Source of the DNA: Acidobacteriota bacterium
GTDB taxonomy: Bacteria > Acidobacteriota > Blastocatellia > UBA7656
Direction of reading: 5' to 3'
Assembly (NCBI GenBank): GCA_040754075.1
Contig: JBFMDH010000001.1
Coordinates: forward strand, 62,001 to 126,000
Length of the DNA: 64,000 nt
Both the position numbers and the translations under genes were made by a program. This document shows, piece after piece, positions 1-64,000 of the stretch (its first letter is position 1; each line of letters opens with the position of its first letter). A model generated the notes under the pieces. The model was not told the DNA's origin. It ran no database searches and saw only the letters and a program-made list of their open reading frames with translations.

Positions 1-117
1 GCGACCGTCAAACCTGTTAACGACGCAAACCTCCCAGACTCGCGTCCTCACTTGGTATTTGTAGACTTTGTAAACGCTGCATGGAAGGGGCGATTACCGC
101 TCAATGGGTCATACTGA
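1..117 (+). CDS. possible 3' end of a CDS truncated by the window edge
   Basis: Reading frame 1 is open from the first base to a TGA at 115-117, giving 38 codons. The other two plus frames close at 63 bases or earlier. The short peptide is mixed in composition and could be the C-terminus of a protein, but I recognise no motif in it. It is recorded only because it touches the edge. An open frame this short can arise by chance. Confidence 0.15.
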   Translation, partial: ATVKPVNDANLPDSRPHLVFVDFVNAAWKGRLPLNGSY

Positions 118-390
118 TAAACCCTCTATGCAAAATCGCAAAGTTATCAGGAGATAAAGGCGATAAGAATTCATGGCGCTGCTTTCATTTGAAAGCGGTT
201 TAACGGTGACGTGTCTTTATTTTCAGAACATTCGGGTTCGCCTTCATAACGAGAATCATTATGAAGCTTGCTGATTGCAGCAACCGCACATTGGGCAGAA
301 TATGAGTAGACCCGCAGTAAGAAACTCATAACTCATAGCTTGCCTGTCACAAAAAACCTTAACCGATCCACTTTAATCAAGGAGGAAATT
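118..390 (+). promoter_or_regulatory. leader region with two small hairpins before the CARDB-like pair
   Basis: No gene is visible here. Two perfect short inverted repeats are present: GCTTTCA/TGAAAGC (181-187/190-196, 2-nt loop) and CTTCATAA/TTATGAAG (242-249/259-266, 9-nt loop). Neither is followed by a T-run. A weak sigma70-like pair, TTGCAG (275-280) and GAATAT (298-303) with 17-bp spacing, lies upstream of the GGAGGAA ribosome-binding site at 381-387. The promoter is a guess; the hairpins are directly visible. Confidence 0.25.
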
Positions 391-1218
391 ATGTCTGTTA
401 CCTTAGAGATAGAAGATGGAAATCCCTGGTATCTGAGTCCCAATGTTTGGGTCGTGCCTGGCGATGACCCCGAAGGCCCGCCCGGACTTCCCATCGTTGG
501 TATCAATGCTTACCTATGGGCAAGGGTACGCAATACCGGCAATACCAAAGTAGAAAATGCCACCGTGAGGTATTACTGGGCTAACCCCTCTGTAGGTTTT
601 GATCGCACCACGGCAAATGCCATCGGCACATCCTTTGTGACCCTGGACCCCGGACAAACCGGTGATGTTCTCTGCTTGACTCCCTGGACGCCGGTTTATG
701 TGAATCAAGGACATGAATGCATTCTCGCCGAAGCCTTTCACCCGACAGCAGACCCTTTGCCTGCCGTTGCCGCCTTTAATGTGCCGACGGATCGTCATGT
801 GGCGCAGCGCAATTTGTCTGTGGTGATGGCATCGGCGAAAGGCTTTCACTTCGCGTTTGAAATTCATAACCCTGGTCGCAAGGAAAAGGTGTTTGCCATC
901 AATGCCACCCAAGGAAAAATCGAAAGCCTGAGAAAGCTGCTCCCCTTGCTCGGACGCAATTTCAAACTGCCAGCCAAACAGGGCAAAGTCACCCGGCTGG
1001 GATTTGTTTCAGCCATGTGTCCTGACCTTGAAGAAGGCGGTCAAAGATCGCCCAGAATCAAAAGCCTGAAGGTGAAGCCCAATGGCAGAGCAGGCTACAG
1101 CTTGGTCGGTACGCTGGACGGCGGCGCGGCGCTCATCCATGTCGAGCAACTCGAACAGGAGCGCGTGGTCGGCGGCCTCAGTCTGCTGATTATTCACACG
1201 AAGGAGGAAAGAAAATGA
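391..1218 (+). CDS. CARDB-like (Ig-fold) protein, first gene of a coupled pair
   Basis: This encodes about 275 residues. The N-terminal half resembles a CARDB-type beta-sandwich: the stretch RVRNTGNTKVENATVRYYW, at about residues 47-65, is typical of that fold (adhesion-like, cell-surface or structural modules). I recognise no catalytic motif, and no signal peptide or membrane helix is evident, so the location is unclear. The start at 391 is chosen because GGAGGAA lies 3-9 bases upstream; an in-frame start at 340 has no such site. The stop overlaps the next start by 4 bases (ATGA), so the two are translationally coupled and probably act together. The family assignment is by eye and only moderately sure; the function is unknown. 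Confidence 0.7.
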   Translation: MSVTLEIEDGNPWYLSPNVWVVPGDDPEGPPGLPIVGINAYLWARVRNTGNTKVENATVRYYWANPSVGFDRTTANAIGTSFVTLDPGQTGDVLCLTPWTPVYVNQGHECILAEAFHPTADPLPAVAAFNVPTDRHVAQRNLSVVMASAKGFHFAFEIHNPGRKEKVFAINATQGKIESLRKLLPLLGRNFKLPAKQGKVTRLGFVSAMCPDLEEGGQRSPRIKSLKVKPNGRAGYSLVGTLDGGAALIHVEQLEQERVVGGLSLLIIHTKEERK

Positions 1219-2738
1219 GCATGATTACCGTTCCCAATCGTCCATTTTCCACTGACCGAATCACCGGATTGATGCTGCCCGATGGCATTTTTGAATCGAC
1301 TTTGGGCAAGCAGAGAATCAACGCCCAGTTCAAAAATGTCGGAGCCAGCACGGTCAATAATACACAAATCTATATTGAAAGCGTCTCCCATCCGGGTATT
1401 GTTTTTACCCCTACAACCTATCTTTTAAACACGCTCACCAGTGGTGCCGTGCGGGTATTTTCCTGGGAAGCTGATTTCAGCGCCGTGCCGCCCGGCGTGC
1501 ATTACATCAGTTTCATTTCTGAAAATGCTGCCGGTCGCAATCGCACCATCAAGAAGATTTTCGTCACTCGTGTGACCTTCGACCCCGCTACCAAAACCTT
1601 CAGCGCGCAAACTCCTGAAGGTGTCATCGAAGTGCAGTTTGAGGATTTAGTTGGACCGAAAACGGCTCCCTGTTGTTGCAAACGTCACCGCAAGCCGCCC
1701 AATCGCGAACGTAATTTCCTCAGCGTGCTCAGCGCGTTCACCGATCATCGTGACGATTTTGAATTTTGCCTGCCGGGGTATCTGCCTCACCGGTTCCGGG
1801 TTGGCGTTTCGCCCAACCCACCTTTCGCTGGGCAATACGGCGACCTGCCGTTTGAAGACCCCTGGTGGAAAATTATCCTTTGCATCATTGCGGCATTGCT
1901 GCTGATTGCGGCGGCGATAGCTGAAGCCGTCGATGGCAGCGGTGAAATTACGGTGTCCGGTGGTAGCAGTGACGGAGACAGCGGCGGCGATTGTTGTGGG
2001 GTTCGAGGTGAAGGCAGTGGAACCAGTTATGTGGCTGCCGGATTGACTGCGGCGGCGGCGGCGGTTGCCACGGCGGCGGCGCTTAGCGATGCCCGCGACC
2101 CGTTCAGACGCGGACAGGATAACACCCTGCCTGCGGCTGGAGAGGTGACGACGGCTGAGTTACTCGAAGCGACGATTTCCTACCCCGAGCCGGTGGCGCT
2201 TGGCAGACCCTTTGCCGCTCATGCCAAGTGGGAATATACGCGGGTGACCACAGGCGCAAGCTACAATTATTCAGTCAGCGAAACCAACAACAATATTCAC
2301 ACCCTGTCGCGTTACCAGATCACGGCTCCCGATGTGGTTCGCCTCTACAAGCGCGAGCTGTTCATCGTGCGCGCGGAATTTTTTGATGAAGAGGACAGAC
2401 CGTTGCGCGGCGGCGATCTCTTCGTTCAATGTTTTCTTGTAGGTCCACAGGGGCAATTCCGCAGCTTTGGTTTGCAAGATGATGGAATCAATCCGGATGA
2501 TAAACCATCGGATGGCATCTACACCGGCGTCTACCTGTTTTCACGCGAAAAAGATCCGCGTGGACTCTGGAAATATTTTGTCATTGCGCAAGACATCAAT
2601 ACTGCTCAACCCAACATGACGCCGGAAGAAGCGGCGCAGATTATCGGTGGAATGGTGGTTACACACCAACTCACCATCTCCTTTACCGGAGGCGAATGTC
2701 CACTGGTTCCCGACGGAGATGTCAATGTCATCGGATAA
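1215..2738 (+). CDS. choice-of-anchor X-like protein with internal hydrophobic segment
   Basis: This 507-residue protein starts on the ATGA overlap with the preceding gene, with AAGGAGG just upstream. Residues about 1-130 look like a second CARDB-like beta-sandwich. A Cys cluster (PCCCKRH) follows, then one strong hydrophobic segment (IILCIIAALLLIAAAIAEA, about residues 219-237), a Gly/Ser stretch with another Cys pair (GGDCCG), and an Ala-rich low-complexity segment. The C-terminal part has the pattern DDG...PSDGIYTGVYLF seen in choice-of-anchor X domains of surface proteins. No N-terminal signal peptide is visible, so topology is uncertain: the single helix may act as an internal anchor. 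No catalytic residues are recognised. Two hairpins downstream suggest the transcript ends soon after the stop. Confidence 0.7.
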   Translation: MSMITVPNRPFSTDRITGLMLPDGIFESTLGKQRINAQFKNVGASTVNNTQIYIESVSHPGIVFTPTTYLLNTLTSGAVRVFSWEADFSAVPPGVHYISFISENAAGRNRTIKKIFVTRVTFDPATKTFSAQTPEGVIEVQFEDLVGPKTAPCCCKRHRKPPNRERNFLSVLSAFTDHRDDFEFCLPGYLPHRFRVGVSPNPPFAGQYGDLPFEDPWWKIILCIIAALLLIAAAIAEAVDGSGEITVSGGSSDGDSGGDCCGVRGEGSGTSYVAAGLTAAAAAVATAAALSDARDPFRRGQDNTLPAAGEVTTAELLEATISYPEPVALGRPFAAHAKWEYTRVTTGASYNYSVSETNNNIHTLSRYQITAPDVVRLYKRELFIVRAEFFDEEDRPLRGGDLFVQCFLVGPQGQFRSFGLQDDGINPDDKPSDGIYTGVYLFSREKDPRGLWKYFVIAQDINTAQPNMTPEEAAQIIGGMVVTHQLTISFTGGECPLVPDGDVNVIG

Positions 2739-2777
2739 CTAACACTCCTGTAGGTATGCGTCGATTGTGAGCAGCAA

Positions 2778-2827
2778 AAATCAAGAGTATCAGTCAGCAA
2801 GGGTTTATTGGCTGATACTCTTGATTT
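2778..2827 (+). terminator. 16-bp perfect stem-loop after the CARDB-like pair
   Basis: AAATCAAGAGTATCAG (2778-2793) is exactly complementary to 2812-2827, with an 18-nt loop. It begins 40 bases after the stop at 2738. The T-run is short, so it may be a weak terminator or an RNA-stabilising hairpin. Confidence 0.5.
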
Positions 2828-3171
2828 ACAAATTCATTGCGGTTAGAACTGCTTACAACTAACGTTACTTTGAAACTGTTGAATAATCGGTTTTTGGCAG
2901 CGCTTAATCAACTCGCGCGGTTACAGACCGCTTCCTTTTTGCAAGCTGTTCCAAGTGAAAAAAGTTACGGTTGACTGAGCGGCGCGGTCGTGAAATTTAC
3001 GTGATACCGCGCAGTGACAATTTGGTCTGCGCGGTATTTTGATAACTCGATTTCAGCAGGCAAATCATAACTCTCAGTCGCCTGCGGCATTTTGCAAAGC
3101 GCCAAGCGAAATGAATCCGTACTCTTCGACCACCAGATTTTCAAATGCTTCTTCTCTGCATCATCACACTC
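2828..3171. other. intergenic region with no gene seen
   Basis: This region lies between the coupled pair and the convergent sigma-factor gene. Apart from the hairpin at 3004-3037 I see no coding potential, repeat or promoter worth naming. Confidence 0.5.
3004..3040 (+). terminator. rho-independent terminator-like hairpin
   Basis: ATACCGCGCAG (3004-3014) pairs perfectly with CTGCGCGGTAT (3027-3037) around a 12-nt loop, and TTT follows. It is GC-rich and points in the plus direction. It could also shield the convergent sigma-factor gene, whose stop is at 3172. Confidence 0.5.
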
Positions 3172-3801
3172 TCAAACCATTAACGGCTGCAAAGCGTCGC
3201 GCAGTTTAGCCATTGCCAATCGTGTGCGCGTCTTGACGGTGCCTATTGCAATGCCTAATTGCAGAGCGATTTCGCTTTGCGTCATCCCCGCGTAATAAGC
3301 CATCTCAATCACTTCCCGCTGGTCGGGAGAGAGCGTCTCTAGCGCCGAACGCACGAACCCTTGCAACTCGGAAATGGCGGTTGCGGTTTCAGGATTTTCT
3401 GTCGTGAGGTATTCATTGGCGGCGGCTTCCGTCAACTCATCGTGAAGCACATAGTGCTTATCGGCGCGCAAACGGTCAATGGCGCGCGAACGCGCTATGG
3501 TGATGAGCCAACTGGTGGGTCCGCCGCGTTTGGCTTCGTAACGCGCCGCCTGCCGCCAAACCTGTGTGTAAACGTCAAACAACACTTCTTCGGCACTATC
3601 CCGATTTCCCAATATCCTGAGCACCAGACCAAAGATTAACCGATTGGTCATCTGGTAGAATTTTGCAATCGCTGACTGGTCGCCGTTTGCGATTCGTTGA
3701 ATCAATTCTGCCAGTTTATAATCGCGTTCACGAAACTCGTTTTCCCATTTTTCGCTGGCGGTTTCACTGCCCGGTTCAATCATCGTGGCAGCAGGTGGCA
3801 T
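3172..3801 (-). CDS. ECF RNA polymerase sigma factor (SigK/RpoE-like)
   Basis: This encodes about 209 residues with both ECF regions. Region 2 spans about residues 60-115 (RLIFGLVLRILGNRDSAEEV, a VYTQVWR segment and ARSRAIDRLR). Region 4 is the C-terminal helix-turn-helix (LSPDQREVIEMAYYAGMTQ, then GTVKTRTRLAMAKLRDAL). It would direct core RNA polymerase to a dedicated promoter set. The start at 3801 is preferred because GGAGGT lies 9 bases upstream; the longer frame from 3849 has no such site. No anti-sigma gene is adjacent: downstream lies the CARDB-like pair (convergent) and upstream a divergent winged-helix regulator. The family is certain; targets and signal are unknown. Confidence 0.9.
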   Translation of the reverse strand: MPPAATMIEPGSETASEKWENEFRERDYKLAELIQRIANGDQSAIAKFYQMTNRLIFGLVLRILGNRDSAEEVLFDVYTQVWRQAARYEAKRGGPTSWLITIARSRAIDRLRADKHYVLHDELTEAAANEYLTTENPETATAISELQGFVRSALETLSPDQREVIEMAYYAGMTQSEIALQLGIAIGTVKTRTRLAMAKLRDALQPLMV

Positions 3802-3988
3802 AAATTTTTTACCTCCGGTGTTCAAAAACGCCTGTTGCATCAGGCGCAAGCCCTGTGTGAAATTGACGGGAGAGCGTAGCCTAACCTCTCCATAAAAGTC
3901 TTAAAGGATTGCCAAAAAAAAACCAAAAGTCTGCCAAAATTCGTAGCTACAAAGGTAATCGACGCATTTCAATGGACTAAAGCTCGAT

Positions 3989-4016
3989 TTGCCCTGGGCG
4001 GGTTATTCATTACAAT
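3989..4016 (+). promoter_or_regulatory. candidate sigma70-type promoter for the winged-helix/TPR gene
   Basis: TTGCCC (3989-3994) and TACAAT (4011-4016) are separated by 16 bp, about 50 bp upstream of the chosen start at 4068. It was identified by consensus matching only. Confidence 0.35.
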
Positions 4017-4067
4017 GTAAGCGTAGTGGTCAATCGAAAGCGGAGTTGGGGAAAACGTAGGACAAAA

Positions 4068-6029
4068 ATGAGCCAAAGAGTCAGACGTCTTTATGAATTT
4101 GGCGATTTTCGCTTAGACCTTGCTGAACGCGCACTGCTGCGACAGGGCGAAGCCGTTGCCCTCACGCCAAAAGTTTTCGACCTGCTGACTCTGCTTGTAG
4201 AAAATCGCGGGCGATTGATGGAAAAAGACGAGCTGCTCAAGACGCTTTGGCCCAATAGTTTTATCGAAGAGGCGAATCTCAATGTTAATGTTTCCGCATT
4301 ACGCAGAGCTTTGGGCGAAAGACCCAATGCGCCGCAATATATTGAAACCGTCGCCAAACGCGGCTATCGCTTCGTCGCCACCGTCAAAGAGGTTGTCGCC
4401 ACTGAGCAACCCGTAGAAATTTCTTCCACGTCGGTTATTGAAAAATTCCCGCCTGCGGCAATCGTCGAAAATCCAGAAACTCTGCAACCTCCGGTGATTG
4501 ACAGACCGCTTGAGGTTGGGGTTCGCGCCTCAAAAAAAACATTTCCCTTGCATCCCCAGAGTTGGTTACTCATCGGTGTCGCCACTTTGATTATGGGCAG
4601 CGCCATATATCTGATTTGGCGAACAACATCCGGTGATGAAGCTTCAGAGGTTGCGCGGATTCGCACGATTGCTGTATTGCCCTTTAAATCCTCAAACGCC
4701 AGTGACAGCGATAACGCTTTGGGGTTGGGGATGGCAGATGCCTTGATTAACCGTTTGAGTAACATCCAACAACTCAGCGTTCGCCCGACCAGCACTATAC
4801 AAAAATACGTAGACCTGAACTTTGATTCGCTAACCGCCGGTCGTGAAATCGGGGTGGATGGACTTTTAGAAGGATTGATTCAACGTGAAGATAACAGAAT
4901 CCGCATCACCGTCAAATTGATGCGTGTTCAGGATGGAAAAGTTCTATGGTGGGATAAGTATGATGACTATTTTACCAACCTTTTCGCCTTGCAAGATTCG
5001 ATTTCTGAAAAGATGGCTGAACGCTTATCGCTCAAATTGACCGGCGAAGAGCAGAAGCTGTTGACCAAACGGCATACTGAAAACACCCAAGCCTATGAAC
5101 TTTATGTTCAAGGTCAGTTCTATGCCACGAAACTCACAGAAGATGGCGCGCACAAGGCTGTACAGTATTTCAAAGAAGCGATTGCCAAAGACCCTGCCTA
5201 TGTCTTGCCACACGCAGGTTTGGCAGGCGTTTATCTGACGCTTGCCAGTTTCAATTCAAGCGCCGAGTGGCGGAAAAAAGCCGAAGAAGAAGCCAAACAC
5301 ACAGTGAGCATGGATGATCAGGTAGCCGATGCCTACGGCGCGCTGGGACTCGTGAGTATGCATGCCAACTGGGATTGGGAGGATGCCGAAAAATCCTTTC
5401 GGCGGGCAATTGAAATTAATCCCAACCACGCCATGACGCGACTCTACCATTCAACTCTGCTCACAGCCTTGGGCAGGCACGAAGAGGCAATCAAAGAGAT
5501 GGAAATCGCCCGGCAATTAGACCCCGTTTCGATTGTCATCAACCGTGACCTCGCCTGGACGTATTACTGCGCCCGCCGGTATGACCTGTCAATTGAGCAA
5601 TGCCGGAAAGTGATTGAAATGGAGCCAAGGGATGTTTTCAGCCATCGCCAGTTGGGAAAAACCTATATGATGCAGGCGAAATATGACGATGCCATCAGAG
5701 AGTTGAAACGCAGTATTGAACTTTACTATGGGCGTGACGGCGTTTCGGCAGAACTTTGTCAGGTATATGCGCTTGCAGGCAATCGCGAGCAGGCAGAAAA
5801 GATGGTTGCAGAACTGACCAACTCAACTACGGCAGCGCCGCTCTCTTCATATCGCAAGGCGCTGCTTTATATCAGTCTGGGAGACCTGAACGTGGCTTTT
5901 GACTGGTTTGAAAAAGCTATTGCGGACAAGGAACCGGCGATGGTTTACTTCAAAGCCGAGCCGCAACTTGACGCTTTGCATAGCGACCACCGCTACCTGG
6001 CTTTACTGCGTCGCCTCAAATTTTCCTGA
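4068..6029 (+). CDS. CadC-like winged-helix transmembrane regulator with TPR repeats
   Basis: This 653-residue protein has an N-terminal OmpR/PhoB-type winged helix (about residues 10-95; LTPKVFDLLTLLVENRG, a SALRRALGE segment, then YIETVAKRGYRFVA). A linker and one membrane helix (WLLIGVATLIMGSAIYLIW, about 165-185) follow. Next is a TolB/FlgO-like domain beginning IAVLPFKS, then several TPR units (repeated AYELYVQG, AYGALGL, ALGRHEEAI patterns). The design suggests a membrane-tethered transcription regulator whose outer TPR part senses a partner. This architecture is greatly expanded in Acidobacteriota. I chose ATG 4068, which has AGGA a few bases upstream, over a GTG at 4026. It diverges from the sigma-factor gene, so the two may share a control region. 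The target genes are not evident. Confidence 0.85.
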   Translation: MSQRVRRLYEFGDFRLDLAERALLRQGEAVALTPKVFDLLTLLVENRGRLMEKDELLKTLWPNSFIEEANLNVNVSALRRALGERPNAPQYIETVAKRGYRFVATVKEVVATEQPVEISSTSVIEKFPPAAIVENPETLQPPVIDRPLEVGVRASKKTFPLHPQSWLLIGVATLIMGSAIYLIWRTTSGDEASEVARIRTIAVLPFKSSNASDSDNALGLGMADALINRLSNIQQLSVRPTSTIQKYVDLNFDSLTAGREIGVDGLLEGLIQREDNRIRITVKLMRVQDGKVLWWDKYDDYFTNLFALQDSISEKMAERLSLKLTGEEQKLLTKRHTENTQAYELYVQGQFYATKLTEDGAHKAVQYFKEAIAKDPAYVLPHAGLAGVYLTLASFNSSAEWRKKAEEEAKHTVSMDDQVADAYGALGLVSMHANWDWEDAEKSFRRAIEINPNHAMTRLYHSTLLTALGRHEEAIKEMEIARQLDPVSIVINRDLAWTYYCARRYDLSIEQCRKVIEMEPRDVFSHRQLGKTYMMQAKYDDAIRELKRSIELYYGRDGVSAELCQVYALAGNREQAEKMVAELTNSTTAAPLSSYRKALLYISLGDLNVAFDWFEKAIADKEPAMVYFKAEPQLDALHSDHRYLALLRRLKFS

Positions 6030-6116
6030 GCATTTTCCTTCACCATAATTGCCTTGCGGATTCAAGCCGAGCAGATTGATTTTGTTGAGGCGCGGTCTAT
6101 GCCTCGTTGAGTTTGC

Positions 6117-7211
6117 TTAAAAAAACGTTCGCTCAATCAACCAGAACCCTCCGAGAATTGCCAGCAATAAAGAAGCTGCCGGGACATAGCGCAAAGTGAA
6201 GACCGGCTGTTTTCTGAGTTTCCAAATCAGGGGCAAGACCACGACCGCAATCGCTACCTGTCCGATTTCGACGCCGAGATTGAATGAAAGCAATGGCAAA
6301 AAAGCGGATGTTTTATTCGCGGCAATTCCCAACTCGCTGAGAACCGACGCGAAACCGAAACCGTGTATCAATCCGAAGCCGAAGGTTAAAAGCCAGCGCC
6401 CGTTCACCTCTTTACGAAAAAGATTTTCAATCCCGACATAAATAATCGAAGCCGCAATCAGCGGTTCAACCAGGTTTGCGGAGAAACGCACAACACCGAA
6501 TGTCGCCAGTGCCAAGGTGAGGGAATGCGCAACGGTAAATGAGGTGATGATTTTCGCAGCCTGACGGAAACTTGTACCAACAACCAACAGCGCAAAAAGA
6601 AAAGCCAGATGATCGTAGCCCGTCAGAATATGGTCAATGCCGAGCCGGAAAAAATCTGAGAAGGATTGCAATTTGATTGCCGTGAGAACCAGTGCAAGGT
6701 TGACCGTCAAGACGTGATTCCCGGCAGTGAGCATTTTTTCAGCAATGACCTTGCCGTCGATATTGGTGATGGCGAGATATTGACGATGCCCGCGCGGCAA
6801 CTGATTGAGAAGTGGCGATTGCACGGCAATTTGCGGAACCGATTTATACGAAAACTGCAAAACAAAATTCACCGCATTGCTTTCGTCGTAATTAATTTCG
6901 ACCTCCTGCAACCTGGCGCGACCTTCATTTACTAAAATTTCAAAACCTTCTCGGATAATCGTTTCCAGTTTGGGGCGCGCCGCTTGAAATTCCGCATCGG
7001 TGATTTGCCCATCCTGATTGGTATCGAGTGTCGTGAAGGTTTCAATATCACTACGCGAAAATGCCAGATGCGTAACGATATGGTCGCTTCCCAGTTTTAC
7101 ATTTGCGGCGCTAAGCCCAGGGTCGTGCGCTTCGGCGACGTTGGCAAAAAACATGATTGCCGGGAACGCCACCAGAACGATGAAAAATTCTTTCAGCGTT
7201 TGATATTGCAT
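6117..7211 (-). CDS. EF-hand/HupE-UreJ family membrane protein
   Basis: This encodes about 364 residues. An N-terminal signal-like segment is followed by AEAHDPG. A canonical EF-hand loop (DTNQDGQITDAEF, about residues 64-76) sits in an exported domain. The C-terminal half is the HupE/UreJ_2 domain with about six membrane helices and His/Asp motifs (GIDHILTGYDHLAF, VAHSLTL, LIHGFGFA). Relatives are linked with nickel or cobalt uptake for hydrogenase and urease, but this subgroup may handle another metal. The start at 7211 has AAGGAT upstream; the frame extends to 7316 without a good site. It is last in a minus-strand run after the TPR lipoprotein and the DUF4331 gene. The metal is inferred only. 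Confidence 0.8.
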   Translation of the reverse strand: MQYQTLKEFFIVLVAFPAIMFFANVAEAHDPGLSAANVKLGSDHIVTHLAFSRSDIETFTTLDTNQDGQITDAEFQAARPKLETIIREGFEILVNEGRARLQEVEINYDESNAVNFVLQFSYKSVPQIAVQSPLLNQLPRGHRQYLAITNIDGKVIAEKMLTAGNHVLTVNLALVLTAIKLQSFSDFFRLGIDHILTGYDHLAFLFALLVVGTSFRQAAKIITSFTVAHSLTLALATFGVVRFSANLVEPLIAASIIYVGIENLFRKEVNGRWLLTFGFGLIHGFGFASVLSELGIAANKTSAFLPLLSFNLGVEIGQVAIAVVVLPLIWKLRKQPVFTLRYVPAASLLLAILGGFWLIERTFF

Positions 7212-7355
7212 TAACCAATCCTTCGAGTAATTAAGTCTGCGTTGATGATAGAGATGAAGGTGAGTTGAGAAAGGGAACGAGATGAAAAGGTGAACCGGAA
7301 AAAATCCGAGGTTCACCTTTTCATCTCTTCACCACTTCATCTGATTCGCGGTCAA

Positions 7356-8831
7356 TCAGTGTTGGTGATTGCGTCCGTTTTGCGGCGTGGATTCATACGG
7401 GAAGACTTTGTTGAATGCCATATCATTTGCGTCCACGCCGTCGCCCGCTGTGCGAATCACTAAATTCGCAGGATTGCGCAGGTCGCTGATGACAGCCGAT
7501 ACGGCAATATCAACTACGTCATCGCCAAAGCGTCTGCCGTTAGGCCAACCGCCAGGCACCACGCCGTTGCCGAAACCTTGTTGCACACGGCTAACCAGCG
7601 TGTCGCCGCCGAAGATGCTGAGGCGTGAAAAGCCCGTATCATCGGGGTTGGTCGGATGGTTGGTGCCGCCGCCCGCCAACCGGCAGGGAGCCGTCGACAG
7701 ATCAACTTTAATCAGGTCGGGAATGTAAATGCCGGCAATATCTGTGCGATTAGTTTCAACCGCGACCGTCGTGCCGTTGAAAATCAAGGCATTGATCAGT
7801 CTGGCGAGTTCGGGGCTTGATGCATATTTGGCAAAAATTTCTTTGTCTCGCACGGGGCTGGTGCGACTGTACAAATCTTTATCGCTGATGGCAATCAAGC
7901 CTTCGTTGAACAGCGGATTGCCCTGACGCGCCACCTGCACAAATTGCCCCTTGTTTTTATCTGTGCCGTCTTCGCGCAAAATGCGATTGGTGCGACGACT
8001 GGTCGTCGCATAAACCCCGGCAATCTGCATATCACCGCCGAGTTCGTTCATTGGAATTGCCAGAGAAAGCAAGTGCAAATTAAAGCCTCCCTGTGAATCG
8101 CGTCCGGGGTTGCGAAGTTTCAATAGATCAAAGATGGATTGGACGTCTGCATAGAATCCGTCATCGCGTTGTCCGGCAAATGAAATGTAACCTTTGTTCA
8201 AAGTGATAATCGATTGTCTGGTGTAGCGGTCAAGTTGGGTTTCGGTTGCCACCCCGTCTTTGGCGGGATTTTCGCCATTGTCGCCTTGATTATAAAACGG
8301 CGTCGCGTTGCCTTGATTGTTGGGCGGAACAATGCCTGAGCCTAATACTTCACTTCTGCCTGTGCGACGATCAACTTTGGTGACGGTGTAGGTTTGTGTG
8401 AGGTTTTGCGCGCCATCATCCACATTTTGAATGACGCCGAGATAAGATTGCAAAATCGTGTTGGCGGCTTTGAAGCGGGTTTCAAATTGAAATTGATAGC
8501 TGATAGTGGCGCGTCCGGCTGCTACATCATTGCCGAGCGCGACGTGAATTTCATATAACACATTGTCATCAAAGTTATATTTATTGGGACCGATACCGGG
8601 TTCCTGATGTGGGTAAACGCCCAAGGCGGTGACCAGAACTTTGACGCCGTTTTCTTCCTGCACAAAGGCGTAAACATCCGTAGTGTTTGCCGCAGGGTCA
8701 AGAGTAATGAGCGGCGCATCCATATGCGAAGATGCAAATGCCGAACTGATAAATACCGAGTTGGCGGTTAAACACAGCAAAGCGATTGCCGTGATGCGTT
8801 GAATAAGTTTTAAGGTTTTTGGAATAGACAT
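7356..8831 (-). CDS. DUF4331 domain protein, exported
   Basis: This 491-residue protein has a clear signal peptide (about residues 1-33, ending SSAFA). The mature N-terminus SSHMDAPLITLDPAANTTD is the hallmark of DUF4331, and the domain fills the rest of the chain. The biochemical role of the family is not known to me. GGAGAA lies 9 bases upstream of the ATG. It sits between the TPR lipoprotein (upstream) and the EF-hand/HupE protein (downstream), all on the minus strand with short gaps, so an operon is likely. The trio probably forms one envelope function. Family assignment is strong; function is open. Confidence 0.9.
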   Translation of the reverse strand: MSIPKTLKLIQRITAIALLCLTANSVFISSAFASSHMDAPLITLDPAANTTDVYAFVQEENGVKVLVTALGVYPHQEPGIGPNKYNFDDNVLYEIHVALGNDVAAGRATISYQFQFETRFKAANTILQSYLGVIQNVDDGAQNLTQTYTVTKVDRRTGRSEVLGSGIVPPNNQGNATPFYNQGDNGENPAKDGVATETQLDRYTRQSIITLNKGYISFAGQRDDGFYADVQSIFDLLKLRNPGRDSQGGFNLHLLSLAIPMNELGGDMQIAGVYATTSRRTNRILREDGTDKNKGQFVQVARQGNPLFNEGLIAISDKDLYSRTSPVRDKEIFAKYASSPELARLINALIFNGTTVAVETNRTDIAGIYIPDLIKVDLSTAPCRLAGGGTNHPTNPDDTGFSRLSIFGGDTLVSRVQQGFGNGVVPGGWPNGRRFGDDVVDIAVSAVISDLRNPANLVIRTAGDGVDANDMAFNKVFPYESTPQNGRNHQH

Positions 8832-9004
8832 AATTTAGTGTTCTCCTGAAATTTATCCTTAGTGGTATATCTCCCGTTTTTTTGAGCTTCTTCGCGCCGG
8901 GTGATGTCGCAGTGAAGAAGGTTAATCCGACCACACCTCACCCGTTTCGCCGCAAAGCGATTGAGCGTTTGAGGAAAGTGACGGAATGGTTAGCTGATAA
9001 GCAA

Positions 9005-10309
9005 TCAGGCTGGGAGTTGGCTGAGCGATGCCTCTAAACGTTTTTGCTCGGAAGGTAAAAGCATCTGCTTGATTTTTTGTGCCTGGTGAAACCAACGACG
9101 CGCCGCGCGATGTTCACCGAGCGTTGCCGAAATCACCCCCGCATGAAAAAACAGCCTCGCGTCTTTGGTGCCTTGGGCGATTGCCCGCCGCATCAATCGG
9201 TGGGCTTCTTCCCAGCGACCGGCGTTGGCAAACGACCAGGCGAGCGCGTCAAGCGTAAACACATCACGGCGCTCTTTCAGTTCAGCTTGTGCCAAAGCCA
9301 GGGCTTTGTCGGATTGCAGATTGCGGGTTGCCAGAAACAGGGCAAAGGTTCGCGGGTCGTTTGTCGCGCCCTGCTCACACAGTGCCGTTTCAATGACTTC
9401 GGCTTCTTGCGCGCGGTTGGCGCTGCGTAGCGCATCGGCAAGCGTCCACTGATATTCCGGCAACGGATTTAATCCGGTCGCGCGCTTGAGAGACTCAATG
9501 GCTTCAGAGAGCTTACCTGCATTGAGCAGCGCGCGACCTTTCGCAAGATACGCCGGGGCAAAATCCTCTTTGAACGCCAGCGCCCGCAAACCGGCTGCCA
9601 GAGCCAGTTTCGTGTCACCTGCCTGTAATTCGTATAATGCCAAGCGGGTGTGCGCCCAGGCCGCCGCTTCGGGATTTCCCTGAACGCTCGATTGGGCGGC
9701 AAGCGCCATCATGTCAATTGCCCCGTCGAGGTCGCCTCTCAGCCAGCGAACATGCGCGGCGCGACTGTAGGCTTCGGGGCTGGGTTTTAAATCCATCATC
9801 TTTTGATAGGCAGGGATCGCTTCATCGAGTTTGCCCTGTTCCATTAAGGCATCCCCAAGCAAGGCAAAATCGAAATGCAATTCGCGGCGGGCAGTTAAGT
9901 TTCGCGCCAGTGATTCGGCTTCACGAAAGCGATGCAGACTGTTCAAGGCATGACCGCGTAAGAGCAGCGCGTCAGGATTATCCGGTTGTTTTGCTTCAAT
10001 ATAAAGCGCGCAGGTTTCCGCCAGTTTGTAATAACCCATATCGAAACTCTGCCGGGCTTTTTCAATAAATGCCCAACCGAGCTTTTCGATGTTGCGAACC
10101 GGTTCACTTTCGTTGTGAGGGGTTGGCTGACGTAGGATTTGTTGCAGGCGAATAATTTTTTCATCAATCGCCGTTGTGCCCTCGTGCGGCGCTAAAATCG
10201 TCGCCAACTTCTCTGAGGTATTGGGCAGTAATTGTCGGTCTTGAGCCTGGTGACAGGCGATTAAACACAGACTGCCGAAAAAAATCATAATGCCAAAGGC
10301 TCGCTGCAT
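9005..10309 (-). CDS. TPR-repeat lipoprotein
   Basis: This encodes about 434 residues. The N-terminus has a lipoprotein signal with a lipobox-like LIAC (Cys near residue 19), so the mature protein is probably lipid-anchored. Most of the rest is TPR repeats (ALLGDALMEQGKLDEAIPAY, ALAAGLRALAFKEDFAPAY, SEAIESLKRATGLNP), a scaffold for protein binding. The ATG at 10309 is 8 bases after GAGGGAG, so it is preferred over the GTG at 10318, which overlaps that site. It heads the run with DUF4331 and HupE-like genes. No enzyme domain is present. Confidence 0.85.
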   Translation of the reverse strand: MQRAFGIMIFFGSLCLIACHQAQDRQLLPNTSEKLATILAPHEGTTAIDEKIIRLQQILRQPTPHNESEPVRNIEKLGWAFIEKARQSFDMGYYKLAETCALYIEAKQPDNPDALLLRGHALNSLHRFREAESLARNLTARRELHFDFALLGDALMEQGKLDEAIPAYQKMMDLKPSPEAYSRAAHVRWLRGDLDGAIDMMALAAQSSVQGNPEAAAWAHTRLALYELQAGDTKLALAAGLRALAFKEDFAPAYLAKGRALLNAGKLSEAIESLKRATGLNPLPEYQWTLADALRSANRAQEAEVIETALCEQGATNDPRTFALFLATRNLQSDKALALAQAELKERRDVFTLDALAWSFANAGRWEEAHRLMRRAIAQGTKDARLFFHAGVISATLGEHRAARRWFHQAQKIKQMLLPSEQKRLEASLSQLPA

Positions 10310-10623
10310 GAATGTCACTCCCTCAGATTCAAATGTTGGAAAAGCCGCAATTTTACGGGCTTTTCACCTTCAGTGTTTTTATCTCTCGGTCGAATGTACG
10401 GGAGCCTTTGAAAATCGGTTTCACGGATAGCTGAACCACTCGCGACCTGGTTGAGCGGTCACTGCCATCAAGGCTTTGATGGATTTTGCCGCCAATCGCA
10501 TCCGCTTATTCGCTGATTCCGGCAGGTTGATACCGAGCAGTTTGCACTTGTCAATTTGCTGCAATAATTGAGACACTAAAACATTCCAAGAAGGAAATGA
10601 TTCGTTACTACCGGGAGATTTCA
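10310..10623. other. 314-bp divergent intergenic region
   Basis: This region separates the minus-strand TPR lipoprotein gene from the plus-strand SurA/DsbA-like gene and should hold both promoters. A minus-strand open frame at 10421-10624 (67 codons) overlaps the plus-strand start. It has no clear ribosome-binding site and I do not call it a gene. No obvious terminator or repeat is seen. Confidence 0.4.
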
Positions 10624-12147
10624 ATGAAAAAGTTGTCCTTAATGTTACTGTCGTTGTTGATGTGTGGGAATTTGGCGATTGCCGCTATGCCATCATGGGC
10701 ATCACAAACTCCATCTGCGGCTCAACGACCACCTGCGCCAGCTGTCGAATGCGCTTGCGAAGTCAAAGGCTTGCCGGAAGTCTATGGCACCGTCAACGGT
10801 GTGAAAATCACTGCCAAAGATGTTGATGATCCGATCAAAGACAAAATCCAGCAATTGCAGGCATCGGTTATCGAAGCGCGCAAACAGCAAATCAACAATA
10901 TGGTTGATGCCAAATTGATCGAAGCCGAAGCCAAAAAACGCAATCTGCCTGCCGCTAAACTCATTGATCTGGAAATCACCTCGAAGGTAAAAGAGCCAAC
11001 CGAAAGCGAAGCCTCGGCTTTTTACGAGCAGAATAAAGACCGTTTGCAGGGAAGCTACGCGCAATTGCACGATGAGATTCTGGCTTACCTGCGCGCCCAA
11101 CGTCATGACATCGAAGGGAAACGTTATACCACCAGGCTGCGCGCCGCTTCGCAGGTTAAAGTTTTAAATTCCATCGCCACTCAACCGAAAGACGAGGCTG
11201 ACCGCGCCCGCGTCGTGGCAACCATCGGCGCAGAAAATATCACCCTCGGCGATGCCGATAGAGCGCTGCGTCCGTTAATTTTTGAGTATCAGGAAAAGGT
11301 GCTTGAACTCAGAAAAGCGCAGTTCGATGTCATCATCAACGATTTGCTGCTCGGACAGGAAGCCCAGAAACGCAAAATCACCGACAAACAGTTGTTTGAA
11401 GCCGAAGTCGTTGCCAAATCGAAAAAGCCTACCGAAGAAGAAGCTAAAAAATTTTATGATGAAAATACCGCGCAGATTCCCGGCACCTTTGCCGAAACCA
11501 AAGACCAGATTCTCAAATACCTGCAACAACAGGAATACCAGAAAGCCGAAGACGAACTGGTAAAACTCATTCGCAAAGACGCGCAAATCCAGGTGTTTTT
11601 AACCGACCCCGACCCGCCGGTTTATGAAATCGCCATCGATGACCAACCCACCAAAGGCAGCGCGAGCGCCACTGTGACGATTGTCGAATTCACCGATTTT
11701 CAGTGTCCGAGTTGTGGCAAGACCGCGCCGGTTCTCGATGAAATCGTCAAAGAGTACGGCGATAAAGTGAAACTGGTGGTGCGCGATTTCCCGCTCACCC
11801 AGATTCACGCCTATGCTTTGAAAGCCGCCGAAGCCGCCGAAGCCGCGCGCGAACAGGGCAAATACTGGGAATACGCCGAACTGCTGTTTAAAAATCAGGA
11901 AAAACTCGACGCTCAAAGTCTGCTGGCTTATGCCAATCAGGTGGGACTCGATATTAAAAAATTTCAAGAGGCGATCACTTCCGGTAAATACCTCGAAAAA
12001 GTGCAACGCGATGTCGAAGACGGCTACAAATTCGGGGTCACCGGAACCCCGACGTTGTTCGTTAACGGTAAACGCGTGAAGGATAAATCGAAAGAGACTT
12101 TGAAAGCCGCAATCGATGCGGCGCTTAGAACCACTGCGGCAAAATAA
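10624..12147 (+). CDS. exported SurA-N-like / DsbA-like thioredoxin fusion
   Basis: This encodes about 507 residues with a signal peptide (MKKLSLMLLSLLMC to about residue 30). Two similar helical segments follow (about 45-190 and 195-340). Each begins with a short VNGxxIT/IGAENIT-like strand and carries a PTExEAxxFYxxN motif, resembling SurA-type chaperone N-domains without a PPIase domain. The C-terminal DsbA-like thioredoxin domain has the redox motif FQCPSCG and the cis-proline loop GVTGTPTLFVNG. The likely role is folding or disulfide handling in the periplasm. GGGAG 7 bases upstream supports the start at 10624; an ATG at 10597 would bury the signal peptide. A terminator follows directly. 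It is a single-gene unit. Confidence 0.85.
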   Translation: MKKLSLMLLSLLMCGNLAIAAMPSWASQTPSAAQRPPAPAVECACEVKGLPEVYGTVNGVKITAKDVDDPIKDKIQQLQASVIEARKQQINNMVDAKLIEAEAKKRNLPAAKLIDLEITSKVKEPTESEASAFYEQNKDRLQGSYAQLHDEILAYLRAQRHDIEGKRYTTRLRAASQVKVLNSIATQPKDEADRARVVATIGAENITLGDADRALRPLIFEYQEKVLELRKAQFDVIINDLLLGQEAQKRKITDKQLFEAEVVAKSKKPTEEEAKKFYDENTAQIPGTFAETKDQILKYLQQQEYQKAEDELVKLIRKDAQIQVFLTDPDPPVYEIAIDDQPTKGSASATVTIVEFTDFQCPSCGKTAPVLDEIVKEYGDKVKLVVRDFPLTQIHAYALKAAEAAEAAREQGKYWEYAELLFKNQEKLDAQSLLAYANQVGLDIKKFQEAITSGKYLEKVQRDVEDGYKFGVTGTPTLFVNGKRVKDKSKETLKAAIDAALRTTAAK

Positions 12148-12172
12148 TCGAGTTGAAATGACGAATGAAATA

Positions 12173-12207
12173 GGGGAGTGGTCTTTAGCCACTCCCTTAT
12201 TTTTTAT
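12173..12207 (+). terminator. terminator after the SurA/DsbA-like gene
   Basis: GGGAGTGG (12174-12181) pairs with CCACTCCC (12189-12196) around a 7-nt loop, followed by TTATTTTTTAT. It overlaps the last codons of the convergent gene at 12197, so the two genes end on the same hairpin. Confidence 0.75.
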
Positions 12208-14224
12208 CGGGAACGGCGATTGCGCCAACCGGTTTTGCCGATGGGTCAAGCCCGGCTGCCTGTTGCTCTTGCAGCAGCTTGTCGTACTTTTCCAAATCCT
12301 GCTTGATTAAAGGAATTTCCGGCGCAGTCGGGGCTTTTTGCATGTAGTAATTCAAAGTGTCTATGCCTTTTTGTAAATCGCCGCGCAGCGCATAGGTGTA
12401 GCCTAAGAATTTATATATATCGATAAAATCCGGTTGTAAATTGCGCGCGCGTTCCAGCAAGCGTAAGGCATCATCAAAAGCGCCTTCTTTGTAAAAGGTC
12501 GCGCCCATATGAAACAACGCGATGGGCAAATCCGGTTCAATCTGTAGCGCCTGATTAAAATACAAACGGGCGCGGGTGTAATTTTTCAAATCCGTGTCAT
12601 AGCTGTAGGCGTGACCGAGCGTATCCCATAACGATGCCAACCGATCATCCAGTTTCAACCCCTGTTCACAAAGCGCAATGGCTCTGACAACATGGGCGCG
12701 GTCGCGGTTGGCTTCATACATTTGCAGATGCGCGGCAGCCAGATTGGAAAGCACCACCGGGTTTGAAGGCTTCAATTCCACATAGCGTTCAAGGTTATCA
12801 ATGACCTTTTGCCATTGATTGTATTTGATGTATTGATGACCGAGAATAAAACTTGCCATCGGTTGGTCGGAAGCGACTGCGACGCTGTGTTCCCAGAGGG
12901 TTAAATCATTCTTCCAGGCGAGATTTTGCGCAAAGGTTTTTCCGGTAAAGAGCAAAGCGATTAATCCCACCATTGCCGCCTGTGCCTTGCGCCGGTTGCC
13001 CACGGCTAGCCATTGCTCAATGGGAATATTGACCAGCAGCATAGCGATAAGCAGTGAAAAGCCAAGCGACGGAATGTAAACATAGCGCTCCTGAATGAGA
13101 AAATTTTCGTCGAAGGCGCTGAGGTTTAACACCGGCAACAGGTGTATGAAAAACCACAGAATCGCAAAACGCGCCGCAATCGAATGGCGCAATTGCCATA
13201 ATCCGAAAGCCAGCGCCAACAGCAATAACACCGGCACATAAAAACGATAACTGAGCACGCTTTTCACCATGATGGTCTGGTGAAAAATCGATAAATTCAT
13301 CGGGAAAAACAGCAATCCCAGGTATTTGGTGATTGCCAGCGGAATCGTCAACAACACCCATTCAATCGGATAGATTCTGAAATTTTCATCGCTCAGGACA
13401 AAGCCCAACGCTTTGTAACGCATTTCAAAATAGCCCACCATCAGCAGCGCAAACAGGATGCTGTAAAGCGCAATCGGTTTCAGTTTTTCTTTAAAAGATT
13501 TTTCCTGATTGATGATGAACATTTCATAAGCGGCGATAAAAACCGGCATCGCCACTGCCGGTTCTTTGGCAAATGCCGCCAGCAAAAACAGTCCCAATGA
13601 CCCATTCAGATATTTGATTTGCCGGTTTTCGCGGTAGCGGATGTACAGGTAAAACGAAGGCAGCAGAAACAGCGCCAGAAACAGGTCGGTCGAGCCGCTA
13701 ATCCAGGCTACGGATTCGCTGCGCAACGGATGCACGGCAAACAGTAGTGTGGCAATCCCTGTCACCCGCAAATCGTTGGTGATTTTTTCCAGTATTAAAA
13801 AAGCGAAATAGACGCCAATCAAATGCATCAGGATATTGAGCAGGTGCCAGCCGAACGGTTGATCGCCAAACAGATGCCAGCCAATCATCAGGTAAACCGT
13901 GAAGACCGGACGATAATAGGGGGTTGTCGGCTCCACCTGTTTATTGGGGTCTTTTTGCGGGTCGGCACGCCAGAACCACACCTCTTTGGTCAACGCATCC
14001 GGCAAATTTGTGAAGCTGCGAATCAAAGGGTTTTGCAGAATCTGCGTGGTATCGTCGTAAGCAAATCCATTAAACAGCGTGTTGGAAAAAGCCAGAAAGG
14101 TGATTGCCAGAATGCCGTACAATACGACTTTACGCGACAGCGTAAAACTCAGGTCAGCCTTGCTCGGTTTGTTCACTTCAAGCGTGGCTACCGTGGCTTT
14201 CGGGGTGCGATTTTTTCTGCCCAT
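12197..14224 (-). CDS. TMTC-like polytopic membrane protein with TPR tail
   Basis: This 675-residue protein has a cytoplasmic basic N-terminus followed by about ten membrane helices. Early motifs are GFAYDD and YYRPVFTVYL in loops and HPLRSESVAWISGSTDL between helices, as in TMTC/PMT-like GT-C glycosyltransferases. The last ~230 residues are TPR units (LSNLAAAHLQMY, LFHMGATFYKEGAFDDALRL). In eukaryotic TMTCs this arrangement mannosylates exported proteins; in bacteria the substrate is usually unknown. AGGAC lies upstream of the ATG. It is convergent with the SurA/DsbA-like gene. The acidic FAYDD motif supports an active enzyme, but activity is inferred. Confidence 0.8.
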   Translation of the reverse strand: MGRKNRTPKATVATLEVNKPSKADLSFTLSRKVVLYGILAITFLAFSNTLFNGFAYDDTTQILQNPLIRSFTNLPDALTKEVWFWRADPQKDPNKQVEPTTPYYRPVFTVYLMIGWHLFGDQPFGWHLLNILMHLIGVYFAFLILEKITNDLRVTGIATLLFAVHPLRSESVAWISGSTDLFLALFLLPSFYLYIRYRENRQIKYLNGSLGLFLLAAFAKEPAVAMPVFIAAYEMFIINQEKSFKEKLKPIALYSILFALLMVGYFEMRYKALGFVLSDENFRIYPIEWVLLTIPLAITKYLGLLFFPMNLSIFHQTIMVKSVLSYRFYVPVLLLLALAFGLWQLRHSIAARFAILWFFIHLLPVLNLSAFDENFLIQERYVYIPSLGFSLLIAMLLVNIPIEQWLAVGNRRKAQAAMVGLIALLFTGKTFAQNLAWKNDLTLWEHSVAVASDQPMASFILGHQYIKYNQWQKVIDNLERYVELKPSNPVVLSNLAAAHLQMYEANRDRAHVVRAIALCEQGLKLDDRLASLWDTLGHAYSYDTDLKNYTRARLYFNQALQIEPDLPIALFHMGATFYKEGAFDDALRLLERARNLQPDFIDIYKFLGYTYALRGDLQKGIDTLNYYMQKAPTAPEIPLIKQDLEKYDKLLQEQQAAGLDPSAKPVGAIAVPDKK

Positions 14225-14445
14225 TTTTAGTCCTGTATTGAATTAAAATTGATGAATAAATCCCGATGTTTTTTTGATTAACAAAAATGCTATCGTGGAC
14301 GTTGAAAGCGTGTCAATCACGGTTCAAAGTTCAATCGCTGATTGGGTGTGAATCAATCAAAGAAGATCAATCCACCAATTCTCAATCATTAAAAATCGCG
14401 CTATTTGCCTGTAGCGCAATTAACTAATTTTCGCTGACCGCAAAG

Positions 14446-15552
14446 TTAGTCGCAGTCACTGGCGAATCGGTCGATGCTGAAAGGTTTTAAGGCATCGGCT
14501 GTGTGTCCGTTCAAGATAGACTGAGTCAGCAGTGAGGCGGTGATCGGCGCAAGTAAAATGCCATTGCGGAAATGGCCGGTCGCCAGCCATAGATTAGCAA
14601 TTGCCGTTTGTCCGATGATTGGCAGATGGTCTGGCGTATCTGGACGAAAGCCCGACCAGGTTTCAATGATTTCCGCATCCGCCATTGCCGGGACGAGTTC
14701 AATCGCGCCATCAAGCAAGGCGTGAATGGATTTTGCGGTAATCGCTTTTTCAAAGCCCGCATATTCAACCGTCGCGCCAATCAAGATACGATTATCAGAG
14801 CGCGGCACCAGATAGATACGACTCGAATGCAGAACGTGGCGAAAGGCTGAACCGCGAACCGCCAGCATCTGCCCGCGCGCCGGAATGGTTTTGATATGAA
14901 ATCCCAGCGGCTCAAGTAAAGCGCCAGACCAACTACCTGCCGCAACGATGACCGCGCCACTATAAATTTTTTGCCCTTCGAGTTGCACGCCTTGAACTTG
15001 CCCTGCTTCAATGAGCAGGGATTGAACCGCGCTTTGTTCGATGACCTCGACACCCAGGCGACGGATGGCAACCGCGAGCGCGTCCATCAATAAACGGTTT
15101 TCAACCTGATGGTCTTCGGTCAGGAAAATGGCTCCTGTAGCCGATTTGGTGACATTGGGTTCAAATCGATGCAGGTCATCAGCGGTCAGTTTTTCAATCG
15201 GCAATCCCGCAGCAATCTGCCACGCCGCCCACTCATCGAGACCTGGTTTGTCATCGGGCAAAGCGACAACCAGCGTGCCTTCGTCGCGATACTCGGCATC
15301 GATGCCCGAAAACGTTTTGAGTTCGGCGACAAAATCGCGATACCGCAATTTGCTCTCGCGGCATAAATCGAAAAACGCGCCGGGTTCCGAGGCTTCCGCC
15401 TGTGGCGAAAGCATCCCGGCGGCAGCGCGCGAGGCTTCTGCGCCAATTCGGTCGCGTTCAACGAGCGTAACTTTTAATCCTGCCTGTGCGAGTCTAAGCG
15501 CCACCGAGCACCCGATGACGCCGCCACCCACAATCAACACATCACTTTTCAT
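14446..15552 (-). CDS. thiO: FAD-dependent glycine oxidase-type enzyme (ThiO-like)
   Basis: This encodes about 368 residues, the normal length for ThiO and DAO-family oxidases. The FAD-binding Rossmann motif GGGVIGCSVALRLAQAG is at about residues 9-25, followed by VERDRIGAEASRAAAGML. C-terminal RPDTPDHLPIIG and ATGHFRNGILLAP match the conserved flavin/substrate region. ThiO oxidises glycine to iminoglycine for the thiazole half of thiamin. No other thiamin gene is nearby, so a related D-amino-acid or sarcosine-type oxidase is possible. The start at 15552 is chosen by AGGAT 8 bases upstream, not the in-frame position 15570. It diverges from the DJ-1-like gene. Confidence 0.8.
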   Translation of the reverse strand: MKSDVLIVGGGVIGCSVALRLAQAGLKVTLVERDRIGAEASRAAAGMLSPQAEASEPGAFFDLCRESKLRYRDFVAELKTFSGIDAEYRDEGTLVVALPDDKPGLDEWAAWQIAAGLPIEKLTADDLHRFEPNVTKSATGAIFLTEDHQVENRLLMDALAVAIRRLGVEVIEQSAVQSLLIEAGQVQGVQLEGQKIYSGAVIVAAGSWSGALLEPLGFHIKTIPARGQMLAVRGSAFRHVLHSSRIYLVPRSDNRILIGATVEYAGFEKAITAKSIHALLDGAIELVPAMADAEIIETWSGFRPDTPDHLPIIGQTAIANLWLATGHFRNGILLAPITASLLTQSILNGHTADALKPFSIDRFASDCD

Positions 15553-15690
15553 AAGCGTGTATCCTAGCATCTCGATTCGTCAGGTGTCACGAATTGATAA
15601 TGCGCCAATGCCGCGATGCGCTTGACCGCTTGATAGCGACACAGGCATTTTCGATATTGCTTTATAAAAAATTTTGCGCGAAGGAGAGTT

Positions 15691-16323
15691 ATGGAAATTG
15701 CTATTTTGCTTTATGAACAGATGACCGCGCTTGATGCCATCGGTCCTTATGAAGTGTTGCGCTCGATGCCCGGCGCGCAAGTGAAATTCGTTGCCCGTGA
15801 AAAAGGCATTAAACAGACGGACGCCGGTTATGCGTTGCTGAATGCCGAATTCGGACTTGATGAGGTTACAAGTCCTGACATCGTTTTAGTGCCGGGAACG
15901 TCTTTTCCGCAAGCAATGATTAAAGACACAGCAGTTCACGAATGGTTGCGCGCGGTTCACGAAACCACAAAATGGACGACCTCGGTTTGCACGGGCGCGT
16001 TGATACTCGGCGCTGCCGGCTTGCTCAAAGGTTTAAAAGCGACGACCCACTGGCTGACGCTTGATGTGTTGCAGAGGTTCGGAGCAGAACCGATGAAAGA
16101 ACGATTCGTGCGCGAAGGCAAAATCATTACCGCCGCGGGCGTATCGGCAGGCATTGACATGGCACTCACTTTGGCGGCGATTGAATTTGGCGACGCGGTC
16201 GCCGAGTCCATTCAACTGATGATTGAATACGACCCGCAACCGCCGTTTGCCGCAGGCTCGCCCGACAAAGCCCCCGCCGCGATTGTCGAAAACCTGCGCC
16301 GCACCCAAACAATTCCTTCATAA
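15691..16323 (+). CDS. DJ-1/PfpI family protein (isonitrile hydratase-like)
   Basis: This 210-residue protein has the single-domain DJ-1/ThiJ/PfpI fold. The nucleophile elbow TSVCTGALILGAAGLL carries the reactive Cys at about residue 98, followed by KATTHWLTLD and AGVSAGIDMAL. These match the isonitrile hydratase/transcriptional-regulator-like subgroup, not the glyoxalase DJ-1 group. GAAGGAGAG precedes the start. The substrate cannot be read from sequence; hydration of an isonitrile or a related amidase-like reaction is a guess from family. It is a single gene followed by a nested hairpin region shared with the convergent ethanolamine ammonia-lyase gene. Confidence 0.85.
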   Translation: MEIAILLYEQMTALDAIGPYEVLRSMPGAQVKFVAREKGIKQTDAGYALLNAEFGLDEVTSPDIVLVPGTSFPQAMIKDTAVHEWLRAVHETTKWTTSVCTGALILGAAGLLKGLKATTHWLTLDVLQRFGAEPMKERFVREGKIITAAGVSAGIDMALTLAAIEFGDAVAESIQLMIEYDPQPPFAAGSPDKAPAAIVENLRRTQTIPS

Positions 16324-16362
16324 AGGTAAAAACACCATTGCTACTTGATTACTCATTTAATG

Positions 16363-16481
16363 CATTGGAACCTAAATTTCTTGAGGTTCAGAGTTACGCA
16401 TTTATGCGTGAATCGCTTTTTCTCACGCCTGAAGGCGTTACTCTGAACGCTGAAAAATATCAACTTACTTTGGTTCCAATG
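16363..16481. repeat. nested inverted-repeat element between convergent genes
   Basis: The outer arms CATTGGAACC (16363-16372) and GGTTCCAATG (16472-16481) enclose GTTCAGAGT (16386-16394) and ACTCTGAAC (16440-16448). These enclose two small hairpins, ACGCATTTATGCGT and ACGCCTGAAGGCGT. The whole folds as a cloverleaf-like cruciform. The right outer arm overlaps the last codons of the ethanolamine ammonia-lyase gene. It may be a bidirectional terminator or a small palindromic repeat. Confidence 0.5.
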
Positions 16482-18573
16482 TGTTTAATGCCACGCCCGA
16501 ACGACGCTCAGCGAACAGGCGTTTGACCAGGCGAATGATTTCGTCAACCGCAACATCCGCAGGTTTGCCTTTTTGATTGATGCCGCAGATGGCTGTGGTT
16601 TGTGAATGGTCGATACCTTCTGCCCAACGCGACGCGCCGGCTTGGTTGCGTCCATAGGTGAGATATGCCGAAAGCGTATTTAAGCCTGTGCCGGGGCGTT
16701 CGCCAATCAGGTGGATGAGAATTTCGACATCGAGAATCGCGCCCGCGTGATAGCCCGCGCGCACCCGACCGTTTTCAATTACCAGTTCATATTCGCCGAC
16801 GTGATAGCCTGCGCTTTCCAAACCGCGCCTGAGCGCCGGTAACACCTCGCGCAAATTTTCATTCACCGCGTTGGCATTCAAACCATCGGAAATCACCATC
16901 TGGATTTGCGGGCGGCGCGAAAGGTATAACTTGAAAAGTTGTTGTGCATCCGCTTCACGCAAACGCTCGCCCGATGCCGGATGCGAAAGATAATCTTCGC
17001 GAGCCAAAGCTTCTGTGCGAACTTGCATCGGTTGTTTACAGGCGTCTTTGATAACCGCAGGTTCAAGCGTTGCATATAGAGCGCGGCGAGCGTGCTCATA
17101 AATCGCCTGCATACGCTTATGAATCGTCGGCGGCGCAGCGAAATTTTTATCGTATCCAACGCCTAAATCGAAACCGCGTTCGGCGATACTTTGAAGCTTT
17201 TTTCTACCTTCTGCGCGCAACGTATCCATTGCCCGCCTGTCGCCACTGGCTTTCACATAGAGCGCATAAAGCCAATCGGTCGGCGGTTCGTGGTTTATCG
17301 GTTCGCCTGTATGGTTCATCACGCCTAATGCAGTCAAACGCTTTTGCATCGCTGTAGAAATTTGTTTGCCGGTTTGTTTGCGAAGCTTGGGATGTTCTCT
17401 GAAAGAGGTCGTGAGATAACCGAGCATCGGGTCGGCGTTTCCGGCGACCGCCATCAGGTAAGCGGGCTGCGCTTCGTGGGCAATGGTTTCCGTCAATTTC
17501 TGCAAGGTCGCAGGCTCAATGCCCATGTGAAATGTCGCACAGACATCCAGCCCCATCGTCAGTCCATGCAATTTCGCCATCACCGTATCTTCAAGACAAG
17601 CGCGCAATAATTGTTCGGGCGCGCGAAAAACTTCGGGTCCGATGAATCCCGCGACATCATTGACAATCATCCACGCGCCGGTCTGTTGCCCGAGCAAACG
17701 CGCCGCGCCGTAAGCCCGCGATTCGAGCGTCACCATATCAACACCCTCTGCGGCATTGTTGGTCACGGCTGAACCTTGCCCGGTTTCAAAATAGAGTCCA
17801 TCAAAACCGCGCGCCAAATCGAGCAAGCCATCAATGTCTAAACCGACCATGCCATTTAAAGCTTTTGAAGTTCCCGCGAGGCTTTGAAAGCCAACGTCAA
17901 CTCTGGTCTGCGATTTGGCGGTCGTCTGTTTAACGATGTCCGAAAGCACCGAGTAGCGAGTCGGCAATGCCAGGTGTTCGACAACGCTTTGCAATAATTT
18001 TTCCAAACGAACGATTGAATCAATCTCATCGCTTGCCGGATTGAGACCGATGATGACATCGCCGCACCCGTAAGCCAGCCCTTCGAGAATCGACAACAGA
18101 ATCTCTTCCGCATCATCGCCGGGGCTGTTGGGTTGAATGCGCGAGCCGAAATGTAGTGACGAACCGATGCGAATGCCTTCGCCCGGCAAAGGATTGAAAA
18201 GCTTTTGCGATACCGCGGATAACTCTTCGTCGGTTAAGATTTTTACCACGGCGGCAATGCTTTCACTGGAAAGCGCGCTGGTGTAACGATGAACCCAACC
18301 GGCAGCATCGGTGCCGAGCAGAATTTGTTTAAGCTCAGAAATCGTGAGGCGTGAAATTTCATTGGCGAGCGGCGTATTTATCGAACGTTTGAGCGCCTCG
18401 CTCAACGCATCTTCAACGAAAGCGAGGCGATTGATTTCTGCAAGCGATAGTCCTGCGAGCGTTTGACGGGCAATGGCGCGGGTGTGGGCGTCGCCAGTCC
18501 CGCCAACCAACAGGTCTCCTTCTTTGAATGCATTGGCGAGGGTGAAAGTTTGCAGTAGTTCTTGTCGATTCAT
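16465..18573 (-). CDS. eutBC: ethanolamine ammonia-lyase, EutB-EutC fusion
   Basis: This encodes about 702 residues joining the two normally separate subunits. Residues about 1-450 are EutB (family motif LYFETGQGSAVTNNAAEGVD, then TLESRAYGAARLL). From about residue 465 the chain is EutC (SHPASGERL, VISDGLNANAV, LIGERPGTGLNTLSAYLTYG, ending AERRSGVALN), matching the order of motifs in enterobacterial EutC. The enzyme is adenosylcobalamin-dependent and converts ethanolamine to acetaldehyde and ammonia. The start at 18573 aligns with EutB N-termini; the frame continues upstream to 18681 but that part overlaps the permease gene. The permease stop is 10 bases upstream, so they form an operon. No microcompartment shell, reactivase or acetaldehyde dehydrogenase gene is visible nearby. 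Confidence 0.93.
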   Translation of the reverse strand: MNRQELLQTFTLANAFKEGDLLVGGTGDAHTRAIARQTLAGLSLAEINRLAFVEDALSEALKRSINTPLANEISRLTISELKQILLGTDAAGWVHRYTSALSSESIAAVVKILTDEELSAVSQKLFNPLPGEGIRIGSSLHFGSRIQPNSPGDDAEEILLSILEGLAYGCGDVIIGLNPASDEIDSIVRLEKLLQSVVEHLALPTRYSVLSDIVKQTTAKSQTRVDVGFQSLAGTSKALNGMVGLDIDGLLDLARGFDGLYFETGQGSAVTNNAAEGVDMVTLESRAYGAARLLGQQTGAWMIVNDVAGFIGPEVFRAPEQLLRACLEDTVMAKLHGLTMGLDVCATFHMGIEPATLQKLTETIAHEAQPAYLMAVAGNADPMLGYLTTSFREHPKLRKQTGKQISTAMQKRLTALGVMNHTGEPINHEPPTDWLYALYVKASGDRRAMDTLRAEGRKKLQSIAERGFDLGVGYDKNFAAPPTIHKRMQAIYEHARRALYATLEPAVIKDACKQPMQVRTEALAREDYLSHPASGERLREADAQQLFKLYLSRRPQIQMVISDGLNANAVNENLREVLPALRRGLESAGYHVGEYELVIENGRVRAGYHAGAILDVEILIHLIGERPGTGLNTLSAYLTYGRNQAGASRWAEGIDHSQTTAICGINQKGKPADVAVDEIIRLVKRLFAERRSGVALNTLEPK

Positions 18574-18583
18574 GGCATACATC

Positions 18584-20074
18584 TCACTTGCCGATGACTT
18601 GCTCTGCGGAAGCCGCTTTTTCTTGCAGCCACGCAGGACCTTTGAAGCGCCGGCGTTCGCGCAAGCCGTACCAGAGGGCAATGATCAGGGTAAACGCCGT
18701 TACTGTTTTTCCAGCCCGCATATTGTCCGGCAAACTCAAAATCACACTGATGAATGCGACCCAGACAATCGCAATCAAATTGATTGGCAAACTGAAACGA
18801 CCGAGATTCCAGGGTCCTTTTTCGATCGCTTTGTGGTTGGTGAATTTTGCGTGAACCGCGAGAATGACTGGAATGATATAAGAAAAATAGAGCGCGATGA
18901 CGCTGATGGACGTGATGACCGGATACGCCCCGCTATACACGGCTGCGGCAAATGCCACGATGATGCAAAGCCAGATAGCCGCCGCCGGGGTTTGATGTTT
19001 TTCATTTACCTGTTTGAACAGCTGCGATGCCGGGAAACCTTCATCACGCGAAAAGGCGTAAACCACACGCGAACACCAGGTCACCGCCGACAGTCCGCAA
19101 AACCACATCGCCATTGCCGCAAGCAGAGAAAATATCGCTCCGGCTTTTGCGCCGAGCGCCATCTGTAAAATCGTAATCACCGCCGGCACATCGTTGCCGC
19201 TGGCATCTTTGGTATTCAAGACCGTTGCGATGTCTGTGATGGAAATCGTCAATGCGAAAAGCAACAGATAGCCGACGATGCTCGATACAACGACGGCAAG
19301 CACAATGCCCCAGGGGGCGCGACGACGCGGGTCGATGGTCTCTTCGGAAACGCTCGCAGAGGCGTCGTAACCCGTGAATGTCCATTGCGCCTGCAAAAGC
19401 CCGATGATGAATGCCCACCAGTAAGGATAATTTTGGGTGTTGTTGGTCACCGCTTTGAAGAAGAAGGATGCGGGTTGTTTCGGCGCAAAAAAGAGAATCG
19501 CGCCGACAATCGCAATGACGCCGATGATGTGAACCGTGACGCTGAAATCATTGAGCCACGCAACCAGCCGTATGCCGTAATGGTTGATGAGCGCCTGTGA
19601 AATCAATATCGCGGCATAAACCAGTAAAAGATTTTTTGTGGTGGCATCGAGACCAAGCAAAGGCGTAACGAATTGCGCGCAACCATAATCAATCCCTGCA
19701 AGCACGGTGATGTTGCCGACGATGTTGAACCAGGCGGTGAACCACCCCCAGCCTTTGCCGCCGAGTTCCGATGACCAGTGATACATTGCGCCTGAGGTCG
19801 GCAGCGAACTCGCAAGTTCAGCCATGCTCAGGGCAACTGTGAGGGTAAAAAGCGTAACCAGGGGCCAGCCGAAAGCCATCTCCGCAGGTCCACCCATCGC
19901 GAGTCCATGTCCGTAAAGCGTGACTGCGCCGGTGAGGATTGAGATGATGGAAAACGAAATGGCAAAATTCGAGAAGCCGCCCATGGTTCTGAACAACTCT
20001 TGCGCGTAGCCGAGTTTGCCAAGCTCCCGCGCATCTTCGATTATTTCCAACTGCTCTTGTTCACTGGTATGCAT
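18584..20074 (-). CDS. APC-family amino acid/amine permease, probable ethanolamine transporter
   Basis: This 496-residue protein has about twelve membrane helices. The N-terminal pattern LFRTMGGFSNFAISFSIISI marks the amino acid/choline transporter branch of the APC superfamily, and TFTGYDASASVSEETIDPRR is its conserved mid-region motif. It would import an amine or amino acid by cation symport or exchange at the inner membrane. Its position directly upstream of the ethanolamine ammonia-lyase gene (10-base gap) argues for ethanolamine. The ribosome-binding site is weak. The substrate is inferred from context; choline, GABA or an amino acid remain possible. Confidence 0.88.
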   Translation of the reverse strand: MHTSEQEQLEIIEDARELGKLGYAQELFRTMGGFSNFAISFSIISILTGAVTLYGHGLAMGGPAEMAFGWPLVTLFTLTVALSMAELASSLPTSGAMYHWSSELGGKGWGWFTAWFNIVGNITVLAGIDYGCAQFVTPLLGLDATTKNLLLVYAAILISQALINHYGIRLVAWLNDFSVTVHIIGVIAIVGAILFFAPKQPASFFFKAVTNNTQNYPYWWAFIIGLLQAQWTFTGYDASASVSEETIDPRRRAPWGIVLAVVVSSIVGYLLLFALTISITDIATVLNTKDASGNDVPAVITILQMALGAKAGAIFSLLAAMAMWFCGLSAVTWCSRVVYAFSRDEGFPASQLFKQVNEKHQTPAAAIWLCIIVAFAAAVYSGAYPVITSISVIALYFSYIIPVILAVHAKFTNHKAIEKGPWNLGRFSLPINLIAIVWVAFISVILSLPDNMRAGKTVTAFTLIIALWYGLRERRRFKGPAWLQEKAASAEQVIGK

Positions 20075-20266
20075 GTAATTTTACTTTTCTTAAAAGGAAT
20101 GCGTAACGCGCAGCTATTGAATAGCGTTTACCCAAAGGTTTGTCAAAAGATATGGAAGAAATCGTTGATTGAATGCACCCCCGCGAACTTGTTTGTCGGA
20201 TTCTCGCGCGCCTTGACGAAGGATAGAGGTGGCAAGTACCCTCGACATTCTATTCCAGGAAGTATG

Positions 20267-20713
20267 ATGATTCGCCCTCTACAAGAAAGCGATAAATCCG
20301 AATGGCTAAGGCTTCGTCATCGCCTTTGGCCTGATGCGTCGCTTGATGAACTCGCAGCAGAGGTCAATGATTATCAGGGTGAGGACGCAAAGACTATTGT
20401 GCTGGTTTGTGAACGTGAGTCGGGCGGATTGCAGGGGATGCTTGAAGTTTCGATTCGCGCTTATGCCGAAGGGTGCAACACCAACCATGTCGGTTATCTC
20501 GAAGGCTGGTACGTCGATGTCGATGTGAGACGGCAAGGCGTGGGGCGCGCGCTCGTCGAAGCCGCTGAAAACTGGGCAATCGCCCAGGGCTGCACGGAGA
20601 TGGCATCCGATACCGAGATTGATAATCTGCTCAGTCAAAAAGCCCACGCGCAAATCGGCTACGCGGAAGTCGAACGCATTGTCTGTTTCAAAAAAGATTT
20701 AAAACGTGAGTAG
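20267..20713 (+). CDS. GNAT acetyltransferase, AAC(6')-I-like
   Basis: This encodes about 148 residues. The chain matches aminoglycoside 6'-N-acetyltransferases of the AAC(6')-I type: MIRPL start, LRHRLWPD, RAYAEGC, VGYLEGWYVD, the acetyl-CoA loop RRQGVGRALVEAAENWA, EMASDTEIDN and ERIVCFKK. These enzymes transfer acetyl from acetyl-CoA to the 6'-amine of aminoglycosides. Chromosomal members in environmental bacteria may have another natural substrate. AGGA 6 bases upstream of 20267 sets the start; the ATG at 20264 is equally possible, but the longer frame from 20000 overlaps the permease gene. No integron or insertion sequence is nearby. Confidence 0.82.
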   Translation: MIRPLQESDKSEWLRLRHRLWPDASLDELAAEVNDYQGEDAKTIVLVCERESGGLQGMLEVSIRAYAEGCNTNHVGYLEGWYVDVDVRRQGVGRALVEAAENWAIAQGCTEMASDTEIDNLLSQKAHAQIGYAEVERIVCFKKDLKRE

Positions 20714-20767
20714 GTTCATTGGATTTCATCAGGGATGGCAATTTCATATTTGGAGTTTGAAGAAATT

Positions 20768-21622
20768 ATGGCAATTGAAAAAATCGCCGTCATTGGCGCA
20801 GGGACGATGGGACATGGGATTGCGCAGGTCGCCGCGCAAGCCGGTTACACGGTCACGCTCGAAGATGTGAATGAAGATTTTGTCGGGCGCGGACTTTCAC
20901 GAATCAAAGACAATTTGGAAAAAGGATTGGAGCGCGGCAAAGTCACAGGCGATGAGATGCAGGCGACACTGGCGCGCATTCGCACCTCAACAGACTTGCA
21001 AGACGCGGTTGCCGATGCCGATTTGATAATCGAAGCGGTGATTGAAAAACTCGATGCCAAACAAAAGCTGTTTGGCGAACTCGACCGCATTTGCAAACCC
21101 GAAACCATTCTCGGAACCAACACCTCATCGCTCAGTGTGAGCGCGATTGCCAGTGCCGCGACCAAAGCCGAACGGGTCATCGGGTTGCACTTCTTCAACC
21201 CCGTTCACATTATGAAATTACTCGAAGTGGTTGTCGGTCACGAGACCTCGCGCGGAACGGTTGCCGCGGCGCTCGAATTTGCCAAGCGTATCGGCAAAGA
21301 AGCCATCACAGTTAAAGACACGCCGGGTTTTGCGACCTCGCGTCTGGGCGTGGCGCTGGGACTTGAAGCCATACGCATGCTTGAGCAAGGCGTAGCGAGT
21401 GCCGAAGACATCGATAAAGCGATGACGCTCGGTTACAACCACCCGATGGGTCCGCTCCGGCTGACAGACCTTGTCGGCTTGGACATACGCTTACACATCG
21501 CCGATTATCTTTTCGCGGAACTCGGTTCCGAAGTTTTTCGCGCGCCGGACCTGCTCAGACAAAAAGTTGCCGAAGGCAAACTCGGTAAAAAGACCGGAGT
21601 TGGCTTTTACGAGTGGGAATAG
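20768..21622 (+). CDS. 3-hydroxybutyryl-CoA dehydrogenase
   Basis: This encodes about 284 residues, the standard length. The N-terminal NAD-binding motif GAGTMGHGIAQVAAQAGY is followed by IIEAVIEKLDAKQKLF, NTSSLSVS, the catalytic-His segment GLHFFNPVHIMKLLEVV, and the C-terminal DKAMTLGYNHPMGPLRLTDLVGLD. It interconverts 3-hydroxyacyl-CoA (short chain) and acetoacetyl-CoA. The start at 20768 fits the family; an in-frame ATG at 20735 would add 11 residues. It is followed at 115 bp by an enoyl-CoA hydratase on the same strand, so both serve beta-oxidation, butyrate metabolism or polyhydroxybutyrate precursor flow. Confidence 0.93.
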   Translation: MAIEKIAVIGAGTMGHGIAQVAAQAGYTVTLEDVNEDFVGRGLSRIKDNLEKGLERGKVTGDEMQATLARIRTSTDLQDAVADADLIIEAVIEKLDAKQKLFGELDRICKPETILGTNTSSLSVSAIASAATKAERVIGLHFFNPVHIMKLLEVVVGHETSRGTVAAALEFAKRIGKEAITVKDTPGFATSRLGVALGLEAIRMLEQGVASAEDIDKAMTLGYNHPMGPLRLTDLVGLDIRLHIADYLFAELGSEVFRAPDLLRQKVAEGKLGKKTGVGFYEWE

Positions 21623-21737
21623 TTACCGGTCTTGAGTTAGTTGTTATTGGAGATTGAACCTGAGCCTTGAAATCGGCTACCGCAGCCGGTTTCAAGGTTC
21701 AGCGATTGAATACTTGAGTTTGATTTTGAGGAGGGTT

Positions 21738-22517
21738 ATGGAACTGGAAAATGTGTTGGTTGAAAAACGCGGGCGAGTTGGCGTCATCATCGTCAATCGC
21801 CCGGATAAATTGAACGCGCTCAATTCGGCGACGCGGCGCGATATTTTGACCGCCCTTGATAAATTGGAAAATAACGAGGATGTGCGCGTTGTGGTGATTA
21901 CCGGGGCAGGTGAAAAAGCTTTCATCGCCGGCGCGGATATCAACGAGTTCGCAGGGATGACAGCGGTCAAACAACGCGCCGTGATGAAAGGTCGCCGCGC
22001 TTTCGATGCCGTTGAAGATTTCACCAAGCCGGTGATTGCCCAGATTAACGGCTTTTGTTTAGGCGGCGGTTGCGAACTCGCTTTGGCTTGTGACCTTCGC
22101 ATCGCTTCGACGAGAGCCAAACTCGGACAACCGGAAATCAAACTCGGCATCATTCCGGGCGGCGGCGGCACGCAGAGGCTTACGCGACTCATTGGCGAAG
22201 GCAAAGCGATGGAGTTGATTTTGACCGGCGATTTTATTTCGGCGGAAGAGGCGCATCGTTTAGGCTTGGTTAATCACGTTTACGAACCCGAAGAACTCGA
22301 AGCCAAGACGATGGAACTGGCGAACCGCATAGCCGAGTTGAGTCCGGTTGCTTTGGCGATGGCGAAAGCCTCGGTGAAAAATGCGGCGCGCATGAATTTG
22401 CGTGAAGGGTTGGATTCGGAGGTCGATTTATTCGCCATCTGTTTTTCGAGCGAAGACAAAGAAGAAGGCGTCCGGGCATTCCTTGAAAAACGCAAACCGG
22501 AATTCAAAGGCAAATAA
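21738..22517 (+). CDS. enoyl-CoA hydratase (crotonase family)
   Basis: This encodes about 259 residues, typical for crotonase. Both catalytic glutamates are in place: GGGCELALACD and GQPEIKLG. The oxyanion-hole segment AGADINEFA and the PGGGGTQRLTRLIG loop are also seen. The enzyme hydrates trans-2-enoyl-CoA to 3-hydroxyacyl-CoA, the step before the dehydrogenase encoded just upstream. GAGGAGGG directly precedes the ATG at 21738. It was probably co-transcribed with the dehydrogenase. A wobble-containing hairpin lies between it and the convergent ABC transporter gene. Confidence 0.93.
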   Translation: MELENVLVEKRGRVGVIIVNRPDKLNALNSATRRDILTALDKLENNEDVRVVVITGAGEKAFIAGADINEFAGMTAVKQRAVMKGRRAFDAVEDFTKPVIAQINGFCLGGGCELALACDLRIASTRAKLGQPEIKLGIIPGGGGTQRLTRLIGEGKAMELILTGDFISAEEAHRLGLVNHVYEPEELEAKTMELANRIAELSPVALAMAKASVKNAARMNLREGLDSEVDLFAICFSSEDKEEGVRAFLEKRKPEFKGK

Positions 22518-22550
22518 TTAAGCGGCGAAGTTTCACGCTTGTGCAGTTAG

Positions 22551-22616
22551 TAAAGCCACCAAGCCGTACTCTCGGATTGCGCCCTGCTGCTTTGCGGCTA
22601 ATGGTTTGGTGGTTTA
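22551..22616. terminator. hairpin between convergent echA-like and ABC genes
   Basis: TAAAGCCACCAAGCC (22551-22565) pairs with GGTTTGGTGGTTTA (22603-22616) with one bulge and one G-U pair. The right arm overlaps the stop of the ABC gene. This is a likely shared transcription end, but it has no long T-run. Confidence 0.35.
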
Positions 22617-24500
22617 ATCATTGGCGACGCTTTCGGCAAGCGTGCGTTTGAAGTCCTGATAAAATTGCAATTGATAGAGCCGCCAGTAAAGACCGCGCTG
22701 ATTTAAGAGTTCCTGATGGTTGCCCATTTCACGAATCTCGCCTTTGTGCATGACGATGATTTTATCAACCGATTGAATCGTGGACAGGCGATGGGCGATG
22801 ACCAAAGATGTCCGTCCCTGCATCAATCGCTCGACCGCTTCTTTGATTAAAATTTCGGTTTCCGTATCAATCGAACTCGTGGCTTCATCCAAAATCAACA
22901 CGCGCGGGTCATGCGCCAGAGCGCGGGCAAAACTGATTAACTGTTTCTGCCCAACTGATAAGCCAGCGCCGCGTTCACGCACTTCGGTTTGATAACCTCC
23001 GGGCAGATTCATGATGAATTCATCGGCGCGCACCTCTTTTGATGCGGCTTGCAACTGCTCTTCGCTGATTTGCGCCGAGCCTAAGCGAATGTTGCTTGCC
23101 AGATCGCCCGAAAACAGAAAGACATCCTGCAAGACGATGCTGAAATTGGCGCGCAACTCAGCTAAATCCAATTCGCGAATATCGACACCGTCAAGCAGTA
23201 TCTGCCCACGCTGAATATCATAAAACCTGAGCAGCAGATTGGTGATGGTGGTTTTGCCTGCGCCGGTGTGACCGACGAAAGCGATTTTTTCGCCCGATTC
23301 GGCAATGAACGACACATCTTTTAAAATCCAGTCTGCTTTTTTGTAAGCGAACCAGACGTTGCGAAATTCGATGCGCCCTTGAACCTTGCTTAACTGGTTT
23401 GGCTTGGCGGGTGACTCGATTTTCACCGGTTCATCGAGCAATTTGACGATGCGCTCGGATGCCGCCATTGCGGCTTGCAGAATGTTGTATTTTTCACTGA
23501 TGTCGGAAATCGGCTCATAAAAATTGCGCGCCAGTTGAATGAATGCCACGAGTGTGCCGATGGTCGCCACGCCTTGAATAACCTGCCCGCCACCATACCA
23601 GATGATTAAGGCGATGCCGATAGCGCCGATGATTTCGACCGCCGGATAGAAGACCGCATAATAAAAAATCGTATCGATGTTGGCTTTGCGATGCGCTTCA
23701 TTGATGGCTTTGAATTGATTGATCTCTTTTTCTTCGCGATTGAAAAGTTGGACGACCGGCATGCCTGTGATGTGCTCCTGCAAAAAGGCATTGATGCGGG
23801 CGATACGTGTGCGAACTTCGCGAAAGGAATTGCGCGCGCCGCGACGAAACCAGGTGGTGAGCGCAAACAGTAACGGCACAATGGCAAACGAAACCAGGGC
23901 AAGTCGCCAGTTCGATTGGAACATCCAGATGATGATGTAACCGATCATCGCCAGATCGCCAAAGATGACAATGACGCCTGCGGTAAACATTTCATTGAGC
24001 GCATCGACATCCGAGGTGAGGCGCGTCATGAGACGCCCGACCGGGTTGCGGTCATAATATTGCACATCGAGTTGTTGCAGTTTGGCGAAGACCTCTTTGC
24101 GCAGGTCGTACATGATGTACTGTCCCATCTTCTGCATAACGACCGCTTGAGAATAGCTGACCATGAAGGACAGAATGTTGGCGCACAGAAACACCATCGC
24201 GATAAACAACACGCCGGTCATAGGACTGCCACCGAATCCGAAAAATTCGGCGGCGTGTTTTAGGAGCAGGGCAAAACCCGTAGGGGGATTATCGGGGTCA
24301 GGCTTTAAGAAAACATCGATGGCGGCTTTCATCAGCGGCGGACCGGCAAGCGATAACGGCGCGCTTAAAATAATCAATACCAGCGATGTGATGGCGAACC
24401 ATTTGTAAGGCAACAGATATTTCATCATACGGCGCATCAATCGCGCATCGTATGCTTTGCCTAAAACTTCTTCTTCGTGATGTGACTGTCCTTCTGCCAT
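22614..24500 (-). CDS. ABC exporter half-transporter, catalytic subunit (YheH/BmrD-like)
   Basis: This 628-residue protein has an N-terminal six-helix ABC exporter domain (about residues 35-340) and a C-terminal ATPase. Walker A is GHTGAGKTT, the signature is [15 protein letters not shown], and Walker B with the catalytic Glu is [12 protein letters not shown]. The LSVGQ signature and intact Glu fit the consensus-site partner of a heterodimeric exporter such as BmrCD or TM287/288. The upstream gene supplies the partner with a degenerate site. The pair would export a drug-like, lipid or peptide substrate. The gap between them holds a 29-bp inverted repeat. Substrate unknown. Confidence 0.9.
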
Positions 24501-24514
24501 TTTTAATCCAGCGA

Positions 24515-24591
24515 GTCTGGCGAATCTGGCGAGTCTCGGAAGTTAGAAGTATGACTTGCTAGACTTTCAAGACTCGCCAGACTCGTCAGAC
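24515..24591. repeat. 29-bp imperfect inverted repeat between the two ABC genes
   Basis: The segment 24515-24543 is the near-complement of 24563-24591, with a few mismatches and a 19-nt loop. It starts at the stop codon of the upstream ABC gene. Both arms repeat short GAGTCTGG/GAATCTGG units. It may attenuate transcription or stabilise the upstream mRNA. Confidence 0.5.
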
Positions 24592-26337
24592 TTAACTTGT
24601 TGCAGCCAATTCCTCTTCGAGCAATTGCTTCTCGTATAACTCTGCGTACAAACCGCCGTGAGCGATGAGCGATTCATGGTCGCCGCGTTCGACGATGCGA
24701 CCGTTTTCCAAAACCACGATTAAATCGGCGTCTTTCACGGTCGATACGCGATGCGACACAATTAAACTGGTGCGCCCGACCATGATTTCGCGCAGATGAT
24801 GCAGAATTTTTTCTTCCGTGTAGGTATCGACCGCCGAAAGCGAATCATCGAGAATTAAAATTTTCGGGCGACGAATCAAAGCGCGGGCAATCGCCGTGCG
24901 TTGTTTTTGTCCGCCGGAAAGCGTAATGCCGCGCTCGCCGACAAGGGTCTCAAAGCCTTTGGGAAATTCTTTGATGTCTGTAGCGATACCGGCTTCTTCG
25001 GCTGACTGTTCAATCTCTTCACGCCCTGCCTGTTCGACACCAAAGGCAATATTTTCTGCAAGGTTTTCACTGAACAGAAAAGTTTCCTGCGGCACGTAAC
25101 CAATCGACGAGCGCAACACCCGCAAAGGAATTTCCTGAATCGGATGCCCATCGATTAACACCTGTCCGCGCTCTGCGTCCAACAGGCGCGGCACCAGATT
25201 GGTAATCGTGGATTTGCCGGAACCGACTGCGCCGACAAACGCCACAGTTTGACCCGCGGCGATGTGCAAATTGATGTCGCGCAGGGCTGGCTCTTTCGCG
25301 CCTTCGTAATAAAACGTCAAATTACGAAATTCGATTTCGCCGCGAATTTCGGGAATATTTTGGGTTTCCTCGGTATCGCGAATCGCTGGCTCGACGCTCA
25401 TGATTTTGTGCATGCGCTCCATCGAAGCCATGCCGCGTTGAAAAATATTAATGACCCAGCCGAGCGCAATCATCGGCCAAATCAGATAGCCAAGGTAGAG
25501 ATTGAATTGAAAAAACTGCCCGACGGTAATCTGGTCTTGAATGACCAGGCGACCGCCAAACCATAAAACCGCAATGAATCCCAACCCGATACAGATTTGC
25601 AGTAACGGATGAAAGATTGCCGATAGTTTAATAAGGTTCAGGTTGCGATTGACATATTCGCGATTGACCTGGCGAAACTGGTTGATTTCAGCTTGCTCCT
25701 GGGCGTAGGCGCGAATGACGCGCACGCCGGACAGCGATTCCTGGGCGCGATTCGATACGGTGCCGAAATATTCCTGCACTTCCTGAAAGCGGTCATGTAT
25801 GCGTTTGGAAAAATAGTGCGTGGCGAAGGCGACAAGCGGCACCGAACAAAACGCCATCAGGGTGAGTTGCCAACTGATGCGAAACATAATCGGCAGCATC
25901 AACACGAAAGAAAAGACGGTGTTTGCCGTGTACATCAACGCGGGACCGACAATCATTCGCACCTGTCCGAGGTCGTTGGTGGCGCGCGCCATCAAATCGC
26001 CCGTGCGATTTTTCTGATAAAACTCGAACGGCAGCTTTTGCAGGTGCTCGTAAAAATCGTTGCGCAGGTCGTATTCGATGTCACGCGACATATTGATGAG
26101 CACGCGGCGTTGGGTAAATAAAAAGATACCTTGCGCCACCGCGATTAAAATGACCAGCCCTGCGTACTCGTATAATTTTCCCTGCGTGGTATTTTGAGTT
26201 AAGGTGTCAACCGCATTACGCAACACAATCGGCGAGTTGAGTTTCAGCAAGTTGGTCAGAAAGACGCAAACAATGCCAAACGCCACTTTGCCTTTGTAAG
26301 GGGCGAAATAACTGACGAGTTTTTTAAACGGAGTCAT
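24592..26337 (-). CDS. ABC exporter half-transporter, degenerate-site subunit (YheI/BmrC-like)
   Basis: This encodes about 581 residues with six membrane helices and one ATPase domain. Walker A is GAVGSGKST and the signature is LSGGQKQRTAIARAL. Walker B ends LILDDSLSAVD, with Asp in place of the catalytic Glu. That substitution, paired with the intact DE motif in the next gene, is the hallmark of asymmetric heterodimeric exporters, where only one ATP site hydrolyses well. The start is uncertain: ATG 26337 was chosen on alignment logic, while a TTG at 26373 is also in frame and neither has a good ribosome-binding site. It forms a two-gene operon with the downstream partner. Confidence 0.9.
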   Translation of the reverse strand: MTPFKKLVSYFAPYKGKVAFGIVCVFLTNLLKLNSPIVLRNAVDTLTQNTTQGKLYEYAGLVILIAVAQGIFLFTQRRVLINMSRDIEYDLRNDFYEHLQKLPFEFYQKNRTGDLMARATNDLGQVRMIVGPALMYTANTVFSFVLMLPIMFRISWQLTLMAFCSVPLVAFATHYFSKRIHDRFQEVQEYFGTVSNRAQESLSGVRVIRAYAQEQAEINQFRQVNREYVNRNLNLIKLSAIFHPLLQICIGLGFIAVLWFGGRLVIQDQITVGQFFQFNLYLGYLIWPMIALGWVINIFQRGMASMERMHKIMSVEPAIRDTEETQNIPEIRGEIEFRNLTFYYEGAKEPALRDINLHIAAGQTVAFVGAVGSGKSTITNLVPRLLDAERGQVLIDGHPIQEIPLRVLRSSIGYVPQETFLFSENLAENIAFGVEQAGREEIEQSAEEAGIATDIKEFPKGFETLVGERGITLSGGQKQRTAIARALIRRPKILILDDSLSAVDTYTEEKILHHLREIMVGRTSLIVSHRVSTVKDADLIVVLENGRIVERGDHESLIAHGGLYAELYEKQLLEEELAATS

Positions 26338-26415
26338 TTTTGTTAGTTTAACGATAACTTCCCGCGCACTCAAATTGAGGAGGCGTGTTCAACCAAATCA
26401 ATTTGAGTTTACGGA

Positions 26416-26826
26416 CTAAAGTCTGATGTAAGTGAGCAAGCCTTTGGCGGCGAGTTTGCCTTGCGGGTCAAAGACATCGCAATCGGCAACCACGATGCGG
26501 CGACCGTCGCGTATCAACCTCGCTTCGGCAACGATATGCCCTTCGACAATTGGCGACAGGTAGTTGACTTTCATCTCAACCGTGGTGAATTTATCGCCGG
26601 GTTCAGATACCCCGACAATTGCCATCGCAACGGCTGTGTCAATCAGTGTAGCAATCGCGCCGCCGTGCATGACGCCCGCAAGCTGGCGATGTGTTTCGTT
26701 GACATCGAGACTGAGGCGCGCCCGACCCTTTTCGATTTCGTCTATCTTGATGCCCATCAGGCGGGGAAAGTGGTTGAGTTCAAATCGTTCTTGAATGGCT
26801 TTAAATTTTTCAGGTGAAATTTCCAT
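26416..26826 (-). CDS. PaaI-type hotdog thioesterase
   Basis: This 136-residue protein has a single hotdog domain. AGVMHGGAIATLIDTAVAMA (about residues 50-69) is the conserved HGG motif with the downstream acidic residue used to hydrolyse acyl- or aryl-CoA thioesters. VNYLSPIVEGHIVAEARLIRDGRR follows as in the PaaI/YbgC-like group. It is cytoplasmic and likely tetrameric. It lies 3 bases after the stop of the alkyltransferase-like gene, so the two are co-transcribed. The thioester substrate is unknown. Confidence 0.88.
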   Translation of the reverse strand: MEISPEKFKAIQERFELNHFPRLMGIKIDEIEKGRARLSLDVNETHRQLAGVMHGGAIATLIDTAVAMAIVGVSEPGDKFTTVEMKVNYLSPIVEGHIVAEARLIRDGRRIVVADCDVFDPQGKLAAKGLLTYIRL

Positions 26827-26829
26827 CGG

Positions 26830-27318
26830 TTACTTTCTGGGTTTCTTTTTCGCTGAACTTTTTTTTGTAGAACTTTTTTGGGTAAGGATAGATGATTTTC
26901 GGTTAATTGGCGACCATTGGTAAACGCTTAAATCGCAGACGCCTTTTTCATTAAACACCACGCCTTCGGCTTCAAGCAGCAGTTGTTGTAAATCGGGTTC
27001 GTGCAAAATAATCCGCCCGGTTGAAATGCTGCCGCGCGAATTGATGACCCGGTGCCAGGGAATTTCACGCCCGTCTTGCGGGGTGGCATGCATCGCCCAG
27101 CCGACCAGGCGCGGGCTGTAGCGGTCTTCGAGCAGGCGGGCAATCTGCCCGTAGGTCATCACTCGCCCGCGAGGGATTTTCAAAACCATCCGGTAAATTT
27201 TTTCAAATACTTGCTCAAATCCCCTGGCAGTCTTTTTCTTACTTGCCGCTGACGATTTTTTTGCGGCAGCCGTGGTGCGCACCTGCTGTTGGGTTTTTTT
27301 GATTAATGATTTTGCCAT
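26830..27318 (-). CDS. alkyltransferase-like (ATL) DNA-repair protein
   Basis: This encodes about 162 residues. The core (about 35-130) is the MGMT C-terminal DNA-binding domain: VFEKIYRMVLKIPRGRVMTYGQIARLL, then WAMHATP and IPWHRVINSRGSIS. The methyl-accepting Cys of MGMT (PCHRV) is replaced by Trp (PWHRV), as in ATL proteins, which flip and flag O6-alkylguanine for nucleotide excision repair instead of repairing it. Lys/Ser/Ala-rich tails at both ends (AAAKKSSAASKKK; STKKSSAKKKPRK) are probably unstructured DNA-contacting extensions. The start at 27318 removes a poor N-terminal extension of the frame. It sits between the DinB and thioesterase genes. Confidence 0.88.
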   Translation of the reverse strand: MAKSLIKKTQQQVRTTAAAKKSSAASKKKTARGFEQVFEKIYRMVLKIPRGRVMTYGQIARLLEDRYSPRLVGWAMHATPQDGREIPWHRVINSRGSISTGRIILHEPDLQQLLLEAEGVVFNEKGVCDLSVYQWSPINRKSSILTQKSSTKKSSAKKKPRK

Positions 27319-27337
27319 CGCTAAAGGTCTTAATCGC

Positions 27338-27790
27338 TCAATGAAGCGGCGGCGGTTGCACACCCACCAGATGCAGGTAGGTATAGAGTTGCCCGCGATG
27401 ATGAATTTCGTGTTCGTACATGGCATGCAATAAATCGATGCGACGCACGATGTGACCTGCGAAATCGACTTTGTCATCGAGTTTGTCGGCGGTCAGTTCG
27501 GCAACCTCTGCGACCAGTTTATCGTGCGACTGGTCGAAAGTGTCGGCAATTTCATCGGCGGTGCTTGCGCTGAATTCCCAATCGGGACGTTCCATTACCC
27601 CGGTCACAGCGGTTTTGGTTAAAACATATTCGGCTTCGGGGAAGTGGCGAACCATTTTGCCGAGGGTGAATAAATCATCCTGCGGTTGCCAATCAAACTT
27701 TTCTTTTGGGGCGCTGCGAATGGCGCGCGCAGTTTTTTTGTGATTGTAGTTCCAGCGGGCGATGAAGGCTTCGATTTCCGGGCAACTCAT
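27338..27790 (-). CDS. DinB-family four-helix protein
   Basis: This encodes about 150 residues of mostly helical sequence. MVRHFPEAEYVLT supplies one possible metal-ligand His, and MYEHEIHHRGQLYTYLHLVG is the DinB-family C-terminal His motif. The family includes damage-inducible proteins and thiol-dependent S-transferases (bacillithiol- or mycothiol-type). The start at 27790 has AGGAG 8 bases upstream. It lies 19 bases from the alkyltransferase-like gene on the same strand, and both could be stress genes. The actual reaction is unknown. Confidence 0.85.
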   Translation of the reverse strand: MSCPEIEAFIARWNYNHKKTARAIRSAPKEKFDWQPQDDLFTLGKMVRHFPEAEYVLTKTAVTGVMERPDWEFSASTADEIADTFDQSHDKLVAEVAELTADKLDDKVDFAGHIVRRIDLLHAMYEHEIHHRGQLYTYLHLVGVQPPPLH

Positions 27791-28250
27791 GATTTTTTCT
27801 CCTAATGGTTTGGTGCAATGAAAGAGTTGCATATTAGCAGGTATCGGTTATGGGGTGCTAGCCATCTGAGGGCGATTTATTTGCCCCGGAAGATTTAGTC
27901 GCGGTGAAAATCAAATTGTCGCAAATCAATCCCTGAAGTTAGTAGACAGATTTTGGCATAAGTCAAAAAATGCCCGACAGAAAGTGACACAAAGAGCTGG
28001 CAAAAACGGCAAATGTCATTCACAGGTAGCAAAATGCGGCGAAATCATAAGCGCTTATTGCTTAAATTTCGAGTTTTTGTTGATTTTGTGGAAAAACTTA
28101 CTGACTCAGGTAGTCGCATAAAAATGTAAGTGACGCGAAATGGCATTTAGTAGTGCCGCAAAATGTCATTATTGAGATGATGGAATGACATAAATAGTTA
28201 AAGTGAATTTTTAAGTGTTTTGGTTTAACTTACCACAAAAAAGCTGATGG
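27791..28250. other. AT-rich non-coding stretch
   Basis: No gene is seen. Short related words recur (AAATGTCATT twice, GAATGACAT, AAATGGCATT), which could be regulator sites facing the RNA candidate or the DinB gene. I cannot assign them. Confidence 0.35.
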
Positions 28251-28583
28251 CATAATTCAAGTAAACTGCCAACCGGTAATGGCACAAGCGTTGCCAAGGG
28301 AAGACGTGGTTCTAGCAGTCAACAGTTGAAAATAAAAGAAACCTCTTCTGCTCAGAGTAACTGCGGGATGCAGAACTAAGGGTTGAGAATGGAAAGGAGG
28401 ATGGGGGCCCTGCTTTCCATTCAACGCCATCTTTAATTGAGTGAGAGCAGAGCACTCAAACGACGAAGCAACACTGAGAAGCGACAGACAGAGAAAGTAC
28501 AGGACCAAGAGGCATAAGGGGGCATGGCTCTTCGTTCTGACTACAGAAGCCGCTGATGCTAAAACATCAGCGGCTTTAATTTT
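28251..28583 (+). ncRNA. putative structured RNA ending in a strong terminator
   Basis: A weak promoter (CTTACC, 16 bp, CATAAT at 28251-28256) precedes about 320 nt with no convincing reading frame. Several hairpins are visible: GAATGGAAAG/CTTTCCATTC (28387-28396/28413-28422), TTCTGC/GCAGAA, GAGTG/CACTC and others. The stretch ends in a perfect 12-bp stem, AAGCCGCTGATG/CATCAGCGGCTT (28547-28558/28565-28576), followed by TAATTTTTT. I find no tmRNA, RNase P or SRP signature. It could be a small RNA or the leader of the tat operon with an internal terminator. Confidence 0.35.
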
Positions 28584-28584
28584 T
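28547..28584 (+). terminator. strong intrinsic terminator upstream of tatA
   Basis: A 12-bp perfect stem with a 6-nt loop is followed by TAATTTTTT. No protein gene on the plus strand lies before it within 700 bp, so it must end a non-coding transcript or act as an attenuator. Confidence 0.75.
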
Positions 28585-28659
28585 TGTAGGTTTGAATTCA
28601 CATAATTTTCAGTCTTCAAATCCTGCCAAACCATTATCTTATATCAATCAACGTTTTGT

Positions 28660-28689
28660 TTGACTTGAATCAAATGACTAACCTAGTAT
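28660..28689 (+). promoter_or_regulatory. candidate promoter of the tat genes
   Basis: TTGACT (28660-28665) and TAGTAT (28684-28689) with an 18-bp spacer lie just after the terminator and 53 bp before the tatA/B start. Consensus matching only. Confidence 0.4.
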
Positions 28690-28742
28690 TGAAGTGTCGG
28701 TTTACGATAAATCTCCTGCGACAATAAAGAGGGAAACGTTAG

Positions 28743-29243
28743 ATGGGAAGCTTAGGATGGCCTGAGATTTTAATGATTCTGGTTGTGGCGCTCATTATTT
28801 TTGGGCCACGCAAATTGCCCGAACTCGGTAAAACGCTGGGCAATGCGCTCGCGCAATTTCGTCGCGCCAGCGAAGATTTCAAACGCACCTGGGAAGAAGA
28901 GGTCGAAACCGAAAAGCGTAAACTCGAAGCTTCGGTGCGTTCATTGGATGAGCCGGTAAAATCGTCGTATGACGATTCAACCGCAGGCAGTTCATATTAT
29001 GATTCGATTGCCGATTCCACAACCGCATCAGAGCCTGCGAGTTCGGCGACTGAAACGAATGAAAGCGCCGAGACTACAACCAGCAATACGGATTCGCCCT
29101 ATTGGTCTCAGGAAAATCCTTCCGAACTTTCGCAAACTGCCGCAAGCGTTGAAGAGAATTTAGAGAACGCTACGCAAACCGTGCCAACCATCACGCCTGA
29201 AACGCAGGCAGTGCCGCGACAAACCAAACGCGACTGGATGTGA
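28743..29243 (+). CDS. tatA: twin-arginine translocase TatA/TatB family subunit
   Basis: This 166-residue protein has one N-terminal membrane helix (ILMILVVALIIFGPRKLPEL) with the FGPRKLPELGK hinge, an amphipathic helix (about residues 30-65), and then a long Ser/Thr/Glu-rich, probably disordered tail of about 95 residues. It forms, with TatC, the translocase that exports folded proteins. I cannot separate TatA from TatB by motif; the long tail is TatB-like. GGGA lies upstream of the start. It is followed by tatC after 56 bases. Confidence 0.88.
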   Translation: MGSLGWPEILMILVVALIIFGPRKLPELGKTLGNALAQFRRASEDFKRTWEEEVETEKRKLEASVRSLDEPVKSSYDDSTAGSSYYDSIADSTTASEPASSATETNESAETTTSNTDSPYWSQENPSELSQTAASVEENLENATQTVPTITPETQAVPRQTKRDWM

Positions 29244-29255
29244 AAATAGGATATG

Positions 29256-29297
29256 GGATTCAGGAATTTTGACTGAATCCTGAATCCTGAATCCTGA
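29256..29297 (+). repeat. 7-bp tandem repeat and hairpin in the tatA-tatC gap
   Basis: CTGAATC occurs three times in tandem (29273-29293), followed by a partial copy ending at the tatC start codon. GGATTCAG (29256-29263) is the inverse of CTGAATCC (29273-29280), so a hairpin can form with any of the three copies. The repeat replaces the expected ribosome-binding site. Confidence 0.6.
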
Positions 29298-29299
29298 TT

Positions 29300-30358
29300 A
29301 TGGCTACAATCTTTACAGAAGAAGAAAAGGACGTGATGGAAGAAGAGTCGAGTATGTCCTTTCTGGAACATCTTGACGAACTTCGCAGTCGGTTGATTCG
29401 CATCGCGGCGTTTGTCTTGATTGCCTTTGTGGTGAGCTGGTTTTTTTCTGACCGCATTTATAAATTCCTGCAAGTTCCGGTGCTCAAGGCAATGGTTGAA
29501 GCCAAGCGCGAATATGCGAAAAAGCTGATTGGCGCGCCGATTCAGGCGCTTGCCGATATGCCCGATGGGGCAGAGATTTTTTTTGCATTTCCCAAAGAGT
29601 TCCGTTTAGGCGAGGTGTTAATCCCGCCAGGCACCAGCATTCTGGTTAAAGTGCAACGCGATGACAATGGTTTGATTCAATTGCTCACCACTAAACCCTG
29701 GATAGTGAATGAAAATACGATTTTGAAAGAAGGCTACGTCCTGCCGCGCGAATTTTATGATTCCTCGAATGTCTATCTGGGGCTGGATAATCAACTGGTC
29801 GTCGGCAATGTGCAAGGCGCATTTAATCTCTACATAAAAGTTGCTTTTTTTGCGGCGATATTTTTTGCCGTGCCGTTTATTCTGGTGCAAGCCTGGGGAT
29901 TTATTGCGCCCGGACTTTATCCGCATGAAAAAAAATATGCCATGCCGTTGATTATCATGGCATCGGTCTTTTTCATTTTAGGTTGCGCCTTTGCCTATTA
30001 CATCGCCTTTCCGCGCGCCGCGAATTTCCTGCTAGGTGTAGCTGCGCAAGGCGATTTGCGCCCGCTGGTCACGGCGGATGAATATTTCGATTTGATTATG
30101 ACGATTACGCTGGGACTCGGCGTAGTTTTTGAAATTCCTGCGGTGACTTTTTTTCTGGCGCGGTTAGGGTTGGTGAGCCACAAATTGCTGCTCAAGGTTT
30201 GGCGAGTGGCGATAATCGTCATTTTTATTGTTGCAGCGATTTTATCGCCGACCACAGATGTGCCGAACCTGTTGGTTTTTGCCGCGCCCATGATGCTGCT
30301 CTATTTTTTCAGCGTCGGCATTGCCTGGGTTTTTCATAAAGACCGCCAAAAGGAATAA
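29300..30358 (+). CDS. tatC: Sec-independent translocase TatC with enlarged first loop
   Basis: This encodes 352 residues against about 250 in most TatC proteins. The N-terminus has SFLEHLDELRSRL with the conserved signal-binding acidic residues. Helix 1 is about 33-52. After it, about 120 residues (mainly 55-175, with LIPPGTSILVKVQRDD-like strands) fill the first periplasmic loop, normally some 35 long. Then VPFILVQAWGFIAPGLYPHEKK and the remaining helices are standard. TatC binds twin-arginine signals. The start could also be ATG 29336, which has AAGGA upstream. The loop insert is real sequence in one frame, not a fusion with a known domain that I recognise. Confidence 0.92.
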   Translation: MATIFTEEEKDVMEEESSMSFLEHLDELRSRLIRIAAFVLIAFVVSWFFSDRIYKFLQVPVLKAMVEAKREYAKKLIGAPIQALADMPDGAEIFFAFPKEFRLGEVLIPPGTSILVKVQRDDNGLIQLLTTKPWIVNENTILKEGYVLPREFYDSSNVYLGLDNQLVVGNVQGAFNLYIKVAFFAAIFFAVPFILVQAWGFIAPGLYPHEKKYAMPLIIMASVFFILGCAFAYYIAFPRAANFLLGVAAQGDLRPLVTADEYFDLIMTITLGLGVVFEIPAVTFFLARLGLVSHKLLLKVWRVAIIVIFIVAAILSPTTDVPNLLVFAAPMMLLYFFSVGIAWVFHKDRQKE

Positions 30359-30514
30359 TGAACCGGCGAAATTAAGGCGCAAGTCGCTTGTCGCTGAGGC
30401 GTTCTAAGATTGACCGCGTGAAAGTAATCAACGTAAACTAAACCTTTAATTGTACCGCTCACACAATCCGTGGATGACCGCATGGATTGCTGATTTTGAA
30501 AGGAGTTTGAATCT

Positions 30515-32188
30515 ATGAGGAGTGATGTCAATCTCTTCAAAAAAATCTGCTGCCTGACGCTGGTTCTGTTTATCGCCGTTGGCAGTGCCCCAACCATTCT
30601 GGCTCAAGATGATAAGCCCAAAAAAGACTCGAAAGAGGGGAAACGAAAAGAAGAGTTGAAAAGCGTTTATAAACGCTGGCTCGATGAAGACGTGACCTAC
30701 ATTATCACGGACGATGAGCGCAAAGCTTTCAAAGCGCTCAAGACCGACGAAGAGCGCGACCAGTTCATCGAACAATTCTGGTTGCGCCGCGACCCAGACC
30801 CCGATACGCCCGAAAACGAATACAAAGACCAGTATTTCGAGCGCATTCAATATGCCAACGAACATTATGCTTCGGGAATCCCCGGCTGGCGAACCGATAG
30901 AGGGCGCATTTATGTGATGTTTGGCAAACCTGACCAGATAGAATCGCATCCGTCGGGCGGCTCTTATGACAGACCTTCATACGAAGGCGGCGGCTCGACT
31001 TCAACTTATCCTTTTGAAATCTGGTGGTATCGCTACATCGAAGGCATCGGCTCGGATATTGAAATCGAATTCGTTGACCCGTCGGGTTCAGGCGAATACC
31101 GCATTGCCCGCAGTCCCGATGAAAAGGACGCGCTGCTTTATGTGCCGAATGCCGGGTTGACGCTTTCTGAACAGTTAGGGATGTCAACCAAAGCCGACCG
31201 CATCACTGGCGGTTTCGGTGGAGGAGACGGGCGCAGTCGCCTGTTTGGCACACGCGCCAAAGACCAACCGTTTGAGCGGTTGCAATTGTGGGCGGATTTG
31301 CAAAAACCGCCGCAAATCAAATACCCTGACCTGCAAGTCAAAGCTGAACTCCCGGAAATCGCTACGGACATTTTGCCGTTCAGCGTGCGCACGGATTTCT
31401 TCCGCATCAGCAACGAAAGCATTGTGACTTCGTTTACCGTGCAATTCGACCATTCCGATTTATCGTTCAAAAACCAGGGCGGACTGTACACCTCGTCGGT
31501 CAATATGTATGCGAAAATCAGAGCCTTGGCGGGTAAGAATGCCGGGACTTTTGAAGATAATGTGACCACAGGCCGTTATACAGAAGAACAGTTGCCGGTT
31601 GGTCAAAGCCTGCGTTCGATTTATCAAAAGCATGTGGTGTTGCCGCCGGGGCGTTACAAAATCGACATTGTGGCGCGCGACATCGTGAGCGGTAAAACCG
31701 GCGTCCTGCATCATTCCTTTGAAGTGCCGCGTTATCAGGAATCGCAACTGGCAACCAGCACGGTGGTCTTAGCGACCTCGATTGAACCGGTCGATAGCAA
31801 GAAACTGCTCGATAATAACGCGCAGTTTGTCATCGGACGTTATAAAGTGAAACCGTTTGTCAGCGGCATCTACAAACCCGGTCAAAACCTTGCGGTGTTT
31901 ATGCAGGTTTATGATGCGGAGATGGATCAGGCGACTTTGCAACCGGCAATTAAAGTCGAATATGTGATTTTAAAAGACGGCAAAGAGATTGCCACGATTG
32001 CTGAAGACGGCAAGAGCCAACTCGGTAAAATCGATATGAAGGGACAACAACTGACCGTGATGCGCGCCATTCCGCTCAAAGACCAACTGGCGGAACCCGG
32101 CTCGTACACCGTGAAAGTCAAGGTAACGGATTTGGTTCGACAAACGACCATCACCCCGCAAACCAACTACACGGTAGTCAATCGCTAG
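30515..32188 (+). CDS. GWxTD-domain exported protein
   Basis: This 557-residue protein has a signal peptide (about residues 1-29, ending TILAQ) and a charged Lys/Glu linker. The GWxTD domain (about 45-200) shows [20 protein letters not shown] and the name motif [20 protein letters not shown]. The C-terminal ~300 residues are predicted beta-rich. The domain is abundant in Acidobacteriota; its role is not known to me. GAAAGGAG precedes the ATG. A strong terminator follows. It seems monocistronic, although the tat genes lie just upstream on the same strand. Confidence 0.88.
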
Positions 32189-32200
32189 TTTCTTTACTTC

Positions 32201-32259
32201 TTTAAGCCATAAAAAAGTGGGACTACAGTAACGCAGTCCCACTTTTTTTATGGCTTAAA
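32201..32259. terminator. bidirectional terminator after the GWxTD gene
   Basis: A long stem (32201-32224 with 32235-32259, one bulged T) has GTGGGACT/AGTCCCAC at its core, with A-tract and T-tract flanks. It would end both the GWxTD transcript and the minus-strand tRNA-Glu transcript. Confidence 0.8.
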
Positions 32260-32320
32260 ATGTAAAAGGTAGAAATGCCCTGACCCGCATTTCTACCTTA
32301 AATCAATATGCGAATAATAG

Positions 32321-32395
32321 TAGTTCGTACGGGATTTGAACCCGTGTTTCGGCCTTGAGAGGGCCGCGTCCTAGACCAGACTAGACGAACGAACC
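32321..32395 (-). tRNA. tRNA-Glu (anticodon CUC)
   Basis: The minus strand folds into a full cloverleaf. The acceptor stem is GGTTCGT/ACGAACT (first pair G-U), and the D-arm contains CTAGTCTGGTCTAGG. The anticodon stem CGGCC/GGCCG holds the loop CTCTCAA with anticodon CTC, reading GAG. The T-arm is CACGGGTTCAAATCCCGT. CCA is not encoded. The bidirectional terminator lies just downstream. Confidence 0.95.
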
Positions 32396-32560
32396 TAAAG
32401 TCAAATAAACGACCCCTATTTTACACATCGCATAATGCCGCTGCAATCTTTTTATAATCCGCCTTTTCTTGACACTCATTGCAACGGGGTTTTATGCTGA
32501 CTCACTAAAAGAAACAGCGATTTTCTTGCCGTTATTATTTAATCACTAGGAGATTTTCGG

Positions 32561-33970
32561 ATGGATTCCAAAACCGTTCTGCGATTCGTGGTTGACGAAC
32601 AGGTGAAATTTGTCGATTTGCGGTTTACCGATTTAATTGGCGCGTGGCATCACTTGACGATTCCCATCAGCCAATTCAAAGAAGAGACCTTCGACTCGGG
32701 CATCGGCTTTGACGCATCAAGCCTGCGCGGCTGGGCAACGATTAACGAATCGGATATGTTGCTCATTCCCAGTGCCGACCGTTTCTGGCTTGACCCGTTT
32801 TTTGAAGAACCAACGGTCTGTATGTTCGCCAATGTCGTCGACCCGCTCACCAAACAAGGTTACGAAATGGACCCGCGCGCTCTTGCCATTCGCGCCGAAA
32901 ATTATCTCAAACAAACCGGCATCGCTGAATACAGTTATTTCGGACCCGAAGCCGAATTTTTTATCTTCGACCATGTCAATTTTCATAACGAAACCCACAG
33001 CGCCGGTTATCATTTTGAATCTGCGGAAGGCATCTGGAATTCCGGTCGTCGCGAAGACAACCTCGGCTATCGCATACGCCATAAAGAAGGCTATGTGCCG
33101 GTGCCGCCGCTTGATTCGCTGCATGATTTGCGCTCGGACATTGTGCAAAATCTGCAATCCGTGGGCATCGAACCCGAAATGCATCACCACGAAGTCGCCA
33201 GCGGCGGGCAATGCGAAATCGATTTTCGCTTTTCAACCCTGCTGGGCACCGCAGACAACGTGATGCTGTTTAAATACATTGTCAAAAACACGGCGTTTTA
33301 TTACGGCAAAGCCGCGACCTTCATGCCCAAACCGATGTTTGGCGACAACGGCAGCGGCATGCATTGCCATCAGAGTTTGTGGAAAGGCGATAAACCGTTG
33401 TTTGCCGGCGAGGAGTATGCGGGAATATCACAGATGGCGTTGTATTATGCGGGCGGCATTTTAAAACACGCGGCGGCAATTGCGGCATTCGCTGCGCCGA
33501 CCACCAACAGTTACAAACGACTGGTGCCGGGTTACGAAGCGCCGGTCAATCTGGCGTATTCGCGGCGCAACCGTTCGGCGGCGATTCGCATTCCGATGTA
33601 CTCGCAATCGGGCGCGGCTAAACGATTGGAAGTCCGGTTTCCAGACCCGTCGTGCAATCCTTATCTGGCATTTTCGGCAATGTTGCTTGCGGGACTTGAT
33701 GGCATTCAAAACCAAATCGACCCGGGCGAACCGCTCGATAAAGACATCTATGATTTATCGCCCGAAGAGTTGAAGAATGTGCCGACTTTGCCCGGTTCAC
33801 TTGACCGCGCCCTTGAGGCGCTCGAAACCGACCGCGACTTTTTACTGAAAGGCGATGTGTTTACGGAAACGGTCATTGACCGCTGGATTGCTTATAAACG
33901 TCAAAAAGAGGTGGATACGGTGAGAATGCGCCCGACGCCTATGGAATTTCAATTGTACTTTGATGCTTAA
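32561..33970 (+). CDS. glnA: glutamine synthetase type I
   Basis: This 469-residue protein is of normal GSI length. Motifs are FDASSLRGW near the N-terminus, [11 protein letters not shown] (metal/substrate), the ATP-region [36 protein letters not shown] and the Glu loop [28 protein letters not shown] near residue 400 keeps the Tyr that is adenylylated by GlnE in enteric GS. It makes glutamine from glutamate, ammonia and ATP. AGGAG lies upstream. Ammonia from the ethanolamine pathway elsewhere in the window would feed it, but the two are not linked. The LEA14-like gene follows. Confidence 0.97.
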
Positions 33971-34018
33971 TGAAAAAGTTGCAAGGTAAAAGTTCAGATG
34001 CAAGGTGGCGATTAGTTG

Positions 34019-34555
34019 ATGCGACGCTACAGTAAAACAATAATCAGGCTTTTCAGTTTGCTGTTATTGAGCAACTTGATGACGTTTGCTCAAACCCATC
34101 AATCGACTGAAGCGAAACCGCCGCAAGTTGAATTGCAAACCATCCGCTACGATAAATTCGATTTCTGGAAAAAGACCATTGATGTGATTGCGGTCGTCAG
34201 TGTGAAAAATCAAACCGCGGCGCTCAAACTGCAAGACGTTACCTATAAACTCAAACTCAATGATAACGCGGTTGCCGAAGGCAAACACGACAAGGATATT
34301 GAAATTCCCGCAACCGGCGAAGTGGAAATCGAATTGCCGTTTACCGTCGATTTAACCAGCATTCCAGGCGTCGCATGGGATGCGATGACCGAATCATTCA
34401 CTCTGCGTTACGAAATCGAAACCGAGTTTACCGTGCCGCTTTTCGCATCGCTCAAACACACGCAAAAAAGTTCCTTTAAAGGCGATTTGCCTATTGGCGA
34501 AGCGGTTTATTCGCTATCGAAAAAATTCAAAGAAAGACTGTTTGGCAAACCTTAA
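34019..34555 (+). CDS. exported LEA14/WHy-like beta-sandwich protein
   Basis: This encodes about 178 residues. A signal peptide (about 1-23, ending MTFAQ) is followed by a single all-beta domain with alternating hydrophobic strands. VSVKNQTAALKLQDVTYKLKLN and EIPATGEVEIELPFTVDLTSIP resemble the WHy domain of late-embryogenesis-abundant LEA14 proteins linked with stress tolerance. The start is ATG 34019. It follows glnA by 48 bases and may be co-transcribed, without an obvious functional link. The family assignment is tentative. Confidence 0.65.
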   Translation: MRRYSKTIIRLFSLLLLSNLMTFAQTHQSTEAKPPQVELQTIRYDKFDFWKKTIDVIAVVSVKNQTAALKLQDVTYKLKLNDNAVAEGKHDKDIEIPATGEVEIELPFTVDLTSIPGVAWDAMTESFTLRYEIETEFTVPLFASLKHTQKSSFKGDLPIGEAVYSLSKKFKERLFGKP

Positions 34556-34583
34556 AGGCGAAATCGTCAAAGGCGAAATCGTC
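34554..34583 (+). repeat. 15-bp exact tandem duplication
   Basis: AAAGGCGAAATCGTC occurs twice back to back across the 3' end of the LEA14-like gene. The first copy holds most of its stop codon, so this looks like a recent slip duplication in the convergent spacer. Confidence 0.6.
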
Positions 34584-34593
34584 GGGTTGCCGC

Positions 34594-35799
34594 TTATGCT
34601 CCGAGACGCGATTTGGCTTTATTTAAAAATTGTATGGAGAGGCGCTCCAGTCCATCTTTTTCCAGGAAGCGAGCGCGCACAACCGCCAGACAGTGAAAAT
34701 CTCTATCCAAACAATTCACCTTAACGAATTCAAATTCGTCGGGGACGAAGCGCGCAAGAATGCGCATGCCGGTGGTGCTGACGTCTTCCGTTGAGGTGTC
34801 TTCTTTCATGACCAACTCGAACCCTTCATTGTAATACTCAAGCCGGACGCGCTCCTGACGGTTAAGGCGCGGTGTACGGCGACGTTCAAGTCCAGCCCAA
34901 CTCCTGGGTTTGAAGACCGCCCAGGGGCGTTCGTTAAATCCCGGCGGCGGTTGATTGCCAATGAATTCCAGCGCCACCGTGCGGATGCCTTTTTTCGCAG
35001 GTTCAATGCGACGCACTAAAACATAGAGGCTGAGTTCTGCGCCGGTGTAACCTTGCGGACGAAATTTCTCCAGCACCGGCATAGTAATGTGCAGGATGGT
35101 TCCCGTGCGAATAGGTTTATGCAAAGCGACGCTCAGCCCTGTGCGGCTGACATCGAGGCTTTGCGTCTGTTCGACCCATTTGACTTTGTTTCTTCCATAA
35201 CCGGTCACTTGAACGGTAACCGAAATGGGCGAACGTTGATTGCGACGGCGATTGCTGCCAGCGGTTGAGGGAGCCGCGTCGGAATGCTTGCCTGGCGATA
35301 AAGCCTCTGAACTGCCTGTCCGTTGCGAGTGATTTTTTTGCAGCTTTCCCGAATCGGCGGTGCGAAGCGCAACGTTATGTTCTTCGGTTAAAAGTGAATG
35401 GTCGGTCGATGCCAGGGATGCGCTTGCCGGTTCGGTCAGAGCTTCAGATGGTGATTGAAGAGTAGAGAGTACCGTATCGTATTCAGCGCGTTTTCCGGGT
35501 TCAACCAGAAATGAAAAGGCGAGCGAGACTTTGCGAAAAGCCTTTTCCACTTCAAATATCGAATGATGCGACAGGGCATCGCGCAGGTGGCTTGCGGGAT
35601 AAAGGATATGCAGGATGTTTGTATATGCCCGCACAATGTCTTCATATGAAGCTGCGGGTTCAAGCATCAGCGTTTGATAATGGGTTGACGCCTGTTGAAT
35701 CTGTTCCAAACGGTTGTGTAAGGTGTTCAGATAATTTTCTTCAGGGATGAATTCTGCAACAGGATTTACGTTTTGCGTGCGAGTGGAAAACTCCGACAT
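34594..35799 (-). CDS. J-domain-like protein with two PilZ-type domains
   Basis: This encodes 401 residues. Residues about 40-115 resemble a DnaJ J-domain (TLMLEPAASYEDIVRAY, then KAFRKVSLAFSFL), but the HPD motif needed to stimulate DnaK is absent (HILYPAS). A Ser-rich linker follows. Residues about 182-290 are PilZ-like: RRRNQR, the SLDVSRTGLSV motif. A second PilZ-like unit (about 298-395) begins ERRRTPRL, with DVSTTGMRI. PilZ domains bind cyclic di-GMP via RxxxR and D/NxSxxG. GGAGGT precedes the start. It is paralogous to the next gene on the same strand. No signal peptide, so cytoplasmic. The ligand is inferred. Confidence 0.8.
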   Translation of the reverse strand: MSEFSTRTQNVNPVAEFIPEENYLNTLHNRLEQIQQASTHYQTLMLEPAASYEDIVRAYTNILHILYPASHLRDALSHHSIFEVEKAFRKVSLAFSFLVEPGKRAEYDTVLSTLQSPSEALTEPASASLASTDHSLLTEEHNVALRTADSGKLQKNHSQRTGSSEALSPGKHSDAAPSTAGSNRRRNQRSPISVTVQVTGYGRNKVKWVEQTQSLDVSRTGLSVALHKPIRTGTILHITMPVLEKFRPQGYTGAELSLYVLVRRIEPAKKGIRTVALEFIGNQPPPGFNERPWAVFKPRSWAGLERRRTPRLNRQERVRLEYYNEGFELVMKEDTSTEDVSTTGMRILARFVPDEFEFVKVNCLDRDFHCLAVVRARFLEKDGLERLSIQFLNKAKSRLGA

Positions 35800-35937
35800 G
35801 CCATACCTCCAACTCTCTCAATCTTTTTTATCGTCACGGGGAAGCGAGTAATCAATGTTATTCCGTTTCAGCAACTGACGCTCGCCTCAAGCAAATCGGT
35901 TATCAGCAGGCGAAACGCGGAAAAATCCAGACAAAAA

Positions 35938-37275
35938 CTAAATTACCGGGTTGAGAAACTGAACGCACAGGCGTTCCAATCCTTCCTTGCCCACAAACCG
36001 GTTGCGCACCAGCGCCAGGCTCTCAAAGTTGCGGGTCAATGATGTGACCCTGATCAAATCGAATTCAAAGGGCGCATATTTAACGAATATCCGCATTCCC
36101 TGACCGCTGACGTTTTCGGTTACGGTCTCTTCTTTGGCGAGCGAACGAAAATTATCATCGAAATATTCAATGGAGACCTTCTCCATGCGACTCAACCGTT
36201 TTTCTCTACGCCTTTCAGTGCCGTTCCATTGCTGGGTCTTGAAGGTTGTCCAGGGTTTTTCCATATACCCTTTGGGCGGATGTTCACCGATAAATTCCAA
36301 AGCGATAATCCGTTGCCCGTTTTGTATCGGGTCAACCCGACGGACAATCGCATAACTGTTAAAACTGGTTTCGGCAAAGCCATGCATTCGCAGTTTGGTG
36401 GGCAGCGGCAGGGTTAAATAAACCACATTGCCGCAACGCACGCGGCGGCGAACTTTCACACTCACGCCGGTGCGGCTGACATCAACGGTCTGCGTCATTT
36501 CATCCCATTTTTTATTGTGCTGGTCGTACCCGGAAACGCGCGTCGGCAGTGCCATTTTAATGCGCTGATTGCGCCGCCGATTGCCATCTTTCCACTCAGA
36601 GGAATATTCGCTGTATGCCTGTTTGCCCGATGTAGCCGGATTGACCTGAAGGGGGTCGTCGGCAGGGGTTGAATTTATTCTGGGTTTAACCGTGAAAACT
36701 TTTTTCGACGCCTCTCCCGGTGGCGCTGGCAGCGCCGCAGCCGGTGTTGCAGACGCAATCGGTGGTGTCGGCAAAAGGTTTTGCACAGGCGCGTGTGAGG
36801 GTGGCGATAATTTGGGCGCCTTCAACGCCGGCGCAGAATGAACCGGCGAGAGGGGGGGATATTGCACGGCTGTCTGTGCTGCGGGCAAGCTTGAATTGAG
36901 CGGGCTTTTGGCATTCATAATCAAAGCGCGTTGATATTTCTTTCTTTGGTGAGCATTCGCCAGAGTGGAAAATGCTTGCGAAGCTTTCACGAAGGCTTTA
37001 TCCATCTGCTCAAGCGTCGCCTGCGGGATGGAGGTGCGCACGGTTTGCACCGGATAGAAGGTGCTGAGCATTTTATAATAGGCGTGCAGGACATCATCAT
37101 AAGAAGCCGATGGGTCTAAACCTAAAGTTTCAAAATGCGTCGAGGCGCTTTCGACGCGCTCCAACAGGCGGCTCAATTTCAAATGGTATTCGCTCAGTTG
37201 TTCAACGGTATACTCTTTCAAGAGTTCGTTACCAGGCTCTCTGGTCGAAACAGAATTTAACATTTTGTTAGACAC
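35938..37275 (-). CDS. J-domain-like protein with two PilZ-type domains (paralogue)
   Basis: This 445-residue protein has the same order as its neighbour. The degenerate J-like segment is at about 45-120 (ETLGLDPSASYDDVLHAYYK; HPD replaced by FYPVQ), followed by a longer Pro/Ala-rich linker. PilZ-like unit 1 is at about 230 (RRRNQR, TVDVSRTGVSV), and unit 2 (ERRREKRLS, with NVSGQGMRI) follows. Both units keep an Arg cluster and an xVSxxG motif. The GTG start has GGAGAAG 5 bases upstream; the first ATG, 12 bases on, is too far from it. The two genes are a tandem duplication and probably an operon, and may act as paired cyclic-di-GMP sensors. Partner unknown. Confidence 0.8.
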   Translation of the reverse strand: MSNKMLNSVSTREPGNELLKEYTVEQLSEYHLKLSRLLERVESASTHFETLGLDPSASYDDVLHAYYKMLSTFYPVQTVRTSIPQATLEQMDKAFVKASQAFSTLANAHQRKKYQRALIMNAKSPLNSSLPAAQTAVQYPPLSPVHSAPALKAPKLSPPSHAPVQNLLPTPPIASATPAAALPAPPGEASKKVFTVKPRINSTPADDPLQVNPATSGKQAYSEYSSEWKDGNRRRNQRIKMALPTRVSGYDQHNKKWDEMTQTVDVSRTGVSVKVRRRVRCGNVVYLTLPLPTKLRMHGFAETSFNSYAIVRRVDPIQNGQRIIALEFIGEHPPKGYMEKPWTTFKTQQWNGTERRREKRLSRMEKVSIEYFDDNFRSLAKEETVTENVSGQGMRIFVKYAPFEFDLIRVTSLTRNFESLALVRNRFVGKEGLERLCVQFLNPVI

Positions 37276-37403
37276 GTTATCTTCTCCGAAAAATGTTCAC
37301 TGCCGATTTTGCCGACGGAGGTTGCGGCGAGAAGCTAGAAAGACACCCCAATTATCGGGTGAGATGAGAAATTGTCAACAGTTGTCTTTTGCGGTTTAAC
37401 TGG

Positions 37404-37432
37404 TTGTGTAGCGCAAATAATAGCGATAAAAT
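37404..37432 (+). promoter_or_regulatory. candidate promoter upstream of the seven-gene array
   Basis: TTGTGT (37404-37409), a 17-bp spacer and TAAAAT (37427-37432) lie 126 bp before the first gene of the carboxypeptidase-regulatory array. Consensus match only. Confidence 0.35.
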
Positions 37433-37557
37433 TTGCACCCATCGCGGCAGTCGAGCGTTCAAACCCACAAGCCTTTTCCGAAAAAAGGCGACTGAGTTAA
37501 GGTTCACCGAGGTCAGCTAAGAGACCTTGTTCCGAGGTTTCTTAAACGGAGGCAAAA

Positions 37558-39201
37558 ATGAAACCAGCCATATGGATTGCAACCCTGATCGTTGTTTTAT
37601 TGTGTATTGCCCAAAACACCCCTGCCCAATCGAAAGACGCCAAACCGACCGGCTCCATCAGCGGTCAGGTGACAATTGATGGCAAGTCCTTGTCACATTT
37701 CACTGTCGGGTTATTTGCAGGTGTTTTTAGCTCCCGCCAAAATCCATTAATAACAGTGACAACCGATGAAGAAGGACGCTTTCAATTTTCCGGTATCGCG
37801 CGCGGTAATTATCGAATCATTCCACTTACTTCTACCTTCATTGCCGAAAACAACCCCAGACATCCTTGGGAAGCCGGAAAAGATGTCGCCATTAACGACG
37901 GCGAAAGGATTGAAGAGATCAATTTTTCATTAAAGCGTGGCGGCGTAATCACCGGTCGTGTTACGGATGCAAACCAACAACCGATTATTAAAACCTTTGT
38001 CAGCGTTTGGCGATTCGAGGAAAAAAGCAAACAATATCAATCGCCTTTTGTTATCTTCGATTCATCAATCTATGAAACTGATGATCGAGGTATCTATCGG
38101 ATTTACGGATTACCGGCAGGGCAGTATAAAGTTAGCGCGGGTTCTTTGCCCCAGGGCACCGCTGGCATATCCTCGGCTGCCGGTTACATTCGCACGTATC
38201 ATCCCGACGCTACAGATGTCTCAAACGCTAAGGTGATTGAATTGGCTGAGGGGGAAGAGGTATCAGCCGTTGATATAATTGTCGCACTACCCGTGAAAAC
38301 TTATGCACTAACCGGACGCATCATCAACGCCGAAACGGGAAGCCCGGTTGCCGGACAAACCTACGGCATTTTGCCTTTAACCGGGAATGATGCGTCCAAC
38401 AGTTCTCCATACGTGGGTTTGCTCAGCAATGCAAAAGGTGAATTTCGTATAGATAGATTATTGCCCGGTCGTTATGCAATTTTCCTGGTGAATAGCGATA
38501 ACTCCGAATTTTACGCGGAGCGCACCCTGTTTGAAGTGAAAGATGCAGACGTGAAAAACCTTGAAATCAAAGCCTTGCGAGGCGCAAGCATCAGTGGCAC
38601 AGCAGTGGTTGAAGGAACATCTGACCCGAATATTTTAGCGCAACTCCAGAAGCTGCAAGTTGGTTTATCGTTGACGCCGAGACCTTTGGATATACGTTTG
38701 GGAGTGAATCCGATTGCTGTAGACGGCAGTTTTCGCATCAATGGCTTACCTGCCGGTAAAGCCGAAGTTCAGGTGCGCGGCGCTCTGAACGAGAAGGGTT
38801 TCACCCTGATGCGTATCGAACACAATGGGGTTGAGAAGAAAACCATTGAAATTAATAAAGGTGAACAGATAAGCAATGTGCGGTTGGTTTTGGCCTATGG
38901 TACGGGAAACCTTCGTGGACAAATCAAAGTCGAAAATGGCCCATTACCGAAAGAAACCACTTTCCTGGTGCTGGCGGGTCTTAAAGGTGAGGAATCTTTT
39001 AACCCGCGTTGGCAAGCGTGGGCTGATGCGCGCGGCTTCTTCGTCCTTAACGGAATGCCGACGGGTGAATATGAGATAAGAATTGTGCCCCGACAATCTG
39101 ATGTACGAATGCGAACCTTAGAGGAAGTTGTGAGAATCGTGGGCGGCGAGGAAACTCAATATACCTTCACTTTTGACGTATCTAAGCAATTGGTGAAATG
39201 A
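37558..39201 (+). CDS. carboxypeptidase-regulatory-like exported protein 1 (subfamily A)
   Basis: This 547-residue protein has a signal peptide (about 1-24) and about six beta-sandwich repeats of the CarboxypepD_reg type. These are recognised by GSISGQVTID, GGVITGRVTDANQQP, TDDRGIYRIYGLPAGQYKV, NAKGEFRIDRLLPGRYAI and RGASISGTAVVEGT. There is no catalytic peptidase domain. Such folds are binding or structural modules at the cell surface or in TonB-linked proteins. No C-terminal anchor is seen. GGAGG precedes the ATG. It is first of seven adjacent paralogues, and its stop lies about 48 bases before the next start. Confidence 0.85.
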   Translation: MKPAIWIATLIVVLLCIAQNTPAQSKDAKPTGSISGQVTIDGKSLSHFTVGLFAGVFSSRQNPLITVTTDEEGRFQFSGIARGNYRIIPLTSTFIAENNPRHPWEAGKDVAINDGERIEEINFSLKRGGVITGRVTDANQQPIIKTFVSVWRFEEKSKQYQSPFVIFDSSIYETDDRGIYRIYGLPAGQYKVSAGSLPQGTAGISSAAGYIRTYHPDATDVSNAKVIELAEGEEVSAVDIIVALPVKTYALTGRIINAETGSPVAGQTYGILPLTGNDASNSSPYVGLLSNAKGEFRIDRLLPGRYAIFLVNSDNSEFYAERTLFEVKDADVKNLEIKALRGASISGTAVVEGTSDPNILAQLQKLQVGLSLTPRPLDIRLGVNPIAVDGSFRINGLPAGKAEVQVRGALNEKGFTLMRIEHNGVEKKTIEINKGEQISNVRLVLAYGTGNLRGQIKVENGPLPKETTFLVLAGLKGEESFNPRWQAWADARGFFVLNGMPTGEYEIRIVPRQSDVRMRTLEEVVRIVGGEETQYTFTFDVSKQLVK

Positions 39202-39248
39202 AATCCTCTAAAAAATTGCTCCTGCAATTTTGCGATAGGAGATACCAG

Positions 39249-40919
39249 ATGACCATTTTCAAACGAATTTTGCTTATCGAACTATTCTTCATTGTTAGTG
39301 TGGCATTGGCATATTCACAAGTGTCACAACGTGAAACGAAACCTGTCGCAACCGGTTCCATCAGCGGTCAGGTGACAATTGATGGTAAACCGCAGGCAAA
39401 CGTGATGGTGGTTTTGCAACCCGCCAATTCTTCATCCTCACAGGCATTCATCAGAACCCAAACAGATAGTGAAGGGCGTTATCGTTTCTTGAATGTTGCG
39501 GCAGGCTCCTACGCCTTAGGCAACATTACGCCGGGATTCATTTCCAGCGACTCTGTGAACGTGAATCAAGGTAAGCGCCTCATCCTTGATGAAGGCGAAG
39601 CCATTGAAGGGATGGATATTTCATTAAAGCGCGGCGCTACGATTACGGGACGCATCGTGGATGCCAATCAACAGCCGATTATTGAAACAGTGGTCTCCTT
39701 ACTACGAATCAATGAGCGTAGTCGCGCTACTCAATATTACTGGACATATAACAATAACAATCCCTTTGCTCATCACACGGACGACCGGGGCATCTACCGC
39801 ATTTATGGGTTGCCCTCTGGTCGTTACAAAGTAAGCGTCGGACGCGCGGTGAATGATGGTTCTCTCAGATTCGAGCAGGGAGGTAATTATCAAAAGACTT
39901 TTTATCCCAGTGTGACCGACGAATCGCGCGCTCAAATCGTTGAAGTCAAAGCGGGCGAAGAGGTCGCAGGAATTGACATCACCGTGGGCGCAGTTTTGAA
40001 AACCTATTCAGCAACCGGTCGCATCATTGATGTCGCAACCGGCAAACCACTGGCAAATATCGCTTATGGTGTGGGCGGGATGACAGATAGACAGACACTC
40101 AGCGGGGCTGCGTATGGCGGAATTCGCTCGAATGCTCAGGGTGAATTTCAACTGGACGGATTATCGCCCGGTCATTATGCGGTGATGGTCTGGAATGACG
40201 GTACACTCGAAGGGTTTGCCGAACCGGTGCTTATTGAAATCGCCGACCGCAATGTAAGCGGGTTAGAACTGCGCGTGCATCGCGGTGCCAGCATCAGCGG
40301 CGTCGTTGTGGTTGAAGGCACCAACGATCCGGCAATTCTTGGGCTTTTGCAAAGCATCTGGCTGCGAGTATCGGTAACGCCCCCGGCGTTGGATTCATTC
40401 GGTTCCAAAATTCCGACAATTAATGCTGATGGCAGTTTTCGCATCAGCGGACTTCGCGCCGGTAAAGCGCAAATCATTGCTACTTCGATTCAACGGGATT
40501 CAAAGCTCTTTCTTTCGCGCATTGAACAAAACGGCATACCGCAAAAAGAGTTTGACCTCAAAGCTGGCGAACAGATCACCGGTGTGCGGTTGATTTTTGT
40601 TTATGGAAACGGGGTGATTCGCGGACAACTGCAATTTGAAAACGGCGCAATGCCCGAAGGCGCGCGTTATGTGGTTTATGTGAAGCCGCTCAATCCATTG
40701 GTAAAAACCAACTTCATATCGGCTGAGGTGAGTGGGAGTGGAAAATTCATCTTTGAAGCGTTGCCACCGGGCGAGTATGAACTGGAACTGCAAAACGTTT
40801 CACCAAATCAACCCAGACCCTCGCAGTCGATTAAGAAAAATGTGACGGTCACTAACGACGCGGAAACTTCAGTCATCTTCACGCCCGACGCCAAAGTGAA
40901 TGAGGACAGAGAAGAATAA
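39249..40919 (+). CDS. carboxypeptidase-regulatory-like exported protein 2 (subfamily A)
   Basis: This encodes about 556 residues. It has a signal peptide ending LAYSQ and the same repeat order as gene 1 (GSISGQVTIDGKPQANV, GATITGRIVDANQQP, TDDRGIYRIYGLPSGRYKV, RGASISGVVVVEGT). The tail pattern VTVTNDAETSVIF recurs in gene 3. The start is set by TAGGAG at 39237-39242; an in-frame ATG at 39198 overlaps the preceding stop and would hide the signal peptide. Its ligand and binding role are unknown. Closest relatives are the neighbours on both sides. Confidence 0.83.
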   Translation: MTIFKRILLIELFFIVSVALAYSQVSQRETKPVATGSISGQVTIDGKPQANVMVVLQPANSSSSQAFIRTQTDSEGRYRFLNVAAGSYALGNITPGFISSDSVNVNQGKRLILDEGEAIEGMDISLKRGATITGRIVDANQQPIIETVVSLLRINERSRATQYYWTYNNNNPFAHHTDDRGIYRIYGLPSGRYKVSVGRAVNDGSLRFEQGGNYQKTFYPSVTDESRAQIVEVKAGEEVAGIDITVGAVLKTYSATGRIIDVATGKPLANIAYGVGGMTDRQTLSGAAYGGIRSNAQGEFQLDGLSPGHYAVMVWNDGTLEGFAEPVLIEIADRNVSGLELRVHRGASISGVVVVEGTNDPAILGLLQSIWLRVSVTPPALDSFGSKIPTINADGSFRISGLRAGKAQIIATSIQRDSKLFLSRIEQNGIPQKEFDLKAGEQITGVRLIFVYGNGVIRGQLQFENGAMPEGARYVVYVKPLNPLVKTNFISAEVSGSGKFIFEALPPGEYELELQNVSPNQPRPSQSIKKNVTVTNDAETSVIFTPDAKVNEDREE

Positions 40920-40971
40920 CCCCAACCATCATGCGATAGGCGCATCGCGAAACTTATCAACGGAGGTTTCA

Positions 40972-42627
40972 ATGCATTACCTGAATCGAATACTTTCTTC
41001 ATTGCTCATCGCCTTTTCATTAGCAGTATCGACGCACGCTTTACAAAGCGGCACAAAACCCGCAGGCACAGGTTCGCTTGCCGGGCGCGTGCTTATTGAT
41101 GGCAAACCGCAGGCTAATGTCACAGTCGTATTGCAACAGGGGCGCAGGCGCATGACCACGCTGATTCCCGAAATGAAGACGACGACAGACTCGGAAGGGA
41201 ACTTCAAAATTGAAAAGGTTCCGGCAAACGATTATCTGTTGAATGCGCTGACGCCGGGTTTTGTCAATCCCGCTGAATTAGGCAGTATTTTGCCTGAAAA
41301 AGGCAGACCTGTGGTGATTAATGCGGGCGAAGAGTTGACCGGAATTGAAATCGCATTAAAGCGCGGCGCGGTCATTACAGGACGTGTAGTGGACGGGAAC
41401 CATCAACCACTGATTGAGGCCTGGCTTCAATTGTATAAGCTGGATGAAAAAGGCGAAGCTCAATATTTTTACATTAATAATCCGCGAATGTTGCTAACCG
41501 ATGATCGGGGAGAATATCGCCTTTATGGATTGCCTGCCGGTCGTTACAAAATCGGACTTGGCGCCAAACCGGGTATGACAGCCGCGACCAGGTATGGCGT
41601 AAATCTTTATCAGTTGACCTATCACCCTGATACAACCGATGTGATGAAAGCTGAGATTATCGAACTTGGCGATGGCGAAGAAGCGACCAACATTGACATT
41701 AAACTGAGCCACAAGCTGAAAACTTATACTGCAAGCGGACGCATCATTGATGCGGCGACCGGTAAGCCTGTAGCCAATGTGCAATATTTTTGTGGCTTGG
41801 TACGTCCAACCGGTGAGTATGGCGGCATGGTAAGCCCGGCGATGAACCCCACCGGCAGAGGTGAAATGTTTTTTGAAGGCTTAACTCCCGGCAGATATGC
41901 CGCAATGATACTCAATACAAACGATAGTGAAACATATGCTGAGGCTGCGCCATTTGATATTAAGGATGAAGATGTTCAGGGACTTGAATTAAAAATTTAT
42001 CGCGGCGCTAGCATCAGCGGTGCGGTAGTAGTCGAAGGAACGGATGACCCGCAAATTCTCGCGCTCGCGCAACAGGCGCGAATTTGGCAACGAACAAAGA
42101 ATACTGATCCCACGCCGTCAATCTGGCATCCTCGCCCAATTGCCGCTGACGGCAGTTTCAAACTTATCGGTTTACGTCCGGGAAAGATTGAGATTGGCGC
42201 TGACAGCCCGTTTAACAATAAGCGAATCGCTTATGTGCGAACCGAGCATAATGGCGTTGAGGTGAAAGAGTTTGATGTCAAAGCCGGCGAACAAATCACC
42301 GGCATTCGCATCGTGATGGTTTATGCGACGGGCGTGATTCGCGGCACCGTGAAAGTTGAAAACGGCAGCCTGGCTGAAAACGCGCGACTCTGGGCAATGA
42401 TTCGTCGCGCCGGAGAAACGAAAACTCGTTCAATGACAGAAGTGGATGCGCGCGGGCGGTTTGTCATCGAAGGTTTGGTTGCGGGTGAATACGAAATCCT
42501 GCTGTATGGCGATAACGGCAATAAACCGCTTCCACGGGGAATCAAACAAACCGTCACCGTGACCAACGACGCGGAAACGCCGGTCACGTTGGTCATCAAC
42601 CTTGAAGCCAAAAATCAGGATAAATAG
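40972..42627 (+). CDS. carboxypeptidase-regulatory-like exported protein 3 (subfamily A)
   Basis: This encodes about 551 residues. The signal peptide (LLIAFSLAVSTHALQ) is followed by GSLAGRVLIDGKPQANVTVVLQQ, GAVITGRVVDGNHQP, TDDRGEYRLYGLPAGRYKI and RGASISGAVVVEGT. It ends EAKNQDK, close to the end of gene 6 (KAKNQDN). GGAGG directly before ATG 40972 decides the start; an upstream in-frame ATG at 40900 lies inside gene 2. It is the third member of the array. No enzyme motif. Confidence 0.83.
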   Translation: MHYLNRILSSLLIAFSLAVSTHALQSGTKPAGTGSLAGRVLIDGKPQANVTVVLQQGRRRMTTLIPEMKTTTDSEGNFKIEKVPANDYLLNALTPGFVNPAELGSILPEKGRPVVINAGEELTGIEIALKRGAVITGRVVDGNHQPLIEAWLQLYKLDEKGEAQYFYINNPRMLLTDDRGEYRLYGLPAGRYKIGLGAKPGMTAATRYGVNLYQLTYHPDTTDVMKAEIIELGDGEEATNIDIKLSHKLKTYTASGRIIDAATGKPVANVQYFCGLVRPTGEYGGMVSPAMNPTGRGEMFFEGLTPGRYAAMILNTNDSETYAEAAPFDIKDEDVQGLELKIYRGASISGAVVVEGTDDPQILALAQQARIWQRTKNTDPTPSIWHPRPIAADGSFKLIGLRPGKIEIGADSPFNNKRIAYVRTEHNGVEVKEFDVKAGEQITGIRIVMVYATGVIRGTVKVENGSLAENARLWAMIRRAGETKTRSMTEVDARGRFVIEGLVAGEYEILLYGDNGNKPLPRGIKQTVTVTNDAETPVTLVINLEAKNQDK

Positions 42628-42705
42628 ATTTGTGAATGGAAATTTATTCGCACACATTAACAAGAAAAAACGTCTGGTGAATTTATCAACCTTGAAGGAG
42701 AGACG

Positions 42706-44529
42706 ATGAAAAAAATTATTGCACCCGGGCTTTTGAGTATTTTGTTGGTTATTGCGGCTTTCGCTCAACAACCTTCTGCAAATCCATCGACGACTACCCA
42801 GGTCAAAAAAGCTGCCGCAGAGCAACGCCAGTCGCAAGCCCGGCGCGGTTCAATCTCCGGGCGCGTAGTCAGTGACAGCGGACAACCGCTCGCGCACATT
42901 GCGGTGACAGTTTCGGCAATGGGAAACCGCGCGCAAATGAATCAACGCAATCTCGGCACCGACGAAGAGGGCAGATTTCAAGCCGATGATTTATCGGCAG
43001 CAACCTATCAGGTTTCGCCTTTCGCGCCGGGTTATATCCTTGCCAATCAGAGAAACGAAGTGACAGTTTATCGCCTCGGCGACAGCGTGACCTTTACGAT
43101 GACCAAGGGCGGCGTGATAACCGGCATGGTCAAGAGTGCAACGGGCGAACCGGTCATCAATGTTTCAGTGCGCGCCATCCGCGTCAAAGATGCCGAAGGC
43201 AAAGCGATTCGTTCTGCCAATATCAGAGTTGAACGCCTGACCGATGACCGGGGCATCTATCGTTTGTACGGACTGGAATCGGGAACTTATATCGTTATGG
43301 CGGGCGGCAACGGTTTTTATAGCGGCGGTTATGACAAATATTCCGAAGACATTCCCACTTATCATCCGTCATCGACCCGCGACACCGCGAATGAAATTCT
43401 GGTGACCAGGGGGCAGGAAGTATCGAGCATCGACATTGCCTATCGCGGCGAAAAAGGCAAGGTCATCAGCGGCAGCGTTGCCAATCATCCCAATCTCGCT
43501 CCCAATTATGCCATCGGAGTGATGCTGATAAACGCCATCACCGGCGTTCAGGAAGCCACCGCCTCTGCCAGTACGCGCTCGGACAGTAGTCGCAGTTTCA
43601 GCTTTTTCGGTATAAGCGACGGCGAATATCTCGTCAAAGCCATGTATGTTCCATTCAATGATGAAAAGAATACGATGGCATCAGCGGCAAAACGCATCGT
43701 AGTTAAAGGCGGCGATGTGACCGGTGTTGAACTGGCGCTTGCGCCGCTCGCTTCGATTTCAGGTCGCATCATTTTTGAACCGCTTACAGATGAAGCGGCA
43801 AAGAAAAAATGTGAGCCTGCCAAAGACACATCTCTGGAAGAGGCGCTGATTTTTATTCGTCGCGATGACCAAGCCGAAACGCCGCAACTGCCATTTAATC
43901 CACCTTCGCAATTTTCCGGCGATGAAAAGGGGGAATTCACGCTCTATCGGTTTGAAGCCGGACGCTATCGTTTGTCGGCGAATTTACCGAGCGATACCTG
44001 GTATGTAAAATCCATCGGTTTCCCTAAGACTGCGAAACCCAACCAACCCGCTTCGCGAAATGCTCAACTAAGCGATGTTGCAACCAGAGGCTTGAATCTG
44101 AAAGCCGGTGAGCGCATCAGCGATTTGACCATCACCATCAACGAAGGCGCGGCAAGCCTGAGCGGTAAAGTGAGTGCTCCCTCAGAGCGCGACGCGCTGC
44201 CAGCGAACCTGCGGGTCTATCTGGTGCCTGCGGAACGCGAACGCGCAAACGACGCACTGCGTTTCGTTCAAGCTCAGGTGCAAAGCGACGGAAAATTTTC
44301 TTTGACAAACCTTGCGCCCGGCAAATACTGGATAGTCACGCGCATTGCGAGCGATGATGAGTTGACGGATAACGCGCCGCGTCCGCTGTATTGGGACATA
44401 GACGGGCGCAATCAGTTGCGCAAAGAAGCCGAAGCCGCAAATATCGTAGTTGAATTGCAAACGTGCCAGCGCCTTGCGGATTATGGGTTGCGCTATACGC
44501 CGCCCAAACCGGCAACGAAAAAGCTGTAA
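42706..44529 (+). CDS. carboxypeptidase-regulatory-like exported protein 4 (subfamily B)
   Basis: This 607-residue protein has a signal peptide ending AAFAQ and a basic linker. The repeats begin GSISGRVVSDSGQPLAHI, GGVITGMVKSATGEPV and TDDRGIYRLYGLESGTYIV. A segment GGNGFYSGGYDKYSEDIPTY is shared with gene 7. The C-terminus carries LTNLAPGKYWIV and VVELQTCQRLADYGL, again as in gene 7 and unlike genes 1-3, 5 and 6. AAGGAGA precedes the start. It defines the second subfamily of the array and is separated from gene 3 by 78 bp. Confidence 0.83.
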   Translation: MKKIIAPGLLSILLVIAAFAQQPSANPSTTTQVKKAAAEQRQSQARRGSISGRVVSDSGQPLAHIAVTVSAMGNRAQMNQRNLGTDEEGRFQADDLSAATYQVSPFAPGYILANQRNEVTVYRLGDSVTFTMTKGGVITGMVKSATGEPVINVSVRAIRVKDAEGKAIRSANIRVERLTDDRGIYRLYGLESGTYIVMAGGNGFYSGGYDKYSEDIPTYHPSSTRDTANEILVTRGQEVSSIDIAYRGEKGKVISGSVANHPNLAPNYAIGVMLINAITGVQEATASASTRSDSSRSFSFFGISDGEYLVKAMYVPFNDEKNTMASAAKRIVVKGGDVTGVELALAPLASISGRIIFEPLTDEAAKKKCEPAKDTSLEEALIFIRRDDQAETPQLPFNPPSQFSGDEKGEFTLYRFEAGRYRLSANLPSDTWYVKSIGFPKTAKPNQPASRNAQLSDVATRGLNLKAGERISDLTITINEGAASLSGKVSAPSERDALPANLRVYLVPAERERANDALRFVQAQVQSDGKFSLTNLAPGKYWIVTRIASDDELTDNAPRPLYWDIDGRNQLRKEAEAANIVVELQTCQRLADYGLRYTPPKPATKKL

Positions 44530-44618
44530 AAAATCAAAAATTGATTTCAATGAATGAAACATTAGCGGTTTAATTTAATGAGCGAGAGAATGGTGGTTGA
44601 ATTCATGTTGGAGGATTT

Positions 44619-46517
44619 ATGCCGATGGTAAAACGTATTTTTCTGGTCATCTCTTTGAGCCTCGTGACGATGCTTGCTCAGCCTCGACAAACGCTTTCGC
44701 AAGACAGCGGCACAGGCGTGATTGCCGGACGTGTAACCGTCAACGGGGTTCCGGCGCGTGGCGTTCAGGTGATGGCGTTTTATGAAGGCGATGGTAAACA
44801 AGACGAACAACTGTTCGGCAAGATGATGTCGCAAATTTTATTTGGCAATGGCGGCGATTTCGTTTTCAAATCGGTAACCGATACCAACGGGCAATTTCGC
44901 TTTTCGGGAATGAAGTCCGGCAAGTATGAAGTTCGCGTCTTTGCCCCTGCGATGATTGGCACTAAAACCACGAATCCGCCGCCTCCGGCAAAAGGTGATG
45001 ATGAGAAAAAAATTGCCAATGCTAAAAAAAATGACGAAGACGAAGACGAAGATGATGACGAGGAAAGCCCCGAAGCCATCGCCGCTAAATTTAAAACCGA
45101 AACCAACGACAGCGCGCGAAAGGAATTGAAACTCGGCGAAGGTGAAACCGTTGATAATCTCGAATTTTCCATCACGCGCGGCGGCGTCATTACCGGCAGA
45201 GTGACATTTATGGATGGTCGTCCGGTGATTGGTGAAGTCGTGCGTCTGGTGTCGCAAAAAGAATTTGATGGCAAAAATGAGTACGCGCTTTCATTCGGCG
45301 CAGAGATGTTTGGCGAACAATTCATGACCGATGACCGGGGCGTCTATCGCATTTTCGGGGTGCCGGATGGTCGCTACAAAATCGCTGTGGCGTTTAATGG
45401 TGGCGGTTCGATTTTTACCGAACGCTTTGCCGAAAGACGCAACCGCCACCAGACGACCTACTATCCGGGCACCACAGATGAAGCGACCAGCGGCATCGTT
45501 GAAGTTCGTGGCAGCGGCGAAGTTCCCAACATCGATATTAAAATCGGCGCACCGGCAAAAGCTTATATGGTTGCCGGACGGGTGATTGATGCGGAAACCG
45601 GCAAAGCGATTCCGGGCATAGTCATTCGCTGCACTGCAATCAATGCCGAAGCCCGTTCGCAAGGCAAAAGCGCGCCGACAAATGCGCGCGGGCAATTCAC
45701 CATTGAAGGGCTGACGAGCGGCGACTATTCGGCGATGATTGCAGCGGAATTAATGGAAGACCGCGAATTTTATGGCGATGCGACAAGGTTTGCAGTTAAA
45801 GACGCAAACTTCACCAATCTGGAAATCAAACTCTATAGAGGATTGACGGTGAGCGGCACAGTGGTCGTTGAGGGCGCAGGCAGCGCCAACGTCACTGTCG
45901 GGCTTGCCGGACAATACGTTTCCGCGACCAGTTGGGAAGACCGGCAGGGCGAACGCCAGGAAGGGATGCTCTATACCCATGCCAGTTCCGACATTAAGGC
46001 GGACGGCAGTTTCATCTTAAAAGGATTAAGACCCGGCAAAGCGCGCATCGGTGTGATCAAGTTGTCGGAAGGTTCAGGCGGATATGCGCTGAAACGGGTC
46101 GAGCGTAGCGGCGTAGACATTACCGCCGGATTTGATTTGAGGCGCGGCGATGTGATTAACGATGTGCGCATCGTTGTCGCTATGGCAAACTGCACCATCA
46201 ACGGTAAAGTCCATTTTCAAGGCGGCACGCCACCCGCAGGAACTTATATCTATGCCGTTGTTCGCAAGCCCGGCGCAAAGGATGGTGAAGACGATGATGA
46301 CGGATTTGATGCCCGCAGCAGCAATACGATGGTCAACAAAGATGGCACTTTTAAGCTGGAAGGCTTAACGCCAGGGCAATACGAATTGGTGGTCATCGCG
46401 ACAATGGGTGGCGATGAAAAAGAGGGCGATTTAAAACGGCGCGAGAGCAAACAGCTCATCAACCTCGTCGAAGGCCAAACCCTCGATGTTGAATTGTCTC
46501 TGGATGTGAGCAATTGA
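44619..46517 (+). CDS. carboxypeptidase-regulatory-like exported protein 5 with acidic insert (subfamily A)
   Basis: This encodes 632 residues. A signal peptide (LVTMLAQPRQTLS) precedes GVIAGRVTVNGVPARGVQV. After the first repeat an acidic low-complexity insert rich in Asp/Glu (KKNDEDEDEDDDEESP, about residues 135-150) is unique to this member. The remaining repeats are as in subfamily A: GGVITGRVTFMDGRPVIGEV, TDDRGVYRIFGVPDGRYKI, RGLTVSGTVVVEGA. GGAGG precedes the ATG. It lies 89 bp after gene 4. The acidic stretch could bind a cation, but that is only a guess. Confidence 0.83.
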   Translation: MPMVKRIFLVISLSLVTMLAQPRQTLSQDSGTGVIAGRVTVNGVPARGVQVMAFYEGDGKQDEQLFGKMMSQILFGNGGDFVFKSVTDTNGQFRFSGMKSGKYEVRVFAPAMIGTKTTNPPPPAKGDDEKKIANAKKNDEDEDEDDDEESPEAIAAKFKTETNDSARKELKLGEGETVDNLEFSITRGGVITGRVTFMDGRPVIGEVVRLVSQKEFDGKNEYALSFGAEMFGEQFMTDDRGVYRIFGVPDGRYKIAVAFNGGGSIFTERFAERRNRHQTTYYPGTTDEATSGIVEVRGSGEVPNIDIKIGAPAKAYMVAGRVIDAETGKAIPGIVIRCTAINAEARSQGKSAPTNARGQFTIEGLTSGDYSAMIAAELMEDREFYGDATRFAVKDANFTNLEIKLYRGLTVSGTVVVEGAGSANVTVGLAGQYVSATSWEDRQGERQEGMLYTHASSDIKADGSFILKGLRPGKARIGVIKLSEGSGGYALKRVERSGVDITAGFDLRRGDVINDVRIVVAMANCTINGKVHFQGGTPPAGTYIYAVVRKPGAKDGEDDDDGFDARSSNTMVNKDGTFKLEGLTPGQYELVVIATMGGDEKEGDLKRRESKQLINLVEGQTLDVELSLDVSN

Positions 46518-46576
46518 GTCGAAAACAAAGCGAAGCTATCTGTTAATCACCAACAACCATTCGGACATAGATAAAT

Positions 46577-48286
46577 ATGAATCATCTGAAACATTTTCCT
46601 CTTCTGGTTGCTGTGATGTTTTGTGCAGCGTCCTATGTATTTTCGCAAACTTTGTCAGAACATCCTCCCACCCACAAAGGTGTGATATCCGGTCGTGTAA
46701 CAATCGATGGCAAACCCGCTCAAGGCATTATTGTCGTTGCGCTACCTGACGATTCCGATATTCGGGCATTTCGCCAGTTCGTCGCTAAAGGAGTTCCTTT
46801 TCCTAAAGTGAGTACGAATGATGACGGAACCTTTCGGTTTAACGGAATTGAAGCGGGGCGTTACAAACTGTCTGTGCATGCGCCGACCATGCTTTACGTT
46901 GTAGGGCAGGACAATGAATCGATTGACAAGACTTTTACGGTTGGCAAAGACGACGTGATTGAAAATATTAATTTTGCTTTGATTCGCGGAGGGGTGATTA
47001 CCGGGCGGGTGATTGATGCAGATGGGAAACCGGTTATCGGAGAAGTTGTTAATGCCATTCGTCAAAGAGGTTCAGATAAAGAGCCATATCAAAGAAGAGT
47101 CACTGGGGGAATTGAAAGTTTCCTGACTGATGACCGAGGTATCTATCGTATTTATGGTCTGGCAAATGGACGCTATAAAATTGCTGTTGGTGGCGACAGC
47201 ACATTTCCTGGACAATCCGTTCAAAGAGGCAAGCGCGCAAGGCAAACCTACTATCCCGGAGTGGCTGACGCTTCAGCAGCCAAAGAGGTAGAAATTACCG
47301 ATGCCAATGAGGTTCAGGGAGTGGATATTAAAGTTGAAGCTGTTCCATCCACTTACGCGATTAGCGGGCGAGTGATTGATGCCGAAACCGGCAAACCCGT
47401 CCCGCATGCGGTCGTGAAGTATTCATCGTTTGGTACTTCATTTAACCCGTTAAGTATTTCAGCGAATGCTCAAGGTGAATTTAAAATTCAGGGCGTAAGA
47501 AACAACAACTATATGCTTGAAGCTGTAAACCCAAGCGATGAAGCCAAAGATTATTATTCCGAAAAAGCGGAATTTAATCTCAAAGACGCAAACGTCGAAA
47601 ATATCGAGATTCGTTTGCATCAAGCCGTAACCATTAGTGGGCAGGCATTCATTGATGGCTCAAGTGATCCGATGTATATGGAAAAGCTTTCGCAGGCAAC
47701 CATATCCGCAGTTTCGCGTGATGAAGGAAGTGGTAGCTTACTAAAAAATTCCACCGATTCGGTAGCGAGAATCGGTGCGGATGGCAACTTTATTTTTCGT
47801 GGGTTAATGCCGGGTAGTGCCTATATTCGCCCAATGGTTTATTCAGGGTTACCCGGATTCTGGATTACTAAAGTAGAACGCACAGGCGCGAATAAAGAAC
47901 TAAAGCTAAGCAGGGGAGAAGCAATCAACGATGTGCGCTTGTATGTAGCCCCAAGAACCTGCAAGATACGCGGACAGGTGAAAATCATTGGCGGAACATT
48001 GCCTGCGGGTACATCTCTGGACGTTTCATTTTACCGGCTGATCAATGGAGAATCGGATTACCCCTATAACGCGAAAAACAATACCAGTGTTGAAGTTGAC
48101 GCAAACGGTCGCTTCATCATCGAGTATTTGATTGCGGGGGATTACGAATTGGGGGTGAGTACACAAACCGCCAATCCCTCAGAGAAAGCCAAATACAGCG
48201 CACCACAAAATGTGAGTTTAAGCATCGGGCAAGAATTGGAAATGGAAATCGTTTGGGATTTAAAAGCTAAAAATCAAGACAACTAA
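46577..48286 (+). CDS. carboxypeptidase-regulatory-like exported protein 6 (subfamily A)
   Basis: This encodes 569 residues. The signal peptide ends SYVFSQ, followed by GVISGRVTIDGKPAQGIIVV, GGVITGRVIDADGKPVIGEV, TDDRGIYRIYGLANGRYKIAV and, near residue 350, a diverged repeat (ITISGQAFIDGS-like in place of SISGxVVVEG). It ends KAKNQDN. The ribosome-binding site is weak. Most similar in its second repeat to gene 5. No enzyme motif; exported, probably surface or periplasmic. Confidence 0.83.
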   Translation: MNHLKHFPLLVAVMFCAASYVFSQTLSEHPPTHKGVISGRVTIDGKPAQGIIVVALPDDSDIRAFRQFVAKGVPFPKVSTNDDGTFRFNGIEAGRYKLSVHAPTMLYVVGQDNESIDKTFTVGKDDVIENINFALIRGGVITGRVIDADGKPVIGEVVNAIRQRGSDKEPYQRRVTGGIESFLTDDRGIYRIYGLANGRYKIAVGGDSTFPGQSVQRGKRARQTYYPGVADASAAKEVEITDANEVQGVDIKVEAVPSTYAISGRVIDAETGKPVPHAVVKYSSFGTSFNPLSISANAQGEFKIQGVRNNNYMLEAVNPSDEAKDYYSEKAEFNLKDANVENIEIRLHQAVTISGQAFIDGSSDPMYMEKLSQATISAVSRDEGSGSLLKNSTDSVARIGADGNFIFRGLMPGSAYIRPMVYSGLPGFWITKVERTGANKELKLSRGEAINDVRLYVAPRTCKIRGQVKIIGGTLPAGTSLDVSFYRLINGESDYPYNAKNNTSVEVDANGRFIIEYLIAGDYELGVSTQTANPSEKAKYSAPQNVSLSIGQELEMEIVWDLKAKNQDN

Positions 48287-48322
48287 TTTAAAGTTTTAAA
48301 TTTGAATCATAAAGGAGCGACC

Positions 48323-50326
48323 ATGAAACGCTGGATGATTGTCATCATTATTTTTTCTACAATCCTGATTGCCAACGCGCAACGACCGCGCAAAACGCCA
48401 ACTAAACCGGCTGCTGAAAAAGCCGCGCCGAAAAATGTTGTCGGGCGCGCGCTCACCGGACGGGTGATTGATGAGAGCGGCAGACCCGTCGATGATGCGA
48501 TGGTGCTGGCGGCTCCGGCAGGGGTGATGAGCCAGCAAAAACGACCTGTTAATGCCGGCATGCGCACCGCAACCACCGGCGAAGACGGACGTTTCGCGTT
48601 TGACGAACTCAATACCGGTTCTTACGCCCTTAAAGTTTATGCGCCGGGCTATGTCGTCGCGCCGGGAGTTACGCAAGAAAATGGTAAACCGAAATATTTT
48701 CACATCGGCGATGAGGCGACGCTCCGGTTAATCAAAGGCGGGGTGATTACCGGAATGGTGACGACGCTTTACGGAGAACCGCTGATTGGCGTTCAGGTTC
48801 GCGCCATGAAAATTAAAGAGGTGGATGGTCGCGCCAGCCGTAGCGCACCCGTAGATGAAATGACGATTGGCAGAAGCTGGAAGACTGATGACCGTGGCGT
48901 CTATCGTATCTACGGGTTGGAACCGGGCATTTATGTTGTGGCGGCGGGCGGTAAAGGCGTATTGAGTTTTTCACTTGGCGCTTATGATGCGGATTCGCCG
49001 ACTTACTATCCGACGGGCACACGCGACACCGCGACGCCGATTACGTTGCAAAGTGGGCAGGAAATCGGCGGCATCAACATTCAATATCGCGACAATCGCG
49101 GGCACCTCGTCAGCGGCACGCTTTCGGGATTTGATAATCAGGGCGTGGCTTTTGTGACGCTGACCAATGCCGCGACCGGCACCATCGAAGCGATGTCACT
49201 TGGCGGGGCGATTTTCGGAATCGGCGATGGGGAAAAGCCTTCGTTTGCTTTGGGCAGCGTGTCGGATGGCGACTATTATGTGAGCGCCATGGGCGGCGAT
49301 GAACGCAAACTGAATCTCGCAACCGATGAAACGCTGGTTGCGCCGCCGCGTAAAGTCACGGTGCGCGGCGCGGATGTGACCGGCGTTGAACTGACGCTGA
49401 TGCGGCTCGGTTCGATTTCCGGCAAATTCGTTTTAGAGAATTTGAAATCGGTTGATGGTAAAAGCATCTGTCCGGCGAAACGCGCATCTTCGGTTGAAGA
49501 AGTGGTCTTGCTCAGTCAACTGGACGTAAAAGGCAAAGACCGCCCGGAACCGACGATGCCGATTGCGGCGCTGTTTGCGATGTTTACGACCGATGGCGTG
49601 CCCAATGAAAAAGGCGATTTTCGATTATTGATTATTGATGGCGGACGTTATCATCTCGACATCAAATTGCCCACGGAAGATTGGTTCATTCGCTCAATTA
49701 CAATGCCTGCAAATTCAGCCAGCCGCGAATCTAAAGAACCAATGGCTCAACCAACGTCAGGGGGGATTTCAACGAAGGAGCCGACAAACGCCCAAGCAAA
49801 ACAGCCGTCGAATAATCCATCGAAAGAGTCCACAGGCAATCAACCAAAGACCGAATTAACCCAGTTCAAAGATGCGGCGCGCGAGGGCATGATGATGAAA
49901 TTAGGCGAAAGGCTCGAAGGCGTCACCATCACTGCATCCGAAGGCGCAGCCGGACTCAAAGGGCGAGTCACGGTTGCAAAAGAAGGCGAGCAATTGCCTA
50001 ATCGCCTGCGCGTGGTGTTGGTTCCGGCAGAACCGGAAAGCGCCGATGATGCGCTGCGTTATTACGAAACCGAGATGCAACGCGACGCGACATTTTCTTT
50101 AAATAATCTCGCGCCGGGAAAATATTTCGTCATCGCTCAAGCGGTTTCCGAAGAAGAGATGAACGACGACACCTTGCGCCCCTTGCGGTGGGATGCTGAG
50201 TCTCGTAAAACTTTGCGCAAAGTTGCCGAAGCGTTAAACGTCACCCTTGATTTTCAACCCTGCCAGCGCGTCGGAGATTATCTGCTAAAAGCTTATCAGG
50301 GGCGAAATTCTGAAAATAAAAGGTAG
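48323..50326 (+). CDS. carboxypeptidase-regulatory-like exported protein 7 with Ser/Asn/Lys-rich insert (subfamily B)
   Basis: This encodes about 667 residues, the longest of the array. The signal peptide ends TILIANAQ. Repeats are as in gene 4 (LTGRVIDESGRPVDDAM, GGVITGMVTTLYGEPLIGV, TDDRGVYRIYGLEPGIYVV). The C-terminus LNNLAPGKYFVI and LDFQPCQRVGDYLL matches that of gene 4. An insert near residue 475 is low-complexity (EPTNAQAKQPSNNPSKEST). The AAAGGAG site before ATG 48323 is preferred to an upstream TTG at 48302. It ends the array; a 22-bp inverted repeat follows. Confidence 0.83.
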   Translation: MKRWMIVIIIFSTILIANAQRPRKTPTKPAAEKAAPKNVVGRALTGRVIDESGRPVDDAMVLAAPAGVMSQQKRPVNAGMRTATTGEDGRFAFDELNTGSYALKVYAPGYVVAPGVTQENGKPKYFHIGDEATLRLIKGGVITGMVTTLYGEPLIGVQVRAMKIKEVDGRASRSAPVDEMTIGRSWKTDDRGVYRIYGLEPGIYVVAAGGKGVLSFSLGAYDADSPTYYPTGTRDTATPITLQSGQEIGGINIQYRDNRGHLVSGTLSGFDNQGVAFVTLTNAATGTIEAMSLGGAIFGIGDGEKPSFALGSVSDGDYYVSAMGGDERKLNLATDETLVAPPRKVTVRGADVTGVELTLMRLGSISGKFVLENLKSVDGKSICPAKRASSVEEVVLLSQLDVKGKDRPEPTMPIAALFAMFTTDGVPNEKGDFRLLIIDGGRYHLDIKLPTEDWFIRSITMPANSASRESKEPMAQPTSGGISTKEPTNAQAKQPSNNPSKESTGNQPKTELTQFKDAAREGMMMKLGERLEGVTITASEGAAGLKGRVTVAKEGEQLPNRLRVVLVPAEPESADDALRYYETEMQRDATFSLNNLAPGKYFVIAQAVSEEEMNDDTLRPLRWDAESRKTLRKVAEALNVTLDFQPCQRVGDYLLKAYQGRNSENKR

Positions 50327-50371
50327 CTTAAAATAAGGGCATTTATTGCAGCTTGCAAAACGATTTACTGG

Positions 50372-50436
50372 GGTTGAGGAAGCGGTCTTTGACCGCGTCG
50401 TTGGTTGAAGCGCAGTCAAAGACCGCTTCCTCAACC
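50372..50436. repeat. 22-bp perfect inverted repeat after the seven-gene array
   Basis: The 22 bases at 50372-50393 (GGTTGAGGAAGCGG then TCTTTGAC) are exactly complementary to 50415-50436, with a 21-nt loop. No T-run follows, so a simple terminator is unlikely. It sits between convergent genes and may be a palindromic intergenic repeat. Confidence 0.65.
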
Positions 50437-50577
50437 GATTCAAAATAAGCTCAATCGCAAACCGCGCTAAAAGCGAGCCGCACCTGACGGCGCGAATACA
50501 GAGCTAGAGAATCGCTCAGCACCGCGCGAAGGGGCGCTTTTAATCGCCTCCGGTCAAAGCCACGGTCAGCTTAACAA

Positions 50578-51630
50578 TCAGTGACGGTTTAAAAAGGGAA
50601 TAAGGGGGTTGACAAATGATATTTGCAGCATCTGAAAAACGCTATCGATGTTGCAGGCAAGCGCGTGTTCCGCCGGATTGTGTGCGGCTTCCCCTGCAAA
50701 ATGCAACCCCACCGCTACATTTTTCTCATCCGTGTCGGTGTCAATCAACCAGAGACTGCCGGAATCCCCACTACCGCTGATTTCTCCCGTTAAAGGTTTT
50801 TTGTCAGGGTTGGGGCGAATTTCAAACCCGGCTACCTGGCGTTCACCCAAACTCCCCTGATAATTATTTTTAAATATCCCCAGACAATTCACGATTCCAT
50901 AGGTCACTGCGGTTGTTCTGCCTGATTTCACTACCTTGTCGTTCAGATTTGGAATCGCGATACGCCGGGGAGTGATGTTTAATCCCAAAATATTTTCGTT
51001 GATGCCGCGTTCGGAAATGCTGGCTATCGCACAGTCTCCCTCTATTCCTAAATGGCTTCTAATTAACTTGCCGGTAAGGTTTGAAAACACCTGGTTAGAG
51101 TCGTTTTTACTTGGCTGAACGATTTTATTCCCGGCTTTTCCCTGTTCACCACAAAGTATATGCCAGTTGCTCAAAAGGTAAGGCGTGCCGTTTAACGCAT
51201 CATAAACAATGGCACCGATGGTTCCTGAAAGCGACAAACTGATGTTGCCGACGCTGATACCAGGGCGTAAGGTGCTGAAACGCGACCGGCGCGAGGGTTC
51301 AGCGGCTGCGAGGGTAGGTAAAGGTTCCGGCAAAGTTGCTTCATTGAGGATTTTATGGGAGAGGCGATATGAACGCGCAACGACATCCGTAGGAATCGCA
51401 ACATCATCCTGGTCAATGAATGCGGAAGGCAAAGGTTGCATGCCCTCAGCTTCCAGCCTTTCAATAGATAATTTATTTTTTACGGTAAACCGTATCGCCA
51501 GTTCATCTGTAAGCTGGAGGTCTTTGATTTTGTATGCGACTCCGACCGACGTCACATTAGGCAAATCGAGGTATTTAACCGCGTTTCGCTCGATAAATTC
51601 TAATAATTCTTCTTCGGTTTTCTTTGACAT
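50578..51630 (-). CDS. trypsin-like serine protease, no signal peptide (Nal1-like)
   Basis: This encodes 350 residues. The N-terminal part NVTSVGVAYKIKDLQLTDELA then IPTDVVARSY matches the leader of a trypsin-like family common in soil bacteria. The protease core follows: His in LLSNWHILCG (about residue 162), Asp in EGDCAIASI (about 206), Ser in SGSGDSGSLW (about 294). All three catalytic residues are present. Cleavage specificity is unknown. No signal peptide or membrane helix, so it acts in the cytosol unless exported otherwise. GAGGA lies upstream. It is last of a four-gene minus-strand run with the CHAT protein, suggesting a paired-protease pathway. Confidence 0.75.
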   Translation of the reverse strand: MSKKTEEELLEFIERNAVKYLDLPNVTSVGVAYKIKDLQLTDELAIRFTVKNKLSIERLEAEGMQPLPSAFIDQDDVAIPTDVVARSYRLSHKILNEATLPEPLPTLAAAEPSRRSRFSTLRPGISVGNISLSLSGTIGAIVYDALNGTPYLLSNWHILCGEQGKAGNKIVQPSKNDSNQVFSNLTGKLIRSHLGIEGDCAIASISERGINENILGLNITPRRIAIPNLNDKVVKSGRTTAVTYGIVNCLGIFKNNYQGSLGERQVAGFEIRPNPDKKPLTGEISGSGDSGSLWLIDTDTDEKNVAVGLHFAGEAAHNPAEHALACNIDSVFQMLQISFVNPLIPFLNRH

Positions 51631-51783
51631 ATAACAGTCCTCACTTTTCCAAAATTACTGATACGCTGTCGCTGTATGCAAATTGGTTGGGGAGGCGCGG
51701 GGGCTACCAACCGGGCTATTGCCCCCATTTTTTTAATGGTCTACTTAAAACGGGTGTTGACACAGAAAATTTCTGGTTCCGGG

Positions 51784-52614
51784 TCAAGGCGCTCGGTTGC
51801 CTCCCATACAGGGAATCAACGGATCGCCTTCGGAGACGCTTGCCGTATCGGTCTCGGGGTCAGGTTGTAAATCAACTTTGTGGTCTTCATCCAGACCTAA
51901 CGATAAGGCATGGTAAAGTAACTTGAAATCGCTGTGGCAGATGTCATCGGGGATGCAATCCCGATCAATTTCAATCAAATAGTTCAGCGGGTCTGATGCC
52001 TGAAATTCATAAAGAACATTCGAGCCATTCTTAAAAATCGCTTTAACGCCATGTTCAAGTTCGATGTCAATGGCAAGGGTATGCGCCATATGTCCGAATA
52101 AGTCGATTTGTCCGCCTTGAACGCTGAAGGCTCTGCCAAGGCTGACACTCCCCGTATAAAAAATTCCTTTATTGAAGTAGATCGTCGGCGCTAATTCAGT
52201 CGGATCGAGGTGCGCCGAACATTTGCGCCCCAGTAGATCATCCAAATCAACGACCCAACCGAAATCCATATCCGGACGATCAGATGACGTGACATTGTTT
52301 AAATCAGGCAGCGTTCTTCGGTTAAAGGGCTGTTGAGAGAGGGAGTCGGAGCGGTATACCTGTATCCCCGGTTGAGTAACCCGGTTTACCAGAATTGAAA
52401 AGTCCTGATGGTAATCGGGGCTGATTTCGATAAGCTGATTTTTTTCCGGGTCTTTATCATTCCTGATTTTCAAGGTAATGTTCATGCGGTGATTGGGAGC
52501 GTTACGCAGCAAACCGATGTCCGCTTGTGAACTGCCGTCCACGATATTACTGATGAACATACCGCTGGCAATGACTCGGATTTTCGGGCAATGTGGCAAG
52601 ATATTTGTGGGCAT
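51784..52614 (-). CDS. protein of unknown function in the CHAT cluster
   Basis: This encodes 276 residues of mixed alpha/beta, rather acidic sequence. There is no signal peptide or membrane helix, and no motif I recognise. Features worth noting: KIRVIASGMFISNIVDGSS near the start, several DLDD/DPTE acidic stretches and a Pro/Asp-rich tail (DLQPDPETDTASVSEGDP). AAGGAGA lies 5 bases upstream of the ATG. It is 64 bp after the CHAT gene and 153 bp before the trypsin-like gene on the same strand. The context suggests an effector, substrate or regulator of the proteases, but this is inference only. Confidence 0.6.
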   Translation of the reverse strand: MPTNILPHCPKIRVIASGMFISNIVDGSSQADIGLLRNAPNHRMNITLKIRNDKDPEKNQLIEISPDYHQDFSILVNRVTQPGIQVYRSDSLSQQPFNRRTLPDLNNVTSSDRPDMDFGWVVDLDDLLGRKCSAHLDPTELAPTIYFNKGIFYTGSVSLGRAFSVQGGQIDLFGHMAHTLAIDIELEHGVKAIFKNGSNVLYEFQASDPLNYLIEIDRDCIPDDICHSDFKLLYHALSLGLDEDHKVDLQPDPETDTASVSEGDPLIPCMGGNRAP

Positions 52615-52678
52615 GAGGGTCTCCTTTGCAAATTCGCATTTAAAGTAATGATGGGTATGCAGCTTGCGCCCGTGGTAA

Positions 52679-55600
52679 TCAAAAACCGGCGCATCCGCCG
52701 ATGGTTACAAATGCTGCCCAGTAATAAGGTGAATGAATTCTCTCATCCGGCGCTTGCAGAATATCCAATTGCGCTTGCCTTAATGCGGCTACTGTGGACA
52801 TGCCGTTTTTCTTACGATATTGATGAAAAGCGATCATTAAATCTTTGGTCGTAGGCGAATCCACCGCCCAGAGGCTGGCTACGACCAGCGGAATGCTTTT
52901 GGCTATAAAAGGGCGCGCAATACCAAGCATTCCTGCTCCGTAGTATCCTTCTACGGCGGTACTACAGGCAGATAAGATAACCAGTCTTGGGCGCTTGAGA
53001 TTCAAGTTGTAGATTTCACCGCAAGTCAATTCGCTGGTTGCGTCCTCTGATAGAGGGGAAGAAGATGATGGACTTGTCAGTAATAGCTTAGATAATAGCG
53101 GGGACTTTTCATGGATAATGGAATGCAGGGCTAAATGAATGATGTCAACTCTCGCCATCTCACGTTCAATCGGTTTTTTTATCGCCCGTTTGCCAACCAA
53201 ACAGGACGAATCGGGAGCGTAGAAACGTTTTATGTTTTCTGCTTCTGTACCGGCTGATGGTAAATCCTCCAGGTCAGGAAAACGCTGGTGATCAAAAGCC
53301 GGGTTGCCAACGCTCAGTAAGCGTTCGTTTTTGACCCCTTGCTTTTCCAGTGCCGCTATCGAACTGAGAATGAAAAGCGTCGAGCTTGGCGCTACACAGA
53401 GTTTGAATTCTTCGAGTAAATATTTTTGTGATGGTTCAGAGAAGAGAGCGGCAAAAGGAATACGATTAAGAATTTTATCGGGGACAATACACAACTGCTT
53501 GTTTTTATCCAACCACCCCTCAATGGGTTCGATGAGAATTTTATAGAGTTCCTCAGAGCTTTGTTTGAGTTCAAGGCGATTTCCTTGAGGCGATTTTTTT
53601 ATTAAATCAAGATAACCGGCGATGTCGTGGTTTAAAGCGTTAATATCGATTGGCGATTTTTGGCTTGAAAAATTATCTCTGGAGAGAACCCAAACAATCA
53701 AACCGCTGTCCATGACCTGGTACTGAACGATTTGTGCTTCTTGAGGCAATTGCGCCTGGATTTCTCCCAACCCCATCGGTTGCACAGGAAAATCCATCTC
53801 TGACTCGGAACTGGTTAAGGGAGCGGTTTTGAGAGAACTGGTACTGGCTAAATCCAGTAACGACCTTGCCCGGCATTTTTCTGAATATTCAAAGGCTCTT
53901 TGAGGATTCCCCTTTATTGAAAATTCATGATCGATGGCGGCATCAAATACTGCCTGCTCGCTCTCGAAAAAAGAATCGCGATTATTCTGCTCCCGGATGG
54001 TTGAACGGTGGCGATCAAAAATGTTTAGTGTGGTTTCTAAAGTTTTATCAAAAGATGAACATTCCCCTTGCGCGATGCACGATAACAGTTTCCCGGAGAA
54101 AGCGGAGTAATCAAAAGCTTTGAAACCCAGTGACTCATAAAGCTCAATGGCTTGATCATAATCCTGGATAGCCGCGTTGTACTCTTTTTTTAGTTTATAT
54201 AAGTTAGCGCGTTGTAGAAATGATTGGGCAAGAGCGTTTTGGGAAGCTCGTTCATCAGGAAGCGATTTGCCCAGTTCAATGGCTTTCTCCACATTATTCA
54301 GGGCTTCCTGGAAATCACCTTGATCAGCATAAGTCGCCCCCAGCAGGGCATAGGAACGCCAGATGAATAACGGCGCGTTCAAGTCCCGGGCAATCTGTAG
54401 CGCCTGTTTCTGATATTCGATAGCCGAGGTGTGTAATCCCAGTTTACCAAGCGGTTGCGCAATGGAAATATAAGCTCGCCATTTTTGTCTGGGTGCGGCT
54501 GGAAAGGCATTCAGCAGTTGAAGGTTACGAAGATAAAAATTTAATGACCTGGAATAATCTTTCAGGTAAAAAAATTCAGACCCTAATTGGTGTAAAGCTT
54601 TTGCCTGAGCATCGGGATTTTCTAACTCTTCTGCCAGGGTTAAAGCCGCATTACTTTTGTAAATGGCTTTAGAGTAATCCCAAAAGGACATATGGGCAAT
54701 GGCGATGCCCTGAAGAATTTGCGAGGTGAACCACTTGTACTTTTTTGCCACGCAGGTTTTTAATGCCTGTTCAAATGTGGAAAACGCCCAAGCCGGATCA
54801 GACTTTAATAAATAAGCATGCCCTAACAGATAATCAACCAAAACTTCGTCGGGGCGGTCTCCGCCATTTTGCATGATTGCTCTACCGCTTCGGTAATCTT
54901 CTATGGCTTCTTCTATTCTCTCGTTCAGGATATGCTGTTGCCCGCGCTTTAAAATCTCATAGGCTTGGGCGATTTCCCTTTTTTTTATATGGCTAGAAGA
55001 TTGATAGAAATTTGCTAAGTCATAGATGAAACAATCCCCGGTTTTTTGTTTGAGCAATTGACCGAGGTATGACAACGCTTCAAGTCGTTCCTCAGCCCGG
55101 TCTTCCTGATTTTCCAGGCAAAGGTTGAAGTATCCGGTAATTAACTGATGCTCAATCTTGCCGCCGGTAACCTCATAATTTTGACGAATCAAATCCCAAA
55201 TGGCGGGGTTATCTTGAATTTGGTAAGCGATGAGAAAATTTTGAAATAATTCTTCCTCGCTCCTGGAATTTTGTTTACGTTTATTTTGGATTTCTTCAAT
55301 TCTCTCTTGCGCTTCGCTTGCCCATTTCGATGCCCGGTCTTTTTCGAGATACTTTTGCCAAGCCTCTTCTTGAGAGGCTTCAGACATATCCATCTCTTGC
55401 CTGAGAATCGCCAGGTTGAAAAGGGCAGTCAGCAGAGAGCCATCCAGTTCGAGAGCTTTTTGAAGATGCTCGAAACTTTTTCCAAATGCCAGACCGCTTT
55501 GCGCCGTTTCAATCTTTTTCTCGCGTTCTTGCCTTTTGCTCAGTTTACCCGTTTCCAAATATGCCGCGCCGAGATCGCTGTGGATTTTGGCGTCGTTGGG

Positions 55601-56347
55601 GCTTTTCGTTAAGGCTTTCTCGAAATTCTCAATCGCTTTCTCGAAATCTCCGGTCGCTAAGTAATACTCGCCGAGCGCGTGATAGGCGGGGGCGCTCTGC
55701 TCGTTGATTGCCGCTTGCCGCAAGGTGATCTCTGCCGCTTCGAGTTTCTGTTTGTCGGTGACGGCGTCTTGCGCGCCTCGGGTGGTGATTTTCGGAGCGT
55801 ATTCATCCAATGCCGAAATGCGCGCTTCGAGCGGTCGCTGTCCGCGATATGCCTCTTTTAATGCCACCAGTCCTTTATCGACATCCGATTGATAAAAATA
55901 GCTGCGCCATACCAGAAACGTGATGCCAAACGCGAAAATCAATAACGCCGCAGCGCGCAGATAATTACTGGTCGCCGCCCTTCTCCACCAATTGACCCGT
56001 AGGGTTGACGGGATGATGACCGGCTCTTTTTTTTGTGAGTCGGGCAGCGGTTCATCATCTGTGACCGGCGCAAGTTCATCTGCCGCGAACTTCCGCAAAT
56101 TCATCACCAGAGTGACTTGCGCGCGACCTTCGGGCGTGTTCAAAAAAGCGCGCGCGAATTTTTCACGTTCGTCTGCGGTCAACGTTTCACGGACGTATTC
56201 CTCAATCAAATCGTCTTCGGTGAGTTCCACTTCGTCAAAAAATTCTTTATCGGTGAGCAGGCGTTGCTCGACCCGTTCGCGCTCGTCTTCCGGTAACTCG
56301 CCAAGCAAGTATTGTCTGATTAAAGCTTGCTCCTTACGCTCTTCCAT
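52679..56347 (-). CDS. anti-sigma-like, single-helix, TPR-CHAT cysteine protease
   Basis: This encodes 1222 residues. Residues about 1-110 are helical and charged, like the cytoplasmic part of anti-sigma factors (ELPEDERERVEQRLLTD, EYVRETLTADEREKF), without a visible zinc Cys/His set. A membrane helix follows at about 127-147 (YLRAAALLIFAFGITFLVW). Then TPR units run from about 175 to 830 (HALGEYYLATGDFEKAIENF, ALLGATYADQGDFQEALNNV). The last ~330 residues are a CHAT caspase-like domain: His in IIHLALH, Cys in LVILSACST, then GIARPFIA and VVASLWAVD. It could release the sigma factor and cleave a target on sensing a signal. GAGGAAG precedes the start. Upstream, 79 bp away, is the sigma gene. 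Confidence 0.88.
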   Translation of the reverse strand: MEERKEQALIRQYLLGELPEDERERVEQRLLTDKEFFDEVELTEDDLIEEYVRETLTADEREKFARAFLNTPEGRAQVTLVMNLRKFAADELAPVTDDEPLPDSQKKEPVIIPSTLRVNWWRRAATSNYLRAAALLIFAFGITFLVWRSYFYQSDVDKGLVALKEAYRGQRPLEARISALDEYAPKITTRGAQDAVTDKQKLEAAEITLRQAAINEQSAPAYHALGEYYLATGDFEKAIENFEKALTKSPNDAKIHSDLGAAYLETGKLSKRQEREKKIETAQSGLAFGKSFEHLQKALELDGSLLTALFNLAILRQEMDMSEASQEEAWQKYLEKDRASKWASEAQERIEEIQNKRKQNSRSEEELFQNFLIAYQIQDNPAIWDLIRQNYEVTGGKIEHQLITGYFNLCLENQEDRAEERLEALSYLGQLLKQKTGDCFIYDLANFYQSSSHIKKREIAQAYEILKRGQQHILNERIEEAIEDYRSGRAIMQNGGDRPDEVLVDYLLGHAYLLKSDPAWAFSTFEQALKTCVAKKYKWFTSQILQGIAIAHMSFWDYSKAIYKSNAALTLAEELENPDAQAKALHQLGSEFFYLKDYSRSLNFYLRNLQLLNAFPAAPRQKWRAYISIAQPLGKLGLHTSAIEYQKQALQIARDLNAPLFIWRSYALLGATYADQGDFQEALNNVEKAIELGKSLPDERASQNALAQSFLQRANLYKLKKEYNAAIQDYDQAIELYESLGFKAFDYSAFSGKLLSCIAQGECSSFDKTLETTLNIFDRHRSTIREQNNRDSFFESEQAVFDAAIDHEFSIKGNPQRAFEYSEKCRARSLLDLASTSSLKTAPLTSSESEMDFPVQPMGLGEIQAQLPQEAQIVQYQVMDSGLIVWVLSRDNFSSQKSPIDINALNHDIAGYLDLIKKSPQGNRLELKQSSEELYKILIEPIEGWLDKNKQLCIVPDKILNRIPFAALFSEPSQKYLLEEFKLCVAPSSTLFILSSIAALEKQGVKNERLLSVGNPAFDHQRFPDLEDLPSAGTEAENIKRFYAPDSSCLVGKRAIKKPIEREMARVDIIHLALHSIIHEKSPLLSKLLLTSPSSSSPLSEDATSELTCGEIYNLNLKRPRLVILSACSTAVEGYYGAGMLGIARPFIAKSIPLVVASLWAVDSPTTKDLMIAFHQYRKKNGMSTVAALRQAQLDILQAPDERIHSPYYWAAFVTIGGCAGF

Positions 56348-56426
56348 TTACACTTCCTCAAACTCAAAGTGATAGCTCAAGCCTTTTCATCCGGTTATGG
56401 TTTCGGTTAATAAAATATTACAAATG

Positions 56427-57008
56427 CTATGCTGTCAGGTTCTTTAGACAGCCGAATATGCAGGTTTGCAATTCCGTTTTCAGGCGATGAATTTTTACCC
56501 GTAAATGATTGAGTGAAATATTTAAGGAATCGGCAATCTCGCGCCGATGATCAATTTTGGCGCGATGATTATCTTGAAAATAATGAATGATCAAGCGGCG
56601 GTCTTCATTGCTCAATTCATTCAGGCAATGCTCCAGACATTCCCAATGCTTTTCCTGATATGAACGATATTCCTCATCGTTATCATCCGGCAGTTGAGGT
56701 GGTAAGGGTTCGGGGTCAACCTTTTTCTTGTGATATTCGTGCAAGACATTTTTCGCCACCCCGTAAAAATAGAGCGCCGGGTCGCCCACATAATTGTCAG
56801 CGATGTCGTGGACTTTGCGGCAGACGCGGTCTATGGTTTCATCGGCTAACTCTTCGGAAATCAGACAACCGCGTCGCGTGAAAATTTTGATTAAGCCAAA
56901 GCGAATCTCTTCATACTTGATGCCCGCGCGTTCACGTTCCGGGTGGAGCCACACCAGCAGTTTCTCGAAATTTTGATTATCCGAAAAAGATGAGGATAAT
57001 TTACGCAA
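56427..57008 (-). CDS. ECF-like sigma factor partnered with the CHAT protein
   Basis: This encodes about 193 residues. A region-2-like segment (RFGLIKIFTRRGC, DETIDRVCRKVHDI, then ALYFYGVAKNVLHEYHKKK) is followed by an acidic linker and a region-4 helix-turn-helix (LSNEDRRLIIHYF, REIADSLNISLNHLRVKIHRLK). It would recruit RNA polymerase to its own regulon, probably including this cluster. The start TTG 57008 is inferred; there is a stop a few codons upstream and no good ribosome-binding site, so a downstream GTG is possible. The probable antagonist is the anti-sigma-like part of the next gene. Confidence 0.82.
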   Translation of the reverse strand: MRKLSSSFSDNQNFEKLLVWLHPERERAGIKYEEIRFGLIKIFTRRGCLISEELADETIDRVCRKVHDIADNYVGDPALYFYGVAKNVLHEYHKKKVDPEPLPPQLPDDNDEEYRSYQEKHWECLEHCLNELSNEDRRLIIHYFQDNHRAKIDHRREIADSLNISLNHLRVKIHRLKTELQTCIFGCLKNLTA

Positions 57009-57261
57009 GTCTGCCCGCCCCGCTCAGTTTATAGTCCCCCCCGCTGAGTTCCGTTAAGTAAGAAACAGAATTTAAACGCCGCGAATGTTATCTACAACCG
57101 TAATCTGAGTCAAGCGGATAATCTGAAAGGTAATTTCTGAAATGGATTGCTCGAAAGAAAGATAAACGATTAGAGAGAAATTGCTGATTCATCGCGGTTT
57201 TAGTGACCGAGAGTTGGTTCAACATTCATCTCTAACCGTTTAGTAGCCTTTTACAAATCGT

Positions 57262-59649
57262 TTATACTTTAGCTCCCAGTGGTTCCTGAACGATGTTTTC
57301 TTCTATCAGCGCCGGTTCACTGGCTAACCTTGGGCGCTTGATGAACACCAGCGCCAGCAGATAAATCAATGCGCCAACAATCAACGCTTGATTGAAGCCC
57401 GTCAAAATCGCAATCACCAGCGCCGCTACCGAACCCATCACCGAGGTTGCGCCATTGACGCCCCATGCCCAGGGAATGATTTCCGGCGAATGTTTCGCAA
57501 GCAAACGTATGCCAATCGGCATCGGCATTCCCATCACCAGTGCGAGCGGCGCCATCAACGCAATTGCAATAATGATACGCGCCGGATGCGGCAACCATAC
57601 CAAGCCGTAAAAAATCGGCGGCAACACCAGAATATAAATGACTACCAGCGCCACCAACGCCAGAATCACTTTCATCAAAATCGCTTGCAAATTCGCCTGC
57701 GCGAATCGTCCGGTTATAAAACTCCCCAGGGCGCTGAAGGTCAAAAGCGAAAACAGAATCACCGCCAGCGAATAGACCGGATGCCCTAAAAACAGAATGA
57801 ATTTTTGAATCATCGCCACTTCAACAATGATGAACCCCGCGCCCAGACCGGCGAAATAAAAGAGAAATGCCAGTCGCCCGTTCGCCTGACCGCCGGTTGC
57901 GCGTTTTCTCACCAGGATCAGCGGCACCAGTATAAATAACACCACCAACACCGTAGTGATGCCAAACAAGACGAATAATACGAAGGTGCCGAGGTTGGTT
58001 TTCTGCCATTCACCGACGCCAGTCAAGGCGCGACCGAGATTTGACGGGCGCAGCGAATTGAAGAAAAACGGGTTGTTGTCATGAGTCGGATGCACATTGG
58101 TTTCAAAAGCGTTCCAAACCGTCGCCGGGTCTGCGGCTTTCATCATCTGCGTAAACACATTGTCAGGCTGGGTGAGCGGCGTATAAAGCAGTTGAAACTG
58201 CCGCTCTGCCGCAAGCTTTTCGATGACGCGCACTTCATCATCAGTGAATTCGCTCTTTTTAAAAAGAAAGGTTGCCGGGGTGCGATCATAATTGGTGCTG
58301 ACATCGCGCACCAGCATCACATGGCGTTCGGGATTTTGAATGTTTAAATCCTGCATCATCACGCGCGTCAGCGACAGCAATCTGAGCAACTGGTCGGGCG
58401 GTTCAAAATACCAGCGTGTCATGGTGAACACTCCGTCTTCGGTCAAGTGATTGGCGTAATCTTTGAAGGCTTCGACGGTGTAAAGATTGTTTTCCGTGAG
58501 CGAAAATGCGCCTGCTGCGGTAGCCGCCCAGGTATCGACCATCGTCGCCTGCAACACATCATAACGGTCTGACGAACGGCGAATGAACGAACGCCCTTCG
58601 TCAACTTCAAGCTGCACTTTCGGTTGTTGATAGATGCCACCGTTATAAGTTTTAAAGGGTTCCGAAGACATCACATCGCGCGCAATAATCGGATTGATTT
58701 CCACGGCAGTAATGTGACGGGCATCAAATACCAAAGCCGTCGCCACATCGAATCCGCCACCTGGCCCGATGATTGCCACATTGGCATTGGCATTTTTCAA
58801 ATGATAAGCCAGTGAATGAATGCCGTTTCGTTCATTCTGATGACGGTCAGTATTGCCGCCGTCGTAAACAATGCCGGTTGCCGCGTCGGCATCGATTTTG
58901 ATTTCGATATGCTCATTCATATCGCCTTCAACCGTAATGCGCGAAAACGAATTCCATTTGGAGAATAAGACCTTGGTTTCTTCAAATCCTTTGGATTTGC
59001 GTATGTCAATCGCTTTGGTCGAGGTGTTGTAAATGACAAGTCCGGCAAGCGTCACTGCCAGCAAAATCGACAGCCCGAAGGCGAGGCGATGCCCTGCGGT
59101 TGACCGGCTGAAAAGCGTGGCGCTCACTGCGCCAAGCGCCGCAACGCCGAGCACTGTGTTGATTGCGCCGATGGCATTGAGCACCGGGATGAGCAACAAA
59201 CAACCAAGCGCCGCGCCCGCCAGATCGAACAAATACAAACGCGAAATGTCTTCCGCAAGTCGCATGATTGCCAGCGTCACCGCACAACCGGCAAAGAAAA
59301 ACGGCAGCGAGGTAGCTCCATAAATGCGCGCCAGGCGATAATAATTTTCCGAGCCGGTTTCAAAGGTCAGCGCATTTTCAAAAATGATATAGAGCGCAAA
59401 CAGCACACTTAATGCAAAAAGCATCGACGAAACGCTCAACCAGAAGCCGGTCTTTTCTTTACTCAGTTTATTTTGAATGATGTAGATGAACACGCCGCTT
59501 GCGCCCGACCCGAAAAGCGCAAGAGAGATCGCCATAAATGCGAAATGATAAAACATGGTCGCCGAAAACAAGCGGGTCAGCGACAATTCCAAAACCAGGA
59601 CGGAAAGCGTGAGCAAAAAAATACCAATGAAAATTTTCGTGCGATTCAT
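57262..59649 (-). CDS. polytopic membrane protein with spermidine-synthase-like domain
   Basis: This encodes about 795 residues. N-terminal helices (about 1-215), then a soluble domain (about 245-500) with the SAM/aminopropyl-binding loop NVAIIGPGGGFDVATALVF and AVEINPIIARDV, then further helices to about residue 770. This is the layout of a spermidine-synthase-like domain inserted in a transporter-like membrane scaffold. Whether it makes polyamines or methylates something is not decidable. The start at 59649 has GGAG 7 bases upstream. It is flanked by the sigma-factor cluster and a toxin-antitoxin pair, without obvious link. Confidence 0.85.
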   Translation of the reverse strand: MNRTKIFIGIFLLTLSVLVLELSLTRLFSATMFYHFAFMAISLALFGSGASGVFIYIIQNKLSKEKTGFWLSVSSMLFALSVLFALYIIFENALTFETGSENYYRLARIYGATSLPFFFAGCAVTLAIMRLAEDISRLYLFDLAGAALGCLLLIPVLNAIGAINTVLGVAALGAVSATLFSRSTAGHRLAFGLSILLAVTLAGLVIYNTSTKAIDIRKSKGFEETKVLFSKWNSFSRITVEGDMNEHIEIKIDADAATGIVYDGGNTDRHQNERNGIHSLAYHLKNANANVAIIGPGGGFDVATALVFDARHITAVEINPIIARDVMSSEPFKTYNGGIYQQPKVQLEVDEGRSFIRRSSDRYDVLQATMVDTWAATAAGAFSLTENNLYTVEAFKDYANHLTEDGVFTMTRWYFEPPDQLLRLLSLTRVMMQDLNIQNPERHVMLVRDVSTNYDRTPATFLFKKSEFTDDEVRVIEKLAAERQFQLLYTPLTQPDNVFTQMMKAADPATVWNAFETNVHPTHDNNPFFFNSLRPSNLGRALTGVGEWQKTNLGTFVLFVLFGITTVLVVLFILVPLILVRKRATGGQANGRLAFLFYFAGLGAGFIIVEVAMIQKFILFLGHPVYSLAVILFSLLTFSALGSFITGRFAQANLQAILMKVILALVALVVIYILVLPPIFYGLVWLPHPARIIIAIALMAPLALVMGMPMPIGIRLLAKHSPEIIPWAWGVNGATSVMGSVAALVIAILTGFNQALIVGALIYLLALVFIKRPRLASEPALIEENIVQEPLGAKV

Positions 59650-59715
59650 CAAGAGGCTCCATTAAATAAAAATAAAAACGGATTGAAAAAAAAGGCAAAA
59701 CAGGCGAATTCGTAA

Positions 59716-60168
59716 CTACTTTTCACCAACGATACGCAAGGCTTCTTCACGTAAAGCGCGGCTGATGTAAAACCCTTGGCTGTCCAAATCATCAAGAAGC
59801 GGTTTAAGCTGCGCGATGGTTCCGTTTAATCTCGTTTGAACCAAAATACCAATGGTTCCAATTATCGAAAGCCCTAATCGGTTTGCGACAGCCCTTGCCT
59901 GCTTATCATCCAAAATAACTTTGCATCCCTGTTCTTTTGCCAAAGCGATGGCTTCGGCTTCGCCATCATCAACCAGAATTTTTAAAGCATCAACCAGGAG
60001 TTGATCCGCAGGTGCTTCGATAGTTAACCAATTTAATGAAATGCCAAATTCGCTATTTACTGCGGGTGGAATAAAGATAGGAGTAAACAGCGTCGGCAAT
60101 AGGTCAAGCTGCCCAATGCGCTCCAGACCGATTAAACAAGCGCTATCACTCACAACCGGTTCTTTCAC
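59716..60168 (-). CDS. DUF3368 PIN-like toxin
   Basis: This encodes 150 residues. The N-terminal VVSDSACLIGLERIGQL and the later DDGEAEAIALAKEQGCKVILDDKQAR give the spaced acidic residues of a PIN-type ribonuclease fold; DUF3368 members are small RNases. The start overlaps the stop of the UPF0175 gene by 4 bases, as expected for toxin-antitoxin pairs. The likely target is RNA (tRNA or mRNA), not shown by sequence. Confidence 0.82.
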   Translation of the reverse strand: MKEPVVSDSACLIGLERIGQLDLLPTLFTPIFIPPAVNSEFGISLNWLTIEAPADQLLVDALKILVDDGEAEAIALAKEQGCKVILDDKQARAVANRLGLSIIGTIGILVQTRLNGTIAQLKPLLDDLDSQGFYISRALREEALRIVGEK

Positions 60169-60392
60169 AAACCAAGCTCCTGTCGCAATTCATCAGGCGA
60201 GTAATTGAACACCGGCACTTGATAGCGACCGAGCATTTCCATAAATGTGCGCTTGGATAAACCCGCCAGCTTTGCTGCTTGTCCCATAGTGGCTTTGCCT
60301 AACTCGAATAGCTTGATGGCAAGTAACAATTTCGCCTCTTCGACAGATATGTTAGAAGGTAAATCCACTTTTATCTCAAGGGTACTCATCAT
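60165..60392 (-). CDS. UPF0175-family antitoxin
   Basis: This encodes 75 residues. The pattern ISVEEAKLLLAIKLFELGKA, then MGQAAKLAGLSKRTFMEML is the UPF0175 helix-turn-helix layout. It would bind and neutralise the DUF3368 toxin encoded next (4-base ATGA overlap) and repress the pair. Start at 60392 or the next ATG at 60389. Confidence 0.8.
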   Translation of the reverse strand: MMSTLEIKVDLPSNISVEEAKLLLAIKLFELGKATMGQAAKLAGLSKRTFMEMLGRYQVPVFNYSPDELRQELGL

Positions 60393-60450
60393 GATGGTGT
60401 CTATTATGGACGATAATTTCTGTCCGATTCAATCTTTATCCTGATTGATG

Positions 60451-61635
60451 CTACAAAAGAATCTTTTCAATATCGCGGCTGACCATTTCCGTGCGGGCGT
60501 CCCAGGTTGATTCCTTCACCGCTGCCTGCCGCGCCCGGCTTTTCTCTTCATCGTCATTCATTAACGCATCTTCGACCTTGGCGATGAAATCCTCCGTGCT
60601 GCGAGAAATGCGCAGTATAGCATCCCAGGACTCATATTCGTAAAGCGGCGTCATCACCACCGGTTTTCCGGTTGCCAGATATTCGCGCACCTTGATGGCG
60701 CTGCCGTAACTCACGAATTGATTATCGGTCACCCACGGCAAAACACAGACATCGAAACTTGCGGCATAGCGCGGCATCTGGGCGTAAGGTTTTGCCCCCA
60801 GATAATGCACATTGGGTAAATCTTCAATATCGAGTCTTGCGGCTTTCAGTCCCAGCAACACCCAGTGCCAGTCGGGGCGCAGTTCGCAAATCCGGCGAAT
60901 CATTTTCTGGTCAAGTAACCACGATTCAATCGCGCCGAAATAACCGAGTCGCGGATGCGGAATATCTTTTACATCATCAGGGATAATTTGTGACTCGGCG
61001 GTTGCCGATGCGAAATGCTCGAAATCGACTGCCTGTTCGAGGAGTTTGGCTTTCGCTTGAATTTCGGGACGCGCGGTCAACTCTTCTTCAAACAGTTTGC
61101 GCCCCGAATAGTAAATCAAATCGGCGCGTTCCAGCAGTTCGCTGTGCATGTGAGAAATAATCGTTGCCGCCGTCGCGTGATCCATTTGATTGGCGTCGTA
61201 TTTATCCGAGACCTGATAAATCAAGGCGCTCTCATGCAACCGCCCGATGATTTCGCGGGCTGTCGGAATGGCAATCCAGAGAATCGGATTTCTTAAATTG
61301 AAAGCCACGCTCAGCAATTTAAATTGGGCAATGAGTAAAAACCGATTCACTGCCCGTCCGATGCGACTCGAATAAAACGGCGTGACAATCGGTGTGACCA
61401 CAATGATGCCGTCCTCGGCGCGGCGCGCGAATTTCGCAAAGCTTTTCAATTTGCGTTTGATTTTGCCAATGAAATCGGGGCTTTTGACATCCGGCAACCC
61501 CATCGAAATCGAATTGACGAAGACCACGCGATTGCCGGCGCGAGCCAGCCTTCGCATGATGTGATTTTTTGAGTGCGGGTGGTGATACCACCAATCTTCG
61601 CCCGCAAAACAGATGATGGATTGATCGCTTAACAC
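60451..61635 (-). CDS. glycosyltransferase (GT4/GT-B-like)
   Basis: This encodes about 394 residues. It opens with CFAGEDWWYHHPHSKNHIM, a pattern seen in exopolysaccharide and lipopolysaccharide glycosyltransferases. The C-terminal half has LGYFGAIESWLLD, YLGAKPYAQMPRYAASFDVCVLPW and the nucleotide-sugar region KVREYLATGKPVVMT, typical of GT-B fold enzymes. It adds a sugar in cell-envelope glycan synthesis; donor unknown. The start is uncertain: GTG 61635 is chosen because it lies just before the conserved N-terminus; a TTG at 61677 gives 14 more residues. No other glycan gene is adjacent except the partial one at the right edge. Confidence 0.82.
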   Translation of the reverse strand: MLSDQSIICFAGEDWWYHHPHSKNHIMRRLARAGNRVVFVNSISMGLPDVKSPDFIGKIKRKLKSFAKFARRAEDGIIVVTPIVTPFYSSRIGRAVNRFLLIAQFKLLSVAFNLRNPILWIAIPTAREIIGRLHESALIYQVSDKYDANQMDHATAATIISHMHSELLERADLIYYSGRKLFEEELTARPEIQAKAKLLEQAVDFEHFASATAESQIIPDDVKDIPHPRLGYFGAIESWLLDQKMIRRICELRPDWHWVLLGLKAARLDIEDLPNVHYLGAKPYAQMPRYAASFDVCVLPWVTDNQFVSYGSAIKVREYLATGKPVVMTPLYEYESWDAILRISRSTEDFIAKVEDALMNDDEEKSRARQAAVKESTWDARTEMVSRDIEKILL

Positions 61636-61783
61636 AATGAAGCAGTAAATGTACTCGAAGCGCAGCCCCTCAGCCAACTCTCACATAAATATTTTCGCCA
61701 CCTTAGGAATAAAAATTTGAAGCCTCCGATTTGATTGATTTGAAGCATTAGCAATTAAATCAAAATTCAAAAGGAGATTTTAA

Positions 61784-62245
61784 ATGAATCGAGTTAGCAA
61801 ACGTCTGGTTAAAATTTTTACGATGTTGGCAGTGTTGAGCGCACTCGCGGTTTCCGCTTTTGCCCAGGAAATGCAGAATAAAATGGACGACAAGATGATG
61901 ATGAAAGATAGCAAACCGACTGTCGTCATTGTCAGAGCCAACTGGTGTCCGGCTTGTCAAAAAATCGAACCCTTTATGAAAGAGTTAATGAATGAATACG
62001 CCGACAGGTTGAATTTCGTGGTTCTGGATGTGACCGATGAAAACACCTCGAAAACCGCGCAAACCACCGCTGAAAAACATGGCTTGGGGAAATTTTTTGC
62101 TGCCAATAAAAGCAAAACCTCAACCATCGCGATTTTTGACGCCAAGCATAAAGTGGTCTTCAAAACCGATCACAACTATGAACGCGAAGCTTATGTAAAA
62201 GCTTTTGACAACGCCATCGAGATGGGCAAAATGATGAAAGGTTAA
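61784..62245 (+). CDS. exported thioredoxin-like protein
   Basis: This encodes 153 residues. A signal peptide (about 1-28, ending AFAQ) is followed by a Met-rich short stretch (MQNKMDDKMMMKD) and then a thioredoxin domain with redox motif NWCPACQ (about residues 56-62). The role is reduction, oxidation or relay of disulfides outside the cytoplasm. AAAAGGAG precedes the ATG. A terminator follows. The Met-rich segment could bind copper, but this is speculation. The next gene downstream is a sigma factor. Confidence 0.85.
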   Translation: MNRVSKRLVKIFTMLAVLSALAVSAFAQEMQNKMDDKMMMKDSKPTVVIVRANWCPACQKIEPFMKELMNEYADRLNFVVLDVTDENTSKTAQTTAEKHGLGKFFAANKSKTSTIAIFDAKHKVVFKTDHNYEREAYVKAFDNAIEMGKMMKG

Positions 62246-62257
62246 TGAGATTCAGCG

Positions 62258-62300
62258 CAGGGGTCGGAATTACTTTTCGACCCCTGATTTCTCATTTTTA
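62258..62300 (+). terminator. terminator after the thioredoxin-like gene
   Basis: CAGGGGTCG (62258-62266) pairs perfectly with CGACCCCTG (62278-62286), 11-nt loop, followed by ATTTCTCATTTTT. Confidence 0.75.
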
Positions 62301-62385
62301 ATTTTAAGTTCTCAGGCAGGAATAAATTTTCGTAAACTTGGATTTCTATCGTTGAGCGATAAAAGCAGAGGATGGCAAACAGGCT

Positions 62386-62931
62386 TTGGCTACATCGGCG
62401 ACGGATTTGCAATTACAAAAATTTGAACGTGATGCGATGACGCACCTTGACGCCTTGATGCGAATGGCAAGTAAACTTTCGCGTAATCGCACGGATGCCG
62501 AAGACATCGTTCAGGAAACCTACCTGCGTGCCTGGAAATATTTTGATTCCTTTGAGGCCGGGTCAAACTGTCGCGCCTGGTTATTTCGGATTATGTTTAA
62601 CGTGATTAATCTTCGTGAAGGCAAAAAGACCAAACTCGCGGAAACTTCTCTTGAAGATGAAGAGCGCAGCGTCGAATATGAACGCAGCAACGTCATCGCC
62701 TTCGACCCGTTAAAGCAAATCGAAGGTCGCGAGTTGCTCGACGCCACTCGCCAGCTTTCCGAAGAGTATCGCGCCGTGTTGTGGTTGATTGTCGTTGAAG
62801 AGTTTTCCTATAAGGAAGCCGCAGAGATTTTAAATGTGCCGATTGGGACGGTGATGTCCAGGTTGCATCGCGCCCGTAGAGATTTGCGCAAGCTGATGCT
62901 CACGGATAAAGCGCGAAGCGCAGGGAATTGA
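62386..62931 (+). CDS. ECF RNA polymerase sigma factor (SigE/SigR-like)
   Basis: This encodes 181 residues. Region 2 has NRTDAEDIVQETYLRAWKYF then CRAWLFRIMFNVINL; region 4 has LSEEYRAVLWLIVVEEFSYK then GTVMSRLHRARRDLRKLM. These match the SigE/RpoE-type oxidative- or envelope-stress class. The TTG start at 62386 has AGAGGA at about 12 bases; the next in-frame ATG (62437) has no site. The gene is followed by an overlapping or near-touching anti-sigma gene, the usual partner. Signal not known. Confidence 0.92.
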   Translation: MATSATDLQLQKFERDAMTHLDALMRMASKLSRNRTDAEDIVQETYLRAWKYFDSFEAGSNCRAWLFRIMFNVINLREGKKTKLAETSLEDEERSVEYERSNVIAFDPLKQIEGRELLDATRQLSEEYRAVLWLIVVEEFSYKEAAEILNVPIGTVMSRLHRARRDLRKLMLTDKARSAGN

Positions 62932-62936
62932 TTGCG

Positions 62937-63737
62937 ATGGGGAGCGGTGAAACCGTAAGGCTTATGAATTGTGCTGAAGCCAGAGAATTAATTCAGTTGT
63001 ATTTGGATGATGAACTCAGTTCGCGTGACGCGCTGGTGGTTCAACAACACCTCGACGCCTGTTCCGCCTGCGCCAGCCTGCTGGATTATTTCAGCAAACA
63101 GGATGCAGCCCTGAGAGCCTCCGCCAAACTGGAACCCGCCAACAATGAATTGCTTGCTGCACGAATCCGTTTAAGCATTCGCAAAGAAACTGCTGCGCCG
63201 CGAAAACGGCTATGGTGGTCGGTTTCAGGGCGACACGCGACTTTGCGCAGAGTTGCCGCGCTGGTGATTGTCGCGGTGGTGATTGCCTTTTTCCTGCTTC
63301 GCGGCACGCCGATAAACGATAAGGTTTATGCTGATGCGGTTTTGGATCACGCAGATCATTGCGCGATTGCAAGATTAAGCAAAGCCGTCAGTGACCCGAA
63401 TGAATTAAACCGCCTGGTTGAAGTCAACAGCGCCTTGACGGCAATTCCCGATTTATCAACCTTCGGATATGCAAATCCACGCGCAGTGATTTGCCGCATC
63501 GGTAATAAAAAGGTGCTGCATCTGGTTTATCAAAGTGACCACCAACAACCGCTCTCGCTGTTTATGCGTATGCGGGATGAGCGATTGGTTGGTGATGACC
63601 TGGTGACGATGAATAAAGAAGGTTATCGCGTAGCGTCCGTGTCAAAAGCCGGAACCGATTTGTTGGTTGTCGCTTCGCTTGATGAAAAACAGACCGCTGC
63701 CATTGCCAATGCCGTCGCCTCGCACTTTTCAAACTGA
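62937..63737 (+). CDS. zinc-type anti-sigma factor, membrane-bound
   Basis: This encodes about 266 residues. The N-terminal ZAS-type zinc motif MNCAEARELIQLYLDDEL and HLDACSAC gives His and two Cys in H-x3-C-x2-C order. One membrane helix (about 100-120, VAALVIVAVVIAFFLL) is followed by an exported domain of ~140 residues. It should hold the upstream SigE-like factor inactive. Starts at 62937 or 62964 are possible. The outer domain may sense the signal; no known fold is recognised. Confidence 0.88.
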   Translation: MGSGETVRLMNCAEARELIQLYLDDELSSRDALVVQQHLDACSACASLLDYFSKQDAALRASAKLEPANNELLAARIRLSIRKETAAPRKRLWWSVSGRHATLRRVAALVIVAVVIAFFLLRGTPINDKVYADAVLDHADHCAIARLSKAVSDPNELNRLVEVNSALTAIPDLSTFGYANPRAVICRIGNKKVLHLVYQSDHQQPLSLFMRMRDERLVGDDLVTMNKEGYRVASVSKAGTDLLVVASLDEKQTAAIANAVASHFSN

Positions 63738-63881
63738 GTGCTGATGGTTGTTCCTCCTGAACCCCCGGTTGTTTGTTCAACTCTGAGTTTTGCTGGAAGC
63801 CTTTACGGGGTTATACCTGAATGCCGGTTTCCCGATTCAAAGTCTAACCTGATAGGCAGTCTGTCTTTTAACTGCCGTTGT

Positions 63882-64000
63882 TTATTGATCGCCCAATTGC
63901 AATCCGTAAACCGCATTGAAAACCCGCGCCGCATTCTGTTTCCAGGTGAATTTTTGAATGACGGTTTGTCGCGCCGCTTCACCTAATCGCTTTCGTAAAC
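63882..64000 (-). CDS. glycosyltransferase, C-terminal fragment cut by the window edge
   Basis: On the minus strand a frame open from the right edge ends at a TAA at 63882-63884. Its 38 residues (LGEAARQTVIQKFTWKQNAA, ending YGLQLGDQ) look like the C-terminus of a GT4-type glycosyltransferase, where a Lys/Trp-rich helix follows the last strand. The start lies beyond the window. Confidence 0.5.
   Translation of the reverse strand, partial: LRKRLGEAARQTVIQKFTWKQNAARVFNAVYGLQLGDQ

Follow-up and report, generated by a model that had tools for sequence, protein, structure and literature searches.

What evolutionary unit gives rise to a run of seven adjacent genes of a single protein family, and what might its products do? 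This question is raised by positions 37558-50326 of the window (the whole 64,000-nucleotide stretch of an Acidobacteriota contig analyzed here), where a sequence-only reading had described seven same-strand genes for exported beta-sandwich proteins of two subfamilies in the order A-A-A-B-A-A-B, and had explained that order by repeated block duplication followed by divergence. The inventory itself was borne out: all seven ORFs lie on the + strand at these coordinates, the scores of the two subfamily profiles are hundreds of bits apart, and profiles and trees alike place genes 1, 2, 3, 5 and 6 in subfamily A and genes 4 and 7 in subfamily B. Gene 1 (37558..39201, 547 aa) has a strong ribosome-binding site (GGAGG), and ribosome-binding sites were also used to revise the starts of gene 2 (39198..40919, probable start 39249), gene 3 (40900..42627, probable start 40972) and gene 7 (48302..50326, probable start 48323); the remaining members are gene 4 (42706..44529, 607 aa), gene 5 (44619..46517) and gene 6 (46577..48286). 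In a scan for promoters and terminators, promoter-like matches were no commoner than in shuffled sequence.

All seven proteins contain the carboxypeptidase-regulatory-like repeats ascribed to them, matching PF13620 (CarboxypepD_reg) with E-values of 1e-20 to 1e-32 (73-112 bits versus a cut-off of 32.3) and with 2-5 copies per protein passing individually, and none of the seven is recognized by an NCBIfam model at its cut-off. The signature noted earlier is present in 7/7 proteins in the form TDDRGxYRx(Y/F)G(L/V)xxGxY, within which T-D-D-R-G, Y, R, G, G and Y are invariant. It represents the domain-2 form of a general TTR-like motif (T-D-x-x-G-x-[FY]...G-x-Y), domain 2 being the best conserved in both subfamilies (mean pairwise identity 0.41 in A and 0.48 in B). 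The N-termini, as read from the sequences, are signal-like (charged, hydrophobic, then ...AxAQ), and both A and B are predicted to be exported by a Sec-type signal. The AlphaFold2 models obtained from alignments of 67 A and 57 B proteins agree with the beta-sandwich fold, comprising five such domains in A (as in the model of gene 6; mean pLDDT 85.0, pTM 0.78) and five domains followed by a C-terminal helix and strand in B (as in gene 4; mean pLDDT 88.6, pTM 0.84). Two cysteines, Cys369 and Cys587 in gene 4 numbering, are kept in 98% and 93% of B proteins, respectively, and probably form a disulfide. Among the seven proteins, only the product of gene 5 has an acidic insert (DEDEDDDEE), located between domains 1 and 2.

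Beyond the window, matches in 39 relatives fall as adjacent pairs. As assessed with the A and B profiles, 80 of 92 distinct A genes (79 clear, one partial) are directly followed by a B gene, exactly half of these direct junctions (40/80) showing an exact 4-bp overlap, and an A gene is found directly upstream of 78 of the 86 B genes examined. The same arrangement is seen in the window at genes 3→4 and 6→7. Tandem pairs such as AB-AB-AB-AB and AB-AB-AB are found in three genomes (G015, G031 and G019); by locus, four pairs in a row occur at L049/L095, three at L045 and L050, and two at L051/L104, L080 and L093, while the A-A-B order recurs at L109 and L127. The exceptions include lone A genes (L058, L084 and L134) and a reversed order, B then A, in a single genome (G005, loci L055 and L063). 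One of the lone A genes (L058, on contig C16) is the only further relative found in the window's own genome. The families flanking the pair vary, being mostly housekeeping or locus-specific, and the A-B pair thus appears self-contained; among the flanks no third conserved operon partner was identified, except a divergent DnaJ-PilZ gene in one family. Judged from gene order and sequence comparison, the unit is an ancient two-gene A→B pair (or operon).

The A proteins all fall into one clade and the B proteins into a second (SH-aLRT 100 each), both of them confined, in the genomes sampled, to the class Blastocatellia. Among the relatives with names are Pyrinomonadaceae, Chloracidobacterium UBA bins and further bins of Blastocatellia. 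With E below 1e-100, full-length B matches were detected in 50 of the 162 genomes of this class, representing 25 of its 53 genera, and a sample of 297 genomes of the phylum yielded weaker, mostly partial matches outside the class. These weaker relatives (group C), unnamed exported five-domain proteins of ∼580 residues from other Acidobacteriota classes, have the length and the motif of A and B and often occur in tandem, but they form a clade apart from both, and some have independent pairs of their own. Three genomes of another class (L150, L152 and L153) have in common a separate conserved pair of group C proteins. A bin of another Acidobacteriota lineage (L148, positions 1-8321) contains an alternating X-Y-X-Y array in which X and Y each form their own clade. 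On this comparative evidence, pairing appears to have arisen on more than one occasion in Acidobacteriota.

The distance matrices of A and of B, compared for 74 pairs, correlate with r = 0.83, versus at most 0.28 upon random pairing. When partners were shuffled within genomes (thus keeping species history), the mean was 0.66 and the maximum 0.813, with 0 of 5000 shuffles reaching the observed value. Since the observed correlation is above all within-genome shuffles, we conclude that the pairs duplicate and descend as units. The end-branch lengths of A and B correlate as well, a result that we leave out of the argument since common split times would suffice to cause it, and the faster evolution of the lone A genes is a mixed hint.

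The explanation that we prefer, and to which we would give an even chance of being correct, is that A and B form an exported heteromeric complex, the pair being duplicated and diverging as a unit. As the overlap and gene order suggest, A and B would be co-expressed from a single mRNA, their translation often being coupled, and the A:B complex would assemble in the outer envelope or extracellularly, where we infer a binding or adhesive role. Duplication and divergence of the pair would provide several A:B sets with different binding surfaces, and the extra A copies in the window's genome may offer one B alternative partners. The fixed pairing and order with their frequent overlap argue for such a complex, as do the tandem AB arrays with A and B trees that match pair by pair, the independent paired arrays of L148 and of L150/L152/L153, the self-contained character of the pair among otherwise variable flanks, and the existence of A and B each as one clade. 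The confident models of both subunits, the conserved cysteines of B and the correspondence of genes 5-7 to one A-B pair of a sister genus (see below) are consistent with it. On the other hand, co-duplication is expected from physical linkage, so that matching A and B trees alone do not demonstrate binding; the lone A genes, the B-then-A order in G005 and the ratio of five A to two B genes in the window itself likewise speak against such a complex.

The same argument from linkage underlies an alternative in which A and B, encoded in one operon with linkage and translational coupling, are distinct exported binding proteins that form no physical complex. Linkage would account for their co-duplication, lone A genes exist and persist, and in the models A and B each fold confidently alone. 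We nevertheless consider this alternative rather doubtful in view of the fixed order of A before B, the class-wide rarity of B without A, and the apparently independent origin of pairing in other lineages.

The earlier suggestion that the array could build a surface layer or a set of binding modules is, by analogy, a possible one. Its more specific form, with A and B as structural units of a surface layer or a pilus-like fiber, appears improbable, even if the domain folds resemble those of CnaB pilins, MSCRAMM adhesins and SlaB of the two-component Sulfolobus S-layer, and four genomes of the family have a gene for a PilZ (c-di-GMP) protein in divergent orientation to the operon. These structural matches are limited to single domains, and the PilZ gene family occurs away from A-B too. 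The seven sequences show no evident sortase motif, lipobox or C-terminal anchor; read directly, their C-termini have neither an LPXTG-type signal nor a hydrophobic anchor. Isopeptide bonds would need a Lys-Asn/Asp set per domain, but no lysine is conserved across the domains of A or B: the only lysines conserved at the level of at least 70% are K346 in A (0.70) and K134 (0.79) and K466 (0.77) in B, and a single conserved Asn was found (N535 in B, 0.74). In addition, the divergence of the paralogues (25-41% identity to gene 1) is unusual for a lattice protein.

How the seven genes came to lie side by side was addressed by trees, topology tests and synteny. In the A tree (91 proteins), genes 1-3 form one clade, and genes 5 and 6 group with L077, L076 and L040, gene 5 being placed in the orthologous group of the L077 A gene. 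In the B tree (78 proteins), gene 7 falls among the B genes of these three loci, nearest to its L077 orthologue. In the sister genus (L077/L043) a single A-B pair occupies the same locus, to which genes 5-7 are orthologous; at L077 it is flanked on the left by a DnaJ-PilZ gene 44% identical to that of the window, and on the right by genes for a spermine-synthase-domain protein (57262..59652 on the − strand of the window, 75% identical) and a glycosyltransferase (60451..61677, − strand, 81% identical). The AU tests rejected the five A genes as one clade (p = 0.0007), genes 3 and 6 as sisters (p = 0.00013) and genes 4 and 7 as sisters (p = 1.3e-5), and did not reject genes 5 and 6 as sisters (p = 0.26). 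The trees, these tests and the single L077 pair at the shared locus together lead to the conclusion that, as far as phylogeny and synteny can tell, the array is composed of two old pair lineages side by side, lineage I (genes 1-4, A3B) and lineage II (genes 5-7, A2B). Genes 1-3 and genes 5-6 are supported by the sequence comparisons as separate, later A-only expansions within the two lineages. Another locus (L041) has an A-B pair that is also located beside a DnaJ-PilZ gene and falls near lineage I in the trees, albeit with support that is not firm. Of the originally proposed scenario, duplication thus stands, all seven genes being related by it, and the copying of an AAB block does not. That one gene, or an AAB block, was recently amplified in tandem at this locus, as the adjacency of same-strand genes of one family, the single pair in the sister genus and the clustering of genes 1-3 might suggest, is highly improbable given these AU rejections and the low identity between paralogues, which points to an old family.

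The DnaJ-PilZ-PilZ gene at the left border of the array (35938..37275, − strand) is divergent from gene 1, from which 282 bp (37276-37557) separate it, and is adjoined by a second paralogue (34594..35799, − strand). Its synteny with A-B is kept in four genomes of the family, and other copies of the DnaJ-PilZ gene lie apart from A-B. In the encoded proteins, every PilZ domain is preceded by RxxxR and contains D/NxSxxG, both of them motifs for c-di-GMP. This domain combination is unusual, and the window's genome contains four copies of it. Based on location and motifs, the divergent gene is a possible c-di-GMP regulatory link to A-B. To the right of the array, a set of four genes on the − strand (50578-57008) is missing from the orthologous L077 locus. 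Its products are a protein with sigma-70 region 4, a TPR-CHAT (caspase-like) protein of 1222 aa with an N-terminus resembling an anti-sigma-type leader, a 276-aa protein with no Pfam match, and a protein of 350 aa that has trypsin-like motifs (SNWH, GDCA and GDSGS) and no Pfam or PDB sequence match; the set could encode two proteases that work as a pair and are controlled by a sigma factor of their own. PF13620 itself is represented in the window's genome (G000) by 114 matches, over forty of them in ORFs of about 1000-1300 aa, which are probably Oar-like TonB-dependent receptors.

The fold and the PF13620 domain are common. The paired, class-wide and co-duplicating arrangement of A and B is named in no family library used in this study, and no paper describing it was found, which, with incomplete coverage of the literature, is weak evidence of absence. 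More tentatively, A and B might together make up an undescribed extracellular system of two different subunits, class-wide in Blastocatellia, in which cognate pairs were multiplied for different specificities (surfaces, polymers or kin), with the same design invented in parallel elsewhere in Acidobacteriota; taken as a whole, we regard this extended proposal as less probable than its negation. Acidobacteriota are abundant in soils, and to our knowledge little has been established about their cell envelope. A compact two-gene module that is conserved in a class and copied as a unit would offer a testable entry point to this envelope, raising the questions of whether A and B bind each other, where they are located and what the diverged pairs recognize.

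The comparison with known systems places A and B among proteins built of transthyretin-like (prealbumin) domains. Single domains of both models match the TTR domains of carboxypeptidases D and N, CnaB pilins, UafA, SdrD, teneurin and SlaB (Z about 8-12), although such domain-level matches carry no function by themselves. Every A and B domain has the PF13620 fold, and the CPD/CPN domains superimpose on the models with Z of 9.4-10.4 (rmsd 1.6-2.3 over 73-82 residues); unlike other PF13620 proteins, A and B contain no catalytic or receptor domain, have five copies in a row and show a near-fixed pairing. The best match by sequence profile among solved structures is NOMO of the eukaryotic BOS complex (E 2.1e-31 for A and 3.7e-21 for B). 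NOMO is likewise a chain of prealbumin-like domains, but it is a much longer ER membrane protein, whereas A and B have no membrane anchor and no paired partner of its kind. Gram-positive CnaB pilins and MSCRAMM adhesins (SpaA/SpaD, BcpA, UafA and SdrD) have the same beta-sandwich fold in series; A and B, which belong to diderm bacteria, differ from them in lacking a conserved isopeptide lysine pattern and a sortase signal. Finally, SlaB (8qox_B) resembles single A and B domains (Z 9.5-9.6), the match spanning only 150-165 residues with an rmsd of about 15. The SlaA/SlaB S-layer of Sulfolobus is a two-protein surface system, as the A-B pair may be, and has a membrane stalk, which is absent from A and B.
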